From Geodermatophilus chilensis (GTDB lineage: Bacteria > Actinomycetota > Actinomycetes > Mycobacteriales > Geodermatophilaceae), in NCBI RefSeq assembly GCF_002802985.1, contig NZ_NVPT01000003.1, positions 1 to 64,000 on the forward strand: DNA of 64,000 nucleotides, given 5' to 3'. The notes beneath the pieces are model-generated. The model did not search any database and was not told the DNA's origin. It saw only the letters and a program-made list of their open reading frames with translations. This document shows, in pieces, positions 1 through 64,000 of the stretch. Each line of letters starts with the position of its first letter. Within the stretch, counting starts at the first letter, position 1. Position numbers and translations under genes: made by a program.

Positions 1-501
1 CGGGTGCCGAGGAGGTCACCCAAACGGGGTACACCGCCGCGGTCAAGGCTCGCGGGAGTTCCCATGCACGCCGACCCCGCCCGGGGGTCAGGACGCTGCT
101 CACCGTCACGACCGACGCCACGGTCTCTACCCAAGGCGCCACAACCGGTCTGTCCAGGGTCATGGGGTCAGGGCAAGGGGCACCAGTGAGGTTGTCTCAC
201 CAGAAGTCTGAGCGCTGAGCTCGGCGGTGGGTGTTCGCGTCCGGTGGCGTACTGGAGCTGCGGGCTCGACCAGCCCGGGGGTCCTCACTCAGAGCGGCGG
301 GACTCGGCGTCGTGAGCCTCCCGAACCGTCATCAGCGGGGTCGGTCAACCGTGAGCGGCTGCTTCTCGTGCGAGCCAACGACGGTCAATCACGCAGTGAC
401 AATCCCCGGCGTACAGACAGACTCGTCCGTCGTCCCCGGCCGACCCGGACGTCGGCTCGCCGATGGCCGGCGACGATCACGACGGTGGACGGCCGGCTGA
501 C
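1..501. other. Left edge without a recognisable gene
   Basis: No reading frame here looks like a known protein. The open frames on both strands are short or are extensions of shadows of the gene that ends at 502, with arginine/proline-rich translations typical of out-of-frame high-GC DNA. A short 61-residue frame at 4-189 has no recognisable motif and no clear ribosome-binding site. The stretch probably holds the 3' region of the EAL gene and an upstream intergenic space. I see no convincing terminator hairpin or operator. Confidence 0.4.
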
Positions 502-2502
502 TCAGCGCCAGGCCAGGCGCCTCGGGCTCGGGGCGGCGTCCGGCGGTCCGGCGCACCGGCGGATCCGGTGGGCGAGGACGCGGGCGACGCTGGCCCCGTG
601 CCAGCGCACCCCCGTCGGGGTCTGCAGTCTCTCGGCGTTCAGCGTGGCCGCGATGGTGGTGGTGGACGCGCCGTTCTGGTGCAGCTCGAGCAGCCGCTGG
701 ACGCTGTGCGAGACGCCGGCGTCGCGCTTCGTCGTCCTGAGCGGGGCGACGGGGGCCGCCGTCGTACCGCGCGGACCCGGCCACGTGCGCCTGCGCAGCA
801 GTGCGGGCAGGGGGGCGGCCGGACCCCAGAGCCAGCCCTGCGCGGCGCCGCAGCCGAGCCCCTGCAGCAGCGCCACCTGCTCGCTGGTCCCCACCCCCTC
901 GGCGACGACGGCGACCCCCACCGCCCGGGCGAGGTCGACGATCCACCCGACGATGGCCAGGGCGTCCCGCTGCTCCGCGATGTCCGCGATGAAGCTGCGG
1001 TCGATCTTCAGCGCGGAAACGGGGAGGTCCCGCAGGTAGGCCAGCGAGCTGTACCCCGTACCGAAGTCGTCCAGCGCGACCCGGACGCCGTGCGCGCGGA
1101 GGCCGCGCAGCAGCTCCACCGCGGCACCGGTGTCCTGCATGATCGCCGTCTCGGTGACCTCGAGGACCACCTGGGTGGCGGGCACGCCGGACTCCTCGGT
1201 CCAGCGGACCAGGTCGTCGAGGACCGCGGTGCCGGTCAGGCTGGCGGCCGACAGGTTGACGGCGACGTAGGCGTCCGCGGGGACGACGCCCGCCCGGCGG
1301 AGACGGGCCGTGTCGTGCAGCGCCCGCTGGAGGGCCCACCGGTCGAGCTCGGGGGCCAGCCCGCTGAGCTCCGCGGCGGGGACGAAGCTGTCGGGCGACA
1401 CCGGGCCGCGCTCCGGGTGGGTCCAGCGGGCCAGGGCCTCCACGCCGACGACGGCTCCCGAGCGCAGGTCCACGATCGGCTGGTACTCGAGGTGGAGGGC
1501 TCCGTCGGCCAGCGCCGCCCGGAGGTCGGTGGCCAGCGCGTACCGGTCTGCCAGGTCATCGTGCAGCGTCGGCTCGTAGACGTGCACCCGGCCGTGGCCG
1601 GCGCCCTTGCCGGCGTGCACGGCCGTGTCGGCGTGGCGCAGCAGGTCCGTCGCCGCGACCGGCTGCGTGGCCGGCGCGACGGCGACGCCGATGGAGGCCG
1701 TGGGGTCCACGGTGGCGTCGCCGGTGCCGAAGGGCTCGGACACCGCGTCCAGGAGACGGCGGGCCAGCGCGAGCGCCGCCTCCTCGTCGGTGTCCTCGCA
1801 GACCACCGCGAACTCGTCGTCACCGCAGCGGGCGACGGCCTGGTGGCCGGGCACGGCCGCCCGCAGGCGCGCACCGACCGCGGCCAGCAGCCGGTCGCCG
1901 ACCTCGTGCCCGCGCGAGGCGTTGACCATCCGGAAGTCGTCCAGGTCGACGACCAGGACGGCGGTGGAGCGCTCGGCTCGCGCCAGGGCGCACGCCAGTC
2001 GGTCGTGGAGCCGTGGGCGGTCCGGCTGCTGCTGCGAGGCGTGCTGGAGCGCGGTGGCCTGCAGCTGCCGGGCCGGCCGGGGGCCGTAGGTCAGGTCCGC
2101 GGCCGCCCCGTCGGCGTGGACGAACACCAGCTGGGTGGAGTCCACGCTCCCGCCGGCCAGCACCGACCAGGACGTGGGCACGTCGACGAGCGAGCCGTCG
2201 GGGTGCTCGAGCCGGAAGGTGGCGGACCCGGACGCCGCGCCGCCGCGCGCCGTCCGCAGGACGTACCGGAGCAGGGCGTGGGAGGTCGGGTGCAGCAGCT
2301 CGAGCGCCGGGACGCCGGACAGCTCGCCGAGGGGCCGGCCCGACAGCCGGGCGAGCGCCGCGCCGGCCGTCAGCACCGTGCCCGACAGCGAGCAGGAGAA
2401 CAGCGCGGTCGCTCCGTCGTGTGCGGCAGAGACGGGTGCCGGGTGCCCGGCGTCGTGCTCGGCCGCGACCGGCTCCTCTGCCCCCTGCTGTGCCTCGCCC
2501 AC
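502..2502 (-). CDS. PAS-GGDEF-EAL cyclic-di-GMP protein with recombinase-like C-terminus
   Basis: About 666 residues. A PAS-like segment (about 30-140) is followed by a GGDEF domain whose active-site motif is degenerate (RCGDDEF, around residue 228). An EAL phosphodiesterase domain follows (EALARW around 347, DDFGTGYSSL, LKIDRSFI, VAEGVG). EAL catalytic motifs look intact, so the likely activity is c-di-GMP hydrolysis, with the GGDEF half possibly regulatory. The last 60 residues (about 589-652) read like the small helical DNA-binding segment at the end of serine recombinases (TIAATLNAERLQTPTG, W, ARVL), which is unusual here. The GTG start at 2502 is chosen because AGGAG lies 7 bases upstream; the frame stays open further upstream but turns arginine-rich. 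Another signalling operon follows at 2660. Confidence 0.9.
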   Translation of the reverse strand: MGEAQQGAEEPVAAEHDAGHPAPVSAAHDGATALFSCSLSGTVLTAGAALARLSGRPLGELSGVPALELLHPTSHALLRYVLRTARGGAASGSATFRLEHPDGSLVDVPTSWSVLAGGSVDSTQLVFVHADGAAADLTYGPRPARQLQATALQHASQQQPDRPRLHDRLACALARAERSTAVLVVDLDDFRMVNASRGHEVGDRLLAAVGARLRAAVPGHQAVARCGDDEFAVVCEDTDEEAALALARRLLDAVSEPFGTGDATVDPTASIGVAVAPATQPVAATDLLRHADTAVHAGKGAGHGRVHVYEPTLHDDLADRYALATDLRAALADGALHLEYQPIVDLRSGAVVGVEALARWTHPERGPVSPDSFVPAAELSGLAPELDRWALQRALHDTARLRRAGVVPADAYVAVNLSAASLTGTAVLDDLVRWTEESGVPATQVVLEVTETAIMQDTGAAVELLRGLRAHGVRVALDDFGTGYSSLAYLRDLPVSALKIDRSFIADIAEQRDALAIVGWIVDLARAVGVAVVAEGVGTSEQVALLQGLGCGAAQGWLWGPAAPLPALLRRRTWPGPRGTTAAPVAPLRTTKRDAGVSHSVQRLLELHQNGASTTTIAATLNAERLQTPTGVRWHGASVARVLAHRIRRCAGPPDAAPSPRRLAWR

Positions 2503-2659
2503 GTGACGTCTCCTGTGCCGGTGGCGACCCGGCGCGCGGTTGCGCACCGGCCCCTCCCAGCCTGTGGCGGCAGCGTTCCCGCGACCAGATGCGCCCGTGC
2601 CAACCGACTGGTACGGACGTACTAGCGTCGGCGTCCTGGGCCGGGACGCTGGCCGGCGG

Positions 2660-3334
2660 TCAGATGCGGTCGACCAGGCCCTCCCGGACGGCGATCGACA
2701 GGACCTCGAGCTTGGAGTGCGCACCGAGCTTGGCCGAGAGGTTCGCCACGTGGTTCCGGACGGTGTGCACGCTGATCGTCAGCTGCTGGGCGATGTCGGC
2801 GTTGGACAGCCCCCGCGCGAGCAGGTCGAGGATCTCGCGCTCCCGCTCGGTCAGCTCGGCCCCGCTGCCGCCGCTCTGCCGGCGCAGGCGGGGCAGCAGC
2901 CGGGTGATGAGCTTGGCGCTGAGCACGGACTCGCCCTGGGCCGCCGCGCGCACGCCGCCGACCACGTCGTCCAGCCGCTGCGTCTTGGCGATGAACCCGG
3001 CCGCACCGGCCTCCATGGCGGCGACGAGGACGCGGTCGGAGGTCGTGGCGGTGAGCACGACGATCTTGGCGGAGGGCCGGATGGCGTGCAGCCCGGCGAT
3101 CGCCGCCACGCCGTCGCCGTCGGGCAGCCGGTGGTCCAGCAGGACGACGTCGGGCGCGGTCGAGGCCATCAGGTCCCGCGCCTCGCTGATCGACGTCCCC
3201 TGCCCGACGACCCGCAGGTCCGGCTCGGACTGCAGGGCCTGGGCGAGGCTGGCGGCGAGCATCTGGTGGTCGTCCACGAGCAGGACCCGGACCACGGCGG
3301 GGGAGGACCCGCCTGGGGTGCCGGGCCCACTCAC
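2660..3334 (-). CDS. NarL/FixJ-family response regulator
   Basis: A 224-residue response regulator. The receiver domain begins with VLLVDDHQM, has the phosphoacceptor aspartate in LLDHRLPDGDG (about residue 63), a conserved threonine (VLTATTS) and lysine (FIAKTQ). The C-terminal LuxR/GerE helix-turn-helix runs from about 159 to 205 (LTEREREILDLLARGLSN, then VHTVRNHVANLSAKLG). It should act as a phosphorylation-dependent transcription regulator. Its probable partner is the HisKA_3-type kinase encoded upstream on the same strand (3704-5524), the kinase class normally paired with NarL regulators. A GTG at 3334 is taken as the start; a GTG just before VRVLLVDD is an alternative. A receiver-only gene lies between kinase and regulator on the other strand. 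Confidence 0.92.
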   Translation of the reverse strand: MSGPGTPGGSSPAVVRVLLVDDHQMLAASLAQALQSEPDLRVVGQGTSISEARDLMASTAPDVVLLDHRLPDGDGVAAIAGLHAIRPSAKIVVLTATTSDRVLVAAMEAGAAGFIAKTQRLDDVVGGVRAAAQGESVLSAKLITRLLPRLRRQSGGSGAELTEREREILDLLARGLSNADIAQQLTISVHTVRNHVANLSAKLGAHSKLEVLSIAVREGLVDRI

Positions 3335-3424
3335 CTTCCGAGTCTGACACGATTCGCGTCGGGTGGGGACTGGTACCGGTGCACTACACGGGCGGTGCGC
3401 GCGCATCACGACAACGGGTGCGGC

Positions 3425-3883
3425 ATGGGTCAACGTGCTCTCGTGGCCACCCGAGTCCGCGGCGAGATCACCGTCGTCATCGCTGACGACGACCCCCGCG
3501 TCGGATCCGCCGTGGCCGGGCTGCTGGGACAGGAGCCGGACTTCCACGTCGTGGGGGAGGCGGCCACCGGCGACGACGCGGTGGCGGCCGCTCGCGAGCA
3601 CCGCGCGGCACTGGTCCTGACCGACGTGCGGATGCCCGGGGGCGGCCCGGACCTGGTCCGGCGGCTGGTCGCGCTGCCCCACCGGCCGGTCGTCGCCGGG
3701 TTGTCAGCGCAAGCGGATCCGGCGACGTGGACGCGCGTGCTGGCCGCCGGCGGATCCGCCTACCTGCTCAAGGGCACCGTCGCCGGCGACCTGCCCGTGC
3801 TGCTGCGCCGGTGCGTGCAGGGCCACCTCGTCGTGGGCGTGCCCGGCGCGGCCGACCTCGTCCGCCGGGTGCTCGCCCACTAG
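3425..3883 (+). CDS. Receiver-only response regulator
   Basis: A 152-residue protein that is essentially one CheY-like receiver domain: acidic pair in VVIADDDPR, phosphoacceptor aspartate in LTDVRMPGGG, and the conserved lysine in YLLKGT. A short C-terminal extension ([20 protein letters not shown]) resembles the linker seen before LuxR output domains, but no DNA-binding domain follows. It may be a phosphate sink or an adaptor in the neighbouring two-component system, or a truncated NarL-type regulator. ATG 3425 is used; GTG 3443 is possible. Its 3' third (3704-3883) is overlapped on the opposite strand by the kinase reading frame. Confidence 0.8.
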   Translation: MGQRALVATRVRGEITVVIADDDPRVGSAVAGLLGQEPDFHVVGEAATGDDAVAAAREHRAALVLTDVRMPGGGPDLVRRLVALPHRPVVAGLSAQADPATWTRVLAAGGSAYLLKGTVAGDLPVLLRRCVQGHLVVGVPGAADLVRRVLAH

Positions 3884-5524
3884 CCGGAGCCCCGCTGGCG
3901 GCGCGCCCGCGCCTCCCGCGCCGGGCAGGGGGAGGAAGAACGACACGGCCGTGCCGACACCGCGCGGGCCGGGCGTGGACCGCCACCACCCGCCCGACGC
4001 CAGCGCGCGGTCACGCATCGCCACCACACCGGAGTGCCGGCGTCCCGAGCGCGCCGACGCGGTGGCGTCCACTCCTCTGCCGTCGTCCACGACGTGCACC
4101 TCCACGCCGCGCCCGGTCGCGTCGACGGTGACGGTGACGTGCCGGGCCCGTGCGTGCTTCAGGGCGTTGGCCAGCGCCTCGCGGGCGATCCGGTACGCGG
4201 ACACCCGCACCTGCTGCGGGAGGGGATCCCGCCCGCGTTCCTCGACCGACCACGCGACGTCGCTGTCCTCGAACACCTGGGCCGCCGCGTCCCGCAGCCC
4301 GTCGATCAGTGACGCGTCGAGGACCGGCGTCTCCAGCTCGAAGAGGAGGTGGCGCAGCCGCAGGCTCGCGCCGTGGACGGCGTCCATCACGGTCTCGACC
4401 CCGGCGACCTCCTCCGGCGCCCGCGCGCGCAACCGGTTCCGCAGGGCGCCCAGGCGCAGGTCCACGGCGGCCAGCGCCTGGACGGAGTCGTCGTGGACGT
4501 CGGCGGCGATGCGGGCCCGCTCGTCGTCCTGGGCCTCGACGAGGCGTTCGCTCAGCGCGCGCTGGCGGGCCTCGGTGAGCGCCCGCAGCTCCCGGAACGT
4601 CAGCGCCGTCCGCCCGACCATGAGCACCCCGGCGGCCAGTGCGAGGACCGCGGCCACCGGGCTGATCCCGGACAGGCTGCCGTGGAACAGCAGCCCGAGG
4701 ACGGCGAGGCCGCAGACGCCGGGTAGGACCAGGACGGTGACCCCCTCCAGGTCCACCGTCCGCGACTCCGTCGAGCGCAGTGACGCCAGCGCTGCGCCGG
4801 CCAGCAGCAGCCGAGCCAGCAGCCAGCCCAGGTCGATCGGCTCACCGCCGACGTAGGCGCCGTCCGCCACCAGGCCCGCGTAGATCGCGTCGGTCACGAA
4901 GAACGTCACGAACGACGCGCACAGCAGCCACCAGGACCAGCCGGCGCCCGTCCCGAGCACGGCGAGGGCGGCTACCGCCAGGGCCAGGAGGAGCAGGTCG
5001 GCGATCGGGTACGCCGTGTTCAGCGTCGCGACGCCGTCCTCCCCGAGGGGCACGGCCGCTCCGATGACGTAGGCCTCGGCCAGGGCCGCGGCCGTCAGGC
5101 CCGCGATCAGCCCGTCCAGCGAGAGGCTGAACGGCATGCTGCGGGCCCGGGTGCGCAACCTCAGGACCAGCCCGATCGCCAGCAGGGTGTAGAAGAGCAA
5201 CCACCCCGCGTCGGCCCACGAGGGGCTCGGGATCGGGTCGAGGTGCTGGTAGTACGCGAAGTACGTGGTGCTGCCGGCGAACGCGGCGAGGAGGCCCAGG
5301 GCCATGACGAGCCAGGCCACCCGATCCCTGCGGTCGGCCACGACGCGGAGCAGGACGACGAGGATGACGAGGCCGTCGACGGTCATGTTGAGCCACCAGT
5401 CGAGGGCCGGCTGGTAGCCCGGCGCCTGGCGGACCCCGGGCACGAGAGTGACCGCGTAGACCGTCCCGAGCGACAGCATCAGCCAGGCGGTGGTCCGCAT
5501 CAGCGAGGTGATCGAGCGCGGCAC
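3704..5524 (-). CDS. Membrane sensor histidine kinase (HisKA_3 type)
   Basis: About 606 residues. The first 300 form a multi-span membrane region, about eight or nine hydrophobic helices with no obvious periplasmic sensor domain. The dimerisation/phosphoacceptor segment [17 protein letters not shown] carries the catalytic histidine near residue 343. The HATPase domain shows the N-box [10 protein letters not shown] (about 453) and the glycine box [12 protein letters not shown] 5524 is preferred because GGGAGG lies 5 bases upstream. The conserved fold ends near FFLPLPG at about 3890, yet the frame stays open to 3704. The last 60 residues are therefore antisense to the receiver gene and look unconserved. 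It probably phosphorylates the NarL regulator at 2660-3334 and perhaps the receiver-only protein. Confidence 0.88.
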
Positions 5525-5694
5525 GTCGCCTCCCGCATCTGCTCGCTGGTCGGGCTGCACATCACGCCAGGGACCGCGGACGCCGTGCTGCTCGACGGGA
5601 GTCCCCGGCGTCGCCTCGTGGAGGCGGCCAGGACTATAGGCGTTGCAGCGGGACCCGCCGGCGGTCCGGGAACAGCGACGGCCGCGGACGCGCT

Positions 5695-7167
5695 GTGGAC
5701 CCTGTGAGTGTCGCGCCCGCATCCACCACCTCCTTCGACGACCGCTTCGCCCGCGAGCTGCCGGAGATGGCGGTCCCGTGGCAGGCCGACGAGGCGCCCG
5801 ACCCGCGGCTCCTCGTGCTGAACGACGCGCTGGCCACCGAACTCCGCCTCGACCCGGAGACCCTGCGCAGCCCCGAGGGCGTGCGCCTGCTGGTCGGCAC
5901 CGCCGTGCCCGAAGGCGCGAAGCCGGTCGCGCAGGCCTACGCCGGGCACCAGTTCGGCGGCTTCGTCCCGAGGCTCGGCGACGGCCGGGCGCTGCTGCTC
6001 GGGGAGCTGACCGACGGCGAGGGCCGGGTGCGCGACCTGCACCTCAAGGGCTCCGGGCGTACGCCGTTCTCCCGCGGCGGCGACGGGCTGGCCGCCGTCG
6101 GCCCGATGCTGCGCGAGTACGTCGTCAGCGAGGCGATGCACGCCCTGGGCATCCCGACCACGCGCTCGCTCGCCGTCGTCGCGACCGGCCGCCCCGTGGC
6201 CCGCGAGACCCTGCTGCCGGGCGCCGTCCTGGCGCGGGTCGCGAGCAGCCACCTGCGGGTCGGCAGCTTCCAGTACGCCCGCGCGACGGGGGACGTCGAC
6301 CTGCTCCGCCGCCTCGCCGACCACGCCATCGCCCGGCACCACCCCGCCTCGGCGGAGGCCGAGAACCCGTACCTCGCGCTGTTCGAGGCCGTGGTCGCCG
6401 CCCAGGCCGCGCTGGTCGCCCAGTGGATGCTGGTCGGCTTCGTGCACGGCGTCATGAACACCGACAACACGACGATCTCCGGCGAGACCATCGACTACGG
6501 GCCCTGCGCGTTCCTGGACGCCTTCGACCCCGCCACGGTCTTCAGCTCGATCGACACCGGCGGGCGCTACGCCTACGGCAACCAGCCGATCGTGGCCGAG
6601 TGGAACCTTGCCCGGTTCGCCGAGGCGCTGCTGCCGCTGTTCGCCGACGACCAGGAGGAGGCGGTCGCCCTCGCGGTGACCGCACTCGAGGGGTTCCGCC
6701 CGCGGTACAACGCCGCCTGGACGGCGGGCATGCGCGCCAAGCTCGGCCTGCCGGAGGGCCTGGACGACGAGGTCGCCACGGCGCTCGTCGAGGACCTGCT
6801 CGCCCTCATGCAGGAGGCCCGCGTCGACCTGACGTCGTTCTTCCGTGCGCTGGGCACCGCGGCCCGCGGGGACGCCGAGCCCGCGCGCCTCGTCGTCCTG
6901 GACCTCGCGCGGTTCGACGCCTGGCTCGAGCGGTGGCGTGCCCTCGGTCCGGACGCCGGGGCGATGGACCGGGCCAACCCCGTCTACATCCCCCGCAACC
7001 ACCTCGTCGAGGAGGCCCTGGAGGCCGCGACCGCCGGCGACCTGGCCCCGCTGCAGCGGCTGCTCGAGGTGCTGGCCAGCCCCTACGAGGAGCGGCCGGG
7101 CCTCGAGCGCTACGCGGCCCCGGCACCGGGCGGCACCGGTCCCTACCGGACCTTCTGCGGCACCTGA
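5695..7167 (+). CDS. selO: Protein adenylyltransferase SelO (YdiU family)
   Basis: A 490-residue member of the SelO/YdiU pseudokinase family, which transfers AMP from ATP to protein hydroxyls and is linked to redox stress. Family features visible in order are [20 protein letters not shown], the [17 protein letters not shown] nucleotide-binding stretch, and [21 protein letters not shown]. The metal-binding Asn/Asp and the DYGPCAFLD motif are all present. The C-terminus YRTFCGT carries a cysteine where eukaryotic homologues have selenocysteine. GTG 5695 is used; GTG 5704 is equally possible. It is divergent from the kinase at 5524, with a 170-base intergenic space. Confidence 0.95.
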
Positions 7168-7175
7168 GCCAGGCC

Positions 7176-7355
7176 GTGGCCATCGAGCCAACTGCCTCGG
7201 CCTGGCTCACCGGATACGGGATCGCCGTCGTCACCGCCTGCGTGGTCCTCGCGGTCGCGGGCCACTGGGGCTGGGCGGGCGCGCTGTTCCTGCTGTCCTT
7301 CGTGGTCGACGTCCTGGTCGTGCTCGCCATCCGTCGCCGGCGACAGCGCCGCTGA
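7176..7355 (+). CDS. Small two-helix membrane protein
   Basis: A 59-residue frame starting at a GTG 8 bases after the selO stop. It contains two hydrophobic helices separated by a short GHWGWAG turn and ends in a very basic tail (IRRRRQRR), giving a plausible inner-membrane hairpin with a cytosolic C-terminus. The close spacing suggests co-transcription with selO. I do not recognise the family. Coding status is supported only by composition and spacing. Confidence 0.5.
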   Translation: MAIEPTASAWLTGYGIAVVTACVVLAVAGHWGWAGALFLLSFVVDVLVVLAIRRRRQRR

Positions 7356-7368
7356 CCCGGGCGTCCCG

Positions 7369-7824
7369 TCAGTCCATCCGCCACGTGACCAGCGCGGTGC
7401 TGGTCTCCCCGAGGAACCACCACAGCCCTGCCGCGCAGGCGACGGCCACGGCGACGGTGGCCAGGACCATGGCAGGAGCGGCCCGCAGGCGGCTGCGCGC
7501 GGACGCGACCGCCCGGACCGGCACCAGGGCGCCGACGACCACACCCGCGAGCAGGCCCATGGGGGCGGTCGCCAGACCGAGGACGCCGAGCAGGTCCACC
7601 AGGCCGCCGCACCCGGTGTAGGACGGCCACAGCAGCTTGGGGTCGTGCCTGCCACTGGCGACCTCGGCCAGTGGCAGCCGGTGCAGGCCGTTGACGTAGT
7701 AGGGGAGGAGCACCCCGACCACGTAGGGAACAACGCAAGCCAGCAGCCCACCGACGTAGACCGCGAACCACCGCCACGGTCGGGTGGGAGCGGCCACGGG
7801 GGCCGTCGGCGAGGTCGGCACCAC
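7369..7824 (-). CDS. Four-helix membrane protein of unknown function
   Basis: A 151-residue protein with four predicted membrane helices (about residues 18-45, 75-100, 118-140 and flanks). A hydrophilic loop contains LHRLPLAEVASGRHDPKLLW and the conserved-looking YTGCGG segment, reminiscent of actinobacterial hypothetical membrane proteins. It starts at GTG 7824 and converges on the small membrane gene ending at 7355. No catalytic motif is visible and no function is assigned. Confidence 0.7.
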   Translation of the reverse strand: MVPTSPTAPVAAPTRPWRWFAVYVGGLLACVVPYVVGVLLPYYVNGLHRLPLAEVASGRHDPKLLWPSYTGCGGLVDLLGVLGLATAPMGLLAGVVVGALVPVRAVASARSRLRAAPAMVLATVAVAVACAAGLWWFLGETSTALVTWRMD

Positions 7825-7968
7825 GGTCCGAGGGTGGCAGGGGGCCGGTCATCGGCGCGACCGAGCGGGCCGTCCGCGCGCGCCGGTGTGCTGAGCTCCG
7901 GTCGCGTCCGATCCGGCGAGCGTCAGGCCTCCGTGGCTGTTCGTCCCGTCGCCCCCGGAACCGGGAGG

Positions 7969-8730
7969 TCACCGTGGAGCCAGCGCGGTCGCCTCGTCGA
8001 GGACCGCCTCCAGGACGTCGGGGTCGTGGGACGCGCGTCCCAGGAAGAGCCCGTCGGCAGCGCCTCCGAGTTCCGTCAGGAGCCCAGTCCCGGCGCTGCC
8101 TCCGTAGACGACCCGGCTCCCGGCCATCGCGCTCTCGGCCCGGACCACGGACCTCAGCCGTGTACACACCGTCCGGATGTGGTCGGCATCCGCGGCCGCT
8201 GCCGCGCCGATGGCCCAGTGCGGCTCGTAGGCCACGACGGCCGACCGCACCGTGCCGTCCCGGCGACTGTCCCGGAGGACCGCATCCAGCTGGCGGGTGC
8301 ACTCGCGCGCCGCGTCGTCGGGGGCCATGGGACGGCTCTCCCCGACGCAGATCACCGGGGTCAGGCGGTTGCGGAACGCGGCCGCCGTCTTCGCCGCGAC
8401 GACCTCGTCGGTCTCCCCGAAGTGCCTGCGGCGTTCGAGGTGACCGACCTCGACGAACCGGCACCCGAGCTCGGCGAGCTCCGCTCCGCTCACCTCCCCG
8501 GTGTAGGGGCCGCGGTCCTCCCAGAAGAGGTCCTGGGCCCCCACGCCGACGCCCAGGCGGGACAGCCTGCGTACCGCGTGCACCAGCGTGGGGAAGGTGG
8601 GGAGGACGAACAGCTCGACCGCACCCCGGCGGAGACCGGGGTGCCGTTCGGCAACCTGCGCCACCTCGTCGAGCCAGTCCACCGTCTCCCAGTGGCCGAG
8701 GTACATCTTCAGGCCCGCGCCGATGATCAC
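7969..8730 (-). CDS. tpiA: Triosephosphate isomerase family protein
   Basis: A 253-residue TIM barrel. The catalytic residues are present: lysine in GLKMY, histidine in VEVGHLERRRHFGETD, glutamate in VVAYEPHWAIG, and the phosphate-binding YGGSAGTG. Two positions differ from the usual enzyme: the loop normally read GHSERR is GHLERR, and the flexible loop after WAIG is alanine-rich rather than GTG. The GAQDLFWEDRGPYTGEVS segment resembles the erythrulose-1-phosphate isomerase branch (EryH/LerI) as much as classical TpiA. It lies 67 bases downstream of the hydrolase on the same strand. Given the ketose kinase and aldolase nearby, a pathway-specific ketose/aldose-phosphate isomerase is as likely as a glycolytic TpiA. 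Confidence 0.8.
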   Translation of the reverse strand: MIIGAGLKMYLGHWETVDWLDEVAQVAERHPGLRRGAVELFVLPTFPTLVHAVRRLSRLGVGVGAQDLFWEDRGPYTGEVSGAELAELGCRFVEVGHLERRRHFGETDEVVAAKTAAAFRNRLTPVICVGESRPMAPDDAARECTRQLDAVLRDSRRDGTVRSAVVAYEPHWAIGAAAAADADHIRTVCTRLRSVVRAESAMAGSRVVYGGSAGTGLLTELGGAADGLFLGRASHDPDVLEAVLDEATALAPR

Positions 8731-8797
8731 CGGACGGCGGCCTCCCGCTCGGGTCCCGGCGTCCCCGTCGGACTCGCTAGGTCGCTGCTGACCTCCG

Positions 8798-9697
8798 TCA
8801 CTTCTTCGTGCGGTCGAGCCAGTCGACGATCCTGCGGTTGATCTCCTCCGGGCGCTCCACGAGCATGAAGTGCCCGACGCCCTCGATGAGCTCGGACTCC
8901 GAGCCCGCGCCGGCGTAGCCCGGCACCCGCTCGATCTGGTCCTTGCTGACCCCGTGGCAGCCGTCCGTGGTCCCGTGCAGGTACAGCGTCGGCTGCGGGA
9001 CCGAGCCGCCCCAGGCCGCCGCCTGCTCCGCGACCCACTCCGGCGACCCGAACCGGGTCGGGTCGAACTGCCCCCAGTAGTAGCCCAGGGCGGCGTGCAG
9101 GTGCTCCGGCTGGGCCAGGGCCTCCCGGATGTGGACCATGTCCTCGCCAGCGTCGTAACCGGGTGACCAGTCGCCCCAGATGTCCCGGATGAAGGCGAAG
9201 TCGTCCTGGCGGATCCGGTCCTCGATGACCCGCTGCATCTGGAAGTACCAGAAGTAGAAGCTCCGCTTGATCTGCGGGTACGTGGAGAGGTTCTCGCCGA
9301 ACACCTCGAACGGCGGGATGTTGATGATCACTGCCCGGCCCCACAGGTGCGGTGCCCGGCTGAGAGCCCCCCACGCGCCCACCGCGCCCCAGTCGTGGGC
9401 GACGAGCAGCGCGTCGGAGCCGCCGCCGAGCGCCTCGGCCAGGGCGATCTGGTCGGCCACCATCACGCTGGTGTGCACGTGGTGGCGCAAGGGGGGCAGC
9501 TGCGTCGGCGCGAACCCGCGGACGAAGGGGGCGACCGCCCGGAAGCCGGCGTCCGCGAGGGACGGCAGCAGGTGGCGGTAGGTGAACGGCGTGTCCGGGA
9601 ACCCGTGCATGCAGAGCGCGAGTGGGCCGTCGCCCGCCTCCAGGTACTCGAACTCGATGCCGTTGGCCGCGACCCGGCCTCGCTGGAAGTCCGTCAT
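8798..9697 (-). CDS. Alpha/beta hydrolase (epoxide hydrolase/haloalkane dehalogenase-like)
   Basis: A 299-residue alpha/beta-hydrolase. It has the oxyanion motif HGFPDTP, the nucleophile elbow AHDWGA with aspartate as nucleophile, and a C-terminal histidine in GVGHFMLVERP. An aspartate nucleophile with Trp next to it is the pattern of soluble epoxide hydrolases and dehalogenases rather than serine esterases. ATG 9697 is preceded by GGAG. It is first in a minus-strand pair with the TIM homologue. It diverges from the LVIVD gene, and the shared promoter region contains the TGGGGG-N5-CCCCA site. The substrate is unknown; it may prepare the imported compound. Confidence 0.85.
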   Translation of the reverse strand: MTDFQRGRVAANGIEFEYLEAGDGPLALCMHGFPDTPFTYRHLLPSLADAGFRAVAPFVRGFAPTQLPPLRHHVHTSVMVADQIALAEALGGGSDALLVAHDWGAVGAWGALSRAPHLWGRAVIINIPPFEVFGENLSTYPQIKRSFYFWYFQMQRVIEDRIRQDDFAFIRDIWGDWSPGYDAGEDMVHIREALAQPEHLHAALGYYWGQFDPTRFGSPEWVAEQAAAWGGSVPQPTLYLHGTTDGCHGVSKDQIERVPGYAGAGSESELIEGVGHFMLVERPEEINRRIVDWLDRTKK

Positions 9698-9816
9698 GGC
9701 GATCTCCGTGGCTGGAGGGACATGGCCCGATCGGGACCCGGGGTGACCCGGCCCCCCAACCGGCCGTCCCCACCGGGTGTGCGAGGAAGTCAACGCCGGC
9801 CCGTGTGCTCTGGACA

Positions 9817-9832
9817 TGGGGGAGATCCCCCA
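9817..9832. promoter_or_regulatory. Palindromic operator, copy 1 of 3
   Basis: On the plus strand TGGGGGAGATCCCCCA, a palindrome with 7-base arms around GA. Read on the other strand it fits TGGGGG-N5-CCCCA, the same spacing as copies at 12083-12098 and 25439-25454. It lies 120 bases before the hydrolase start (minus strand) and 37 bases before the LVIVD start (plus strand), so it could serve both divergent genes. Binding by the GAF-LuxR protein is inferred. Confidence 0.65.
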
Positions 9833-9868
9833 GCGTGCGGACCGCGCCCCGTGGGCAGGATCGCCGCC

Positions 9869-11136
9869 GTGCGAGGAGCGTCGCCGGGCAGCGGCAGCAG
9901 GAGCGTCCCGGACTTCGCCCACGCCATCGGCTTCCTCGGCCACAGCGACCAGGGCGGCCGAGGAGACGGCGTGCAGGTCATGGTCCACGCCGGCCACGCC
10001 TACGTCGGCCACATGTTCTCCAGCGGCGTCACGGTCCTCGACGTCCGGAAGCCGCGAGATCCCTCCGCCGTCGGCTACCTCGCGGCCGCGCCCGGGACGG
10101 GAACCTCCACCTGCAGGTCGCCGACGGGCTGTTGCTCGTGGTCGACGCCGTCGACCTGTTCGCGGCGGCGGCCTTCGCTGACGAGTCGGCCTACTACGGC
10201 CGGTCTGTCGGCGAGGTGCTGGCCGAGCACCCTGCGGCCGAGTACTCCGCGGGCCTGCGGGTCTACGACCTCAGCGACTCCGCGGCTCCTCGCCGGATCG
10301 GCTCGCTGTCGGTCGAGGGCTTCGGTCTGCACCGGATCTGGTACGTCGGCGGCCGCTGGGCCTACGCCTCAGCGCTCCTGCACGGGTTCACCGACTACGT
10401 CCTCGTCACCATCGACATGGCCGACCCGGTCCGGCCGCGCGTGGCCGGGACGTCCTGGCTGCCCGGCATGCACCTGGCCGGCGGGGAACGCCCGGCGTGG
10501 CCGGCGGACCACCGCTACGGGCTGCACCACGCGATCGTCGCCGGGGATCTGGCCTACGGCTGCTGGCGGGACGGTGGCCTCACGGTGCACGACGTCTCCG
10601 ACCCCACCCGCCCCGAGCTCCTGGTGCACCGCAACTGGTGCCCTCCCTTCGGCGGCGGCACGCACACGGCGCTCCCGCTGCCGGGACGGGACCTGCTGGT
10701 CGTGGCCGATGAGGGGATCGCCGACAACTGCGCCGACCAGGTGAAGTACACCTGGGTCTTCGACGTCCGGGTGCCCGCCAACCCGATCAGCATCGCCACC
10801 CTGCCGACCCCGTCCGAGGTGGACTACTGCGCCAAGGGCGGGCACTTCGGGCCGCACAACCTCCACGAGAACCGGCCGGGCAGCTTCGTCAGCGAGCGGC
10901 TCGTGTTCGCCACGTACCAGAACGCCGGGGTCCGCGTCTTCGACCTCGTCGATCCCTTCGCGCCGCGCGAGGTCGCCGCGTTCGTGCCGCCTCCGCCGAC
11001 GCGGCTGTTCGACACCCGGCCGGGCCGCCCCCGCGTCATCCAGAGCTGCGACGTCTTCGTCGACCCGGACGGGGTCATGTACGTCACCGACTACAACGCG
11101 GGCCTGTACGTGCTCGAGTACCAGGGGCCCTCGTGA
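9869..11136 (+). pseudogene. LVIVD-repeat protein, frameshifted
   Basis: A beta-propeller-like protein of the LVIVD-repeat family, with repeats such as YVGHMFSSGVTVLDV, LRVYDLSDSAAPRRIGSLS, LTVHDVSDPTRPELLVHR and VRVFDLVDPFAPREVAAF. The first part, from GTG 9869, is in one frame up to about LAAAPGT (10099). The rest continues in the frame one base back, from NLHLQVADGLLLV to the stop at 11136. Family members usually have a tryptophan between these parts, and a single missing base between 10099 and 10100 would restore it. This is either a true single-base deletion or a sequencing error. SDR follows 39 bases downstream. Biochemical function of this family is not established. Confidence 0.8.
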
Positions 11137-11175
11137 GCCGCGGCCGGTCGCGGTCCCCGCAGAGAGGTGCAGGCG

Positions 11176-11988
11176 ATGGCTGACGCGTCACTGGCCGGAC
11201 AGGTGGCCCTGGTGACGGGGGCGTCGACCGGCATCGGCCGGCAGCTCGCGCACGCCCTCGCCGATCGCGGCGCCGCGGTCGCCGGCCTGGCCCGGGGGGC
11301 GGAGCGGCTGACGGCGGCGGTGGACGAGATCGCCGGCGCAACGGGGCGCCCGGTCCTCGCGGTGGCCGCTGACGTCACCGACGCCGCGGCGGTCGACGCC
11401 GCCGTCGCCCGGGTGGTCGAGCAGCTCGGGCCGGTGGACCTGCTGGTCAACAACGCCGGCCTCGTGGACGCCGCGGAGGTCCCCGTCTGGGCCGCCGACC
11501 GGGAGCAGTGGTGGGCCGTCGTGGCGAGCCACATCCGGGGACCACAGCTGCTGATTGGAGCCGTGGTGCCGGCCATGGTCCGACGCGGCCGAGGCCGGGT
11601 CGTCAACCTGGCCAGCGGGATGGGCGCCCGGGCGGTTCCCGAGTACTCGGCCTACTCGGTCGGCAAGACGGGTCTCATCCGGCTGACCGAGGCGCTGGCC
11701 GCCTCGCTGCTGGGCACCGGCGTCCACGCCTTCAACGTCGCGCCCGGCCTCGTGCGCACCGAGATGACCGACTCCATGCCGAAGTGGGAGGGCCACACCG
11801 CCTGGACACCCCCGGAGCGGGTGGTCGAGCTGGTCTGTGCGATAGCCGCCGGGGAGCTGGACGACTGGTCGGGCCGCTTCCTGCGCGCGGGTGCGGACAC
11901 CCCCGACACGGTCGGGCGCGTGGTCCTCGAGGAAGGCGCGCGTCAGCTCCGCCTGCGCCCCCACGGTCCCGACGACCCCGTCGCCTGA
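11176..11988 (+). CDS. SDR-family oxidoreductase
   Basis: A 270-residue classical short-chain dehydrogenase/reductase. It shows the cofactor motif TGASTGIG, the NNAG motif (VNNAGLVD), catalytic serine in VNLASGMG, and YSVGK with the Tyr/Lys pair (YSAYSVGKTG). The C-terminal 60 residues (SMPKWEGHTAWTPPERVVEL onward) form a family-specific cap. ATG 11176 has AGAGAGG 8 bases upstream; an in-frame GTG at 11167 is less likely. It probably shares a transcript with the LVIVD gene. A role as polyol, aldose or alcohol dehydrogenase in the island is possible but not shown. Confidence 0.88.
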   Translation: MADASLAGQVALVTGASTGIGRQLAHALADRGAAVAGLARGAERLTAAVDEIAGATGRPVLAVAADVTDAAAVDAAVARVVEQLGPVDLLVNNAGLVDAAEVPVWAADREQWWAVVASHIRGPQLLIGAVVPAMVRRGRGRVVNLASGMGARAVPEYSAYSVGKTGLIRLTEALAASLLGTGVHAFNVAPGLVRTEMTDSMPKWEGHTAWTPPERVVELVCAIAAGELDDWSGRFLRAGADTPDTVGRVVLEEGARQLRLRPHGPDDPVA

Positions 11989-12078
11989 GCGCGCGCCCCA
12001 CCCCGGGAGGCGATCCGCCGTCCGGCGCCGGACGGTGCCCCGGCCGCGCCGTGCGTCGCGGGCCTGCGCTTCCGCCGC

Positions 12079-12102
12079 CCTATGGGGGGTTCTCCCCATA
12101 GG
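12079..12102. promoter_or_regulatory. Palindromic operator, copy 2 of 3
   Basis: Perfect 9-base outer arms (CCTATGGGG and CCCCATAGG) flank a 6-base centre. The core at 12083-12098 is TGGGGGGTTCTCCCCA, differing from copy 3 by one base. It lies about 125 bases upstream of the VOC gene that begins the ABC-transporter operon, inside the 237-base space after the SDR gene. Confidence 0.7.
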
Positions 12103-12225
12103 CCCGCGATCGGTCCGAAATTACCGTCCTGCCAGCGAGTGACAGGGGTCACAGCCGACTTCCGGGCGGCGCGACCCCGACTCGGTCCACGCAGCTCACC
12201 GCGTATCGGAAGCGGAGGTCGGACG

Positions 12226-12816
12226 ATGCCAGTGCCGGGCATGTGCGGGATGGAGCACATCGGCTTCACCGTGCCGGACATCAACGAGGCATGTGACTTC
12301 TTCGAGCGCATCCTCGGCGCCGAGACGCTCTACACGGCCGCGACGGACTTCCGTCACGACGACGACGACTGGATGCAGGAGCACCTGCGGGTCCACCCGC
12401 GGGCGGTCATCAAGGAGTTCCGCTACCTGCGGCTGGGCAACGGCACGAACCTCGAGGTCTTCGAGTACGAGGCGCCCGACCAGAACCGGACCCCGCCGAA
12501 GAACAGCGACATCGGCGGGCACCACCTGGCCTTCTACGTGGAGGACATCGACGCCGCCATCGCCTTCCTGAGGGAGAACGGCGTCGAGGTCCTCGGCGAG
12601 CCGACCGCCTACACCGAGGGACCCAACCTCGGCCTCACCTGGTGCTACTTCATGGCTCCCTGGGGTCAGCAGCTCGAGGTCGTCTCCGCGCCCCAGGGGA
12701 CCGTCTACGACAACGAGGCCAAGAAGACCGGCAAGACGCGGCTGTTCCACCCCAAGTACGCGGCCGAGACCCTGCTCGGCAGCAGCGCCCCCGCGTCCCC
12801 TGCTCCGGCGCCCTGA
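12226..12816 (+). CDS. VOC (glyoxalase/bleomycin-resistance fold) protein
   Basis: A 196-residue vicinal-oxygen-chelate protein with two beta-alpha-beta-beta-beta modules. The first starts MEHIGFTVPDINEACDFFERILGAE. The second starts HHLAFYVEDIDAAIAFLRENGVEVLGEP. Putative metal ligands are His in MEHIGF, Glu in LEVFEYE, His in GGHHLAF and Glu in QQLEVVS. Such proteins are isomerases, lyases or dioxygenases acting on 2-oxoacid or diketone-like compounds. GGAGG precedes ATG 12226 by 8 bases. The gene is first in the operon after operator copy 2. A weak hairpin (12858-12875) separates it from the binding-protein gene. Confidence 0.88.
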   Translation: MPVPGMCGMEHIGFTVPDINEACDFFERILGAETLYTAATDFRHDDDDWMQEHLRVHPRAVIKEFRYLRLGNGTNLEVFEYEAPDQNRTPPKNSDIGGHHLAFYVEDIDAAIAFLRENGVEVLGEPTAYTEGPNLGLTWCYFMAPWGQQLEVVSAPQGTVYDNEAKKTGKTRLFHPKYAAETLLGSSAPASPAPAP

Positions 12817-12919
12817 ATCCGCCCCTCCGGCCGCCCGCGCTGGCGGCACCCCTCCTCGGCCACGCCGCCGTGGCCGCCTGGCCCGCTCCGCACCCCCATT
12901 GTCCGAGAAGGAGACAACG

Positions 12920-14458
12920 ATGTCTGAGCTGCAGCTGCCCCCCTCCCGGGGGCTGTCGCGCCGCCGGTTCCTGGGTGGCCTGGCCGGCTCCGCCCTGCTG
13001 CTCGCCGGCTGCGGCGGCGGCGAGGGCAGCAGCCGGGCCAACCGGACCTTCGCCAACGAGGCGGAGAAGTGGCGGCAGTACGACGGGTTCAAGCTGACCT
13101 TCGTCACGGAGAACACGCCGCCGTCCACGGGGATCAAGCAGCTCGTCGACCGTGGTGACTTCAAGAACCTGACCGGCATCGACGTCGAGATCCTGCAGCA
13201 GGACCTGCCGGTCATGTTGCAGAAGGCCGAGCTGGACCTCCGGTCGGGCGGAACCACCTACGACCTCATCTACGCCCAGGACAAGCCGGTCACCTCGGTG
13301 CTCGCGGATTACCTGGAGGACCTGAGGCCCTACATGGAGGACGACTCGCTTCCCCAGGCCGACGGGGGCTACGACGAGGGCACGTGGTACCCCAACTACC
13401 TCGACGTGGCCAGCTACGCGTACAGCGACCGGTTGATCAGCCTCCCGTACGACGCCGCGGACGCCGTCTTCTGCTACCGGCGCGACCTCTTTGAGCAGTA
13501 CGCGGGCCAGTTCCAGTCCGAGTTCGGCTATCCCATGCAGTACGGCCCGGACACGACCTGGAAGAACGTCCTGGACTTCGCCACGTTCTTCAACCGGCTG
13601 AACGCCTCCGACCCGACCGTCCCCTACGGGATGGGCCTGCACCTGGGGCAGTTCGCCTGGACCACCCAGCTCGACGTTCAGCGGATGCTGTACTCGCACG
13701 GGCAGTGGCGGGAGTTCGACATCGACGACGTCCAGGGGTCCAAGGACCCCGGGGCGACCCGCTGGGGCGACGACCAGTCGATCCGTGGCCTGGAGCTGTA
13801 CAAGGCGCTGTTCGACCAGTCGACGCCGGACGCCCTGTCCCTCGGGACGGTCGAGGTGGCGGACGCGTACAACGCCGGCAAGATCGCGATGCTGACGCAG
13901 TACCACGAGTTCGCCGCGTCGTTCGAGGACCCGGCCAACGCCGGTGGCGGCGGGCGGACGGCCTACGACGTCTGCCCCAAGGGCGACCGCCAGTACCTCG
14001 CGGGCAACGGCGAACTGGTCAACGGCACCAACTGCGGCATCGGGGGCATCTCGATCAACGCGGCGGCGTCCGAGGACCAGAAGCGCGCCGCGTACATGTT
14101 CGCCGTGTGGGCGACCAACGTGGAGAACCAGGCGGAAAACCTCAAGATCTCGGGCGGGACGCCGACCCGCCTGGCGGTGGGGGACCGCCCGGAGGTCGAG
14201 CAGGCGCAGGGGCAGCCGTACGGCACGGGGGACACCGGTCGCGTCGGGCCCTCCCAGTACCCGAACGCCCTCACGTTCCCCGCGGTCACGGTGGGCATGG
14301 CCGACCCCAACGCGGTCCTCGGCCCGAAGATCCCGAAGTTCAACCAGTACGTGACCATCGTGGCCAACGAGATCCAGGCGATGTGCGCGGGGAACTCCGA
14401 CCCCGAGGCCACCGCGAAGGTGATCCAGTCCCGGACCGACGAGCTGCACGGGGCGTGA
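12920..14458 (+). CDS. Carbohydrate ABC transporter substrate-binding lipoprotein
   Basis: A 512-residue family 1 extracellular solute-binding protein. The N-terminus has a twin-arginine-type signal (SRRRFLGGLAG) followed by a lipobox (LLLAGC), so it is probably exported folded and anchored as a lipoprotein. Mature sequence features typical of sugar-binding proteins include LPYDAADAVFCYRRDLFEQY and GKIAMLTQYHEF. AAGGAG lies 7 bases before ATG 12920. It is followed by two permeases and an ATPase. At over 500 residues it is longer than most maltose-type binding proteins. The ligand cannot be deduced. Confidence 0.92.
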   Translation: MSELQLPPSRGLSRRRFLGGLAGSALLLAGCGGGEGSSRANRTFANEAEKWRQYDGFKLTFVTENTPPSTGIKQLVDRGDFKNLTGIDVEILQQDLPVMLQKAELDLRSGGTTYDLIYAQDKPVTSVLADYLEDLRPYMEDDSLPQADGGYDEGTWYPNYLDVASYAYSDRLISLPYDAADAVFCYRRDLFEQYAGQFQSEFGYPMQYGPDTTWKNVLDFATFFNRLNASDPTVPYGMGLHLGQFAWTTQLDVQRMLYSHGQWREFDIDDVQGSKDPGATRWGDDQSIRGLELYKALFDQSTPDALSLGTVEVADAYNAGKIAMLTQYHEFAASFEDPANAGGGGRTAYDVCPKGDRQYLAGNGELVNGTNCGIGGISINAAASEDQKRAAYMFAVWATNVENQAENLKISGGTPTRLAVGDRPEVEQAQGQPYGTGDTGRVGPSQYPNALTFPAVTVGMADPNAVLGPKIPKFNQYVTIVANEIQAMCAGNSDPEATAKVIQSRTDELHGA

Positions 14459-14521
14459 TCGGCGTGCCCCGGCCGGGCCCCCTGGCCGGCGACGCCCAGG
14501 CGAACGCAGGAGAGAACCAGC

Positions 14522-15472
14522 ATGGCCGTTGACACAGCAACACCCGGGGCGGTGCTCGGCACGCCCAGGCCCAACACACCGCGTGCCCGCAGGTACCTCG
14601 CGCCGCTCCTGCTGCCGGCGGTCATCCTCCTGGCGCTGCTGAGCATCTACCCGTTCGTCTGGCTCATCTACATGTCGTTCCACGCGGTGGGCCTGGCGCC
14701 CGGCGCACCGAGCGAATTCGTCGGGCTGGACAACTGGCAGCGGATGTTCACCGACTCCCAGTACTGGGCCAGCTGGGGAGTGCTCGCCAGGTACTCCGTG
14801 GTGAGCATGGTGCTGGAGGTCGGCCTGGGGACCCTCCTCGCCATCCTCCTGAACCGCTCCAAGCACGAGAAGCTGCTGATCACCGTCCTGCTGATGCCGA
14901 TGATGATGGCGCCGGTCGTCGCCGGCCTGCTCTGGCAGTACCTCTACAACGGCACCTTCGGCTGGTACTTCTGGGGGCTGCGCAGTGTCGGGCTGCTGGA
15001 CGAGGGGACGATCCTCGGCAGCGCGGACACCGCTCTCTGGGCGATCGTCGCGGTGGACGTGTGGGAGTGGACCCCGCTGGTCGCGCTCATCGTCCTGTCG
15101 GGCCTCAAGCTGGTGCCCCAGGACCAGCTCGAGGCCAGCTGGATGGACGGCGCCGGGCCGGTGCGGAGCTTCTTCCAGGTCGCCCTGCCCAGCATCAAGG
15201 GATCGCTCATGATCGCGATCCTGCTGCGATTCATGGACAACATCCGCATCATCGACCACTTCATCGCCCTCACGGGCGGTGGCCCGGCCAACAGCACGAA
15301 GGTCCTCCCGCTCTACCTCTACGAGCAGTCGTTCTCGTTCTTCGAGCTCGGCTACGGGGCCTCGATCGCGCTCACGCTCCTGCTCGTGACGATCTTGTTC
15401 GGGAAGCTCGTGGTCAACCGGTTCGAGGAGCGGGAGCCCCGACCGTCGAAGAAGGACGAGGAGCTGGTCTGA
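14522..15472 (+). CDS. Sugar ABC transporter permease (MalF/UgpA type)
   Basis: A 316-residue inner-membrane permease with six predicted helices. The cytoplasmic EAA loop is visible as LEASWMDGAGPVRSFFQVALP (around residues 200-220), which docks to the ATPase. The gene follows the binding-protein gene by about 60 bases and overlaps the next permease by the single base A of TGATG. It forms the heterodimeric channel with the 15472-16449 product. Confidence 0.93.
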   Translation: MAVDTATPGAVLGTPRPNTPRARRYLAPLLLPAVILLALLSIYPFVWLIYMSFHAVGLAPGAPSEFVGLDNWQRMFTDSQYWASWGVLARYSVVSMVLEVGLGTLLAILLNRSKHEKLLITVLLMPMMMAPVVAGLLWQYLYNGTFGWYFWGLRSVGLLDEGTILGSADTALWAIVAVDVWEWTPLVALIVLSGLKLVPQDQLEASWMDGAGPVRSFFQVALPSIKGSLMIAILLRFMDNIRIIDHFIALTGGGPANSTKVLPLYLYEQSFSFFELGYGASIALTLLLVTILFGKLVVNRFEEREPRPSKKDEELV

Positions 15473-16449
15473 TGACGACGAACCCGCGCACGGGTACCCG
15501 GGACGACGTGACGCAGGTCCAGGACGACCGGGCCGACGTCCGGGGCGACGACCTCCTCCCGGGACCCGCGGTCGACGCCAGGGACCAGGTGGTCCGGGGT
15601 CGTGGCAGCCGGATCGCCGGGGTCGTCATCACGGCGTTCCTCGGTCTGTACGTGATCTGGACCCTGGTGCCCTTCTACATCATGATCACGTCCTCGTTCA
15701 AAGCCTCGGACGCGGCCTTCGCCCTGCCCCCGGAAGGCGACTGGGGCGGGGCCGTCTCCCAGCTGTTCGTCTTCAGCCCCACCACGGAGCACTACCGCGG
15801 CCTGTTCGCCCAGGGGGAGTTCGAGCGGTACTTCACCAACAGCGTGGTGGCCGCGGTCGCCTCGGCGGTGATCTCGGTGGTGTTCGGGACGACCGCCGCC
15901 TACGCCATCTCCCGTGGCCGGTTCCGGGGCAAGCGCGATCTGTACTTCTGGATCATCTCCACGCGCATGGCGCCGGTCGTCGCCGTCACGGTGCCGCTCT
16001 ACGCGATCTTCAAGAACTTCGCCCTGCTGAACACCCTGCCGGCGCTGATCCTCGCCTACACGGTGTTCAACCTGCCGTTCGCCATCTGGATCCTGAAGGG
16101 CTTCTTCGACTCGGTGTCCTACGAGATCGAGGAGGCCTACATGGTGGACGGGCACTCCCGGTGGCAGGCCCTGTGGAAGATCATCCCGCTGGTCGCCCCC
16201 GGGCTGGCCGCGGTCGTCGTCCTCTGCATCCTGCTGGCCTGGAACGACTTCATCTTCGCCGCCGTCATGGGCGGCGAGGCGGCCAAGACACTCCCGGTCG
16301 CGACCCAGGGGCTGAAGTCGGCCAGCGGCATCGAGTGGGGCCAGATCATGGCTGCCGGCGTGGTCACGGTCGCGCCGATGCTGCTGCTCGGCATCGTGAT
16401 CCGGAAGTACATGGTCCAGGGCCTGACCATGGGCGCGGTCAAGCAGTGA
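15472..16449 (+). CDS. Sugar ABC transporter permease (MalG/UgpE type)
   Basis: A 325-residue permease with a long charged N-terminal extension of about 45 residues before the first helix (VVITAFLGLYVIWTLVPFYIM). The EAA loop is YEIEEAYMVDGHSRWQALWK. ATG overlaps the stop of the preceding permease (TGATG), indicating translational coupling. The binding-protein, two-permease, ATPase order is standard for CUT1 carbohydrate importers. Confidence 0.93.
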   Translation: MTTNPRTGTRDDVTQVQDDRADVRGDDLLPGPAVDARDQVVRGRGSRIAGVVITAFLGLYVIWTLVPFYIMITSSFKASDAAFALPPEGDWGGAVSQLFVFSPTTEHYRGLFAQGEFERYFTNSVVAAVASAVISVVFGTTAAYAISRGRFRGKRDLYFWIISTRMAPVVAVTVPLYAIFKNFALLNTLPALILAYTVFNLPFAIWILKGFFDSVSYEIEEAYMVDGHSRWQALWKIIPLVAPGLAAVVVLCILLAWNDFIFAAVMGGEAAKTLPVATQGLKSASGIEWGQIMAAGVVTVAPMLLLGIVIRKYMVQGLTMGAVKQ

Positions 16450-16552
16450 GACGGGCCGCTGACCTCATGACACGGCACCTCGTGGCACGACTCTCGTCGT
16501 CCCCACGTCCCAGCACCCCACCCGCCTCCGGGCGTCCGGTCGAGGAGTTCTC

Positions 16553-17656
16553 ATGGCATCGCTGACGTTCAACGGAGTCTGGAAGCGCTACGACCAGGTC
16601 GAGGCGGTCAAGGACCTCAACCTCGCCGTCGCCGACGGGGAGTTCCTGTGCCTCCTGGGCCCGTCGGGATGCGGCAAGTCCTCGTCGCTGCGCATGATCG
16701 CCGGCCTGGAGTTCATCTCCGACGGCGACATCCTGCTCGACGACCGGCGCATCAACGACCTCGAGCCGAGGCACCGCGACATCGCCATGGTCTTCGAGTC
16801 CTACGCGCTGTACCCGACGAAGACCGTCTTCGAGAACATGGCCAACCCGTTGCGGCTGCGCAAGCTGTCGAAGGACGAGATCGACCGGCGGGTGCGCGAG
16901 ACGGCGCGGATCCTGGAGATCGAGCGACTCCTGAACCGGCGCCCGTCGCAGCTGTCGGGCGGCCAGAAGCAGCGCGTCGCCATCGGGCGGGTCCTGGTGC
17001 GCGAGCCCCAGGCCTTCCTGTTCGACGAACCGATCGCGCACCTGGACGCCAAGCTGCGGGCCCGGATGCGCGGCGAGCTCAAGCACATCCAGAAGACCCT
17101 CGGCACCACGACGGTCTACGTCACCCACGACCAGCTCGAGGGCATGTCGATGGCCGACCGCATGGCGATCATGCGGGAGGGGGTGCTGCAGCAGGTCGGC
17201 ACTCCCCACGAGGTCTTCAACCGTCCGACCAACGTGTGGGTGGCCACCTTCGTCGGGGACCCGCCCATGAACATCCTCAACGCCGAGGTGCAGGCCGCCG
17301 ACGGCGGCCTCGTCGCCCGCGCGCCGGAGTACACCATCACGATCCCGGCCCAGCAGGCGGCGGCGCTGTCCAGTGCCCGGTTGACCGACAACAAGGTCCA
17401 GATCGGGGTCCGCCCGGAGGCGCTGACCCTGTCCTCGGTCCGGGATCCCCAGCACCCCATCGCCGGACGCATCTACGCGGTCCAGCCACTGGGTGACGTG
17501 GAAATCGTGGACGTCCGGGTGGGTGACGACCGGATCCTGGTCCGCACCGAGCTCGGGACGATCTCCAACGAGGACATGAACGCCCCGGTGTTCCTAGGCT
17601 ACAAGCCGGAAAAGCTCTACTTCTTCGATGCCGTTTCCGGCCAGGCCGTGTACTGA
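16553..17656 (+). CDS. ugpC: Sugar ABC transporter ATPase (UgpC/MsmK type)
   Basis: A 367-residue ABC ATPase with Walker A GPSGCGKSSS (about residue 37), signature LSGGQKQRV, Walker B FLFDEPIAHLDAKL and switch histidine VYVTHDQ. A C-terminal TOBE-type regulatory domain follows. The Q-loop residue that is normally glutamine (VFQSYALYP) is glutamate here (VFESYALYP), and the D-loop is also atypical (IAHLD rather than LSNLD). GAGGAG precedes the ATG. It energises import through the two permeases encoded just upstream. Confidence 0.92.
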   Translation: MASLTFNGVWKRYDQVEAVKDLNLAVADGEFLCLLGPSGCGKSSSLRMIAGLEFISDGDILLDDRRINDLEPRHRDIAMVFESYALYPTKTVFENMANPLRLRKLSKDEIDRRVRETARILEIERLLNRRPSQLSGGQKQRVAIGRVLVREPQAFLFDEPIAHLDAKLRARMRGELKHIQKTLGTTTVYVTHDQLEGMSMADRMAIMREGVLQQVGTPHEVFNRPTNVWVATFVGDPPMNILNAEVQAADGGLVARAPEYTITIPAQQAAALSSARLTDNKVQIGVRPEALTLSSVRDPQHPIAGRIYAVQPLGDVEIVDVRVGDDRILVRTELGTISNEDMNAPVFLGYKPEKLYFFDAVSGQAVY

Positions 17657-17825
17657 CCCAGGCCCTCGGGGCCCGTCCTTGGCCGACGCATGGGACTGGA
17701 CCAGGGCTCGGGTCACGGACCTCTTCGCAGCGGTCGGCGCCCACTCCCTCGCGGGCCGGTCGACGCCTTCCATACCAGAACTCACCCGGCGCCATGGAGC
17801 GCCCGTCAGAGGATCAGGAAGTCGA

Positions 17826-20003
17826 ATGCCCAAGGTCATCCCCCTCGCACCGGCGGCCGAGTGGGTCGAGCTGTCGTCGACCGACGAGGACTGGGACGAA
17901 TTCCCAGGCGACCGGCTCAAGACGATGCTCGTGCAGCTCTACCTCATCCGAGCCTTCGAGGAAGAGGTGCTCGACCTCGCCAGCCAGGGACTCATCCACG
18001 GTCCCGCCCACTCGAGCATCGGGCAGGAGGGTGGCGCGGTCGGGTCCTGCCTGTCGCTGCGGTCGGACGACCAGGTCACCGGCTCGCACCGCGGGCACCA
18101 CCAGTTCCTCGCCAAGACCCTCGGCCACGTGGCGCCGGACGGACTGGACCCCGCCGCGGACTTCTCGCCCGCCGTCCGCGAGGTCCTGGAACGGTCCCTC
18201 GCCGAGATCTGCGGCCTGGCGTCGGGCTACTGCCGAGGCCGGGGCGGCTCCATGCACCTCCAGTGGGAGGAGGCCGGGGCGATGGGGACGAACGCCATCG
18301 TCGGCGGCCACGTCCCGCAGGCGGCCGGGTTCGCGTGGTCGGACAAGCACGCCGGCACGGACGCCGTGTCGGTCACGTACTTCGGCGACGGGGCCATCAA
18401 CATCGGCTCGGCCTTGGAAATCTTCAACCTGGCCGGCGCCTGGAAGGTCCCGGTCTGCTTCTTCATCGAAAACAACCACTACGCCGTCTCCACGACGCCC
18501 GAGGAGGCGACGGGGGAACCGCGGCTCTCGGCGCGAGGGCTCGGCTTCGCCATCCCCAGCTGGCGGGTGGACGGGATGGACCCGCTGGCCGTCCACCTCG
18601 CCATGGAGGAAGCCGTGGCGCACATGCGCGCCGGAGGCGGGCCGACCCTCATCGAGGCCGACGTCTACCGCTACTTCCACCAGAACGGGCCTTTCCCGGG
18701 GAGCGCCTTCGGCTACCGCACCAAGGACGAGGAGCGCGGCTACCGGGAGCGGGACCCGCTCATCCGGGTGGCCGCCACCCTGGTCCGCCGAGGCCTGCTC
18801 AGCGAGGACGACGTCGCCGGGCTCTGGTCGAAGTCGAAGCAGGTGATGAAGGACATCTCCGGCTCCTTCCTGGAGCCGGACCCGGACGGCAAGCCGGGCT
18901 CCAACCGCTACAAGCGCGACCTGCTGCCCGACCCCGCGTTCGCGGACGTCGGGGTGCGCGGTGACCTCTCCGAGCTGTCCGGTCTCCGGTACATGGAAGC
19001 CACCGAATACCAGGGCGCCACGAAGGAGCGGAAGTTCATCGACGTGATCGCCGACGTCATGCACCGGCGGATGGAGACCGACGAGCGGATCGTCGTGATG
19101 GGCGAGGACGTCCACAAGCTCAAGGGCGGCCCGCGCGGCGCCACCCGCGGGCTCAAGGCGGCCTTCCCCGACCGGGTCCTCGGCACGCCCATCGCCGAGA
19201 ACGCCTTCGTGGGCCTGGCCGGGGGCATCGCGCTCGACGGGCGGTACCGCCCGGTGGCCGAGCTCATGTACGCCGACTTCATCTGGGTCGCGGCCGACCA
19301 GCTGTTCAACCAGGTCGCCAAGATGCGGCACATGTTCGGTGGCGACAGCCCCGTCCCCTACGTGCTGCGGATGAAGATCGGGACGGGGACCGGCTACGGT
19401 TCGCAGCACTCGATGGACCCGGCGGGCATCATGGCCACCGCTCCGGGGTTCCGGATCATCGCGCCGTCGAACCCGTACGACTACATCGGGCTGATCAACA
19501 CCGCACTGGCGTGCGACGACCCGGTGGCGGTCCTCGAGCACGACGCGGACCTGTACTCCTCGATGGGCACCGTCCCGGAGGAGGACCTGGACTACTGCCT
19601 GCCCGTGGGCCGGTCCGCGCTGCGGAGGGAGGGGGAGCAGGTCACGGTCATCTCGTACCTCTCGATGGTCCCGCGGTGCCTGGACGCTGTGGAACAGGCG
19701 GGCGTCGACGCCGACGTCATCGACCTGCGCTGGCTCGACCGGGGGAGCCTCGACTGGCCGGCTATCGAGGCCAGCATCCAGAAGACGAACAACGTCCTCG
19801 TCGTCGAGCAGGGGGCGATCGGCACGTCCTACGGGACCTGGATCGCCGACGAGATCCAGCGACGCTACTTCGACTGGCTGGACCAGCCGGTGCAGCGGGT
19901 GCACGGCGGCGAGGCCTCGCCGAGCGTCAGCAAGGTCCTGGAGCGCGCGGCGCTCGGCCAGACGGAGGACATCGTGGCCGCGCTGACCGCCATGACCAAG
20001 TGA
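17826..20003 (+). CDS. Fused alpha-beta E1 component of a 2-oxoacid/acetoin-type dehydrogenase
   Basis: A 725-residue thiamine-diphosphate enzyme in which the alpha and beta subunits are fused. The alpha part (about 30-345) carries SHRGHHQFLAK, YCRGRGGSMH and the ThDP signature GDGAINIG with IENNHYAVS. The beta part begins near residue 398 (KFIDVIADVMHRRMETDERI) and includes GEDVHKLKGG, TPIAEN and the transketolase C-terminal domain. AGGAAG precedes ATG 17826. It should decarboxylate a 2-oxoacid, or cleave an acetoin-like diketone, and pass the acyl group to the E2 encoded 49 bases downstream. No E3 gene is in the window, so dihydrolipoamide dehydrogenase would come from elsewhere. Confidence 0.9.
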   Translation: MPKVIPLAPAAEWVELSSTDEDWDEFPGDRLKTMLVQLYLIRAFEEEVLDLASQGLIHGPAHSSIGQEGGAVGSCLSLRSDDQVTGSHRGHHQFLAKTLGHVAPDGLDPAADFSPAVREVLERSLAEICGLASGYCRGRGGSMHLQWEEAGAMGTNAIVGGHVPQAAGFAWSDKHAGTDAVSVTYFGDGAINIGSALEIFNLAGAWKVPVCFFIENNHYAVSTTPEEATGEPRLSARGLGFAIPSWRVDGMDPLAVHLAMEEAVAHMRAGGGPTLIEADVYRYFHQNGPFPGSAFGYRTKDEERGYRERDPLIRVAATLVRRGLLSEDDVAGLWSKSKQVMKDISGSFLEPDPDGKPGSNRYKRDLLPDPAFADVGVRGDLSELSGLRYMEATEYQGATKERKFIDVIADVMHRRMETDERIVVMGEDVHKLKGGPRGATRGLKAAFPDRVLGTPIAENAFVGLAGGIALDGRYRPVAELMYADFIWVAADQLFNQVAKMRHMFGGDSPVPYVLRMKIGTGTGYGSQHSMDPAGIMATAPGFRIIAPSNPYDYIGLINTALACDDPVAVLEHDADLYSSMGTVPEEDLDYCLPVGRSALRREGEQVTVISYLSMVPRCLDAVEQAGVDADVIDLRWLDRGSLDWPAIEASIQKTNNVLVVEQGAIGTSYGTWIADEIQRRYFDWLDQPVQRVHGGEASPSVSKVLERAALGQTEDIVAALTAMTK

Positions 20004-20052
20004 GCGGGACCGCCGTCCCGAACCCCAGCCGACTGCCGGAGGGCTAGGTCAC

Positions 20053-21399
20053 GTGGCAACCGTTCTCAGAATGCCGGGCGTCTCCGCCGACGCGACGGAG
20101 GCCGCGCTCCTCGACTGGGCGGTCGAGCCCGGTGCGACGGTCAAGCGCGGCGACGTCATCGCCAGCGTCGAGACCGACAAGGCCGTGGTGGAACTGGAGG
20201 CCGAGGAGGACGCCGTTCTTTTCAAGACCCTGGCCTCCGCCGGGGAGATGGTGCCCATCGGCGGGCCCATCGCCGTCTTCGTCCAGCCCGGTGAGGAGGT
20301 GCAGGACGAGCAGGCGATCCTCGGGAACGTCGGGCTGGGGCCGCAGATCTCCGGTCCGCTCGAGGGCGCGGACGAGGAGCGGTCCCAGGACGCCCTGGTG
20401 CCGGGAGCCAAGGAAGCGCTCATCGAGCACACCGCGGATGCGGTGGTGAGCGGCAACGGGGACGGGCACGGGCGCGTCTTCGCCAGCCCCCTCGCCCGCC
20501 GGCTGGCAACGCAAGCCGACCTGCGGCTCGAGGACCTCGAGGGCACCGGGCCCGGCGGCCGGATCCGGCGCCGTGATGTCGAGGCGGCCCTGAGCAAGCG
20601 AGGGGCCGCCGCGACAGCTCCTCCCCTCGAGGTGGTGGGGACTCCGGCCTCGGGGGATGGGGCCGCCGAGCAGACGCCTGCTCCGGCAGGTGCACCGGCG
20701 GCGGCCGTGGCAGGCGCCGCGTACACCGAGATCCCGCACTCCCGGTTCCGCCGGGCCGTGGCCGCGGCACTCACGGCCAGCAAGCAGCAGGTGCCGCACT
20801 TCTACCTCACGGCGGCCTGCCGGGTGGACGCGCTGCTGGACCTGCGCCGGCGGGTCAACGACGAGGGCGGCGTCAAGATCACCATCAACGACTTCTTCGT
20901 CAAGGCGGCCGCCCGGGCCATGGTCGCGGTCCCCGACATGAACGTCGTGTGGACCCCCGACGCCGTCCGGCGCTTCGAGTCGGTCGACATCGCCGTGGCG
21001 GTGGCCAGCGAGCGGGGTCTGGTCACCCCCGTCGTCCGGTCGGCGCAGAGCCGGTCGCTGTCCGATATCTCGGCCACGGTCAAGGACCTCGCCGCCCGCG
21101 CCGCCGCCGGCACGCTCAAGCAACAGGAGCTCGAGGGGGGATCGCTGGCGATCTCCAACCTCGGCATGTACGGCGTCGAGGAGTTCGCCGCGATCATCAA
21201 CCCGCCGCAGGTCGGGATCCTCGCCGTCGGCGCCGTCACCTCCCGCCCGATCCAGCTCGACGACGGGGGAGTGGGGTTCGGCCAGTTCATCACGGTGGTG
21301 CTCTCCGCTGACCACCGGCCCGTCGACGGCGCTCTGGCCGCCCAGTGGCTCGCGCGGTTCCGCGAGCTCGTGGAGAACCCGATCCGGCTGCTCGTCTGA
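20053..21399 (+). CDS. E2 dihydrolipoamide acyltransferase
   Basis: A 448-residue E2 subunit. It has an N-terminal lipoyl domain with the lipoylated lysine in ETDKAVVELE (about residue 41) and a peripheral-subunit-binding domain (SPLARRLATQADLRLEDLEG, about 143-181). The C-terminal catalytic acetyltransferase domain has the active-site motif SADHRPVDG (about 419). A proline/alanine-rich linker separates the domains. GTG 20053 is used. It works with the fused E1 upstream; together they would yield an acyl-CoA. The lipoyl domain starts with MPGVSADATEAALLDWAV, shaped like acetoin and branched-chain E2 proteins. Confidence 0.93.
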   Translation: MATVLRMPGVSADATEAALLDWAVEPGATVKRGDVIASVETDKAVVELEAEEDAVLFKTLASAGEMVPIGGPIAVFVQPGEEVQDEQAILGNVGLGPQISGPLEGADEERSQDALVPGAKEALIEHTADAVVSGNGDGHGRVFASPLARRLATQADLRLEDLEGTGPGGRIRRRDVEAALSKRGAAATAPPLEVVGTPASGDGAAEQTPAPAGAPAAAVAGAAYTEIPHSRFRRAVAAALTASKQQVPHFYLTAACRVDALLDLRRRVNDEGGVKITINDFFVKAAARAMVAVPDMNVVWTPDAVRRFESVDIAVAVASERGLVTPVVRSAQSRSLSDISATVKDLAARAAAGTLKQQELEGGSLAISNLGMYGVEEFAAIINPPQVGILAVGAVTSRPIQLDDGGVGFGQFITVVLSADHRPVDGALAAQWLARFRELVENPIRLLV

Positions 21400-21456
21400 C
21401 GCGGTGACAGCCACCACAGCAACAGCCCAGTCCCGGCAACCCTGGAAGGCAGCGCG

Positions 21457-23172
21457 ATGACATTCCTCGTGAACGACCCCAGCGACTTCCCGAGGGAACT
21501 CGCCGACGGGTTCCTCGCCGCCAACAAGCGCTACGTCCGGAAGGTCTTCGGTGGAGCGGTCCGGGCCACCGAGAGCAGGCCGGGCAAGGTCGCCATGATC
21601 GTCGGCGGGGGCACCGGCCACCACCCGGCCTTCGGCGGGTGGGTCGGTCAGGGCATGGCCGACGGCGTCGTGTTCGGCAACATCTTCTCCTCGCCCTCGG
21701 CCGCCCAGGCGGTCAGCGTCGGCCGGGCCGCCCACCACGGCGGCGGGGTCCTCATCGCCTTCGGCAACTACGCCGGCGACGTCCTGCACTTCGGGGAGGC
21801 GACGGAGCTGCTGAAGGCCGAGGGGATCGACGCGCGCATCGCGGTGGTCACCGACGACATCGCCTCCGCGCCGCCCGAGGAGGCGCACAAGCGCCGTGGC
21901 ATCTGCGGGTGGGTGACCGTGTTCAAGGTGACCGGAGCCGCCTGCGAGGAGGGCCGCTCGCTCGACGAGGTCATCGCGGTCTTCGACCACGTGAACCACC
22001 GCACGCGCACGCTGGGGGTGGCCTTCTCCGGCTGTACGCTCCCCGGCGCGGACGGGCCGCTGTTCACCGTGGCGCCCGGCAAGATGGGGGTCGGCCTCGG
22101 CGTCCACGGCGAGCCGGGCATCTACGACGCCGACCTCAAGAGCGCTGACCAGGTCGCGCAGGTCCTGGTCGAGGGGCTGCTCAAGGACAAGCCGGAGAAC
22201 GTGGGCAACCGGGTCATCGCGCTGCTCAACGGACTCGGCTCGACGACCTACGAGGAACTGTTCGTCACCTATGGCGCCGTCGAGAGGCTGCTGCGCCAGG
22301 CCGGCGTCGAGGTGGTCGACTGCGAGGTCGGTGAGCTGACCACCTCGCTGGACATGGGCGGTGTCTCCCTGACGCTCACGTGGACCGACGACGAGATCGA
22401 GCGGCTCTGGAACGCGCCGGTCGACACCCCCGCGATCCGCCGCGGCACGATGGAGGCTCCGCGCTTCATCGACGACTCGCAGCTCTCCACCGAGGCCCCC
22501 CGGATCACGGTCACCGAGCCGGGCAGCCCCGAGTCCCAGGACGCGGCGCGGCACATCGCCGCCGGGCTGGAGGCCGTGCTGGTCACCCTGCGGGAGCATC
22601 AGCAGGAGCTCGGCGAGCTCGATGCCTTCGCCGGCGACGGCGACCACGGGGTCGGCATGGTCCGGGGAGCGGAGAACGGGCTGGCTGCGGCGCGTGAACT
22701 CGCCGAGCAGGGGGCCGGCGCCCGGACCGTGCTGGCGGGGGCCGGCGAGGAGTGGTCCGCGCAGGCCGGGGGCACGTCCGGGGCACTGTGGGGAGCCATG
22801 CTCGCGGCCGCCGGCCAGGCGCTCGGGGACGACCAGCCCGTGGACGCCGCAGCGCAGGTGCGCGCCGCCCGTGCGGCGCTGGACGCCCTGCGGCGGATCG
22901 GCAAGGCCGAACCCGGTGACAAGACGATGCTCGACGCCCTCATCCCCTGCGTGGAGGCCCTCGAGGCCGAGGTACAGGGCGGCGCGTCGATCGCCGAGGC
23001 CTGGCGGAGGGCCGCGGACGCCGCGGAGTCGGCCGCGCAGGCGACGGCCCCCATGCGGCCGCGGATCGGCCGGGCCCGGCCGCTGGCCGAGCGCAGCATC
23101 GGTCATGCCGACGCCGGCGCGACGTCCCTCGCCCACATCGTGCGGACGATCGCCGACCAGGTGCGCGGTTGA
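21457..23172 (+). CDS. DAK-family ketose kinase (dihydroxyacetone/erythrulose kinase-like)
   Basis: A 571-residue single-chain kinase joining a DhaK domain and a DhaL ATP-binding domain. DhaK features are GGGTGHHPAFGG (about residue 50) and FGNIFSSPSA. The histidine of GVGLGVHGEPG (about 217) is the likely covalent substrate ligand. DhaL features are GDGDHGVGM (about 392), GGTSGALWG and PGDKTMLDAL. The GHHP/FGNIFSSPS and GNYAGDVLHFG wording looks closer to the mycobacterial erythrulose kinases (DerK/LerK) than to DhaK of glycerol metabolism. A three- to five-carbon ketose is a reasonable substrate guess. ATG 21457 follows GGAAGG. The next gene overlaps or closely follows. Confidence 0.9.
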   Translation: MTFLVNDPSDFPRELADGFLAANKRYVRKVFGGAVRATESRPGKVAMIVGGGTGHHPAFGGWVGQGMADGVVFGNIFSSPSAAQAVSVGRAAHHGGGVLIAFGNYAGDVLHFGEATELLKAEGIDARIAVVTDDIASAPPEEAHKRRGICGWVTVFKVTGAACEEGRSLDEVIAVFDHVNHRTRTLGVAFSGCTLPGADGPLFTVAPGKMGVGLGVHGEPGIYDADLKSADQVAQVLVEGLLKDKPENVGNRVIALLNGLGSTTYEELFVTYGAVERLLRQAGVEVVDCEVGELTTSLDMGGVSLTLTWTDDEIERLWNAPVDTPAIRRGTMEAPRFIDDSQLSTEAPRITVTEPGSPESQDAARHIAAGLEAVLVTLREHQQELGELDAFAGDGDHGVGMVRGAENGLAAARELAEQGAGARTVLAGAGEEWSAQAGGTSGALWGAMLAAAGQALGDDQPVDAAAQVRAARAALDALRRIGKAEPGDKTMLDALIPCVEALEAEVQGGASIAEAWRRAADAAESAAQATAPMRPRIGRARPLAERSIGHADAGATSLAHIVRTIADQVRG

Positions 23173-24257
23173 TCCGTCCACCGGCAGACGCGGCCGGGGA
23201 CGGCCCGGCCGTCCTCGGCCGCAGCCGCGGCCCGCGGGGGCCGGTCCGGCCCCTGGTCGAGGGGAGCCCGCGGCCGCTGGTGGAGTGCCACGACGGCGTC
23301 CTGTTGGATCTCGACGGTGTCCTCTACGTCGGGCCGCACGCGGTCGCCGGCGCGCCGGAGGCCGTGGCCGCCGCCCGGGCGGCCGGGCTGCGCGTGGCGT
23401 TCGTGACCAACAACGCCTCCCGCACGCCGGAGACCGTGGCCGCCCACCTGACCGCACTGGGCATCGCCGCGGCACCCGGAGACGTCGTCACCTCGGCGCA
23501 GGCGGCGGCCACCCTGGTCGCCGAGGCCGTGGCACCGGGCGCGGCCGTCCTCGTCGTCGGCGGGGAGGGGCTGGACGCGGCGCTGGTGGAGCGCGGGCTG
23601 CGCCCCGTGCGGCAGGCCTCGGACCACCCCGCAGCGGTGGTGCAGGGCTTCTCCCCGGACGTCGGCTGGCGGCTGCTCGCCGAGGGCACCTACGCCGTCC
23701 GTGCCGGCGTGCCGTGGATCGCCAGCAACCTGGACGTCACCGTGCCCACCGCCCGGGGACTGGCTCCGGGCAACGGTGCGCTGGTGGAGGTCATCGCGCA
23801 GGCGACGGGGCGCCGGCCGGTCGCTGCGGGCAAGCCACAGACGCCGCTGCACCTCGAGGCCGTGCGCCGCACGGGCAGCCGCGAGCCGCTGGTCGTCGGC
23901 GACCGGCTCGACACCGACATCGAGGGGGCGAACCGGGCCGGTGTCGCCAGCCTGCTGGTGCTCACGGGCGTGACGACGCCCGTCGACCTGGTCCTGGCCC
24001 AACCGGTGCACCGTCCCTCGTACGTCTGTGCGGACCTGTGGGACGGCCTCATGCGGGGACACCCCCCGGTGCACCGCCACGAGGCCGGCGGGTGGAGCTG
24101 CGGCGGCTGGATCTGCACCACGACCGGGACGGGGATCGCCCTGGTCGGGGCGGGAGCGGGCCTCGACGGCCTGCGCGCGGTCTGCGCGGCCTGGTGGCAC
24201 GACGGCGGAGGGGACCCGGAGACGGTCCGGGAGGTCGTGGCGGGGCTGGGGCTGTGA
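23169..24257 (+). CDS. HAD-IIA family phosphatase
   Basis: A HAD-superfamily subclass IIA hydrolase with motif I VLLDLDGVLYVG, motif II VTNNAS, motif III lysine in AAGKPQ, and motif IV VVGDRLDTDIEGA. This group includes NagD, p-nitrophenyl phosphatases and the actinobacterial glycerol-3-phosphate phosphatase. A short C-terminal domain ends LRAVCAAWWHDGGG. The frame opens at a TTG overlapping the kinase stop (TTGA). A GTG at 23280, behind GAGGGGAG and close to the conserved domain, may be the true start, giving 325 residues. Placement after the ketose kinase suggests sugar-phosphate dephosphorylation or clean-up. Confidence 0.85.
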   Translation: MIRPPADAAGDGPAVLGRSRGPRGPVRPLVEGSPRPLVECHDGVLLDLDGVLYVGPHAVAGAPEAVAAARAAGLRVAFVTNNASRTPETVAAHLTALGIAAAPGDVVTSAQAAATLVAEAVAPGAAVLVVGGEGLDAALVERGLRPVRQASDHPAAVVQGFSPDVGWRLLAEGTYAVRAGVPWIASNLDVTVPTARGLAPGNGALVEVIAQATGRRPVAAGKPQTPLHLEAVRRTGSREPLVVGDRLDTDIEGANRAGVASLLVLTGVTTPVDLVLAQPVHRPSYVCADLWDGLMRGHPPVHRHEAGGWSCGGWICTTTGTGIALVGAGAGLDGLRAVCAAWWHDGGGDPETVREVVAGLGL

Positions 24258-24331
24258 CGAGGACGTGGCCATCGGGGTCGGCGGGACGGGACCGGGGATG
24301 TTCCGAGCCGGTGACGAGGACATTGCCAGCG
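24254..24331. repeat. Imperfect direct repeat upstream of luxR
   Basis: GTGACGAGGACGTGGCCATC at 24254-24273 recurs as GTGACGAGGACATTGCCAGC at 24311-24330, 17 of 20 bases identical, offset 57. The first copy overlaps the stop of the HAD gene. Both lie within 105 bases upstream of the luxR start, so they could be regulator sites, or simply a small duplication. Confidence 0.45.
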
Positions 24332-24357
24332 AGTGTCCGAGTTCCTACGGTGTCCCC

Positions 24358-25434
24358 ATGCCTGAGACCGCGGGCATGGTGCGGCGGGGGGACCTGTCCA
24401 GCGCCCTCTCCGCGTACGCGCGTGACCTGTACGAGGACGCCCGGCTGGTCCCCCTCCTGCGCAGGCTCATGACGGCCAGTTGCACCCTGACCGGATCGGT
24501 CGGCAGCAGCATCTCGATCGTCGACCCCGCTGCGGGGCGCTACACCAAGGTCGCCGAGCGCGGTACGGCCTGCCGTCTGGGTCAGAGCTTCCCCCTGGAC
24601 GAGGGCGTCACCGGGCGGGTCATGGCCAGCCAGCGGCCGATCGTGCTGGCGAGCTACCGCGACGTCGCGATCGGGCACCTGCTGCCGGGCAGCCGGGCCC
24701 GCGACGGCGCGGTCGCGGCCATCCCGATCTGGTGGCGGGGTGACGTGATCGGGGCCAACGTGGTCTTCGCAGGCACCCCCCGGTCCTTCACCACCGACGA
24801 GGTCGACCAGCTCGAGGTGGTGACCCAGGTGGTCGCGCCCGGCATCGTCACGGCCGCCGGGCGGGACCTGGCGATGAGCCACCTGTTCCGGCGGGCCGAG
24901 GACCCGCCGGCGCTCCGGACGCAGGGCGCGGGCGCCGTGGACCCGACGTGTGCCTCGGTCGCCGAGGTCGCCCTCGGCCTGGCCTCCCTCGTGGCGCGGG
25001 CCTCGCTGCCGGGACAGGAGCCCGCGGACCCGGTGCAGGTGCGCATCGTCCGCGACGAGGCCGCCCTCCGTCTCGAGGTGCAGGACACCGGCGACCGGGC
25101 GGTCGGCTGGCAGGAGCTGGTCGACGGCGCGGACGGGGCCGTCGAGCTCGTCCTGGCGGAGGGGCGCAGCACGGCGTCGCTGCTGCCGACCGGCCCGGAT
25201 CGTCCCGGCGCCACGCCCTCCCCGTTCACCGCGCGGGAGCAGCAGGTCGCCGTACTGCTGAGCCGGGGGATGAGCGATCGGGCGATCGCCGACGCGCTCC
25301 TCATCTCGCCGAAGACGGCCGAGAAGCACGTCGGGGCGGTGCTGCGCAAGACCGGCACGTCCTGCCGCACGGCCGCCGTCGTCCGGGCGCTGGAGCGGGG
25401 ATGGCTCGTCGAGGGGCCGGCCACCCGGGGATGA
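24358..25434 (+). CDS. GAF-LuxR transcriptional regulator
   Basis: A 358-residue regulator. An N-terminal GAF-like sensor (about 45-170: SSISIVDPAAGRYTKVAERG, FPLDEGVTGRVM, AAIPIWWRGDVIGANVVFAG) could bind a small ligand. A middle region follows, then a C-terminal LuxR/GerE helix-turn-helix (about 288-340: FTAREQQVAVLLSRGMSD, SPKTAEKHVGAVLRKTG). There is no receiver domain, so control is probably by ligand rather than phosphorylation. ATG 24358 begins the conserved part. It sits between the kinase/HAD genes and the aldolase, and a TGGGGG-N5-CCCCA site starts 4 bases after its stop. It is the best candidate activator of the island. Confidence 0.9.
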   Translation: MPETAGMVRRGDLSSALSAYARDLYEDARLVPLLRRLMTASCTLTGSVGSSISIVDPAAGRYTKVAERGTACRLGQSFPLDEGVTGRVMASQRPIVLASYRDVAIGHLLPGSRARDGAVAAIPIWWRGDVIGANVVFAGTPRSFTTDEVDQLEVVTQVVAPGIVTAAGRDLAMSHLFRRAEDPPALRTQGAGAVDPTCASVAEVALGLASLVARASLPGQEPADPVQVRIVRDEAALRLEVQDTGDRAVGWQELVDGADGAVELVLAEGRSTASLLPTGPDRPGATPSPFTAREQQVAVLLSRGMSDRAIADALLISPKTAEKHVGAVLRKTGTSCRTAAVVRALERGWLVEGPATRG

Positions 25435-25438
25435 GTCC

Positions 25439-25454
25439 TGGGGGGATCTCCCCA
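25439..25454. promoter_or_regulatory. Palindromic operator, copy 3 of 3
   Basis: TGGGGGGATCTCCCCA, matching copy 2 in 15 of 16 positions and copy 1 (reverse strand) in the fixed TGGGGG and CCCCA halves. It begins 4 bases after the luxR stop and lies about 85 bases upstream of the aldolase GTG, a sensible activator position. Confidence 0.7.
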
Positions 25455-25538
25455 TGGGACGCGCGGCCCTCGAGGGGTTGACTGACGGGGGACCCCGGTG
25501 CCGGACGCCGGGCGTCGTCGACCCCGAGGAGGACCCCT

Positions 25539-26396
25539 GTGCCCGTGGTGTCGCTGAAGGAGACGCTCGACCGAGCCTTCGCCGAGCGGTATGGCGTGCC
25601 GGCGATCAACATCGTCGACGACCTGAGCATCCAGGCCGTGCTCGCCGCCGCCGTCGAGGAACGCTCCCCGGTGATCATCCAGACGTCGGTGAAGACGGTG
25701 AAGATGTACGGCCGCGACCAGCTCTACGGCATCTTCACCGCGCTGGCCCGCGACGTCGACGTCCCGGTCTCGCTACACCTGGACCACTGTCCCGACCGCA
25801 GCGTGATCAGCTCCTGCCTGGGAGGTGGGTGGAACTCGGTCCTGTTCGACGCGCACGAGCTCGACGTCGCCGAGAACCTGCGGCAGACCACGGAGGTGGT
25901 CCAGGAAGCGCGGCGGTACGGGGCGAACGTCGAGGGCGAGATCGAGGGGATCCAGGGCGTCGAGGACGACATCGGTTCGGACGAGGCCTCGGTACAGCAG
26001 TCCCTCGAGGTGGCAGTCGACTTCATCAAGCGCACTGGCGTCGACTGCTTCGCGCCCGCGATCGGCAACGCGCACGGCCAGTACACGTCGGCCCCGGTGC
26101 TCGACCACCAGCGGGTCACCGACCTCGTCGAGGCCACCGGTGTCCCCATGGCACTGCACGGCGGTACCGGTCTGTCGAAGGAGCAGTTCCAGGACCTCAT
26201 CGCCCGGGGATGCGCCAAGGTCAACATCTCCACGGCGCTGAAGGAGGCGTACATGAAGTCCGCCCTCGAGTTCCTGCGCGGCGCCGAGGAGAAGGGCAAG
26301 TGGGACCCGCCGTCGCTGTTCAGGCACCAGACTGCAGCGGTCACGCAGATGGCCCGTGAGCACATGCGCCTGTTCGGCAGCTCCGGGAGGGCCTGA
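25539..26396 (+). CDS. Class II fructose/tagatose-bisphosphate-type aldolase
   Basis: A 285-residue zinc-dependent class II ketose-bisphosphate aldolase. Motifs are SLHLDHCPD (catalytic Asp and zinc His), VEGEIEGIQG (zinc-binding region), AIGNAHGQY (zinc His), HGGTGLS (zinc His and phosphate binding) and KVNISTALKEA. The length and wording fit the KbaY/GatY/IolJ-like group rather than the longer FbaA. Reversible cleavage to dihydroxyacetone phosphate plus an aldehyde is expected. GAGGAGG precedes GTG 25539. It overlaps the HAD gene by one base (TGATG). Confidence 0.9.
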   Translation: MPVVSLKETLDRAFAERYGVPAINIVDDLSIQAVLAAAVEERSPVIIQTSVKTVKMYGRDQLYGIFTALARDVDVPVSLHLDHCPDRSVISSCLGGGWNSVLFDAHELDVAENLRQTTEVVQEARRYGANVEGEIEGIQGVEDDIGSDEASVQQSLEVAVDFIKRTGVDCFAPAIGNAHGQYTSAPVLDHQRVTDLVEATGVPMALHGGTGLSKEQFQDLIARGCAKVNISTALKEAYMKSALEFLRGAEEKGKWDPPSLFRHQTAAVTQMAREHMRLFGSSGRA

Positions 26397-27199
26397 TGCC
26401 CACCCTCGTCTTCGACTGCGACGGGGTGCTCGCCGACACCGAGCGGTACGGGCACCTGCCGGCCTTCAACGCCACGTTCGAGCAGTTCGGCCTCCCGGTG
26501 CGCTGGGACGAGGAGGAGTACGGGCGGCGGCTGAAGATCGGTGGAGGCAAGGAGCGGATGGCCAGCCTCTTCCGGGACCCCGGCTTCGTCGAGGCCGCCG
26601 GCATCCCGGGGGACGAGAAGGAGCGGGCGGACCTCCTGCTGACCTGGCACAAGGCGAAGACCGCCCACTTCAAGTGGATGGTCGCCAACGGTGAGCTGCC
26701 GCCCCGGCCGGGCGTCTCGCGGATCATCCCCGAGGCCCTGGCGGCCGGCTGGACCGTCGCGGTGGCCTCCACGTCGGCGGAGGAGTCGGTGCACGCCGTC
26801 CTGGTGAACGCCGTCGGACCGGAGGTGGCCGAGCGGGTGCCAGTCTTCGCGGGGGACGTCGTCCCGGCCAAGAAGCCCGACCCCGCCATCTACACGCTGA
26901 CGCTGGACGTCCTCGGCGCCGACCCGTCCGACACGCTGGTCGTCGAGGATTCCCGCAACGGCCTGCTCTCGGCGACCGGCGCCGGCCTGCCCTGCCTGAT
27001 CACGGTGAACGGCTACACCCGCGACGAGGACTTCAGCGAGGCCGTGCTGGTCGTCTCGGAACTCGGGGACCCGGGCCGCCCACCCATCGAGGTGCTCGCC
27101 AACCGCAGTGGGGCCCGCCCCGGGGACCACGTGACGCTCGACGACCTCCAGGAGTGCATCCGCACCGCCCCGCGGGTGGCGCGGGGAGCGACCGCCTGA
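26396..27199 (+). CDS. HAD-IA sugar-phosphate phosphatase, CbbY-like
   Basis: A 267-residue HAD subclass IA hydrolase. Motif I is VFDCDGVLADTER, motif II serine/threonine is VASTSAEES, motif III lysine is PAKKPDPAIY and motif IV is VVEDSRNGL. An alpha-helical cap lies between residues 15 and 95. The cap wording (ERYGHLPAFNATFEQFGLPVRW, KIGGGKERM) resembles CbbY, a xylulose-1,5-bisphosphate phosphatase. The start overlaps the aldolase stop, so the two are translationally coupled and likely act in one pathway. Confidence 0.87.
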   Translation: MPTLVFDCDGVLADTERYGHLPAFNATFEQFGLPVRWDEEEYGRRLKIGGGKERMASLFRDPGFVEAAGIPGDEKERADLLLTWHKAKTAHFKWMVANGELPPRPGVSRIIPEALAAGWTVAVASTSAEESVHAVLVNAVGPEVAERVPVFAGDVVPAKKPDPAIYTLTLDVLGADPSDTLVVEDSRNGLLSATGAGLPCLITVNGYTRDEDFSEAVLVVSELGDPGRPPIEVLANRSGARPGDHVTLDDLQECIRTAPRVARGATA

Positions 27200-27222
27200 G
27201 CCACCCGGCTCGTCTCGCCGCG

Positions 27223-27259
27223 CGGCCGCCCTCGCCGGACGCCCCGCGGCAGGCGGCCG
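27223..27259. terminator. Possible bidirectional hairpin between convergent genes
   Basis: CGGCCGCC (27223-27230) and GGCGGCCG (27252-27259) are complementary around a 21-base loop, in the 84-base gap between the CbbY-like gene and the converging phosphofructokinase gene. The loop is long and there is no T-tract, so the call is tentative. Confidence 0.35.
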
Positions 27260-27283
27260 ACCGGGAGCCGCCCGGCCCGGAGC

Positions 27284-28606
27284 TCACTCGAAGCGCACGG
27301 GCTGGCCGGTGGCCTCCAGCACGGACATCCACAGGTCGCCCTGCGGGTCGACGTGGTTGCGGCTGCTGACGGCCAGCGGCATGGGGATGTGCACGAAGCG
27401 GCGGCGACGGCGGCCGACGATGATCTCCGTGCGCCCGGCCATCGCCGCGTGCACGGCGGCGTGGGCCAGCCGGAGGCAGTAGGCACTGTCGAAGGGGTTG
27501 GCCGGGACGCTGCGGATGGCGTAGCTGGGGTCGAAGTAGCGGACGTTGCACTCCATGCCGTGCGCATCGAAGTGCTCGGTGACCAGCCGGCGCAGCAGGC
27601 GCCCGATGTCGCCGAACCGGACGTTGCCGGAGGCGTCCGTGCCGGGCGCCTCTTCCTCCACGTGTTCCTGTCCGGCCCCCTCGGCGGCGACGACCACGGC
27701 GTGCCCGAGCGCGGCCACGCGGCGGCGCAGGTGCTCGAGGAAGCCGCCGTCTCCCTTGAGCGCGAACGGCACCTCCGGGATGAGGACGTAGTCCGCGTCG
27801 TCCTTGGCGAGGGTCGCGTAGCAGGCGATGAACCCCGAGTGGCGGCCCATGAGCTTCACCAGGCCGATCCCGTTGGGCGCGGACCGCGCCTCGACGCCGG
27901 CCGCCTGGATCGACTTGGTCGCCTCGGCCATCGCCGTCTGGAAGCCGAAGCTCTGGTCGATGAAGGGGATGTCGTTGTCGATGGTCTTGGGGATCCCCAC
28001 GACCGCGACCTTGAGCCCTCGTTCGCTCACGACCCGGACGACGTCCATGGCCCCGCGGATGGTGCCGTCCCCACCGATCACGAACAGGATGTTGATGTTC
28101 AGCCGTTCGAGGGCGTCGACGATCTCCTCCGGGTCCTGCTGGCCGCGGGAGGTGCCGAGGATGGTGCCGCCCTCGTCGTCGATGTGCATGACGACCTCGG
28201 GGGTGAGGTCGATGACGTCGTCGCCGTAGCTCGGGATGAAACCGCGGAACCCCCGCTGGAAACCGACGATGCGCCGCACGCCGTAGTGCCTCGACAACTC
28301 CAGGACGAGACCGCGGATGACGTCGTTGAGACCGGGGCACAGGCCGCCGCAGGTGACGATGCCGACCCGCGTCTTGGCAGGATCGAAGTAGATCTTCTTG
28401 CGGGGACCGCCGGGCTCGAGACTCGGCAGCTCCTCCAGGGGGACCCCTCGCGCGCGGGCCGTCGCGATGGTGTCGTCGAAGAGGACCCGGTCCTCCTCGA
28501 CGACCGAGTGCTGGGTCGTCTCCCGGGCACGGAGTCTCGCGGCGAGGGGGGAGTCGATCCGGCACGGGCCCAGGGTCCGCACTGCGAGGTCCTCGCGGTC
28601 CACCAT
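27284..28606 (-). CDS. pfkA: 6-phosphofructokinase, long ATP-dependent type
   Basis: A 440-residue phosphofructokinase. GIVTCGGLCPGLNDVIRG opens the nucleotide-binding fold, and GGDGTIRGA (about residue 178) has glycine rather than aspartate at the position that separates ATP from pyrophosphate users. PKTIDNDI and MGRHSGFIA complete the active site, and the C-terminal part has RYFDPSYAIRS. The N-terminal extension of about 80 residues and the PKTIDND/GGDGT combination match the plant and spirochaete TP0108-type ATP-PFKs. ATG 28606 is used; GTG 28624 is possible. It converges on the aldolase operon and may be functionally linked to it. Confidence 0.9.
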   Translation of the reverse strand: MVDREDLAVRTLGPCRIDSPLAARLRARETTQHSVVEEDRVLFDDTIATARARGVPLEELPSLEPGGPRKKIYFDPAKTRVGIVTCGGLCPGLNDVIRGLVLELSRHYGVRRIVGFQRGFRGFIPSYGDDVIDLTPEVVMHIDDEGGTILGTSRGQQDPEEIVDALERLNINILFVIGGDGTIRGAMDVVRVVSERGLKVAVVGIPKTIDNDIPFIDQSFGFQTAMAEATKSIQAAGVEARSAPNGIGLVKLMGRHSGFIACYATLAKDDADYVLIPEVPFALKGDGGFLEHLRRRVAALGHAVVVAAEGAGQEHVEEEAPGTDASGNVRFGDIGRLLRRLVTEHFDAHGMECNVRYFDPSYAIRSVPANPFDSAYCLRLAHAAVHAAMAGRTEIIVGRRRRRFVHIPMPLAVSSRNHVDPQGDLWMSVLEATGQPVRFE

Positions 28607-28661
28607 GCGCGAACGTTCCCACACCGGCGGGCGGGAGTCGGAGGACTCTGCGCCGCGTCGG

Positions 28662-29591
28662 TCAGCTCCAGCGTCTCCGGCTCCGGATGGCCCAGTAGTG
28701 CTCGGGCGGGTCAGGCGTCACCAGGTCCTCGAGGTCGACGGCTCGGACGAGGTCGAGGGCGGCGGCGTTGCTGCGCAGCTGCGGCACGGTGACGGCGCCG
28801 CACAGGACCACGTCGCACCAGGGTTGGGCGAGCGCGGCGGCGAGCGCGACCGCATCCGTCCCGACGCCGTGACGGCGAGCGGTGTCCTCTAGACGGGTGC
28901 CGTGCACGGAGCCCGGCTCGGTGAGGCGACCGTTGGCGAGTGCCTCCTTGACCACCACGCGCATCCCGGCCTCCCGCGCCTCGGCGAGCGCCGGGCCGAC
29001 ACTCGGCTCGAGGGGGTTCCAGGTCGCCTGGACGCTGGTGAACAACCGGACGCCGTCGTGCACGAGCTCCACGCCGCGCCGTACGGCGTCCGCCTGAGCG
29101 GGCCCGGAGGTGGAGAAGCCGAGCTCGACGCCGGTCCCGGCCACCTCGGCGAGCCGGGCGACCAGCGGCCGGTCGTTCCACAGCGGACTGCCCGGAGTGA
29201 GCGAGTGGACCTGGTACAGCCGCAGCCACCGTCCCAGGAGCCCGGCCGTCTCGGCGAACTGGCGCTCGAAGGCCGTCAGGCTGTGGTCCTTGACCTCGTG
29301 CTCCGGCGCATCGAGACGCCAGTCGCCGGTGTACGCGTACCCCCACTTGCTGGCGACGAAGGGCGCCGGGTCCACGCCCGGCAGCCAGCGGCTCAGGAAC
29401 TCCTCCGCGAGCCCGTAGGAGCGAGCCGTGTCCACGTAGGAGATGCCGAGGGAGCCAGCTGCGTCGAGCAGTTCCCGAGCGCGCTCCTCCAGTGCCTCGA
29501 CCGACCGGTCGGACGGCAGGTCGGCGTCCCGGCCCGTGGTGATGTAGGCAGGACGCCCGATCGCGGCCATCCCCAAGCCGAGTCGGGCCAC
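28662..29591 (-). CDS. Aldo/keto reductase
   Basis: A 309-residue (beta/alpha)8 aldo/keto reductase. The catalytic tetrad is visible: Asp and Tyr in VDTARSYG, Lys in VASKWGY and His in LYQVHSL. The NADPH-binding C-terminal region includes VVLCGAVTVPQLRSN. GTG 29591 has GGAGG 8 bases upstream. It lies 55 bases upstream of pfkA on the same strand, so the two are probably co-transcribed. It may reduce or oxidise a sugar intermediate of the island. The substrate is unknown. Confidence 0.88.
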   Translation of the reverse strand: MARLGLGMAAIGRPAYITTGRDADLPSDRSVEALEERARELLDAAGSLGISYVDTARSYGLAEEFLSRWLPGVDPAPFVASKWGYAYTGDWRLDAPEHEVKDHSLTAFERQFAETAGLLGRWLRLYQVHSLTPGSPLWNDRPLVARLAEVAGTGVELGFSTSGPAQADAVRRGVELVHDGVRLFTSVQATWNPLEPSVGPALAEAREAGMRVVVKEALANGRLTEPGSVHGTRLEDTARRHGVGTDAVALAAALAQPWCDVVLCGAVTVPQLRSNAAALDLVRAVDLEDLVTPDPPEHYWAIRSRRRWS

Positions 29592-29788
29592 GGTCGGTTC
29601 CTCCCTCCGGGTGGGCGCCGGGTGGTGCCGGTTTCGGCGACCGGGTCGGGACCACACTGCACCACGGGTGCGGTGTCCGGCGCCGGTCCAGTCTCGTGTG
29701 CGGGACTGCGGGTGGCGCAACCCCTGGGGGGCGACACCTGCGAGCGCCACGGGTCCTCATCCGGCCGTCGCGCCGCTCGTGACCTGGA

Positions 29789-29803
29789 TTGCCACATTGG
29801 CAA
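29789..29803. promoter_or_regulatory. Palindromic site TTGCCA-CAT-TGGCAA
   Basis: Perfect 6-base inverted repeat with a 3-base spacer in the 267-base divergent space between the aldo/keto reductase and the flavoprotein. It lies 56 bases before the flavoprotein GTG and about 200 from the reductase start, so it most likely controls the flavoprotein gene. It is AT-rich relative to its surroundings. The regulator is unknown. Confidence 0.45.
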
Positions 29804-29858
29804 GTTCCCTTGCTGCAGCGGCGGGCAGGGTCGCACAGTCGCCGCGGAGGTGGTCACG

Positions 29859-30824
29859 GTGACCGATGAGCTGGTGGACGAGTACGACGTCGTGGTGGTC
29901 GGCGGAGGTGCGGCGGGGCTGAACGGGGCGCTGGTGCTGGCGCGCTCGCGGCGGTCGGTGGTGGTGGTCGACGCGGGCGCACCCCGGAACGCGCCCGCGA
30001 CGGGGGTGCACGGCCTGCTGGCCCGCGAGGGCATGCCGCCGGGCGAGCTGCTGGAGCGCGGGCGGGCCGAGGTCCGCTCCTACGGCGGCTCCGTCGTCGA
30101 CGGCGAGGTCGTCGGCGCGGACCGGGACGGCGACGGTTTCACCGTCGGGCTGGCCGACGGCCGGACGGTGCGCGCCCGCCGGCTGCTGGTCACGACCGGG
30201 CTGGTCGACGAGCTGCCCGACGTCCCCGGGCTGCGCGAGCGCTGGGGTCGGGACGTGCTGCACTGCCCGTACTGCCACGGCTGGGAGGTCCGCGACCAGG
30301 CCATCGGGGTGCTGGCCTGCGGCCCGATGGCGGTGCACCAGGTGCTGCTGTTCCGGCAGCTCAGCGCCGACGTCACGCTCTTCGCGCACACCCAGCCGGC
30401 GCCCTCCGGCGAGCAGGCCGAGCAGCTGGCCGCCCTCGGCGTCCCGGTGGTGAGAGGCGAGGTGACCGGACTCGAGGTCGCCGACGACCGGCTCGCCGGC
30501 GTGCGGCTGGCCGACGGCACGCTGGTCCAGCGGGCGGCGGTCGCCGTCCAGTCGCGGATGGTCGCCCGCACCGGCTTCCTCGCCGGCCTCGGCCTGACCC
30601 CGGTGCCGCACCCGTCGGGGATGGGGGAGCACCTGGTCGCCGACGCGGCCGGGCGCAGCGCCGTCCCCGGCGTGTGGCTCGCCGGCAACGTCACGGACCT
30701 GGCCGCGCAGGTCGGTGCGGCAGCGGCGGGGGGTGCGGCCGCAGCGGCCCAGGTCAACCACGACCTGGTCCTCGAGGACACCCGCCGGGCGGTCGCCGCC
30801 ACCCGCGGGCCGCTGGGGGTCTGA
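29859..30824 (+). CDS. Thioredoxin-reductase-like FAD/NAD(P)-dependent oxidoreductase
   Basis: A 321-residue flavoprotein of the class II pyridine nucleotide-disulfide family. It has the FAD-binding motif VVVGGGAAGLNGALVLARS, a redox-active HCPYCHGWEV disulfide (about residue 135), a degenerate second nucleotide site (GVLACGPMAVHQVLL), and C-terminal VPGVWLAGNVTDLAAQVG. It is related to thioredoxin reductases and to oxidases that form disulfides in small molecules. GTG 29859 has GGAGG 9 bases upstream. The NADPH motif GxGxxA is poorly preserved (GPMAVH), so it may act as an oxidase or use another electron donor. Confidence 0.87.
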   Translation: MTDELVDEYDVVVVGGGAAGLNGALVLARSRRSVVVVDAGAPRNAPATGVHGLLAREGMPPGELLERGRAEVRSYGGSVVDGEVVGADRDGDGFTVGLADGRTVRARRLLVTTGLVDELPDVPGLRERWGRDVLHCPYCHGWEVRDQAIGVLACGPMAVHQVLLFRQLSADVTLFAHTQPAPSGEQAEQLAALGVPVVRGEVTGLEVADDRLAGVRLADGTLVQRAAVAVQSRMVARTGFLAGLGLTPVPHPSGMGEHLVADAAGRSAVPGVWLAGNVTDLAAQVGAAAAGGAAAAAQVNHDLVLEDTRRAVAATRGPLGV

Positions 30825-30929
30825 GCGGCGTCCGCCACGTCCAGGAATGGACGGCGCCGGTGCCGCCTTGGCCCCTGAGGTCTGGCCAGCGTGGGCCGCC
30901 CGCACCACCGCCTCGATGAATGGACGCCC

Positions 30930-32207
30930 GTGACCGACCTGCAGGACCGCGCCGCGACCGCGACGCTCACCCCGACGACCGAGGCCCCGCCGCCCAACCG
31001 GGCGCTGCTCGCGCTCCTGCTCGGCGCCTTCGTCGCCATCGGGCCGCTGACGATCGACATGTACCTGCCGGCGCTGCCCACCATCGCCGCCGAGCTGGGG
31101 ACGACGTCGGCGATGGTCCAGCTGACCCTCACCGGGACGCTGATCGGCCTGGCGATCGGCCAGCTGGTCCTCGGCCCGCTCTCCGACGCGTTCGGGCGGC
31201 GCGGACCGCTGCTGGCCGGCACGGCGCTGTACGTGGTGGCGTCCTCGCTCGTGCTGGTCGCCCCGAGCATCGAGGTGCTCGGCGTGCTCCGCCTCCTGCA
31301 GGGGGTGGGGGCGGCGGCCGGCGCGGTGGTCGCGATGGCGGTCGTGCGCGACCTGTTCACCGGGCGCGCGGCGGCCACCATGCTGTCCCGGCTGTTCCTC
31401 GTCCTCGGTGCCGCGCCGGTGCTGGCGCCCACGCTCGGCGGGGAGCTGCTGCGGGTCACGAGCTGGCGCGGCATCTTCGCCGTCCTCGCGGTCTACGGCC
31501 TGCTGCTGCTCGCCGTCGGTGCCGTGGCCCTGCGCGAGACGCTGCCGCCGTCCCGGCGCAGCGCCCGCGGCGTCGCAGGCACACTGCGGACCTACCGCGG
31601 GCTGCTGCGCGACCGCACGTTCGTCGGCCTGGTGCTCGTCGCCGGGCTGACGATGGCCGGGCTGTTCAGCTACGTCTCCGGCTCCTCGTTCGTCTTCCAG
31701 CGCCAGTTCGGCCTCGACGAGCAGGAGTTCGGCCTGCTGTTCGGCGCGGGCGCGTTCTGGCTGATCGCGGCCACCCAGCTCAACCCGGTGGCGCTGCGCC
31801 GCTGGTCGCCGGCGCAGGTGCTGGTCACCGGCACCGTGGCCGGGGCGGTCTCCGGCGCGGCGCTGCTCGTCCTCGCCGTCACCGGCACCGGCGGGCTCGT
31901 CGCGGTCGTCGTCCCGCTGTGGGCGATGCTCTTCGCCTCCGGTCTGGCGCTGCCCAACGCCCCGGCGCTGGCGCTGTCCCGGCACGGGGAGTCGGCCGGC
32001 TCGGCGGCCGCGCTGCTCGGCGCGGTGCAGTTCGGTGTCGGCGCCGCGGTCTCCCCGGTGGTCGGCCTGCTGGGCAACGACGCCGCGGCGATGGGCGCGG
32101 TCATCCTCACCGCGCTGGTCCTCGCGATCGTCGTCCTCGTGACCGTCGTCCGGCCGTGGCAGCTGACCGACGCGCCGGAGGACGCCGCAGCCGCCGGCGC
32201 CCACTGA
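30930..32207 (+). CDS. MFS multidrug exporter, Bcr/CflA family
   Basis: A 425-residue major facilitator with twelve helices. Family signatures are GPLTIDMYLPALPTIAAELG in helix 1 and the cytoplasmic loop GPLSDAFGRRGPL between helices 2 and 3, with RLLQGVGAAAGAVVAMAVVRDL in helix 4. It should be a proton-driven drug exporter. The N-terminus of about 30 residues (TDLQDRAATATLTPTTEAPPP) is non-membrane and variable. GTG 30930 is chosen for the frame and protein shape; no strong ribosome-binding site is evident. Confidence 0.9.
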   Translation: MTDLQDRAATATLTPTTEAPPPNRALLALLLGAFVAIGPLTIDMYLPALPTIAAELGTTSAMVQLTLTGTLIGLAIGQLVLGPLSDAFGRRGPLLAGTALYVVASSLVLVAPSIEVLGVLRLLQGVGAAAGAVVAMAVVRDLFTGRAAATMLSRLFLVLGAAPVLAPTLGGELLRVTSWRGIFAVLAVYGLLLLAVGAVALRETLPPSRRSARGVAGTLRTYRGLLRDRTFVGLVLVAGLTMAGLFSYVSGSSFVFQRQFGLDEQEFGLLFGAGAFWLIAATQLNPVALRRWSPAQVLVTGTVAGAVSGAALLVLAVTGTGGLVAVVVPLWAMLFASGLALPNAPALALSRHGESAGSAAALLGAVQFGVGAAVSPVVGLLGNDAAAMGAVILTALVLAIVVLVTVVRPWQLTDAPEDAAAAGAH

Positions 32208-32254
32208 CCCGTCGCCGGTTGACGACCGGCCGGGTGCGCGGCCACGGTTCCCTG

Positions 32255-33512
32255 GTGCGCAGCGAGCACCGGGGCGGCCCACCCGCCTCGGACGGGCGTG
32301 TGGTCGACCGCCGCGGGCTCGCCCTGCTGACCGTCAGCCACGTCGTGGACGACCTGTACCAGGGGGCGGTGCCCGCGCTGCTGCCGTTCCTGGTGCTGGA
32401 GCGGGGCTGGTCCTACGCCGCCGTCACCGGCATCACCCTGGCCGCCACCGTGCTCTCCTCGGTGGTCCAGCCGGCCTTCGGGGTCCTGGTCGACCGCCGG
32501 CCCCTGCCGTGGCTGGTCCCGCTGGGCCTGCTGGTCGCCGGGGTCGGCATCGGACTGGCCGGCGTCGGCGACTCCTACTGGTGGACGTGGGCGGCGGTGG
32601 CGCTCTCCGGCCTCGGCGTGGCCGCCTACCACCCGGGCGGCCCGGGCGGCCCGCGCGGCCGCCGGCGCCTCGGCGCGGGGGATGAGCTGGTTCGCCGTCG
32701 GCGGCAACGTCGGTCTCGCCCTCGGCCCGGTCGTCGTCACGCCCGTGCTGCTCGCCTACGGCGTGGCCGGGACGCCCCTGCTGGCGCTTCCGGCCCTGGG
32801 CACGGCCGCCGTCCTGCTGGCTCTCGGCCGCCGGGCCCGCGCCCGCCCGCGCGCGACCGCCGCAGCCGGCGGGGCGCAGCAGCGGGACGACGACTGGCGG
32901 TCGTTCGGCTGGCTGACCGGGCTGGTGGTGATCCGCTCGGTCCTCTACTTCGGGGTGTCGTCCCTCGTCGCGCTGTACGTCATCGACCGCTTCGGCGTCC
33001 CCGCCCCCGCGGGCTCCGCGGCGCTCGCGACGTTCCTCGCCGTCGGGGCGGTCGGCACGCTCGCCGGCGGCTGGCTCGCCGACCGGTGGGGCCGGGTGCC
33101 GGCCATCCGGCTGGGCCACGCGATCGCCGTCCCCGGTCTGGTCCTGCTCGTCGCCGCACCCTCCTGGCCGGCGGCCCTCGCTGCCGTCGTCCTGCTCGGC
33201 GTGGGGCTCTACCTGCCCTTCTCCGTGCAGACCACCCTCGGGCAGGAGCTGCTCCCGAACCGGGTCGGCACGGCCTCCGGCGTCACCCTCGGCCTGGCCG
33301 TCTCGGCCGGCGGTGCCGTGACACCGCTGTTCGGGGTGCTGGCCGACGCGCACGGCCTGGTGTGGTCGGTGGCCGCGCTCCTCCCGCTGCCGCTGCTCGC
33401 GCTGCTGCTCAGCCTGCGGCTGCCCGGGCTGACCGGGTCCGCGGGGGCGGCGCCGTCCCGCGCGGAGGGCCGGCGGGGAGCCCCACCCGAGCGGGCCGCC
33501 CCGCACCGCTGA
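32255..33512 (+). pseudogene. MFS transporter (fosmidomycin-resistance type), frameshifted
   Basis: Two frames together give one MFS protein. The first runs from GTG 32255 (or 32234) through LLTVSHVVDDLYQGAVPALLP, VDRRPLPWLVPLGLLVAG and LGVAAYHP, stopping making sense at about 32635. The second, with residues AARAARAAAGASARG read before MSWFAVGGNVG, continues to 33512 with the second six helices. Only one leftover base lies between the HP and AAR codons, so two bases are missing (or one is extra) near 32636, in a run of CCGGGC repeats. This is a pseudogene or a sequencing error. Family assignment rests on the HxVDD start and the YHPE-like position. Confidence 0.78.
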
Positions 33513-33585
33513 GAGCGCATCCGCCGTCCGCATGGCCTCGCGACCCGGCGCAGCGGCGCGGCCGGGAGCTGCGAATACTGGCCGG

Positions 33586-35919
33586 GTGACGGAGGGGGGC
33601 GCGGACCGGCGGACGTCGTTCTGGCCGCGGACCCGGGTCCGCCGGCCCGCCGACGGCGTCGAGCTGGCGCTCGCGGCCGGTGCGCTGCTGCTCCTCGTCC
33701 TGTTCGCCCTCCTGGCGCCCGACGTGCCCACGCCCGGGACCGACCTGGCGGACGCCGTGCTGGGCGGGCTGCCGCGCACCCTGCTCTCCATCGCCAACGG
33801 GGTCGCGTCGCTCGCCGTGCTCGGGGTCCTCGGAGCCGTCCTGCTCGACGCGTTCCGGTGGCGCCGCTTCGCGGTCACCTCCGCCGGCCTCGCCTGTGTC
33901 CTGGCGGTGGGCGCGGGCGAGGCCGCGGAGTGGCTGCTGGGCCGGCAGGACCTGCTGGGGCCGGCCGAGGACGCGGCGGTCACCCCGATCGCCGCCGCCG
34001 TCGGCCTGCTCCTCGGCGCCGACCTGCAGCGGCGCCCGCGGTGGACGACGCCCGCCCGGCTGGCCGTCGGCGCGGCGCTGCTGTGCGCGCTGGGGCTGGG
34101 CAGCCTCACCCTGCTCAGCGGGGCGATCGCCGTCCTCGCCGGGCTCACGGCCGGCCTCCTCGTCCGGGTGGTGGTCGGCGTCGTGCCCGCCCGCCCGGAC
34201 GAGGGGCGGATCCGCGCGGTGCTCGCCGCGGCCGGGCTCCCGGTGGACGAGCTGCGCGCGCTGCCGCATCCGGCGGAGAGCCTGCGCTACGCCGCCACCT
34301 CGCCCGGCGGGGACCTCGAGGTGACCGTCGTCGACCCCGACCGCCGCGGCGTCTCGCTGGCCCGCCGCGGGGTGTCGCTGGTGCGGCTGCGGTCGTCGGT
34401 CGTCGGCCGGCCCGCCCTCACCCTGCGCGGCCAGCTCGAGCGGGAGGCGCTCTGCGCCGGCATCGCCCGCGGGGCCGACGTCCCCGCCCCGTGGGTGGTG
34501 ACGCTGCTGTCCGCGGGACCGGCGCTGCTGTCGGTGGCCCGGCCGCTCGCCGGCACCCCGCTCGGGAACGCGGACGGCGAGGTCCCGGGGGAGCTGCGGG
34601 CCGCGTTCGCCGCACTCCGGCGGGTGCACCGGGCCGGGGTGGCCCACGGCGCGCTCAGCCCGCGGTCGGTCGTCCTGCTGCCGGACGGCCGGGTCGGCTT
34701 CAGCCGGTGGCGCTCCGCGCAGCCGGCGGCCAGCGAGCTGCAGCGCGAGCTGGACCTCGTGGCGCTCCTGGTGACCGCGGCCGCGCACGCCGGGGTCGAG
34801 CCGGCGGTGGCCGCGCTGCGGGCCGGCTACGGGACCGAGCCGGCGGCGGAGGCGCGGCTGGCGGCGCTGGCCCAGCCGCTGGTGCTGCCCCCGCCGCTGC
34901 GCGAGGCGGTGCGCCGGACCGGCGTCGTCGGCGACCTGCGCACCGCCCTCGCCGGGCCCTCCGGCCCGGCTCCGGCCACGGCGCCGCGGCTCGAGCGCGT
35001 CCGGCCGCGGACGCTCCTCACGGTGCTGGCGGCGACGGTCGCTGCCTACGTCCTGGCCTCCCAGCTCTCCGAGGTCAGCCTCGTCGGCACGCTGAGCGCG
35101 GCCCGCTGGGAGTGGTTCGCGGTCGCGGTGCTCGGCTCGGCGGTGACCTACGTCGGGGCGGCGCTGGCCCTGCAGGCCTTCGTGCCCGTCGGCCTGCCCC
35201 TGGGCCGGACGACGCTGGTGCAGGTCGCGACGGCCTTCGTCACGCTGGTGACCCCGCCGACCGTGGGCCACGTCGGGCTCGGCATCCGCTACCTCCAGCG
35301 CTCCGGCGTCCCGCTGTCGACCGCCGCGGCGAGCGTCGCCGTGAGCCAGGTCGTCACCGTCGTGGTCACGGTGGTCGTGCTGCTGGTGTGCAGCTGGGTG
35401 AGCGGTGTCTCCGCGTCCCGCCCGACGCTGCTGCCCAGCGGTGAGGTGCTCGTCGTCCTGCTCGTGGCGACGGCGGTGCTCGTCGCCGTGGGCCTGCTGC
35501 CGCCGACCCGGCGGCTGCTGCACCGCCGGGTGGAGCCGCTGCTGCGCCAGACGCTGCCCCAGCTGCTCAGCGCGCTCACCCAGCCGCGCCGCGTCGGGAC
35601 GGCGGTGCTGGGCATCCTGCTGCTCAACGGCGGCTACGTGCTGGCACTCGACGCCTCGTTGCGCGCCTTCTCCGCGTCGCTGTCCCTGCCGACGCTCGTC
35701 GTCGTCTACCTGGCGGCGTCCACGATCGGGTCGGCGGCGCCCACCCCCGGCGGGCTCGGTGCCGTCGAGGCCGCGCTCGTCGGCGCCCTGACGGCGACGG
35801 GTGTGCCGGTGACCGCCGCGCTCACCGCCGTGCTCGCCTTCCGGACGGCGACGTTCTGGCTGCCGGCCCCCTTCGGCTGGCTCGCCTTCCTCGCGCTCCA
35901 ACGGAAACAGCGGATCTGA
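33586..35919 (+). CDS. LPG-synthase-like integral membrane protein with kinase-like insert
   Basis: A 777-residue protein. The N-terminal 190 residues contain several membrane helices. The middle section (about 205-450) resembles a small-molecule or lipid kinase that has lost key residues: VHRAGVAHGALSPRSVVLLPDG occupies the place of the catalytic HGDLHPxNVLL loop but lacks the aspartate. The C-terminal 300 residues are the lysylphosphatidylglycerol-synthase transmembrane domain (YbhN/AglD type; AAPTPGGLGAVEAALVGAL near the end). No catalytic acyltransferase domain is present, so lysyl-lipid synthesis is not indicated; flippase or envelope roles are possible. Confidence 0.83.
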   Translation: MTEGGADRRTSFWPRTRVRRPADGVELALAAGALLLLVLFALLAPDVPTPGTDLADAVLGGLPRTLLSIANGVASLAVLGVLGAVLLDAFRWRRFAVTSAGLACVLAVGAGEAAEWLLGRQDLLGPAEDAAVTPIAAAVGLLLGADLQRRPRWTTPARLAVGAALLCALGLGSLTLLSGAIAVLAGLTAGLLVRVVVGVVPARPDEGRIRAVLAAAGLPVDELRALPHPAESLRYAATSPGGDLEVTVVDPDRRGVSLARRGVSLVRLRSSVVGRPALTLRGQLEREALCAGIARGADVPAPWVVTLLSAGPALLSVARPLAGTPLGNADGEVPGELRAAFAALRRVHRAGVAHGALSPRSVVLLPDGRVGFSRWRSAQPAASELQRELDLVALLVTAAAHAGVEPAVAALRAGYGTEPAAEARLAALAQPLVLPPPLREAVRRTGVVGDLRTALAGPSGPAPATAPRLERVRPRTLLTVLAATVAAYVLASQLSEVSLVGTLSAARWEWFAVAVLGSAVTYVGAALALQAFVPVGLPLGRTTLVQVATAFVTLVTPPTVGHVGLGIRYLQRSGVPLSTAAASVAVSQVVTVVVTVVVLLVCSWVSGVSASRPTLLPSGEVLVVLLVATAVLVAVGLLPPTRRLLHRRVEPLLRQTLPQLLSALTQPRRVGTAVLGILLLNGGYVLALDASLRAFSASLSLPTLVVVYLAASTIGSAAPTPGGLGAVEAALVGALTATGVPVTAALTAVLAFRTATFWLPAPFGWLAFLALQRKQRI

Positions 35920-36024
35920 CCCGTCTGCGTCCGACCCGCTCCGTCCGCTGCCCTGGATCGCTGACCTGCGGGTTCATCGTCATGCTGTTTTGCCGCGACG
36001 TTCGTTCGAACGCTGATCGGGAGC

Positions 36025-36207
36025 ATGGACGGCGGGAGGCGCACGCCCGCCGGCCTCGGGGCTCCTGCCGACCGCACCGTCACCGCCGACCCCGCGGCCA
36101 CTGCGGCGGCCGACACGGTCACCGTGTCGGCCGCCGCGGACACGACCGTCGACGAGCCGCCGTCTTCCGACGGCGCGAACCCGCCCGCCGGGCTGTCCGG
36201 CGGCTGA
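36025..36207 (+). CDS. Doubtful small hypothetical protein
   Basis: A 60-residue frame beginning at ATG 36025. The translation is low in complexity (Ala, Thr, Asp, Pro and Gly rich) with no signal peptide, membrane helix or known motif. Its middle (ADTVTVSAAADTTVDEPP) is encoded by a long DNA palindrome, which suggests the DNA structure, not the peptide, may be what matters. A weak GGGAG lies just upstream of the ATG. Confidence 0.25.
   Translation: MDGGRRTPAGLGAPADRTVTADPAATAAADTVTVSAAADTTVDEPPSSDGANPPAGLSGG
36107..36133. repeat. Perfect 13-base-arm palindrome
   Basis: CGGCCGACACGGT (36107-36119) and ACCGTGTCGGCCG (36121-36133) are exact complements around a single C. Such a long, almost loop-free inverted repeat fits a strong dimeric-repressor operator or a hairpin in RNA. 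It lies about 190 bases upstream of the lipoprotein gene. Confidence 0.6.
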
Positions 36208-36241
36208 TCCGCCAGCCCACCACGAGATACGAGACCCGGGC

Positions 36242-36269
36242 GAGCCGTCGTCACCCGATCAGGTGACGG
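36242..36269. promoter_or_regulatory. Pilus-locus shared element, copy A
   Basis: GAGCCGTCGTCACCCGATCA followed by GGTGACGG. The inner GTCACC-N6-GGTGAC is an inverted repeat. It ends 50 bases upstream of the lipoprotein ATG. Related sequences precede the prepilin peptidase (37115-37138) and Flp pilin (37916-37940) genes. Confidence 0.5.
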
Positions 36270-36318
36270 CGGCGGTCACTCAGCGCGAGCGCCGACCGCC
36301 GCCCCTAGCTTCCGGCGC

Positions 36319-37074
36319 ATGACCCCTCCGAAGCGCCGCCTGCTGCCCACCGCGCTCGCTGGACTCGCCGTTCTGGCCGCGGCCACCGCCTGCGCCGAGC
36401 CGGCGGACGGTGAGGCCGCGGCCGCGTCGTCGAGCACGGAGACGTCCAGCGCGGCCCCCTCGTCCAGCGCGGCCGCCGAGGAGCTGAGCACCGAGGACGA
36501 ACTGGCCGCCGGACTGCTGCCGACCGACGCCTTCGGGCCGGAGGCCAACGTGGTCACCGTCGACGTCCGGCAGGTGACCACCGGCGCCTCCGGCGGGCTG
36601 CCTGAGGGCGCCACGGTCACGCCGCCCGAGTGTGGAGAGGGCCTGGGCGCCACCACGGTCGCCCCCGAGGACTTCGGCGTCGTCGTCGCCCAGTCGGCGA
36701 CCGCCCCGGACGGCATCACCGTGGAGGTGCTGGCCGAGAGCGAGCAGGTCGGCGACGCCGCACCGGCGTTCGACCAGCTGGTCGAACGGTGCCCGCAGGT
36801 CACCGTCGACGCCCCCGACGGCACGTCGGTCACCATCGACTTCGCCGCCTTCGAGGTCCCGGACCTGGGCGACGCGAGCGACGGGCTGCGCTTCACCACC
36901 GCGGTCTCCGCACCCGACGGCACGCAGCTCACCGTGCCCTCGCTGCTGGCCGTGGCCAGGGACGGCCAGCGTCTGGTGTTCCTGCAGCGCACCGGCGCGG
37001 ACTCCGACCCGCTGGACGAGGCCGCCTTCATCGACCTCTTCGAACATGCGGTCCGGACCGCGCAGGGCGCCTGA
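36319..37074 (+). CDS. Secreted lipoprotein of unknown function
   Basis: A 251-residue protein with a lipoprotein signal (KRRLLPTALAGLAVLAAATAC, lipobox AATAC). A Ser/Ala/Thr/Glu-rich spacer of about 40 residues follows. A folded domain then begins near VTVDVRQVTTGASG and contains a CGEG ... ERCPQVTV cysteine pair that may form a disulfide. The domain is similar in style to mycobacterial lipoproteins and PknH-type extracellular sensor domains (cysteine-paired, Val/Asp rich). It lies directly upstream of the pilus genes and carries a related upstream element, but a link to pili is only positional. Confidence 0.82.
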   Translation: MTPPKRRLLPTALAGLAVLAAATACAEPADGEAAAASSSTETSSAAPSSSAAAEELSTEDELAAGLLPTDAFGPEANVVTVDVRQVTTGASGGLPEGATVTPPECGEGLGATTVAPEDFGVVVAQSATAPDGITVEVLAESEQVGDAAPAFDQLVERCPQVTVDAPDGTSVTIDFAAFEVPDLGDASDGLRFTTAVSAPDGTQLTVPSLLAVARDGQRLVFLQRTGADSDPLDEAAFIDLFEHAVRTAQGA

Positions 37075-37114
37075 CCCGGCCGGGGACGGCGGCGGTGCCT
37101 CCGGCGGCCGGTTC

Positions 37115-37138
37115 GCGTCGTCCCCGATCTGGTGGCGG
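37115..37138. promoter_or_regulatory. Pilus-locus shared element, degenerate copy C
   Basis: GCGTCGTCCCCGATCTGGTG followed by GCGG, aligning to copy A with one base missing and several substitutions. It lies 39 bases upstream of the chosen prepilin peptidase start. The inverted repeat is weaker here. Confidence 0.35.
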
Positions 37139-37176
37139 TCCCGCGCCGGCGGCCGACGCCGTGCCATCGTCGCTCC

Positions 37177-37848
37177 GTGCTCGCAGCCCTCGCCCTCGTC
37201 GCCCTGGTGCTCGGGGCAGTTGCGGGGGTGCTCGTCAACCGTGCCGCCGGCCGCTTCCCCTGGCCGGCGGACGCCGGTGTCCGGGAGCTGCTGGGCCCGG
37301 GGCCGGTCGCCGTCCGGCCGCCGGTGATCGAGTGCGGAACCGCGCTGCTGACCGCCCTCACCGTGCTGCGCTCCGGGCTCACCTGGGAGCTGGCGGCGTT
37401 CCTGCTCCTCGCCGTCGCCGGCGTGCTGCTGGCCGTGATCGACCTGCAACACCGGCTGCTGCCCAATCGCGTGGTGCTGCCGGCGCTGGCCGCGGGGGCG
37501 GCGCTGCTGCTGGTGCCGGCCCTCGCCGACGGCGCGTGGGACGCGCTGCTGCGGGCGGTGCTGGGCGCGGCGGCCCTGTTCGCGGTCTACCTGGCGCTCG
37601 CGCTCGTCTCGCCCGGCGGACTGGGCATGGGCGACGTGAAGCTCGCCGCCCTCCTCGGCCTGTACCTGGGCTGGCTCGGCTGGGGAGCGGTGCTCCTCGG
37701 TGCGCTCGCCGGCTTCGTCGTCCAGGCCCTGGTCGCCCTGGTCCTGCTGGCGACCCGGCGGATCGGGCTGCGGGGCGAGCTGCCGTTCGGCCCCGCCATG
37801 CTCGCGGGTGCCGCCCTGGTGATCGGCGCCACCGCGCTCCTCCCCTGA
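37177..37848 (+). CDS. Type IV prepilin peptidase (A24, TadV/CpaA-like)
   Basis: A 223-residue polytopic aspartic protease with about seven helices. The two catalytic aspartates are in VIDLQHRLLPN and the family motif GMGDVKLAALLGL. It should cleave the leader of the Flp pilin and pseudopilins at the inner membrane. There is no zinc-binding N-terminal methylase domain with CxxC pairs, consistent with the short Tad-type enzymes. GTG 37177 is chosen; GTG-initiated 37132 would add 15 basic residues. A strong hairpin follows the stop. Confidence 0.9.
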   Translation: MLAALALVALVLGAVAGVLVNRAAGRFPWPADAGVRELLGPGPVAVRPPVIECGTALLTALTVLRSGLTWELAAFLLLAVAGVLLAVIDLQHRLLPNRVVLPALAAGAALLLVPALADGAWDALLRAVLGAAALFAVYLALALVSPGGLGMGDVKLAALLGLYLGWLGWGAVLLGALAGFVVQALVALVLLATRRIGLRGELPFGPAMLAGAALVIGATALLP

Positions 37849-37849
37849 C

Positions 37850-37883
37850 CCCTCCGGCAATCCCCGCGGGGATCGCCGGAGGG
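37850..37883 (+). terminator. Strong hairpin after the prepilin peptidase gene
   Basis: CCCTCCGGC pairs with GCCGGAGGG and, inside one mismatch, ATCCCC pairs with GGGGAT around a 2-base loop. It begins two bases after the stop codon, so it is a likely intrinsic-type terminator despite the lack of a T-tract. Confidence 0.6.
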
Positions 37884-37915
37884 CAGCGATGACGCGGAGT
37901 GACCGCGCGGGGAGA

Positions 37916-37940
37916 GCCGTCACCCGGTCGGGTGGACGGT
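37916..37940. promoter_or_regulatory. Pilus-locus shared element, copy B
   Basis: GCCGTCACCCGGTCGGGTGG followed by ACGGT. The core ACCCGGTCGGGT is a perfect inverted repeat with a two-base centre. It is closely related to copy A (same GAGCCGTC lead-in and ACCCG.TC.GGTG core). It lies about 120 bases before the Flp pilin start. Confidence 0.5.
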
Positions 37941-38061
37941 GTCGGCCGAAGGGGTGAACGGGGCTCAAGCCGGCAAGCCGCCGACACGACACCCCTGGAG
38001 ATGCCGCGACGCCGGGTCACCCCGACCCGGACCGGCCGGCACCGTCCCCCAGGGAGTCCCC

Positions 38062-38286
38062 GTGCTGAACCTGCTCACCAACCCGCTGGCCACCATCGTG
38101 ACGCTCTACTCCTTCGCCGAGGCGCGCCTCAAGCGCGAGGAGAAGGGCGCGACCGCCGTCGAGTACGGCCTCATGGTCGGCCTCATCGCCGTCGTGATCA
38201 TCGCTGCGGTCGTCCTGCTCGGCGAGAACCTCGACAAGCTGTTCGACACCATCGGCACCAAGCTCGGCGGCACCGCCACCCCCTGA
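38062..38286 (+). CDS. flp: Flp-family pilin subunit
   Basis: A 74-residue type IVb pilin. The prepilin cleavage region EEKGATAVEYGLMVGLIAVVI shows the glycine before the cut site, the +5 glutamate and the Tyr of the Flp motif. A single hydrophobic helix follows. AGGGAG precedes GTG 38062. The leader is unusually long (about 30 residues: TNPLATIVTLYSFAEARLKR). It is the major fibre subunit assembled by the downstream Tad genes, and a large hairpin directly after it should keep its transcript abundant and separate. Confidence 0.93.
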   Translation: MLNLLTNPLATIVTLYSFAEARLKREEKGATAVEYGLMVGLIAVVIIAAVVLLGENLDKLFDTIGTKLGGTATP

Positions 38287-38302
38287 TCTCCGCTCCACCC
38301 CA

Positions 38303-38340
38303 CGGCGCAGCGGCCCCGTCCCCCCGGGGCCGCTGCGCCG
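38303..38340 (+). terminator. 16-bp stem hairpin after the pilin gene
   Basis: CGGCGCAGCGGCCCCG (38303-38318) and CGGGGCCGCTGCGCCG (38325-38340) are perfectly complementary with a 6-base loop. It sits 17 bases after the pilin stop and before the tadE ribosome-binding site, so it should reduce read-through into the assembly genes and stabilise the pilin mRNA. Confidence 0.75.
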
Positions 38341-38386
38341 CGCCGCACCCGGCGACGACGACAGCGGGAGAGGAGGTGGGGGAGGA

Positions 38387-38782
38387 GTGCGCACCCGACT
38401 GCGGGACGAGCACGGCGCGAGCGCCGTGGAGTTCGCGATGATCGTGCCGCTGCTGCTCGTCCTGGTGCTCGGCATCGCCGAGTTCGGGCACGCGTTCCAG
38501 GTGCAGGGCACCCTGTCCGCCGCGGCCCGCGAGGGCGCCCGGGTCATGGCCCTGCAGAACGACCCGGCCGCGGCGCGCAGGGCGGTCCGCGAGGCCGCCC
38601 CGACCCTCGACCCGGCGGTCACGGACGCGCAGATCACCGTCACGCCGGCCGCCTGCCCGCTGACGAGCACGACCACCACCAACGTGCGCGTGACCGTCGA
38701 CTACCCGATGCCCTTCCTCACCGACTTCTTCGGCGCCGACATCGACCTGACCGGGACGGGGGTCATGCGGTGCAACGGCTGA
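38387..38782 (+). CDS. TadE-like pseudopilin
   Basis: A 131-residue minor pilin. The N-terminus RLRDEHGASAVEFAMIVPLLL is a TadE motif, with prepilin-type cleavage after the glycine of EHGASAVEF, followed by one membrane helix and LGIAEFGHAFQVQGTLSAAAREGAR. A short C-terminal domain ends with a cysteine pair (ACP..., MRCNG). The GTG start at 38387 is embedded in a purine-rich GGGGGAGGA ribosome-binding site. It overlaps the next gene by 13 bases. Confidence 0.88.
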   Translation: MRTRLRDEHGASAVEFAMIVPLLLVLVLGIAEFGHAFQVQGTLSAAAREGARVMALQNDPAAARRAVREAAPTLDPAVTDAQITVTPAACPLTSTTTTNVRVTVDYPMPFLTDFFGADIDLTGTGVMRCNG

Positions 38783-39726
38783 CCGCCCGCCTCCGCCGCC
38801 GGCTCGCCGGCGAGCACGGCGCCTCCGCGGTGCTCGTGGCCCTGCTGCTGGTGCCGATCCTGGGGTTCACCGCGATCGCCGTCGACATCGGTGCCCTCTA
38901 CGCCGACAAGGCCCGGCTGCAGACGGCGGCCGATGCCGCGGCCCTCGCCGTCGCCCGCGACTGCGCCCGCGGCGCCTGCGGCGACATGCGGGCCACCGCG
39001 CAGGACCTGGTCGACGCCAACCTCGGCGGCGCCACCGCAGCCCCGCCGGTGCTCGCCGGCGACCCGCTGCGCGTCACGGTCACCGGCAGCGCGCCCACCG
39101 AGCACTGGTTCGCCCCGGTCATCGGGCACGAGTCCACGCAGGTGGCGGCCAGCGCGACGGTCGCCTGGGGTGCGCCCACCGGGGGGACGGCGATGCTGCC
39201 GCTGATCTTCTCCTGGTGCGAGTTCGCGGCCCAGACCGGCGGCGGCCTGCCCTCGACCACCACCGAGCGCACCATCGAGCTGCCCAAGAAGTCCGGCACC
39301 GGCTGCACCGGGCCGTCCAACATGTTCGTGCCCGGCGGCTTCGGCTGGCTGACCACCGACGGCGGCACCACCTGCCGGGCCACCAGCCGCATCGGCGGGC
39401 GCTTCACCTCCGAGCCGGGCAACAACCCCTCGCAGGGCTGCCAGCCCGGCGACGTCGCCGCGCTCGTCGGGCGGACCGTGCTGCTGCCGATCTTCGACGA
39501 GGTCGGCGGCACCGGCAGCAGCGCCTGGTACCACGTCTACGGCTACGCGGCGTTCACGATCACCGCCTACCACTTCGGCGGCCCGTACGACTCCGGCCAG
39601 CCGTGCAAGGGCGAGGACCGCTGCATCCGCGGCTACTTCACCCGCTTCGTCGACGCCGGCGACTCCTTCACCTACGGCCCCGGTGCGCCCTCTCTGGGCG
39701 CCTGGGTCCTCCGACTCGTCCGATAG
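38770..39726 (+). CDS. TadG-like pilus assembly protein
   Basis: A 318-residue protein whose N-terminus (LAGEHGASAVLVALLLVPIL, then AIAVDIGALYADKARLQTAADAAALA) is the Tad/Flp TadG-like motif. A large extracytoplasmic domain with about ten cysteines follows (SWCEFAAQ, TGCTGPSNM, TTCRATS, GCQPGD, PCKGEDRC). It is probably anchored in the membrane and disulfide-bonded outside. It overlaps the tadE gene by 13 bases and is followed after 9 bases by cpaB. Confidence 0.87.
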   Translation: MQRLTARLRRRLAGEHGASAVLVALLLVPILGFTAIAVDIGALYADKARLQTAADAAALAVARDCARGACGDMRATAQDLVDANLGGATAAPPVLAGDPLRVTVTGSAPTEHWFAPVIGHESTQVAASATVAWGAPTGGTAMLPLIFSWCEFAAQTGGGLPSTTTERTIELPKKSGTGCTGPSNMFVPGGFGWLTTDGGTTCRATSRIGGRFTSEPGNNPSQGCQPGDVAALVGRTVLLPIFDEVGGTGSSAWYHVYGYAAFTITAYHFGGPYDSGQPCKGEDRCIRGYFTRFVDAGDSFTYGPGAPSLGAWVLRLVR

Positions 39727-39735
39727 GGGCCCCTC

Positions 39736-40470
39736 GTGAGACGCCGACTGATCGCCGCCCTCGCGGCGCTGGTCCTCGCCGCCACCGGCGCCGTGGTCCT
39801 GCTGGCCTACGTGCGCGGTGCCGACGCCCGTGCCCTGGCCGGGGTGCAGACCGTGGACGTGCTGGTGGTCGACCGGCCCGTCGCCGAGGGGACGCCGGGG
39901 GAGGACCTGGCCGAACTGGTCCGCACCGAGCGGCTGCCGGCCAAGGCCGCGGTCCCCGGCGTCGTGACCGACCTCGGCGAGCTGGCCGGGCAGGTCGCCA
40001 CCGTCGACCTGCAGCCGGGCGAGCAGCTGCTGGCCGCCCGGTTCGCCGCGCCCGATGACCTGACCGTCCCCGGCACCGTGGCCGCACCCGAGGGGGCTGC
40101 GGAGGTGAGCATCCTGCTCGAACCGCAGCGCGCCGTCGGCGGGCGGCTGGCCGCCGGGGACACCGTCGGCGTCCACGTCTCCCTCGACGGCAGGACGCAT
40201 GTGCTCCTGAGCCGCGTCCTCGTCACCCAGGTGCAGGGTGCGCCGGTCGCCGTCGCGGACGGCGAGGGGACCGACACCGCGTCCTCGGGCGGCGCCGCGC
40301 CCTCGGCCAGCCTCATGGTCACCCTCGGGCTGCGCCCCGAGCAGGCCGAGGCCGTCGTCTTCGGCATGGAGCACGGCACCGTCTGGCTCTCCCTCGAGCC
40401 CGAGGGCGTCGACACCGGCGGCACCGAGGTCCTCACCCCCGAGAACGTCTACGAGAAGGACTACTCATGA
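39736..40470 (+). CDS. cpaB: Flp pilus assembly protein CpaB/RcpC-like
   Basis: A 244-residue protein with one N-terminal helix (LIAALAALVLAATGAVVLLAYV) and a CpaB/SAF-type beta-clip domain (VDVLVVDRPVAEGTPGEDLAELV, TVDLQPGEQLLAARFAAPDDL). In Gram-negative Tad systems CpaB helps the secretin; here, with no outer membrane, it probably supports the fibre across the wall. It overlaps the following cpaE gene by 4 bases (ATGA). Confidence 0.88.
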   Translation: MRRRLIAALAALVLAATGAVVLLAYVRGADARALAGVQTVDVLVVDRPVAEGTPGEDLAELVRTERLPAKAAVPGVVTDLGELAGQVATVDLQPGEQLLAARFAAPDDLTVPGTVAAPEGAAEVSILLEPQRAVGGRLAAGDTVGVHVSLDGRTHVLLSRVLVTQVQGAPVAVADGEGTDTASSGGAAPSASLMVTLGLRPEQAEAVVFGMEHGTVWLSLEPEGVDTGGTEVLTPENVYEKDYS

Positions 40471-41657
40471 GCCGCGTGGTGCTCGGCGCAGCCGACGAGG
40501 AGCTCGTCCTGCGCGTCAAGGAGGCGACCGACGGCGACGTGCACGTGCTGCCCGCCGGCCGGCTGCCCGCCGACCCGGCGCGGCTGTTCGAGCAGCTCGT
40601 CGACGGCGAGCTGCCCGACGTCCTGCTGATCGGGCCCGCCGCGGCGCCGGATGCGGTGCTCACGCTCGCCTCCCGACTCGACGTGCAGAGCCCCGGGATC
40701 ACCGTGGTGCTCATGGCCGAGGCCTCGCCGCAGATGTGGCAGGCGGCGATGCGCTCCGGCATCCGCGACCTGCTCTCGCCCTCCGCCGACGTCCTCACCA
40801 TCCGGGAGGCCGTCGAGCGCGCCGGCGCCGCCGCGGCCGGACGGCGGCGGGTGCTGCGCCCGGTCGAGGAGACCGCCCGCTACACCGGGCGGGTCATCAC
40901 CGTGGCCTCGCCGAAGGGCGGCGTCGGCAAGACCACCGTGTCGACCAACCTGGCGATCGGCCTGACCGCGGCCGCGCCCCAGTCGACGGTGCTGGTCGAC
41001 CTCGACGTCCAGTTCGGCGACGTGGCCTCGGCGCTGGGACTGGTGCCCGAGTACGCGCTGCCCGACGTCGCCCACGGCCCGGCAACCGAGGACACGATGG
41101 TCCTCAAGACCTTCCTCACCCAGCACCCCAGCGGCCTGTACGCGGTGTGCGGCGCGGAGTCCCCGGCGGCCGGCGACACCGTCACCGCTGCCGACGTCAG
41201 CCGGCTGCTCACCTCGCTGGCCCGCGAGTTCCGCTACGTCGTCGTCGACACCGCGCCGGGGCTGTCGGAGCAGACCCTGGCCGCCCTCGACCGCGCCACC
41301 GACGTGGTGATGCTCAGCAGCATGGACGTCCCCGGCGTCCGGGGGCTGCGCAAGGAGCTCGACGTGCTGCGCGAGCTCTGCATGATCCCGGCCGGCCGGC
41401 ACGTGGTCATGAACCTCGCCGACGCCAAGGGCGGGCTGTCGGTGCGCGACGTCGAGACCGCGATCGGCACCGGGGTGGACGTCGTCCTGCCCCGCTCGGC
41501 CGCGGTGCCGCCGTCGACCAACCAGGGCGTGCCGATCCTCGCCTCGGGCCGCCGCGACCCGGTGGTCAAGGAGCTGCGCCGGCTGGTGTCCCGGTTCGCC
41601 GCCACCCCGATCGTGCGGCCGGGCCGCTACCGCGCCAAGCACCGGGCGGCGTCGTGA
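40467..41657 (+). CDS. CpaE/TadZ-like ParA-superfamily ATPase
   Basis: A 396-residue protein. The N-terminal 130 residues resemble a response-regulator receiver without the phosphorylation site (VLLIGPAAAPDAVLTLASRL). The remainder is a MinD/ParA ATPase with deviant Walker A SPKGGVGKTT (about 150) and LVDLDVQFGD. In Tad systems this protein places the assembly machine in the cell. It is translationally coupled to cpaB, and its 3' end contains a duplicated 19-base segment shared with the tadA start. Confidence 0.92.
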   Translation: MSRVVLGAADEELVLRVKEATDGDVHVLPAGRLPADPARLFEQLVDGELPDVLLIGPAAAPDAVLTLASRLDVQSPGITVVLMAEASPQMWQAAMRSGIRDLLSPSADVLTIREAVERAGAAAAGRRRVLRPVEETARYTGRVITVASPKGGVGKTTVSTNLAIGLTAAAPQSTVLVDLDVQFGDVASALGLVPEYALPDVAHGPATEDTMVLKTFLTQHPSGLYAVCGAESPAAGDTVTAADVSRLLTSLAREFRYVVVDTAPGLSEQTLAALDRATDVVMLSSMDVPGVRGLRKELDVLRELCMIPAGRHVVMNLADAKGGLSVRDVETAIGTGVDVVLPRSAAVPPSTNQGVPILASGRRDPVVKELRRLVSRFAATPIVRPGRYRAKHRAAS

Positions 41658-41689
41658 CCTCCGCCTTCGTGCACCGGGCGGCGTCGTGA
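41639..41689. repeat. 19-base direct repeat at the cpaE-tadA junction
   Basis: GCACCGGGCGGCGTCGTGA occurs at 41639-41657 and again at 41671-41689. In the first copy its TGA is the cpaE stop; in the second its GTG is the tadA start. This looks like a short duplication that created the gene boundary. Confidence 0.7.
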
Positions 41690-43083
41690 ACCTCGCTTCC
41701 CGGCTCGCCGCGGCCCAGGGGCGGCCCCTCGCCCCGGAGGCCCCCGCGGTCCTGCCGGCCCCGCGGCCGGTGCCGGCGGTCGTGGCCCCACCCACCGACG
41801 CGCTCGCCAAGCTCAAGGACCGCGTCGCCAAGGCGCTGTTCGAGCGCATGGGCAACCGGATGAACGACCCGTCGCTGTCGGAGGAGCAGCTGCGCGCCGT
41901 CGTCCTCGGCGAGCTCGACGAGGTCGTCGAGGAGGAGAAGGTCCCGCTCTCGGCCGACGAGCGCGCGCGGCTGACCGCCGAGCTGGCCGACGACGTCCTC
42001 GGCTACGGCCCGCTGCAGCGGCTGCTCGACGACCCGAGCGTCACCGAGATCATGTGCAACGGCCCGGACGCGGTCTACGTCGAGCAGGACGGCCGGCTGG
42101 TGCGCACCGCCGCCCGGTTCACCTCCGAGGAGCACCTGCGCCGGGTGATCGACCGGATCGTCTCCCGGGTGGGACGGCGGGTCGACGAGTCCTCGCCGCT
42201 GGTCGACGCCCGGCTGGCCGACGGCTCCCGGGTCAACGCGATCATCCCGCCGCTGGCCTTCAGCGGATCGACGCTGACCATCCGCAAGTTCGCCAAGGAC
42301 CCGTTCACCGTCGACGACCTGATCGGCTTCGGCACGCTCTCGCCGGAGATGGCCGAGCTGCTGCGCGCCTGCGTCGAGGCCCGGCTCAACATCATCGTCT
42401 CCGGCGGCACCGGCACCGGGAAGACGACGCTGCTCAACGTGCTCTCCTCGTTCATCCCCGAGGGCGAGCGGATCGTCACCATCGAGGACGCCGTCGAGCT
42501 GCAGCTGCAGCAGGACCACGTCGTCCGGCTGGAGTCCCGGCCCCCCAACATCGAGGGCCGGGGCGCGGTCACCATCCGCGACCTGGTGCGCAACTCGCTG
42601 CGGATGCGCCCCGACCGGATCGTGGTCGGGGAGTGCCGCGGCGGGGAGTCGCTGGACATGCTGCAGGCGATGAACACCGGCCACGACGGGTCGCTGTCGA
42701 CGGTGCACGCCAACTCCCCGCGCGACGCGATCGCCCGCCTCGAGACGCTCGTGCTCATGGCCGGGATGGACCTGCCCCTGCGGGCCATCCGGGAGCAGAT
42801 CGCCTCGGCCGTCGACGTCGTCGTCCAGCTGACCCGGCTGCGCGACGGCACCCGCCGGGTCACCCACGTGACCGAGGTGCAGGGCATGGAGGGGGAGACG
42901 GTCACCCTGCAGGACGCCTTCCTCTTCGACTACTCCGCCGGGGTGGACGCCGCCGGCCGCTTCCTCGGCAAGCCGGTGCCCACCGGGGTGCGGCCGCGGT
43001 TCACCGACCGGTTCGCCGAGCTGGGCATCCAGGTCTCGCCGCGGGTCTTCGGCACCGTCGAGCCGCGGCGGGGGTGGGCCTGA
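41686..43083 (+). CDS. tadA: TadA/CpaF secretion ATPase
   Basis: A 465-residue type II/IV secretion ATPase. Residues 45-110 form a helical N-terminal domain. The core has Walker A SGGTGTGKTTL (about 238), an Asp box (IEDAVELQ), Walker B/His box (RIVVGECRGGESLDMLQAMN and HDGSLSTVHANSP). It powers pilus assembly and retraction. GTG 41686 is used; the N-terminal residues are Ala/Pro-rich. The stop codon TGA overlaps the tadB ATG. Confidence 0.95.
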   Translation: MNLASRLAAAQGRPLAPEAPAVLPAPRPVPAVVAPPTDALAKLKDRVAKALFERMGNRMNDPSLSEEQLRAVVLGELDEVVEEEKVPLSADERARLTAELADDVLGYGPLQRLLDDPSVTEIMCNGPDAVYVEQDGRLVRTAARFTSEEHLRRVIDRIVSRVGRRVDESSPLVDARLADGSRVNAIIPPLAFSGSTLTIRKFAKDPFTVDDLIGFGTLSPEMAELLRACVEARLNIIVSGGTGTGKTTLLNVLSSFIPEGERIVTIEDAVELQLQQDHVVRLESRPPNIEGRGAVTIRDLVRNSLRMRPDRIVVGECRGGESLDMLQAMNTGHDGSLSTVHANSPRDAIARLETLVLMAGMDLPLRAIREQIASAVDVVVQLTRLRDGTRRVTHVTEVQGMEGETVTLQDAFLFDYSAGVDAAGRFLGKPVPTGVRPRFTDRFAELGIQVSPRVFGTVEPRRGWA

Positions 43084-44015
43084 TGCTGCTCGTCGCGGGC
43101 CTGCTCGCGGTCACCGGCGCGCTGCTGGTGCTCGCCCTCGTCGTCGTCCCGGCGGGGCCGCGGCCGGTGCCGCTGTCCCGGCTCGACCCCACGGTGGTCC
43201 CGCCGGCGTCCGCGCTGGCCGGGGCGTCGGCCGCCGCGGGTGCCGCGGTCGAGCGGGTGCTCGCCCGGCGCGGGCTGGTGGCCCGCGGCGCGGCCGCGCT
43301 GGAGCGGGCGGGCGTGGCGACGGCACTGCCGGACGTCGTCCTGCTGGTGGGCCTGGGCGCCGTCGTCCTCGGCGGGCTCGGCCTCCTGCTCGGCGGGGTG
43401 CTGCTCGCGCTGCTGTTCACGGTGCTCGTCCCGCTGGGCGCGAAGGTGGCGCTGGGGCTCCGGCGCGGACGGCGGCAGGCGGCCTTCGCCGACCAGCTCG
43501 ACGACTCGCTGCAGCTGATGGCCTCGAGCCTGCGCGCCGGGCACAGCCTGCTGCGCGCGGTCGACGCGGTCTCGACCGAGGCGGCGTCGCCGACGGCGGA
43601 GGAGTTCGCCCGCATCGTCAACGAGACCCGGGTCGGCCGCGACCTCGGCGACGCCCTCGACGAGGTGGCCGACCGGGTGGCCAGCGACGACTTCCGCTGG
43701 GTCGCCCAGGCGATCGCCATCCACCGCGAGGTCGGCGGCAACCTGGCCGAGGTGCTCGACACCGTCGGGCACACCATCCGCGAGCGCAACGCGATCCGCC
43801 GCCAGGTCAAGGCGCTGTCGGCCGAGGGCAAGCTGTCGGCGGTCGTGCTGATGGCCCTGCCGTTCGGCATCGTCGGGTTCCTGTCGGTGACCAACCCGGC
43901 CTACCTCGCCGGCTTCACCGAGGGCCTCGCCGGTTACCTGATGATCGCGACGGTCGTCGTGCTGCTCACCGTCGGCGGGCTGTGGCTCAAGAAGACCGTG
44001 GCGATCCGGTTCTGA
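43083..44015 (+). CDS. tadB: TadB-like inner-membrane platform protein
   Basis: A 310-residue type II secretion system F-domain protein. Two hydrophobic stretches at the N-terminus, a cytoplasmic F domain (about 140-270: ADQLDDSLQLMASSLRAGHS, LGDALDEVADRV, IHREVGGNLAEVLDTVGHTI), and two C-terminal helices. It forms the base of the Tad pilus with TadC. Start overlaps the tadA stop (TGATG). Confidence 0.93.
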   Translation: MLLVAGLLAVTGALLVLALVVVPAGPRPVPLSRLDPTVVPPASALAGASAAAGAAVERVLARRGLVARGAAALERAGVATALPDVVLLVGLGAVVLGGLGLLLGGVLLALLFTVLVPLGAKVALGLRRGRRQAAFADQLDDSLQLMASSLRAGHSLLRAVDAVSTEAASPTAEEFARIVNETRVGRDLGDALDEVADRVASDDFRWVAQAIAIHREVGGNLAEVLDTVGHTIRERNAIRRQVKALSAEGKLSAVVLMALPFGIVGFLSVTNPAYLAGFTEGLAGYLMIATVVVLLTVGGLWLKKTVAIRF

Positions 44016-44905
44016 TGCCACCGACCCCCGCGCTCGCGGCCGTGCTGGCCGTCGCCCTCGCCGTCCCGCTGCTGGGGTGGGCGCTGCTGGCCCGCCCGCA
44101 GGACGCCGCCACCCGCGCCCGGGCCAACCTGACCCGCGGCCTGGAGCTGCCCGGCGCGGCTCCCGCCCGCCCGCGGCCCCGCCTGCTGCCACGGCTGGCC
44201 CGCGCCCTGACCCCGGCCGGCACGGTCGCCCGGCTCAACCGGCTGGCCGGCGCGGCGGGACGCCCGGCGGAGTGGCCGGTGCCCCGGCTGGTCGCGGCCA
44301 AGCTGGTGCTCGCCCTGGTCGCCGCGGCGCTCGGGGTGCTGGTGGTGTCGGCGAGCCCCGGCCCGCTGACCGTGCTCGTGGCCGTCGTCGTGACCGGGGT
44401 GGCCTACGTCGTCCCGGAGCTGCTGCTGTACAGCCGCGGGCAGGAGCGGCAGCAGGCGATCGCGCTGGAGCTCGCCGACACCCTCGACCAGATGACGATC
44501 GCGGTGGAGGCCGGGCTGGGCTTCGAGGCGGCGATGGCCCGGGCCGGGCGCAACGGCCGCGGCCCGCTCGCCGAGGAGCTGGTGCGCACGCTGCAGGACG
44601 TCGCCGTCGGCCAGCCCCGCCGCGAGGCCTACCTGGCGCTGGCCGAGCGGACGGCGGTGCCCGACCTGCGCCGGTTCATCCGCGCGGTGGTGCAGGCCGA
44701 CGCGTACGGCGTCTCGATCGCCGACGTGCTGCGCACCCAGGCGGCCGAGATGCGGCTCAAGCGCCGGCAACGGGCCGAGGAGAAGGCGATGCAGATCCCC
44801 GTCAAGGTGATCTTCCCGCTGATCCTGTGCATCCTGCCGACGCTGTTCATCGTGCTGCTGGGCCCGGCCGCCCTCGACATCGTCGACGCCTTCAGCGGGG
44901 GGTGA
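44015..44905 (+). CDS. tadC: TadC-like inner-membrane platform protein
   Basis: A 296-residue F-domain membrane protein, the partner of TadB. The F domain includes ALELADTLDQMTIAVEAGLG and VVQADAYGVSIADVLRTQAAEM, followed by KAMQIPVKVIFPLILCILPT. Start overlaps the tadB stop (TGATG). It ends the pilus operon; a very long hairpin follows 5 bases after its stop. Confidence 0.93.
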   Translation: MPPTPALAAVLAVALAVPLLGWALLARPQDAATRARANLTRGLELPGAAPARPRPRLLPRLARALTPAGTVARLNRLAGAAGRPAEWPVPRLVAAKLVLALVAAALGVLVVSASPGPLTVLVAVVVTGVAYVVPELLLYSRGQERQQAIALELADTLDQMTIAVEAGLGFEAAMARAGRNGRGPLAEELVRTLQDVAVGQPRREAYLALAERTAVPDLRRFIRAVVQADAYGVSIADVLRTQAAEMRLKRRQRAEEKAMQIPVKVIFPLILCILPTLFIVLLGPAALDIVDAFSGG

Positions 44906-44910
44906 GCAGT

Positions 44911-44971
44911 GGCGAGATCGGCGGTCTCGTGGCGATCAGCAGCTGATGGCCACGAGACCGCCGATCTCGCC
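44911..44971. terminator. Long hairpin between convergent genes
   Basis: A 23-base arm at 44911-44933 is exactly complementary to 44949-44971. The loop itself contains ATCAG-CAG-CTGAT, so the whole folds as a nearly 29-base stem with one mismatch and a 3-base loop. It separates tadC (plus) from the DUF8129 gene (minus), so it may terminate both. The length is beyond that of a usual terminator and may mark a repeated genomic element. Confidence 0.7.
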
Positions 44972-44983
44972 GAGCGGGTGGCG

Positions 44984-45328
44984 TCAGCTGCCGCTGCGGG
45001 GCTGGGCCGGGTTGGTCGGGTCGCCCTGGGACGGCGGGTTGATCTTCGGGCCGGTCGTCGCCTCGGAGACCTTCGATCCGCCCGCGGCGTGCGTTGGGTC
45101 GTCGGCGGCCGGGGCCGCGGGGTCGCCGCCGGAGGGCTGGGCGCCGTCGCGCAGCGCGGCCAGGCGGTTCTCCATGATCGTCACCACCTGCACCCGGTCG
45201 GCGTGCGCGCGCTCGTACTCCAGCAGCGTCTGCAGGCCCGCGGCGTCCAGTGTGCGGATCCGCGATGCCAGCCCCTCCACGGGGAGGTGGTCGTAGTCGG
45301 GCAGCGGCAGTCGGTCGTGCTCGGTCAT
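44984..45328 (-). CDS. DUF8129-type small actinobacterial protein
   Basis: A 114-residue protein. The N-terminal 60 residues (LPLPDYDHLPVEGLASRIRT, LDAAGLQTLLEYERAHADR, IMENRLAALRDGA) match a helical domain widespread in actinobacteria. The C-terminal half is disordered, rich in Pro, Gly, Ala and Ser. ATG 45328 is used. Function is unknown; similar proteins are often near stress genes. It converges on tadC. Confidence 0.72.
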   Translation of the reverse strand: MTEHDRLPLPDYDHLPVEGLASRIRTLDAAGLQTLLEYERAHADRVQVVTIMENRLAALRDGAQPSGGDPAAPAADDPTHAAGGSKVSEATTGPKINPPSQGDPTNPAQPRSGS

Positions 45329-45468
45329 GCCCGACCGCCTACCCCTGCCGCGGTCCATCGACACCGGGGTGTGAGGGCACGGTCGGTGGGTAGGCGGCGG
45401 AGGCGGGTCAGCCCGGGTTGCGGGCCCCGCCACCCAGCCCCCAGCGATCGAGGAGTGGTCCCACCCCC

Positions 45469-46602
45469 ATGGACGTGTCCTTCCTGGCGCCGGTCTTCAG
45501 CGCCTCCGGGCCCTACGCCACGGTGTGCGCCGACGTCACGCACACCACCGAGAACGCCGACACCGAGCTCGAGCTGCGCGTCCGTGCCCTCGCCGAGCGG
45601 CTCGAGGGCCAGGGCGCGCCGGAGGCCGTCGTCGAGGCCGTCCGCAGCCGCCTGCTCGAGGCCAACGAGGGCGGCGAGATCGCCACGCTCCGCGGCCGGG
45701 CCCTCGTCGTGGCGGCCGACGGCTCGGTGGTCCTGGACCAGCCACTGGTCGACCAGCCGCGCCAGGAGGTCGCCGAGTACTCGCCCACGCCGGACCTGAT
45801 GCCGGTGCTGCGCCAGATGCCCGGCCGGGTGCCGCACGTCGTCGTCCTCGTCGACCGCACCGGCGGGGACATCACCTACGTCGGGCTGCCCGGGCAGGAC
45901 GCCGAGGAGGAGACGGTCAAGGGCGAGACCTGGCACATCCGCAAGGTGAAGGTCGGCGGCTGGGCCCACGACCACTGGCAGAACAGCGCCGAGGGCCAGT
46001 GGGAGGACAACGCCGACCGGGTGGCCGAGCGCATCGCCTCCTACGCCCGCCGGTTCGCCCCGCGCTTCGTGCTCGTCGCCGGCGACATCAGGGCCCGGAA
46101 CATCCTGGCCGACCGGGCCGGTGACGCCTGGAAGGACCTCGTCGTCACGATGGAGGAGGGCGGCCGCGCGGCCGGCGCCGACCGCGAGGCGGTCGACCGG
46201 CGTGCCGCCGAGCTGGTCGCCGAGCACGAGGCGCACGAAGAGGCCGACACCGTCGAGAAGGTGCAGGCCGCCGCCGCGCACGGGCTGGCCGTGACCGGCA
46301 CCGCTCCGGTCGTCGAGGCGCTGCGCAAGAGCCAGGTCGAGACGCTGGTGCTCGCCGACCAGCCGGACGACGAAAAGCTGCTGGTCGGCCCCGACCCGCT
46401 GCTGCTCGGCACCGAGCAGGGCGACATGGACGCACTCGGCGTGCAGCAGGTGCACTCGGTGCCCGCCGAGCGCGCCCTCGTCGCCGCCGCGGTGGCCAGT
46501 GACGCCGGCATGGTCGTCGTCCCCCGCTCGGCGATGCCCGGTGACATCCCGGTCGCCGCGATCCTGCGCTACACCGACGACTCCACGCCGACCCCCCAGT
46601 GA
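45469..46602 (+). CDS. Vms1/Rv2629-like peptidyl-tRNA hydrolase family protein
   Basis: A 377-residue protein of the bacterial/archaeal eRF1-like (baeRF, Rv2629) family. The order is an N-terminal eRF1-like domain (PHVVVLVDRTGGDITYVGL), a central stretch GGWAHDHWQNSAEGQWEDNADRVAE and a C-terminal eRF1 domain-3-like region ending VAAILRY. The GxxQ-type hydrolysis loop would lie within the glutamine-containing WQNSAEGQ segment. A ribosome-rescue or peptidyl-tRNA-cleaving role is inferred from the family. ATG 45469 is first in a plus-strand series with DUF2795. Confidence 0.8.
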   Translation: MDVSFLAPVFSASGPYATVCADVTHTTENADTELELRVRALAERLEGQGAPEAVVEAVRSRLLEANEGGEIATLRGRALVVAADGSVVLDQPLVDQPRQEVAEYSPTPDLMPVLRQMPGRVPHVVVLVDRTGGDITYVGLPGQDAEEETVKGETWHIRKVKVGGWAHDHWQNSAEGQWEDNADRVAERIASYARRFAPRFVLVAGDIRARNILADRAGDAWKDLVVTMEEGGRAAGADREAVDRRAAELVAEHEAHEEADTVEKVQAAAAHGLAVTGTAPVVEALRKSQVETLVLADQPDDEKLLVGPDPLLLGTEQGDMDALGVQQVHSVPAERALVAAAVASDAGMVVVPRSAMPGDIPVAAILRYTDDSTPTPQ

Positions 46603-46630
46603 CCCCGACCCCCGATCGATCGGAGACCCC

Positions 46631-46888
46631 GTGACCGACCCGCACCAGCCCGCCACCGCACCCGGCACGTCGCCCGGCGACGTCGAGCACCGCGCCGCGC
46701 TTGCCGAGGCCCTCGGCAAGGAGGTGTGGCCGGCCGACCGCGACACCCTCGTCGCCAAGGCGCAGGAGGCCAACGCCCCCGACCGCGTGCTGTCCGACCT
46801 GCGCCGGCTGCCGTCGGGCCAGCAGTTCGACAACGTGCAGGACGTCGCCCGCGCCCTGGGCATCGGCACCGAGCAGCAGCGGTTCTGA
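46631..46888 (+). CDS. DUF2795 domain protein
   Basis: An 85-residue protein matching DUF2795: a pair of helices typified by LAEALGKEVWPADRDTLVAKAQEANAPD split over two turns, then VLSDLRRLPSGQQFDNVQDVARALG. Such domains are small helical modules, common in actinobacteria, function unknown. GTG 46631 follows the preceding stop by 28 bases. Confidence 0.78.
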   Translation: MTDPHQPATAPGTSPGDVEHRAALAEALGKEVWPADRDTLVAKAQEANAPDRVLSDLRRLPSGQQFDNVQDVARALGIGTEQQRF

Positions 46889-46889
46889 G

Positions 46890-47114
46890 ATGACGACCCA
46901 GAAGGAGCCCAGCCCCGAGGCCTGGGCCAATGTCACCCACCACAACGTCGAGACCCGGTCGAACCCGGTGCTCCCCGAGGAGCAGGACGCCGGCCTGGAG
47001 GAGAAGGCGGCCGAGCTCATCCTCGCCGAGTCCGAGGAGCGCACGATCCACCCGGACCCGGACGACGCCCAGGGTGCGCACCGGCGCTCCGAGGACACCG
47101 CGGACCTGCCCTGA
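46890..47114 (+). CDS. Small acidic hypothetical protein
   Basis: A 74-residue Glu/Asp-rich, probably disordered protein (PEEQDAGLEEKAAELILAES, EERTIHPDPDD). The ATG begins one base after the DUF2795 stop, suggesting translational coupling. No known motif. Confidence 0.55.
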   Translation: MTTQKEPSPEAWANVTHHNVETRSNPVLPEEQDAGLEEKAAELILAESEERTIHPDPDDAQGAHRRSEDTADLP

Positions 47115-47518
47115 GCACGTCGGCCCGACCCGGTGCGGCCCACGAGCACGAGGTCCAGCTGCGCTGGTCGGACCCGGACTCACTGGGCCACGTCAACCAC
47201 GCCCGGGCCCTGAGCCTCATCGAGGACGCCCGGCTCGCCATGACCGCAGGCGGGCCGGGCGACCGCGGGATCATCCTGGCGCGGCTCGAGGTCGACTACC
47301 TCCGCCAGCTGTACTACCGCACCGGCGAACGGCTGTGCGTGCGCAGCTGGGTGACCCGGCTGGGCACGAAGTCGCTCACCGTCCGGCAGGAGCTGGTCCA
47401 GGACGACGCCGTGGCCATCCGGGCCGACGTCGTGCTGGTGCTGTTCGACTTCGCCACCGACACCAGCCGCGCCATGACCGACGGCGAGCGCGCCCACTGG
47501 ACCCGCTTCCTGAGGTGA
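47111..47518 (+). CDS. Acyl-CoA thioesterase (4HBT hotdog) without a normal start codon
   Basis: The translation HEVQLRWSDPDSLGHVNHAR, then LIEDARLAM and EVDYLRQLYYRTGERLCVRS, is a typical 4-hydroxybenzoyl-CoA-type thioesterase, including the Asp-Pro-Asp and His-Val-Asn-His catalytic stretch. The only ATG in frame (47240) lies after this essential part. No ATG, GTG or TTG is in frame upstream. A CTG at 47111 overlapping the preceding stop (CTGA) is the best candidate, giving about 135 residues. A lost start codon or a sequence error are alternatives. The gene overlaps the next by GTGA. Confidence 0.65.
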   Translation: MSTSARPGAAHEHEVQLRWSDPDSLGHVNHARALSLIEDARLAMTAGGPGDRGIILARLEVDYLRQLYYRTGERLCVRSWVTRLGTKSLTVRQELVQDDAVAIRADVVLVLFDFATDTSRAMTDGERAHWTRFLR

Positions 47519-48399
47519 CGTTCTTCCCCGGCTTCGCGGAACGACGGGCCGACGTCGGCGACGGCGTCGAGCTCCGGGTGCGGGTGGGCGGCTCGGGCCC
47601 GCCGGTGGTGCTGCTGCACGGGCACCCGCGCACGCACACCACCTGGCATCGCGTGGCGCCGCTGCTGGCGGCGGCCGGGCACACCGTCGTCTGCCCGGAC
47701 CTGCGCGGCTACGGCCGCTCGTCGAAGCCGCCGACCACCGACGACCACGGGCCGTACTGCAAGCGCGCGATGGCCGGCGACGTGGTCGCGCTGATGCGGG
47801 GCCTCGGGCACGAGCGGTTCGCCGTCGTCGGGCACGACCGCGGCAGCTACGTCGCGCTGCGCACGGCCCTCGACCACCCCGGTGCCGTCACGCACCTCGC
47901 CGTCCTCGACTGCATCCCGATCGTCGAGCACCTCGACCGCGCCGACGCCCGGTTCGCCGCCGCCTGGTGGCACTGGTTCTTCTTCGCCCAGCCCGACAAG
48001 CCCGAGCGGGCCATCGGCGCCGACCCCGACGCCTGGTACGGCGCGCTGGCATCCGGGAAGGCCGAGGTCATGGGGGAGGAGAACCACGCCGACTTCCGCC
48101 GCGCGATCGCCGACCCCGCCACGGTGCACGCCATGCTCGAGGACTACCGCGCCGGCCTCACCGTCGACCGCGCCGCCGAGGAGGCCGACCGGGCCGCCGG
48201 CCGGCGGGTCGCCTGCCCGACGCTGGTGCTCTGGTCGGCCCACGACGACCTCGAGGAGCTGCACGGCGACCCGCTGCAGATCTGGGCGGACTGGACGAGC
48301 GACCTGCGTGGCGGGGGTCGCGTCGACAGCGGCCACCACATGGCCGAGGAGGCCCCGGATGAGCTGGTCGCGGCGTTGGTCCCGTTCCTGACCGGCTGA
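47515..48399 (+). CDS. Alpha/beta hydrolase resembling haloacetate dehalogenase
   Basis: A 294-residue alpha/beta-hydrolase. The oxyanion region is LLHGHPRTHTTWHRV, the nucleophile aspartate is in VVGHDRGSY, the second acid lies in LAVLDCIPI, the halide-pocket-like HW pair is in AAWWHWFFFAQP, and the catalytic histidine is in DSGHHMAEEAP. Asp nucleophile followed by Arg, and the WHW-FF-QP segment, are characteristic of fluoroacetate/haloacetate dehalogenases. The start overlaps the thioesterase stop (GTGA). Actual substrate unproven. Confidence 0.85.
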   Translation: MTFFPGFAERRADVGDGVELRVRVGGSGPPVVLLHGHPRTHTTWHRVAPLLAAAGHTVVCPDLRGYGRSSKPPTTDDHGPYCKRAMAGDVVALMRGLGHERFAVVGHDRGSYVALRTALDHPGAVTHLAVLDCIPIVEHLDRADARFAAAWWHWFFFAQPDKPERAIGADPDAWYGALASGKAEVMGEENHADFRRAIADPATVHAMLEDYRAGLTVDRAAEEADRAAGRRVACPTLVLWSAHDDLEELHGDPLQIWADWTSDLRGGGRVDSGHHMAEEAPDELVAALVPFLTG

Positions 48400-48418
48400 T
48401 CCCGGGTAGGGCAGCGGC

Positions 48419-48841
48419 ATGCCGAAGACGACGAAGAGCGGGGACGCGAAGAAGAGCGAGATCCCCAGCACCCTGGAGCGCTCGGACGAGAAGGCGCAGC
48501 GCACCTTCGCCAAGACCCACGACTCGGCGATGGACTCCTACGACGACGAGCAGCGCGCCAACCAGGTCGCGTGGGCCGCGGTCAAGCACACGCACGAGAA
48601 GGTCGGCGACCACTGGGAGCCGAAAGACCACAAGGGCCCGAGCGACCCGCAGGCCGAGGGCGGCCGGGACACCGACCGCGAGACCAGGGGCGGCGTCGAC
48701 GCCAACGCCACCAAGGAGCACCTGATGGACGTCGCCAAGCGGCTGGACATCAGTGGCCGGTCGAAGATGGACAAGGACGAGCTGGTCGACGCGATCCAGA
48801 AGGCCAACGACAGGGCCACCGCCGAGGCGCGCCGGAAGTGA
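48419..48841 (+). CDS. ChaB-like protein
   Basis: A 140-residue protein. The N-terminal half is a ChaB domain (PSTLERSDEKAQRTFAKTHD through NQVAWAAVKHTHEKVGDHW). The C-terminal portion carries a SAP/Rho-N-like helix pair (KEHLMDVAKRLDISGRSKMD, KDELVDAIQKANDRATAEAR). ChaB was named in cation transport regulation, but its role is unclear. ATG 48419 lies 17 bases after the preceding stop. Confidence 0.8.
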   Translation: MPKTTKSGDAKKSEIPSTLERSDEKAQRTFAKTHDSAMDSYDDEQRANQVAWAAVKHTHEKVGDHWEPKDHKGPSDPQAEGGRDTDRETRGGVDANATKEHLMDVAKRLDISGRSKMDKDELVDAIQKANDRATAEARRK

Positions 48842-48886
48842 GCCGGTGGCGTTCCGCTGCGGCGGGTCGCGGGTAGCCCATGCGTC

Positions 48887-49873
48887 ATGGCCGACACCCG
48901 ACGTCCCGTCAGCGAGCAGGTCGTCGTCGTCCTCGGTGCCTCCAGCGGCATCGGGCGGGCGACGGCGCTGGAGTTCGCCCGGCAGGGCTGCACCCGGATC
49001 GTCGTCGCCTCCCGCGGTGAGGAGGCCCTCGGCACGCTCGTCGAGGAGCTCACCCGGGAGGGCGCCGAGGCGGTCGCCGTCCCCACCGACATCACCGACC
49101 AGGCCGCCGTGCGCGCGCTGGTCGACGCCGCCGAGGCGCGCTTCGGCCGGATCGACACCTTCGTCACCGTGCCGGGGGTGGGCATCTGGGGGTCGGTGAA
49201 GCAGATCGACCTCGACGAGTTCCGCCGGGTCACCGAGGTCAACTACCTCGGCCACGTGGCCGCCGCGCAGGCCGCCGTCCCGGCGCTGGAGCGGGCCGGC
49301 GGCGGTGTGCTGATCGGCATCGGCTCGGTGGAGGGCTACCGGGCCGTCCCGCTGCACGCGCCCTACTCGGCGAGCAAGTTCGCGCTGCGCGCCTTCTACG
49401 ACGCGTTGCGGATGGAGCTGGCCGAGGAGGGGTCGCCGGTCGAGGTGTGCCAGATCCTGCCCGCCGGCATCGCCACGCCGTTCTTCGAGCACGCCCGCAC
49501 CAAGCTCGGCTCGATGCCCAAGCCGCCCCCGCCGGTGTACGCGCCGGAGCTGGTCGCCGAGGCGGTCGTGCGGGCGTCGGTGCACCCGCGACGGGAGGTG
49601 CCGGTCGGCGACGCCGCGCTGGGCTTCATCGCCGGGCAGCGGTTCAGCCCGGCCCTCACCGACGCGCTGCTGTCGGTGACCGGTCGCCGGCTGCAGACCA
49701 CCGACCGGCCCGACGACGGCACCGACATCCTCGACACCCCGACGCCCGGACCCGGCCGGGTGCGCGGCGCCTTCGCCGGCCAGGTGCTCACCAGCAGCCC
49801 GGTCACCCGGGTCGCCGGCGCCGTGGCCCGCCCGGGCGAGCTGCTGCTCCGGGCTATCCGGCGCCGGGGATGA
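48887..49873 (+). CDS. SDR-family oxidoreductase
   Basis: A 328-residue short-chain dehydrogenase. NAD(P)-binding VVVLGASSGIGRATA, catalytic SIG/S region (IGIGSVEGYRA) and YSASKFALR with Tyr/Lys. The usual NNAG motif is changed to VTVPGVGIWG. A C-terminal extension (about residues 265-328) of proline/arginine-rich sequence ends near a weak hydrophobic segment. Such extended SDRs may bind membranes. It overlaps the converging M24 peptidase gene by 20 bases. Confidence 0.87.
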   Translation: MADTRRPVSEQVVVVLGASSGIGRATALEFARQGCTRIVVASRGEEALGTLVEELTREGAEAVAVPTDITDQAAVRALVDAAEARFGRIDTFVTVPGVGIWGSVKQIDLDEFRRVTEVNYLGHVAAAQAAVPALERAGGGVLIGIGSVEGYRAVPLHAPYSASKFALRAFYDALRMELAEEGSPVEVCQILPAGIATPFFEHARTKLGSMPKPPPPVYAPELVAEAVVRASVHPRREVPVGDAALGFIAGQRFSPALTDALLSVTGRRLQTTDRPDDGTDILDTPTPGPGRVRGAFAGQVLTSSPVTRVAGAVARPGELLLRAIRRRG

Positions 49874-51167
49874 GCAACAGCTCGGTCTGCCGCTCGCCCA
49901 GGTAGGCCACGCCGTCGTCGGTGAGCGCCACGCCCTCCTCCAGCGCCATGCGCACCGGCTGGCCGCCCCACTCGGGCACCGGCACCCGCACGCACAGCTC
50001 GAGGGCGTAGACGGTGTCGGGGTGCAGCACCCGGTCACCGGCACCGGGGACGCCGCCCTGGTCGTCCCACCGGCCGATCGCCGGCCCCGCCCCGTGGCCG
50101 TGCACGCCGACCGGGTGCGAGTAGATGTCGCCGTCGATGCCCTCGGCCGCGGCGGCGCAGCGGGCCGCGGCCAGCACCTCGTTGCCGGTGCGGCCGGTCA
50201 CCAGTTCGGCCGTGGTGAGGTCCTGCAGCCGGTTGCCCACGGCCAGCGCATCGCGCAGCCCGGCCGGCGCCTCGGTCTCGCCGCGGCGCAGCACGTAGCC
50301 GTTGCGCTGGTTGTCGGTCTTCAGGCCCAGGCTGGACAGGCCGACGTCGCAGTGCACCAGGTCGCCGGGCTCCACCGGCACGTCGTAGGGGACCACGGGC
50401 AGCAGCGCCCCCCGCTCGCGCAATGGCGCCACCCCGGCGCGCTGCACGTCGACCACGGGGTGGAACCACGGGTCGAGGCCCAGGTCGGCCAGCCGCTGGC
50501 GGATCCACCACGCCAGGTCGGTGGCGGTGGAGACGCCGGCGGTCAGGACGGCGGGGGAGAAGGCCTCCTCGATCACCTCGCGCACCCGGTGGTTGAGCCC
50601 GTCGAGCACGGCGATCTCCTCGGGCAGCCGCGTCTCCAGCCAGCCGACGACCAGCTCCTCGGCCGACACCAGCCGGTCGGCCCACGGCCCCAGCGCCTCG
50701 GTGAGCTGCCGGTGCTCGGTGTGCGACAGCCCGTCGGCGAGGGCGAAGTCGGCGGAGACGTCGATGCCGATCCGGCGCGGCGCGGCCTGCTCCAGGATGC
50801 GCCGCACCTCGGCCCACTGGGTTTCCTCGGCCGGGGGCCGCCCGCCGTCCTCGGGGGACCAGGCGGGCAGGAACTGGCCCACCGGGTAGCGGGAGACCGC
50901 GGCCGGGGTGACGCCGTCGTCGCTGCGGTGCAGCACGAGGATCGTGCGGCGGCGGGCCGAGAGCCAGGTGGCCGGCAGCAGCGAGGCCAGCACCGGGTCC
51001 TCGTTGTACTCGCGGCCGACGACCAGCCACAGGTCGATGCCGGCGCGGTCCATCAGCCCGGGCAGCAGGTCCAGCAGCCGCTGGGTCAGCCATCGGTCGC
51101 GGACGTCGGCCTGCTCGCGGAGCGGCAGCGGCACCGTCCGGGTCGGGTCCGGCGCGACGAGCGTCAT
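49854..51167 (-). CDS. M24-family metallopeptidase (Xaa-Pro aminopeptidase-like)
   Basis: A 437-residue M24 peptidase. An N-terminal creatinase-like domain (IDLWLVVGREYNEDPVLASL) precedes the pita-bread domain (about 170-430). Metal-ligand candidates are Asp in LVHCDVGL and Asp in KTDNQRNG, His in VGVHGHGAGP, Glu in YALELCVR and Glu in ALEEGVAL. It should remove N-terminal residues from peptides or act on a creatine-like substrate. ATG 51167 is used. It lies 150 bases from the next upstream gene on the same strand and converges with the SDR gene. Confidence 0.85.
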   Translation of the reverse strand: MTLVAPDPTRTVPLPLREQADVRDRWLTQRLLDLLPGLMDRAGIDLWLVVGREYNEDPVLASLLPATWLSARRRTILVLHRSDDGVTPAAVSRYPVGQFLPAWSPEDGGRPPAEETQWAEVRRILEQAAPRRIGIDVSADFALADGLSHTEHRQLTEALGPWADRLVSAEELVVGWLETRLPEEIAVLDGLNHRVREVIEEAFSPAVLTAGVSTATDLAWWIRQRLADLGLDPWFHPVVDVQRAGVAPLRERGALLPVVPYDVPVEPGDLVHCDVGLSSLGLKTDNQRNGYVLRRGETEAPAGLRDALAVGNRLQDLTTAELVTGRTGNEVLAAARCAAAAEGIDGDIYSHPVGVHGHGAGPAIGRWDDQGGVPGAGDRVLHPDTVYALELCVRVPVPEWGGQPVRMALEEGVALTDDGVAYLGERQTELLLIPGAG

Positions 51168-51221
51168 GGGAAGAGTGGAGCAGAGAACCGGCGTGCTCAC
51201 CGGTCGAGCGGTGCGGCCCCT

Positions 51222-51284
51222 CTGCAGGGCCCCGCCGCTGGCCTCGTCCCGGGTCCCGCCGGCCTCCCTGCAGGGTCCCGCCGC
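51222..51284. repeat. 17-base direct repeat between the M24 and GGDEF genes
   Basis: CTGCAGGGCCCCGCCGC at 51222-51238 recurs with one change as CTGCAGGGTCCCGCCGC at 51268-51284. The 152-base gap that holds them contains no gene. Their role is unknown. Confidence 0.4.
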
Positions 51285-51319
51285 GAGCATGCGAGTGGCG
51301 GGGGGAGAGCGGTCCTCTT

Positions 51320-52477
51320 TCAGGCGCTCGATCGGCCGGCCGGCGGGCTGCTGTCGGCGAACCGGCCCGAGCGCTGCCGCGGCAGCACCGCGGCCACCCG
51401 GTCGCGGCCGGCCTGCTTGGCCTCGTACATGGCACCGTCGGCGCGGTCGACCAGCCGCCACATCGCGTCGGCGGCCTCCTCGCCGTCCACCGGCCGGGCC
51501 AGCGCGATGCCGATCGACGCGGTCACCGAGTGGCCGTCGTCCGTGCGGCTGGTCCGCACCGCCGCGCGCAGCCGCTCGGCGAGCTGGTGGGCCTCGGCCG
51601 GGTCGCTGACCAGGCCGAGCACGATCATCTCCTCACCGCCGGTGCGCGCGAGCACGTCGGTGGGCCGAACCGTGGCCGCCAGCGACGACGCCACCGCCCG
51701 CAGCACGGCGTCGCCGGCGGCGTGCCCGTGGGCGTCGTTGAGCTGCTTGAAGTGGTCGAGGTCCAGCACCATCGCGGCCACCCGCGAGCCCTCGCGGCGG
51801 GCCTGCCGCCACACCCGCGGGGCCTGCTCGACCAGGAAGCGGCGGTTGGCCAGCCCGGTGAGCGGGTCCTGGTGGGACAGCGTCTGCGTGGCCTCCAGCA
51901 GCCGCTGCACCCGGCGGCGCAGCACGTAGACGCCCGCGGACGCCGCGTTGAGCACGCCGGAGTTGACGCCCACCTGGACGGCGAGCCCGAGCGGGCTGTC
52001 GTAGCTGCCCCACATCGCCAGCAGGCAGGCCAGCACGGTGGCGAGCATGTTGACCGCGAGCATCCATGGGCCGAGGAACCAGGCGGCGATGAACGCCGGG
52101 AACAGCAGCATGAGCGGTGTTGCGTAGCGGACCGGGTCCTCGATGCACATCGCGACGACCACGTAGACGAGGTCGCCGAGCAGCACCAGGCCGAAGGTCT
52201 CCCACCGGCCGACCCGCCGGAACACCGCCAGCCAGCCGCCCAGCGCCACGAGCAGGGCCATCGTGCCGCCGTACACAGAGCTGGAGGCGCCCTCGCGCAG
52301 CACGCCGTCCACGAAGAGGTTGACCAGCCCCATCGCCCCGCCGAGGAACAGCAGCCCGGCGAGGGTCAGGGCGGCCACCTGCCGCTCCACCCCGCGGCCG
52401 GCGGCGAGGTCCGCCGCCAGCGCCCCCGGCCGTGTGTCGGTGCCCTCACGTCGCCACCCCGTCACGGGGGGCAGCAT
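51320..52477 (-). CDS. Membrane diguanylate cyclase
   Basis: A 385-residue protein with about six N-terminal helices (residues 35-185) and a C-terminal GGDEF domain. The domain opens LSHQDPLTGLANRR (about 211), has LDLDHFKQLND, and carries the active-site loop ARTGGEEM (about 279), a GGEE variant with Met in place of Phe. It should make c-di-GMP unless the Met change lowers activity. No clear I-site RxxD precedes the motif. Together with the EAL protein at 502-2502 it shows two c-di-GMP enzymes in the window. Confidence 0.9.
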   Translation of the reverse strand: MLPPVTGWRREGTDTRPGALAADLAAGRGVERQVAALTLAGLLFLGGAMGLVNLFVDGVLREGASSSVYGGTMALLVALGGWLAVFRRVGRWETFGLVLLGDLVYVVVAMCIEDPVRYATPLMLLFPAFIAAWFLGPWMLAVNMLATVLACLLAMWGSYDSPLGLAVQVGVNSGVLNAASAGVYVLRRRVQRLLEATQTLSHQDPLTGLANRRFLVEQAPRVWRQARREGSRVAAMVLDLDHFKQLNDAHGHAAGDAVLRAVASSLAATVRPTDVLARTGGEEMIVLGLVSDPAEAHQLAERLRAAVRTSRTDDGHSVTASIGIALARPVDGEEAADAMWRLVDRADGAMYEAKQAGRDRVAAVLPRQRSGRFADSSPPAGRSSA

Positions 52478-52583
52478 GCCGCACCCAGCGGTCTCCCAGG
52501 GAGTCCCGTTGCCTGGTCGTCACCGGACGTCCCAGTGGCGGGACGGGTCGACGTCCTCGCACGTCGGTGCCAGGGTGGCGGCC

Positions 52584-53057
52584 GTGTCCCACCCCGAGCC
52601 CGGCACGGCCGTCGTCCGCTCCCTCGCCGAGCACTCGATGGTGGGAGCGGGACCGACCAGCGCGCTGCGCATGGTCGCGCCCGGCTCGCAGACGGCGGGT
52701 CGCTTCGGTCTGGTCGAGTACCGCCTCGCGCCACGCAGCCCCGGGGCCGCGCCGCACGTCCACCAGACGTTCTCCGAGTCGTTCTACGTGCTGTCCGGCC
52801 GACTCACCGTCTACGCCGACGGCGCCTGGCGGCCGTGCTCGGCCGGCGACTTCGCGCTGGTGCACGAGCGCGGCGTGCACGGCTTCCGCAACGACGGCGA
52901 CGAGCCGGCCGACTTCCTCGTCCTCTTCGCACCCGGCATCGCGCGCGAGCAGTTCTTCGCCGAGATGGCCGAGCTGCGCCGCAGCGGCCGGACCCTCTCC
53001 CCGGAGGAGATGACCGCCTTCTACGCCCGGCACGACCAGGTGATGGTCGACGTCTGA
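52584..53057 (+). CDS. Cupin-domain protein
   Basis: A 157-residue single-cupin protein. The metal-binding first motif is APHVHQTFSESFYVLSGRLT and the second is GVHGFRNDGDEPADFLVLFAPG. The histidines and glutamate typical of a metal-binding cupin are present. GTG 52584 follows AGGGTGG; GTG 52575 is also possible. It diverges from the diguanylate cyclase. Function cannot be given beyond a metal-dependent enzyme or sugar-binding protein. Confidence 0.8.
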   Translation: MSHPEPGTAVVRSLAEHSMVGAGPTSALRMVAPGSQTAGRFGLVEYRLAPRSPGAAPHVHQTFSESFYVLSGRLTVYADGAWRPCSAGDFALVHERGVHGFRNDGDEPADFLVLFAPGIAREQFFAEMAELRRSGRTLSPEEMTAFYARHDQVMVDV

Positions 53058-53189
53058 CCCGGGGCCGCGGCCGCCACGCGCTCGACACGCCGGGAGCGCA
53101 CAACCCTCCCGTGGCCTCCCTCGTTGAGCCGCCCGGGACCGGTTGCGGTCCCGGACAGCCCTGCGGGGCCGTACGGAGCGAGGACGGGC

Positions 53190-53399
53190 GTGCCCGACGA
53201 ACGCATCACCTGGACGGACTGCCCCACCTGCGGCGACCGTGCGGCGGTCGGCTGGCAGATCGACCGGGGGCCGGACGGCGGCCTCCAGGAGGCGCCGACG
53301 ACGTTCGACTGCAACAGCGGCTGCACCATGACCGACCTGCAGGTCATCTACTGGTTCGGCGGGCGCGGCCCCGGCGGGGGCCCGGCCCGGCCCCGGTAG
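53190..53399 (+). CDS. Small cysteine-rich hypothetical protein
   Basis: A 69-residue protein with CPTCGDRAAVGW and CNSGCTMTDLQ, possibly a zinc-binding pair, followed by a Gly/Pro-rich tail. GAGGA lies upstream of GTG 53190. Family not recognised; this kind of small CxxC protein is common in actinobacteria. Confidence 0.55.
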   Translation: MPDERITWTDCPTCGDRAAVGWQIDRGPDGGLQEAPTTFDCNSGCTMTDLQVIYWFGGRGPGGGPARPR

Positions 53400-53478
53400 G
53401 GGCCTGCACTGTCTCGTCCTGCCCACCTGGGCCTACCGTCGGGCGGGACGTCGGAAGGCCACGCACCGGGAGGACGAC

Positions 53479-53664
53479 ATGGCGCAGGGGCCGTGGTTCT
53501 ACTGCCTCAAGCACCACACCGTGGAGGACCGGGACGGCTGCGCCGAGCGGCACCGCCTGGGCCCGTACGCCACCCGCGAGGAGGCCGAGCACGCGCTGCA
53601 GTCGGTGGCCGAGCGGGAAGAGCGGCTGACCGCCGAGGACCGCGCCTGGCGGGACGGCGACTGA
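53479..53664 (+). CDS. Small SPOR-like hypothetical protein
   Basis: A 61-residue protein, MAQGPWFYCLKHHTVEDRDG onward, ending EEAEHALQSVAEREERLTAE. It belongs to a family of short actinobacterial proteins with WFYCLKHH and LGPYATREEAEHAL, resembling a SPOR-like fold. GGGAGGA precedes ATG 53479. Function unknown. A strong hairpin follows. Confidence 0.7.
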   Translation: MAQGPWFYCLKHHTVEDRDGCAERHRLGPYATREEAEHALQSVAEREERLTAEDRAWRDGD

Positions 53665-53670
53665 AAAGGA

Positions 53671-53719
53671 CCCCGTCCCTCTCACCGCTCGCAAGCTCGC
53701 GGCGAGCCTCGGGACGGGG
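53671..53719 (+). terminator. Hairpin terminator after the small gene
   Basis: CCCCGTCCC (53671-53679) pairs with GGGACGGGG (53711-53719), with an inner GCTCGC/GCGAGC stem. It starts 6 bases after the stop codon. Confidence 0.7.
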
Positions 53720-53785
53720 CCGCCTGCGCGCCCGGGCATGATCCCTGCGGGACGCCGGGCGGTCCGGCGGCGCAGGAGGTGGGAC

Positions 53786-54481
53786 GTGTCGGACGGACGC
53801 TCGGTGGAGGAGCTGGTCGTCGGCGTGCTGGGCGGCACCGGTCCGCAGGGCCGCGGGCTGGCCGTCCGGCTGGCGGCGGCCGGGCAGCGCGTGCTGCTGG
53901 GCTCGCGGGACGCCGAGCGGGCCGGTGAGGTCGCCGCGCAGGTCGCCGAGCGCGCCACCGCCGCGGCCGGGAACGTCGAGGTCTCGGTCACCGGCGGTTC
54001 CAACGTCGACGTCGCCGGGGCGGCCGACGTCGTCATCGTCGCCGTCCCGTACGCCGGGCACGCCGACACCCTCGCGGAGCTCGCCACCCCGCTGGCCGGG
54101 AAGGTCGTCGTCGACTGCGTCGTCCCCATGGCCTTCGACGAGCTCGGTGCCTACGTGCTCGACGTCCCCGAGGGCTCGGTGGCCCAGCAGGCCGCGGCGC
54201 TGCTGCCCGACTCGCACGTGGTCGGCGCCTTCCACCACCTGTCGGCGCGGCTGCTCGAGGACCTCTCCAGGCCCACCCTGGACGGCGACGTGATGGTGGT
54301 CGGCGACGTCCGCGAGGCCACCGACACCGTGCAGGCGCTGGCCGGCCGGCTGCCGGGCATGCGCGGCATCTACGCCGGCCGGCTGCGCAACGCCCGCCAG
54401 GTCGAGGCGCTGACCATCAACCTGGTGTCGGTCAACCGCCGGTACAAGGCGCACGCCGGCATCCGCGTCACCGACGTCTGA
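53786..54481 (+). CDS. npdG: F420-dependent NADP reductase
   Basis: A 231-residue reduced-F420:NADP oxidoreductase. The nucleotide-binding motif is VGVLGGTGPQGRGLAVRLAA; the fold continues with VVIVAVPYAGHADTLAELA, VVDCVVPMAF, VGAFHHLSARLLEDL and GIYAGRLRNARQVEALTI. It transfers hydride between F420 and NADP, which implies the organism makes F420. AGGAGG lies 7 bases before GTG 53786. It converges with panB. Confidence 0.9.
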   Translation: MSDGRSVEELVVGVLGGTGPQGRGLAVRLAAAGQRVLLGSRDAERAGEVAAQVAERATAAAGNVEVSVTGGSNVDVAGAADVVIVAVPYAGHADTLAELATPLAGKVVVDCVVPMAFDELGAYVLDVPEGSVAQQAAALLPDSHVVGAFHHLSARLLEDLSRPTLDGDVMVVGDVREATDTVQALAGRLPGMRGIYAGRLRNARQVEALTINLVSVNRRYKAHAGIRVTDV

Positions 54482-54494
54482 GCGAGCTCCGGGT

Positions 54495-54523
54495 CCCACT
54501 CGACGGGTGTCCCGACGAGTGGG
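54495..54523. terminator. Bidirectional hairpin between npdG and panB
   Basis: CCCACTCG (54495-54502) pairs with CGAGTGGG (54516-54523) around a 13-base loop, in the gap between the convergent npdG and panB genes. Confidence 0.6.
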
Positions 54524-54609
54524 GGCCGGAGGCCTCCGCGAGGAGGGACGAAGCGGCTCCACGCGGCAGGGGGACGGCCGTTGGCCGCGGTCGATCGTCC
54601 GGAGGACGA

Positions 54610-55440
54610 TCAGTCGAAAGAGTGCTCGGGACCGGGGAAGACGCCGCCGCGGACCTCGTCGGCGTACTCGCGTGCCGCCCGCAGCAGCTCACCCCGCAGG
54701 TCGGCGTACTTCTTGACGAAGCGCGGCACCCGGCCGCCGGTCAGCCCGGCCATGTCCGGCCAGACCAGCACCTGGGCGTCGCAGTCCGCCCCGGCGCCGA
54801 TGCCGACGGTGGGGATGGCCAGCTCCTTCGTCACCTGGGCCGCGAGCGGCGCGGGCACCATCTCCAGGACGACGGCGAACGCCCCGGCCTCCTGGACGGC
54901 ATGCGCATCGGCGAGCAGCTTCTCCGCCCCGGCCCCGCGCCCCTGCACCCGGAAGCCGCCGAGGGCGTGCTCGCTCTGGGGCGTGAACCCGATGTGCGCC
55001 ATGACCGGGATGCCGGAGTCGTGCAGCAGCCGGATCTGCGGTGCGACCCGCTCCCCGCCCTCGAGCTTGACCGCCTGCGCGCCGCCCTCCTTCATCATCC
55101 GGACGGCGGTGTCGAACGCCTGCTGCGGCGCGGACTCGTAGCTGCCGAACGGCAGGTCGGCCACGATGAGCGAGCGCTTGGTCGAGCGGGTGACCGCCTT
55201 GGTCATCACCAGCAGGTCCTCGACGGTCACCGGGACGGTGGAGGTGTGCCCGAGGACCACGTTGCCCGAGGAGTCGCCGACCAGCATCACCGGGATGCCG
55301 GCCTCCTCGAAGATCGCCGCGCTGAAGGTGTCGTAGGCGGTGAGCATCGCCCACTTCTCGCCGCGCTCCTTGGCCTGTTGCAGGTGGTGCACGCGCACCC
55401 GGGCGGTGGACGTCCCGCCGTAGAGAACCGGTTCGCTCAT
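54610..55440 (-). CDS. panB: 3-methyl-2-oxobutanoate hydroxymethyltransferase
   Basis: A 276-residue PanB, first step of pantothenate synthesis: transfers a hydroxymethyl group from methylene-tetrahydrofolate to 2-oxoisovalerate. Metal ligands Asp in [11 protein letters not shown] and in [10 protein letters not shown], the EGG substrate region (KLEGGERV), catalytic Glu in VVLEMVP and [17 protein letters not shown] are present. The C-terminus [10 protein letters not shown] is conserved. ATG 55440 overlaps the nadE stop (ATGA), so panB is translated after nadE in the same transcript. Confidence 0.96.
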
Positions 55441-57272
55441 GGGTGCGCTGCCGCTCCTTCGCGGACGCTGGGCAGGGTCTCCCGCCAGCGGTTGGTGATC
55501 GGGAGGCGCCGGTCGCGGCCGAACGCCTTGAGGCTGATCTTGGTGCCGGGTGCGGACTGCCGGCGCTTGAACTCCGCGGCGTCCACCAGCCGCAGCACCC
55601 GGGCCACCACCTCGGGGTCGTGGCCGCGCTCCAGCAGCTCGGCCATCCCGAGGTCGCGGTCGACGTAGTCGGCGACCACCGCGTCGAGCTCCTCGTAGGA
55701 GGGCAGCGAGTCGGTGTCGACCTGGCCGGGGGCGAGCTCGGCCGACGGCGGCTTGTCGATCGAGTTCTGCGGGATCGGCTCGGTCTCGCCGCGGCCCCGG
55801 GCGTAGTCGTTGCGCCAGCGGGCCAGCGCCCAGACCAGCGTCTTCGGCACGTCCTTGATCGGCGCGAACCCGCCGGCCGAGTCGCCGTAGAGGGTCGAGT
55901 AGCCGACGGCGATCTCGCTCTTGTTGCCCGTCGTCAGCACGAGGTGCCCGTGCTGGTTGGACAGCCCCATGAGCAGTGTGCCGCGTACACGCGCCTGCAG
56001 GTTCTCCGCGGCGACCCCGCTGAGCTCCACCGACGAGTGGTAGGCGTCGACCATCGGCGCGATCGGGACGACGGAGTAGTGCAGCCCGGTGCGCCGCGCG
56101 AGGTCCTCGGCGTCGGCCAGCGAGTGCTCGCTGGAGTACTTCGACGGCAGCCCGACGCCGTACACCCGGTCGGCGCCCAGCGCGTCGACGGCGAGGGCGG
56201 CGCACACGGCGGAGTCGATGCCGCCGGAGAGGCCCAGCACCACCGAGGGCATGCCGTTCTTGTCGATGAAGTCCCGCAGGCCCAGCACCAGCGCCCGCCA
56301 GACCTCCTCGGGGTCCGACAGCGGCTCGGCCACCGACGCCGGCCGCGGCTCGAACGCCGGCACCGGCTCCTCGGAGAGCACGTGCCGGGTCACCGTCATC
56401 GGCCCGATCCGGCCCTCGCGCCGCTCGGGCACCGACGACGGGTCGATCGAGAGGTCCACGCACATCAGGTGCTCGACGAACTGCGGCGCCCGGCCGAGCA
56501 GCTCGCCGTCCGCGGACACGGCCATCGAGTCGCCGTCGAAGACCAGCTCGTCCTGGCCGCCGACCTGGTTGCAGTAGACGACGGTGGCCCGCGCCTCGGC
56601 CGCCCGGCGGCGGACCAGCGGCAGCCGCAGGTCGTCCTTGGCCCGCTCGTAGGGCGAGGCGTTGGGGGAGAGCACCAGGTCGACCCCGGCCTGCCCGGCG
56701 ACGCCGCACGGCCCGCCCTCGACCCAGAGGTCCTCGCACACGGTCAGCGCCACGTCCACGCCGTGCAGCCGCACGACCGGCAGCTCGGTGCCGGGCACGA
56801 AGTAGCGGGCCTCGTCGAAGACGCCGTAGTTGGGCAGGTGCCGCTTGTGGTACCGGACGACGACCTGGCCGCCGTACAGCAGCGCCGCGGCGTTGCGGGG
56901 CGCGCCGTGCCGCGGGTTGGCGTCGGCCGGGCGGTCGTCGTCGCCGGGCATGGACTCCGCCGGCGCCGGGCCGCTGCCCTCGGTGTGCTCGAGGTGGCCG
57001 ACGACGACGGCGACCTCGCCCAGCCCCCGCTCGGCGAGGTCGGCGGCGAGGTCGACCAGCGCGGTCTCGCTGGCGCGGGCGAAGGACTCCCGGAGCACGA
57101 GGTCCTCGGCCGGGTAGCCGGTCAGGGTCATCTCGGGGAAGACGACGACGTGGGCGCCGGCGGCTGCCGCGTCCGCCGTCCAGCGGGTCACCAGCTCGGC
57201 GTTGCCGCTGATGTCGCCGACCCGGGTGTCGACCTGGGCCAAGGCCACTCTGAGCTGCACGGGTTCGCTCAC
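55437..57272 (-). CDS. nadE: Glutamine-dependent NAD+ synthetase
   Basis: A 611-residue two-domain enzyme. The N-terminal nitrilase-type glutaminase has its triad as Glu in VVFPEMTL, Lys in RYHKRHLPN and Cys in LTVCEDLW. The C-terminal synthetase has the P-loop [16 protein letters not shown] (about 348) and [17 protein letters not shown]. It amidates nicotinic-acid adenine dinucleotide to NAD. GTG 57272 is used. It leads the panB pair and starts about 50 bases from the slipin stop. Confidence 0.96.
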
Positions 57273-57324
57273 GTGCCCATCCTGGTCCGCGCCCCCGGTG
57301 CCCGGCCACGCGGGGGACGGGCGG

Positions 57325-58158
57325 TCAGCCGGTGGCCACGGGCGGGGTCGTGGCGCGGGGGACGGGCAGTCCCTCGGACGGCGGGCCGGCCGCCGGTGTC
57401 GCGGGGGTGGCGTGCTCGAGGAAGCGGAGCAGCTCGACCGGGAAGGGCAGGACGACCGTCGAGTTCTTCTCAGCGGCCACCTCCACCATCGTCTGCAGCA
57501 GGCGCAGCTGCAGCGCGGCCGGCTGGGTCGCCATCACCTGCGCGGCCTGCGCCAGCTTCTGCGAGGCCTGCAGCTCGCCCTCGGCCGTGATCACCCGGGA
57601 CCGGCGTTCGCGCTCGGCCTCGGCCTGGCGGGACATCGACCGCTTCATCGACTCCGGCAGGGCGACGTCCTTGATGTCGACGCGGTCGATGTGGATGCCC
57701 CAGTCGACGGCGGGGCTGTCCATCATCAGCTCCAGGCCCTGGTTGAGCCGCTCGCGGTTGGACAGCAGGTCGTCGAGCTCGCTCTTGCCGATGATCGAGC
57801 GCAGCGACGCCTGGGCCACCTGGCCGATCGCGGCCTGGTAGTTCTGCACGTCGACGACGACACGGACCGGGTCGTAGACCCGCCAGTACACGACCGCGTC
57901 GACCTTCACGGTGACGTTGTCGCGGGTGATCCCCTCCTGCGCCGGCACCGGCATGGTGACGATCTGCATGTTGACCTTGTGCAACCGGTCGATCCCGGGG
58001 GCGATCAGCGTCAGGCCGGGCGGGCGCGCGTCGCCGGACAGCCGGCCGAACCGCAGGACCACCCCGCGCTGGTACTGGGTCACCACCCGGACGCTCGCCC
58101 CGAGCAGGACCAGCACTCCCGCGAGCGCGATCGCCAGGATCACGAAGATGGCGTCCAT
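57325..58158 (-). CDS. Slipin/stomatin (SPFH domain) protein
   Basis: A 277-residue SPFH protein. An N-terminal membrane hairpin (FVILAIALAGVLVLLGASVR) precedes the band-7 domain (RGVVLRFGRL, PGLTLIAPGIDRLHKVNM, ALPESMKRSMSRQAEAERER), and a coiled helix and short C-terminal hydrophobic region follow. It scaffolds membrane microdomains. ATG 58158 is used. No NfeD gene is adjacent, which is common for slipin-2-type proteins. Confidence 0.9.
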   Translation of the reverse strand: MDAIFVILAIALAGVLVLLGASVRVVTQYQRGVVLRFGRLSGDARPPGLTLIAPGIDRLHKVNMQIVTMPVPAQEGITRDNVTVKVDAVVYWRVYDPVRVVVDVQNYQAAIGQVAQASLRSIIGKSELDDLLSNRERLNQGLELMMDSPAVDWGIHIDRVDIKDVALPESMKRSMSRQAEAERERRSRVITAEGELQASQKLAQAAQVMATQPAALQLRLLQTMVEVAAEKNSTVVLPFPVELLRFLEHATPATPAAGPPSEGLPVPRATTPPVATG

Positions 58159-58224
58159 CTCGGCCTCCGTCGTCCCGTCGGGTGTGGTGCGGGCACGGGG
58201 ACGACGTGCCCGGTGTTGAAGCTG

Positions 58225-58245
58225 CCGGCCCCACGGCGGGGCCGG
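58225..58245. terminator. GC hairpin upstream of the slipin gene
   Basis: CCGGCCCC (58225-58232) pairs with GGGGCCGG (58238-58245) around a 5-base loop. It lies in the 286-base gap between the universal stress gene and the slipin gene; the rest of that gap holds no convincing gene. It may end the stress-protein transcript. Confidence 0.45.
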
Positions 58246-58444
58246 GACGACTCGTCGTGCGCCTCCGAGCGGACCTCCCGTCGGCCGCCGGCCTGGGCCA
58301 CCCTCGGCGCCGACGGACCGACGCGGGACCGGACGGCGCCCCCGGGGCCTGGCGGCCGCTGCTCGACGCGGCCAGCAGCGGACCCGTCGTGCTCCTGTCC
58401 AGCGCCCGGGACGAGGAGCACGACAACGCGGTGGCGCTGCGGGA

Positions 58445-59476
58445 CTACCTGCTGGCCCACCGGTGGGCCTCCGGCGGGGAGGGCTCGGTGCCGCGGCGCA
58501 CGACGGCGACCGGGGTCGTGGCCCCCTCCACGACGGCACGGCTCACCGAGCCGAACACGGCTCCCAGCCCGGCCCGTCGGCCCCGTGACCCGACGACGAC
58601 GAGCGCTGCGTCCGCGCACCCGGTGACTAGGGCCGAGACCGGGTCGCAGCGCACCACCTCGGTGGTGACCGGGACGTCCGGGTACAGCTCCCGCCACGCC
58701 GCGACGGCGCCGTCGACCAGGGCGTACGCCGCGGCCTCGGTGGTGACGAGCGGAGCGGTCACCGCCTCCAGGTCGGCGGGGCAGTCCGCGCACCACGCGT
58801 GGACGGCGGTGACGGCGGTGCCGCGCCGGGCGGCGGCTCGGAAGGCGAAGCCGACGGCGGCGTCGGAGTGCGTGAGGCCGTCGATCCCCACGACGACCCG
58901 GGGGTTGACGAGGTCGCGGGCGACGTCGCCGGACGGGTGCACCACCGCGACCGGGCAGCCGGCGGTGGCCGTCACCCGAAGCGCCAGCGACCCGTGCAGG
59001 GGACCTCGCACGCCCGGCCGCTGCCCCGCCCGCCGCCGGGAACCGAGGACGAGCAGGTGGGCGTCCCGGCTCTCGCGGAGGAGCACCCGGCGCGGCGACC
59101 CGCGGACGATGCCGGCCGAGACCTCGACGTCCGGGGCGATCGACCGGACCCGTGCCAGTGCGCGGTCGACCTGCTGCGCGGCCGCCGCCTGCTGCGCGGT
59201 CAGGCTGTCGACCACCGGGACGACACCGAGCGGGTCCATCGGCACCGGCGCCGAGAGGGCGTGCACGATCCGCAGCGGCCGCCGCTGGCCGGCGGCTTCC
59301 GCGGCGGCCCACTTCAGGGCCGACGACCCGGCGCCGGCGGTGACGCCGACGACGACGGGGGCGCGCGACCTCCCGAGCCGGCGTGCGACGGGGAGGACGG
59401 CCCGGCTGAAGGCCGGGTCCGACAGCAGTGCGGCCTCGAGCTCCTGCACGGTCCGACGTTCGGAGTCACTGAGCAC
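58445..59476 (-). CDS. Tandem universal stress protein with DUF3040-like N-terminus
   Basis: A 343-residue protein. Residues 1-25 (LSDSERRTVQELEAALLSDP) look like the start of a DUF3040 protein. Two universal-stress domains follow: the first from VVVGVTAGAGSSALKWAA to the ATP-binding-like GSRRRAGQRPGVRGPLHGSL, the second from PRVVVGIDGLTHSDAAVGFA to VVVGSRGRRAGLGAVFGSVS. The second contains a G-2x-G-9x-G(S/T)-type ATP motif. GTG 59476 has GAGGAGG 6 bases upstream. It diverges from a MarR gene, whose product may regulate it. Confidence 0.88.
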   Translation of the reverse strand: MLSDSERRTVQELEAALLSDPAFSRAVLPVARRLGRSRAPVVVGVTAGAGSSALKWAAAEAAGQRRPLRIVHALSAPVPMDPLGVVPVVDSLTAQQAAAAQQVDRALARVRSIAPDVEVSAGIVRGSPRRVLLRESRDAHLLVLGSRRRAGQRPGVRGPLHGSLALRVTATAGCPVAVVHPSGDVARDLVNPRVVVGIDGLTHSDAAVGFAFRAAARRGTAVTAVHAWCADCPADLEAVTAPLVTTEAAAYALVDGAVAAWRELYPDVPVTTEVVRCDPVSALVTGCADAALVVVGSRGRRAGLGAVFGSVSRAVVEGATTPVAVVRRGTEPSPPEAHRWASR

Positions 59477-59510
59477 GAGCGCCTCCTCAAGGCGGTCCGC
59501 ACCGACAGAT

Positions 59511-59527
59511 GCATCGTAACGCGATAC
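59511..59527. promoter_or_regulatory. Candidate MarR operator
   Basis: GCATCGTAACGCGATAC: half-sites GCATCG and CGATAC form an inverted repeat (one mismatch) with a 5-base spacer in the 103-base divergent space between the universal stress gene and marR. Divergent autoregulation is the usual MarR arrangement; binding here is inferred. Confidence 0.42.
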
Positions 59528-59579
59528 TTCCTGTGCCGGAAGGGCGTCGGGTGCGGCGCATCCGTGGTCGAATGGGCCC

Positions 59580-60035
59580 GTGGCCCCGGAGGACGACGAA
59601 CCGGCCGGTCCGCCGCTGACCAAGCAGGAGTTCGAGGCGCTGGCGCGCTTCCGCTTCGGCATCCGCCGGTACCTGCGCTTCAGCGAGGAGACCGTGCGCC
59701 GGCACGGACTGACCCCGCAGCAGTACCAGCTGCTCCTCGCGTTGAAGGGCTTCCCCGACCGGGAGTGGGCCACGGTCCGGGAGCTGGCCGAGCGCCTGCA
59801 GCTGCGCCACCACAGCGTGGTCGAGCTGGTCGACAGGGCCCAGGGTCAGGGGCTGGTCACGCGGGCGGCCAACCCCGAGGACGCCCGGTCGGTCCGGGTC
59901 CTGCTGACCACGTCCGGTGACCGGATCCTGGGCCGGCTCAGCGCACTGCACCGGGACGAGCTGCGCCGGCTGGACACGACGCTGACGCCGCCCGAGTGGG
60001 GGGAGTCCGTGCCGGCCGGGTCGGGGACCGTCTGA
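59580..60035 (+). CDS. MarR-family transcriptional regulator
   Basis: A 151-residue winged-helix regulator. Helices start near LTKQEFEALARFRFGIRRYL; the recognition region is ELAERLQLRHHSVVELVDRA; the wing is GLVTRAANPEDARSVRVLLT. GTG 59580 is used. It is divergent from the tandem universal stress gene and precedes glnA2 with 130 bases between. Probable ligand-responsive repressor of itself and its neighbour. Confidence 0.9.
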   Translation: MAPEDDEPAGPPLTKQEFEALARFRFGIRRYLRFSEETVRRHGLTPQQYQLLLALKGFPDREWATVRELAERLQLRHHSVVELVDRAQGQGLVTRAANPEDARSVRVLLTTSGDRILGRLSALHRDELRRLDTTLTPPEWGESVPAGSGTV

Positions 60036-60167
60036 CGAGGGTCCGGAGCTGCCCGCCGGACGGGACCGGGACGCACCGGGCGTGCCGGGGTGCCGTCGCC
60101 GGTGCACAGGAGGCAGGCTGGGGACGACGTCACACCCTGGAAACGACTGGACGCGATCATGGCGAGC

Positions 60168-61502
60168 ATGGACCGACAGCAGGAGTTCGTCCTGCGCACC
60201 CTCGAGGAACGCGACATCCGCTTCGTGCGGTTGTGGTTCACCGACGTCTCGGGCTACCTCAAGGCCGTGGCCGTGGCGCCGGCCGAGATCGAGGCCGCCT
60301 TCGCCGAGGGCATCGGCTTCGACGGCTCGGCGATCGAGGGCTTCGCGCGCGTCTACGAGTCCGACATGCTCGCCAAGCCCGACCCCAGCACCTTCCAGGT
60401 GATGCCGGCCGCCAAGGGGCAGCCGAGCGACACCGCCCGGATGTTCTGCGACCTCACGCTGCCCGACGGCTCGCCGTCCTGGGCCGACCCCCGGCACGTG
60501 CTGCGCCGGGCGCTGTCGAAGGCCGCCGACATGGGCTTCACCTTCTACACCCACCCCGAGGTCGAGTTCTTCCTGCTCAAGGACCAGCCCAGCGACGGCA
60601 GCCCGCCCGAGCCGGCCGACAACGGCGGCTACTTCGACCTCTCCACGCACAACGTCGCCCACGACTTCCGCCGCGAGGCGGTCTTCGCCCTGGAGGCGAT
60701 GGGCATCTCGGTGGAGTTCAGCCACCACGAGGTCGCGCCCGGTCAGCAGGAGATCGACCTGCGCTACGCCGACGCGCTGTCGATGGCCGACAACATCATG
60801 ACGCTGCGGCACGTCGTCCGGGAGGTGGCCCTGGCCCAGCAGGTGCACGCCACCTTCATGCCCAAGCCGTTCACCGACCTGGCCGGCTCGGCGATGCACA
60901 CCCACGTGTCGCTGTTCGAGGGCGACCGCAACGCCTTCCACGACCCCGCCGACCCGATGAGGATCTCGACCACCGGCAGACAGTTCATCGCCGGCCTGCT
61001 GCTTCACGCCAAGGAGTACACCGCCGTCACCAACCAGACGGTGAATTCCTACCGGCGGCTGCTCGCCGGCACCGAGGCGCCGACGGCGGCGACCTGGGGC
61101 CGGGCCAACCGCTCGGCGCTGGTGCGGCTGCCCTCGTACAACAAGGGCCAGTCGGCGCGGGTCGAGATCCGCTCGCCCGACTCCGCGTGCAACCCGTACC
61201 TCACGTTCGCCGTCCTGCTGGCCGCTGGGCTGCGCGGCGTCGAGAAGGGCTACGAGTTGCCACCGGAGGCCGAAGACGACGTCTGGTCGCTCACCGACAC
61301 CGAGCGCCGCGCCGCCGGCTACGAGGACCTGCCGGTGTCCCTCGGCGAGGCGCTCACCGCGATGCAGGGCAGCGAACTGGTCGCCGAGACCCTCGGCGAG
61401 CACGTCTTCGAGTTCTTCCTGCGCAACAAGTGGGCCGAGTTCAACGCCTACCGGCAGAACGTGACCCCGTGGGAACTCAAGCGCTACCTGCCCGGCCTCT
61501 GA
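60168..61502 (+). CDS. glnA: Glutamine synthetase type I, GlnA2-like
   Basis: A 444-residue glutamine synthetase. Motifs: FTDVSGYLK and GFDGSAIEGF near the N-terminus, ATP/metal segments HPEVEFFLL, SHHEVAPGQQEIDLRY and KPFTDLAGSAMHTHVSL, and the PTAATWGRANRSALVRLPSY flap. The start MDRQQEFVLRTLEERDIRFV matches mycobacterial GlnA2; ATG 60159 would add three residues. The position of the adenylylated tyrosine in GlnA1 is replaced (DVWSLTDTERR), so glnE nearby would not modify this enzyme. In Mycobacterium, glnE lies between glnA2 and glnA1 as well. Confidence 0.95.
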   Translation: MDRQQEFVLRTLEERDIRFVRLWFTDVSGYLKAVAVAPAEIEAAFAEGIGFDGSAIEGFARVYESDMLAKPDPSTFQVMPAAKGQPSDTARMFCDLTLPDGSPSWADPRHVLRRALSKAADMGFTFYTHPEVEFFLLKDQPSDGSPPEPADNGGYFDLSTHNVAHDFRREAVFALEAMGISVEFSHHEVAPGQQEIDLRYADALSMADNIMTLRHVVREVALAQQVHATFMPKPFTDLAGSAMHTHVSLFEGDRNAFHDPADPMRISTTGRQFIAGLLLHAKEYTAVTNQTVNSYRRLLAGTEAPTAATWGRANRSALVRLPSYNKGQSARVEIRSPDSACNPYLTFAVLLAAGLRGVEKGYELPPEAEDDVWSLTDTERRAAGYEDLPVSLGEALTAMQGSELVAETLGEHVFEFFLRNKWAEFNAYRQNVTPWELKRYLPGL

Positions 61503-61505
61503 ACC

Positions 61506-61560
61506 CCGGCGGTTTCCGCGGAAACCTCCCCCCTCCGGCAGTTTCCGCGGAAACCGCCGG
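61506..61560. repeat. Nested palindrome after glnA2
   Basis: Two 20-base arms (61506-61525 and 61541-61560) are exact complements. Each contains the perfect palindrome GTTTCCGCGGAAAC. The 15-base loop is C-rich. It begins 4 bases after the glnA2 stop and precedes the amidotransferase by 38 bases. It could terminate glnA2 transcription, bind a dimeric protein, or be a copy of an interspersed repeat. Confidence 0.7.
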
Positions 61561-61598
61561 AGGCGGGGACGGCCGGCGGCGGGAACTACGCTCGACGC

Positions 61599-62333
61599 GT
61601 GGCCCGCCTGCTCGTCGTCGTCCCCTCCGACACCGATCCGCCGGCCCGGCTCGGCGCGTGGCTGGCGCAGGCCGGACTGGAGCTGGACGAGCGCCGGCCC
61701 GGCACCGGCGACGAGCTCCCGGAGACCCTGGAGGGGTACGACGGGCTGCTCGTCCTCGGCGGGCCGCAGTCGGCGATGGACGACGAGCAGACCAGCCCCG
61801 AGCTGGTCGGTGTGCGCCGGCTGCTGGCCGAGGCGCTGGCCGACGACGTCCCCACGCTGGCGGTCTGCCTGGGCGCCCAGCTGCTCGCCGAGGTCGGGGG
61901 CGGCCGCGTCCGGAAGGGCGTCGACGGACCCGAGGTGGGCGCCACCCTCGTCGCCAAGCGGGACGCCGCCGACGCCGACCCGCTGTTCCGCCCGCTGCCG
62001 ATGACCCCCGACGTGATCCAGTTCCACCACGACGAGATCGCCGAGCTGCCGCGCGGGGCCACCCTGCTGGCCAGCAACCCCTTCTACGCGCACCAGGCCT
62101 TCCGCGTCGGCCGGCACGTCTACGGAGTGCAGTTCCACATCGAGACGACGCCGGAGATCGTCGCGCAGTGGGCCGAGCAGGACACCGTCGGCGTGGCCGC
62201 CAGCGGGCTGGACCGCGAGACGATCTGCGCCCACGCCGCCGCGGTGCACCCCGACATCGAGGAGGCCTGGGCGCCGTTCGCCGGCCGCTTCGCCGACCTG
62301 GTCCGCCACGGCTCCCGCGCGGGCGCGGCGTGA
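61599..62333 (+). CDS. Class I glutamine amidotransferase
   Basis: A 244-residue GATase-1 protein. The nucleophile cysteine is in VCLGAQLLAE, the catalytic His/Glu pair in VQFHIETTPE, with LVLGGPQSAMDD upstream. This size and sequence fit the GuaA-like stand-alone amidotransferases that hydrolyse gamma-glutamyl compounds. GTG 61599 is used. It overlaps glnE by 4 bases (GTGA), so it is translated with glnE. It may recycle glutamine or gamma-glutamyl amides next to the nitrogen genes. Confidence 0.88.
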   Translation: MARLLVVVPSDTDPPARLGAWLAQAGLELDERRPGTGDELPETLEGYDGLLVLGGPQSAMDDEQTSPELVGVRRLLAEALADDVPTLAVCLGAQLLAEVGGGRVRKGVDGPEVGATLVAKRDAADADPLFRPLPMTPDVIQFHHDEIAELPRGATLLASNPFYAHQAFRVGRHVYGVQFHIETTPEIVAQWAEQDTVGVAASGLDRETICAHAAAVHPDIEEAWAPFAGRFADLVRHGSRAGAA

Positions 62334-64000
62334 CGAGCGCCCCGGAGATCCCGCGCCGGGCCGTCGTCCGGCTGGTCCGGTTCGGCTTCGTCGACGGCGA
62401 GCGGGCCGCCCGCCTGCTGTCCGAGCCGGAGATGGGACTGTGGGACCTCGCGCGCAACGAGCCCGCCGACCCCGAGGCCGGCCCGGTCGTCTCCGCGCTG
62501 GCCCGCACCGGCGACCCCGACCTCGCCGTCCGCTCGCTGCGCCGGCTGATCGAGGCACTGGACTCCGCCGACCCCACCGGCGGCTCGGCCGCCGCGCTGC
62601 TGGCCCGGCTGCGCGGCTCGGCGCTGCTGCGCGCGCGCCTGCTCGGCGTGCTCGGCGCCAGCTCCGGCCTGGCCGACCACCTGGCCGCCCACCCCGGCGA
62701 CTGGACCGTCCTCGACGGGGACGGCGACGGCGCCTCCCGGGGCCCGACCCGGCCCACGCCGCAGGCGCTGCAGCGGCAGATGCTCGTCGCCGTGGGCGCC
62801 GACCCCGACGACCCGCCGTGGGGCGTGCGGCTGGGCAAGGGGGCGCCGGACGCCGGCCCGCAGCGGGTCGCCGACCTGCGGCTGGCCTACCGGCGGGCCA
62901 TCCTCTCCGTCGCCGGGCGCGACCTCGGCGAGAGCCTCGCCGCCGAGGACGTCGCCGCGGAACTGGCCGACATCGCCGGGGCCGTCCTCACCGCGGGGCT
63001 CGCGCTGGCCGTCGCCGAGCAGCCCGCCGACGCCGCGGCCTGCCGACTGGCGGTCATCGCGCTGGGCAAGACCGGTGGCCGGGAGCTCAACTACGTCAGC
63101 GACGTCGACGTGGTGTTTGTCGCCGAGCCGGTCGGCCCGTCGGGGCGGGCGGGCGAGGAGCTCGACGCCGGTCCCGCGGTGAAGAGCGCGACCCGCGTGG
63201 CCGCGGCCCTCATGCGGATCTGCCGCGAGGCGGCCTGGGAGGTCGACGCCGCGCTGCGCCCCGAGGGCAAGGCCGGCGCGCTGGTGCGCACGCTGCACGG
63301 GCACGCGGCCTACTACCGCAGCTGGGCCAGCACCTGGGAGTTCCAGGCGCTGCTGAAGATGCGCCCGGTCGCCGGCGACCCCGACCTCGGCCGGGCCTAC
63401 GTCGAGGAGCTGTTCCCGCTGGTCTGGCAGGCGGGGGAGCGCCCCGGCTTCGTCGGCGAGGTCCAGGCCATGCGGCGCCGGGTGCTGGAGAACATCCCGC
63501 CGGCGCAGGCCGAGCGCGAGCTGAAGCTGGGCCGCGGCGGGCTGCGCGACGTCGAGTTCGCCGTCCAGCTGCTGCAGCTGGTGCACGGCCGGGTCGACGT
63601 GCGGCTGCGGGTGGGCGGCACCCTGCCGGCGCTGCACGCGCTGCGGGCCGGCGGCTACGTGGGCCGCGACGACGCCGACACGCTCATCGCCTCCTACCGG
63701 TTCCTGCGCACCGTCGAGCACCGGCTGCAGCTGCTGCGGCTGCGCCGCACCCACCTGCTGCCCACCGACGAGCAGCAGCTGCGCTGGCTGGCCCGGTCGC
63801 TGGGCTACAAGCCCGACCACCGCGGGGACGCCGTCGCCGTGCTCGACGCCGAGCTGTCCCTGCACACCCGCGAGGTGCGCCGGCTGCACGAGAAGCTCTT
63901 CTACCGGCCGCTGCTCTCGGCCGTGGCCAAGGTGCCGCCGGAGGCCGCGCACCTGGGGTCGAAGGCGGCCGGTGACTGGCTGCGGGCGCTGGGCTTCGCC
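62330..64000 (+). CDS. glnE: Glutamine synthetase adenylyltransferase (N-terminal part, runs off the window)
   Basis: From GTG 62330 the frame stays open to the last base, 557 codons. The N-terminus is VTSAPEIPRRAVVRLVRFGF. The adenylyl-removing nucleotidyltransferase domain has GKTGGRELNYVSDVDVVFV with the catalytic aspartates, followed by RICREAAWEVDAALRPEGKA and KLGRGGLRDVEFAVQLLQL, all typical of GlnE. Full proteins have about 950-1000 residues, so roughly the first half plus part of the linker is present and the C-terminal adenylylating domain is missing. The start overlaps the amidotransferase stop (GTGA). It modifies a GlnA1-type synthetase, not the nearby GlnA2. Confidence 0.93.
   Translation, partial: MTSAPEIPRRAVVRLVRFGFVDGERAARLLSEPEMGLWDLARNEPADPEAGPVVSALARTGDPDLAVRSLRRLIEALDSADPTGGSAAALLARLRGSALLRARLLGVLGASSGLADHLAAHPGDWTVLDGDGDGASRGPTRPTPQALQRQMLVAVGADPDDPPWGVRLGKGAPDAGPQRVADLRLAYRRAILSVAGRDLGESLAAEDVAAELADIAGAVLTAGLALAVAEQPADAAACRLAVIALGKTGGRELNYVSDVDVVFVAEPVGPSGRAGEELDAGPAVKSATRVAAALMRICREAAWEVDAALRPEGKAGALVRTLHGHAAYYRSWASTWEFQALLKMRPVAGDPDLGRAYVEELFPLVWQAGERPGFVGEVQAMRRRVLENIPPAQAERELKLGRGGLRDVEFAVQLLQLVHGRVDVRLRVGGTLPALHALRAGGYVGRDDADTLIASYRFLRTVEHRLQLLRLRRTHLLPTDEQQLRWLARSLGYKPDHRGDAVAVLDAELSLHTREVRRLHEKLFYRPLLSAVAKVPPEAAHLGSKAAGDWLRALGFA

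Follow-up and report, generated by a model that had tools for sequence, protein, structure and literature searches.

The 64-kb window, the whole stretch of DNA analysed here, carries a catabolic island in which one 16-bp palindrome stands in three places. The question raised by this locus is whether these copies form a single operator, and if so which protein reads it and with what effect on the neighbouring genes. An earlier note on this DNA had put forward a GAF-LuxR protein encoded inside the island as the simplest candidate binder, and that prediction gains support from co-occurrence, from adjacency and from the dyad form of the site.

The island and its palindrome

The core common to the compared loci consists of an aldolase, a HAD gene and a DhaL/DhaK-type kinase. 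The window island holds in addition a sugar-type ABC importer, a fused E1, an E2, a VOC protein and a second phosphatase (Table 1). This gene content suggests the catabolism of a ketose or related polyol, in which the aldolase would split a phosphorylated intermediate. The aldolase passes the ketose-bisphosphate aldolase model TIGR00167 only narrowly (217.8 bits for a cut-off of 215.6), and no equivalog model gave a match. A search of 25 other genomes of the genus gave no regulator orthologue, and the island seems to be accessory (8798-27199), probably acquired by horizontal transfer. A plasmid search returned weak matches only, mostly to the LuxR domain, with no sign of the island on known plasmids. 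Compared with its intact Blastococcus counterpart, an LVIVD-type gene (9851-11136) lacks one base near 10095, and its frame is shifted; it is either a pseudogene or an assembly error.

Table 1. Features of the island in the window, with predicted roles
Feature	Coordinates	Strand	Remarks
Alpha/beta hydrolase, predicted target	8798..9697	-	Pfam Abhydrolase_1 E 1.8e-11; Blastococcus island orthologue 85-89% identical
TTGACT, -35-like hexamer	9788..9793	-	23 nt after predicted operator copy 1
Predicted operator copy 1, TGGGGGATCTCCCCCA	9817..9832	-	promoter of alpha/beta hydrolase gene; aligned Blastococcus counterpart
Predicted operator copy 2, TGGGGGGTTCTCCCCA	12083..12098	+	promoter of VOC-ABC-E1-E2-DAK-HAD-luxR operon; identical 16-mer before Blastococcus VOC orthologue
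CRP-like inverted repeat, GTGACAGGGGTCAC	12139..12152	+	possible co-regulator site; only GTGA-N6-TCAC of the window
VOC (glyoxalase-fold) protein, first gene of long operon	12226..12816	+	Pfam
Sugar-type ABC importer	12899..17656	+	Pfam; 81-90% identical in Blastococcus
ABC solute-binding protein	12899-14458	+	
ABC permeases	14522-15472 and 15472-16449	+	
MalK-like ATPase	16553-17656	+	
2-oxoacid-dehydrogenase-type E1 (fused alpha/beta) and E2	17628..21399	+	E1 homology from about 17775; E2 at 20053-21399
Dihydroxyacetone-kinase family protein	21457-23172	+	
HAD-IIA phosphatase	23169-24257	+	
GAF-LuxR regulator, predicted operator binder	24358..25434	+	Pfam GAF_2 E 5.4e-10, GerE E 3.8e-10
Predicted operator copy 3, TGGGGGGATCTCCCCA	25439..25454	+	between luxR and aldolase; aldolase-side counterpart in every examined locus with this regulator type
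TTGACT, -35-like hexamer	25478..25483	+	23 nt after predicted operator copy 3
Class II (ketose-bisphosphate type) aldolase, core target	25539..26396	+	Pfam F_bP_aldolase E 6.8e-80
HAD-IA phosphatase, aldolase operon	26396..27199	+	neighbour kept in all compared loci

All three copies reported in the earlier note are present. Copies 2 and 3 do differ by a single base, and the perfect outer arms of copy 2 are 9 bp long (CCTATGGGG...CCCCATAGG). The notation given there, TGGGGG-N5-CCCCA, finds the right sites, but the symmetric consensus is better written TGGGG-N6-CCCCA, and across the relatives it is about TGGGKRRW/WYYMCCCA. The dyad is preserved under symmetric variation, as G5/C12 is replaced by T5/A12 in Actinotalea. 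The pattern TGGGGN6CCCCA occurs three times in the window and, as had been claimed, nowhere else in it; the mean in dinucleotide shuffles was 0.135, and one of 200 shuffles reached three or more.

In the 5.51-Mb genome the pattern is found in five places (the reversed control pattern in 13), and these are not scattered: three are the non-coding copies of the island, the only such copies in the genome, lying within 15.6 kb. The other two, on contigs 4 and 134, fall within open reading frames and were rejected as operators. One of them encodes ...RYWGWDPKE..., and the recurrence of its identical 16-mer in G062, G372, G400 and G556 is as expected of conserved coding sequence. With a weight matrix drawn from other genera, which left out both the window and Blastococcus, the window sites rank first, second and third at 17.5-21.2 bits, and the next match scores 8.4, which leaves a gap of about 9 bits. 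The three copies are regarded here as one predicted operator.

Promoter anatomy and conservation

Copy 1 and copy 3 each have TTGACT exactly 23 nt downstream, as read in the direction of the following gene, and these are the only two occurrences of the hexamer on either strand of the window. The composite pattern (site, 21 to 25 nt, TTKACT) is likewise found in two places in this genome, both in the island. Copy 2 has TACCGT and not TTGACT at this distance, and its Blastococcus counterpart has TACGGT. Forty base pairs downstream of copy 2 lies a CRP-like repeat, whose counterpart in the Blastococcus VOC promoter is GTGACTGAGGTCAC; it suggests an additional catabolite control of the long-operon promoter. 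Genus g6 shows a TGTGA-N6-CCAC-like sequence in the stretch from the palindrome to TTGACT.

The earlier note had placed every copy in a promoter region, which stands for the hydrolase, the VOC operon and the aldolase. It does not stand for the LVIVD side of copy 1 or for luxR as a direct target of copy 3. Because its hexamer lies 23 nt away on the reverse strand, copy 1 is assigned to the alpha/beta hydrolase gene. On the other side, about 19 bp separate it from the likely GTG start of the LVIVD gene (9851) and no such hexamer is present; as judged from the sequence, this is no activator position, and the LVIVD gene is an improbable target. Copy 3 begins 5 bp past the luxR stop codon and therefore serves the aldolase-HAD operon and not luxR directly. 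Taken as the -35 element, TTGACT would put the centre of the site near -66, where class I activators bind. The promoter assignment is incomplete in that TTGACT is followed by no recognisable -10 element, and a consensus promoter scan around luxR-aldolase gave no sigma-70 site.

Orthologues of the GAF-LuxR protein accompanied by the site are present in at least six actinobacterial genera, the window's included; a genome scan with the protein gave Blastococcus (75%), Actinotalea (45%) and Actinoplanes (44%). In Blastococcus the whole island is kept from the hydrolase to the HAD gene, its proteins being 75-91% identical, and the equivalent promoters have all three sites. The VOC site is identical, the luxR-aldolase site reads TGGGGGGTTTTCCCCA-23-TTGACT, and the hydrolase site CGGGGGAAGTCCCCCA is followed after 23 nt by TTCACT. 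Blastococcus also harbors a decayed duplicate of the luxR-site-aldolase segment (L074:3674-4060, contig C9 near 51811), where the genes are broken and the predicted operator and TTGACT are intact.

Farther away, the Actinotalea site TGGGTGATCTCACCCA stands 22 nt from TTGACT, and the Actinoplanes site TGGGGAACTTCCCCCA 24 nt before the TTCACT of the aldolase, with luxR in another arrangement 1.8 kb away. Actinotalea, G167 and all seven genus-g6 genomes that have the module carry the site in the gap from regulator to aldolase. The distance from the palindrome to the TTGACT-like hexamer, edge to edge, is 22-24 nt in all lineages. Among 399 genomes of the order, a profile search recovered the regulator in 11, the aldolase in 11 and both in 10. 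The site precedes the aldolase in all ten, a strong sharing that is partly due to descent, since the window island is close to that of Blastococcus and a single genus supplies seven of the ten genomes. In nine of these ten, the hexamer exactly 23 nt away is TTGACT or TTTACT; in G351 it is TCTACT.

Wherever luxR is retained in an orthologous locus, so is the site, with promoter and spacing unchanged. The copies also track the luxR orthologue, a check that the earlier note had proposed: in G017, from the window's own genus, an aldolase is present without the regulator, and the site is absent as well. This G017 aldolase (L106 / L089) directly adjoins a tRNA-gene-like sequence, which suggests insertion by a mobile element. 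G057, which has a hybrid-kinase regulator and a more distant aldolase (65%), has no such site. Among 115 genomes of the family, the composite pattern occurs in 12 places, ten at the module or the decayed duplicate and two at non-palindromic strays (G034 and G384), which were rejected as operators for that reason. A composite match in G556 (C4:3542599) lies beside membrane-protein-like frames with no tie to the module and was taken as chance.

Predicted mode of regulation

These data make it quite probable that the palindrome is a class-I type activator site through which GAF-LuxR controls its own long operon, the aldolase-HAD operon and the hydrolase. In such a scheme, the GAF domain would sense a substrate or intermediate of the island, and a dimer of the LuxR-type helix-turn-helix would bind the palindrome, with the site centre about 66 bp before the start of transcription as in class I activation. 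From copy 2 it would turn on the long operon for the VOC protein, ABC transporter, E1, E2, DAK and HAD, which ends with luxR, hence a predicted positive feedback; from copy 3 it would turn on the aldolase-HAD operon, and from copy 1 the divergent hydrolase gene. Since luxR lies 100 bp from the HAD gene, this gap may also hold a separate luxR promoter.

The same operator could instead serve repression, GAF-LuxR holding the three promoters off until its GAF domain binds a ligand. The identity of the operator draws on the same data in either case, and these are neutral as to the sign of regulation. We infer activation over repression from position alone: about 31 bp separate the site centre from the -35-like hexamer downstream, and the edge spacing of 22-24 nt is maintained in all lineages, a distance typical of activators and not of promoter-overlapping repressors. 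The -10 elements are moreover weak, as in activator-dependent promoters. Repression therefore appears unlikely.

Activation by GAF-LuxR would also be mistaken if the palindrome belonged to another transcription factor encoded elsewhere, with LuxR a mere neighbour. LuxR-type regulators are numerous in these genomes, and genes inherited together in an island can give a false impression of functional coupling. However, the rest of the genome has no non-coding site, the regulator-less aldolase locus of G017 lacks it, and the site follows the regulator across genera and despite the changed gene order in Actinoplanes, so that we consider this reading very improbable. Chance palindromes deserve hardly any credence: they are easily found in a GC-rich window (74% GC), and with two mismatches allowed the pattern even falls below expectation, but the exact cluster of three copies, the fixed hexamer spacing and the conservation between genera speak against chance, and the comparative data already contradict it.

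The regulator, its hybrid-kinase relatives and known systems

The C-terminal helix-turn-helix of GAF-LuxR matches GerE (PF00196) with 39.7 bits for a cut-off of 23.5, which makes it a LuxR/GerE type. Pfam gave matches to GAF_2 and GAF in the window protein, none to a PAS domain and none to the autoinducer-binding domain of quorum-sensing LuxR proteins. A receiver domain (PF00072) is absent from it and from the Actinotalea, Actinoplanes and G167 orthologues.

In G057, G556, G452 and G865, a GAF-HisKA_3-HATPase-receiver-LuxR hybrid precedes the aldolase. As these distant aldolase loci carry the full hybrid, GAF-LuxR looks like a stripped-down hybrid kinase. The linker that joins GAF to LuxR in the Actinotalea, Actinoplanes and G167 regulators aligns over its whole length with the HATPase of the hybrids (hhalign 98.8%, E 4.8e-17) and lacks the conserved EALTN and GLG-type motifs; in the genus g6 regulators it has been lost. 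In an AlphaFold model of the Actinotalea orthologue, the linker is of low confidence, about 50 pLDDT. The hybrid-kinase and GAF-LuxR groups are split with full support in the aldolase tree, consistent with one change of regulator type. As this tree is unrooted, we infer the direction of the change, a loss of kinase parts, from the HATPase remnant. There is perhaps an even chance that a hybrid histidine kinase-response regulator became a one-component, ligand-sensing activator made up of GAF, a decayed ATPase remnant and LuxR, which kept the same target gene while operator and promoter spacing were rebuilt. In the hybrid loci L104, L105, L078 and L107, the DNA from regulator to aldolase contains shared tandem repeats, TAGGGAAAYCCC and GGGGAGSTTCCCC, and these are likely to be the hybrids' own operators.

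The open-access literature yielded no description of this regulator or motif, so that the earlier note's "undescribed" holds for both; it does not hold for the kind of system, PAS-LuxR regulators with a related 16-bp palindrome being known. The regulator, its operator, the spacing rule and the three targets together make a complete, testable regulon for an undescribed catabolic island, and the motif is a means of locating targets in other actinobacteria. The aldolase promoters under hybrid-kinase and under stripped-down regulators offer a natural series from two-component to one-component control. If the reduction of the hybrid is true, the passage from a phosphorelay to a direct switch would be traceable at one promoter.

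With the NarL/DevR response regulators, for which GerE-domain structures have been solved, the window protein shares the superfamily of the DNA-binding domain; unlike them, it has no receiver domain and hence no such phosphorylation switch. The GAF-HisKA_3-HATPase-REC-LuxR hybrids resemble it in their aldolase neighbour and in related GAF and LuxR domains, whereas the window protein lacks HisKA_3, a receiver domain and intact ATPase motifs, and the hybrids have intergenic repeats of their own, of the TAGGGAAAYCCC and GGGGAGSTTCCCC type. The PAS-LuxR regulators PimM, AmphRIV, NysRIV and FscRI recognise a 16-bp palindrome, CTVGGGAWWTCCCBAG, in the -35 region (PMC9774167). Like GAF-LuxR, they are actinobacterial, pathway-specific proteins with a sensor domain and a C-terminal LuxR helix-turn-helix, and the sites have in common a 16-bp dyad whose core is of the GGGA/TCCC type; the G167 site TGGGGGATTTCCCCCA contains GGGATTTCCC. 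The present regulator nevertheless has GAF in place of PAS, its site has outer letters TGG...CCA instead of CTV...BAG and lies 23 nt upstream of the -35-like hexamer instead of in the -35 region, and its predicted targets are catabolic and not polyketide genes. Because it differs in the PAS domain, the outer motif and the position of the site, GAF-LuxR is not, on its sequence features, filed as a PAS-LuxR member.
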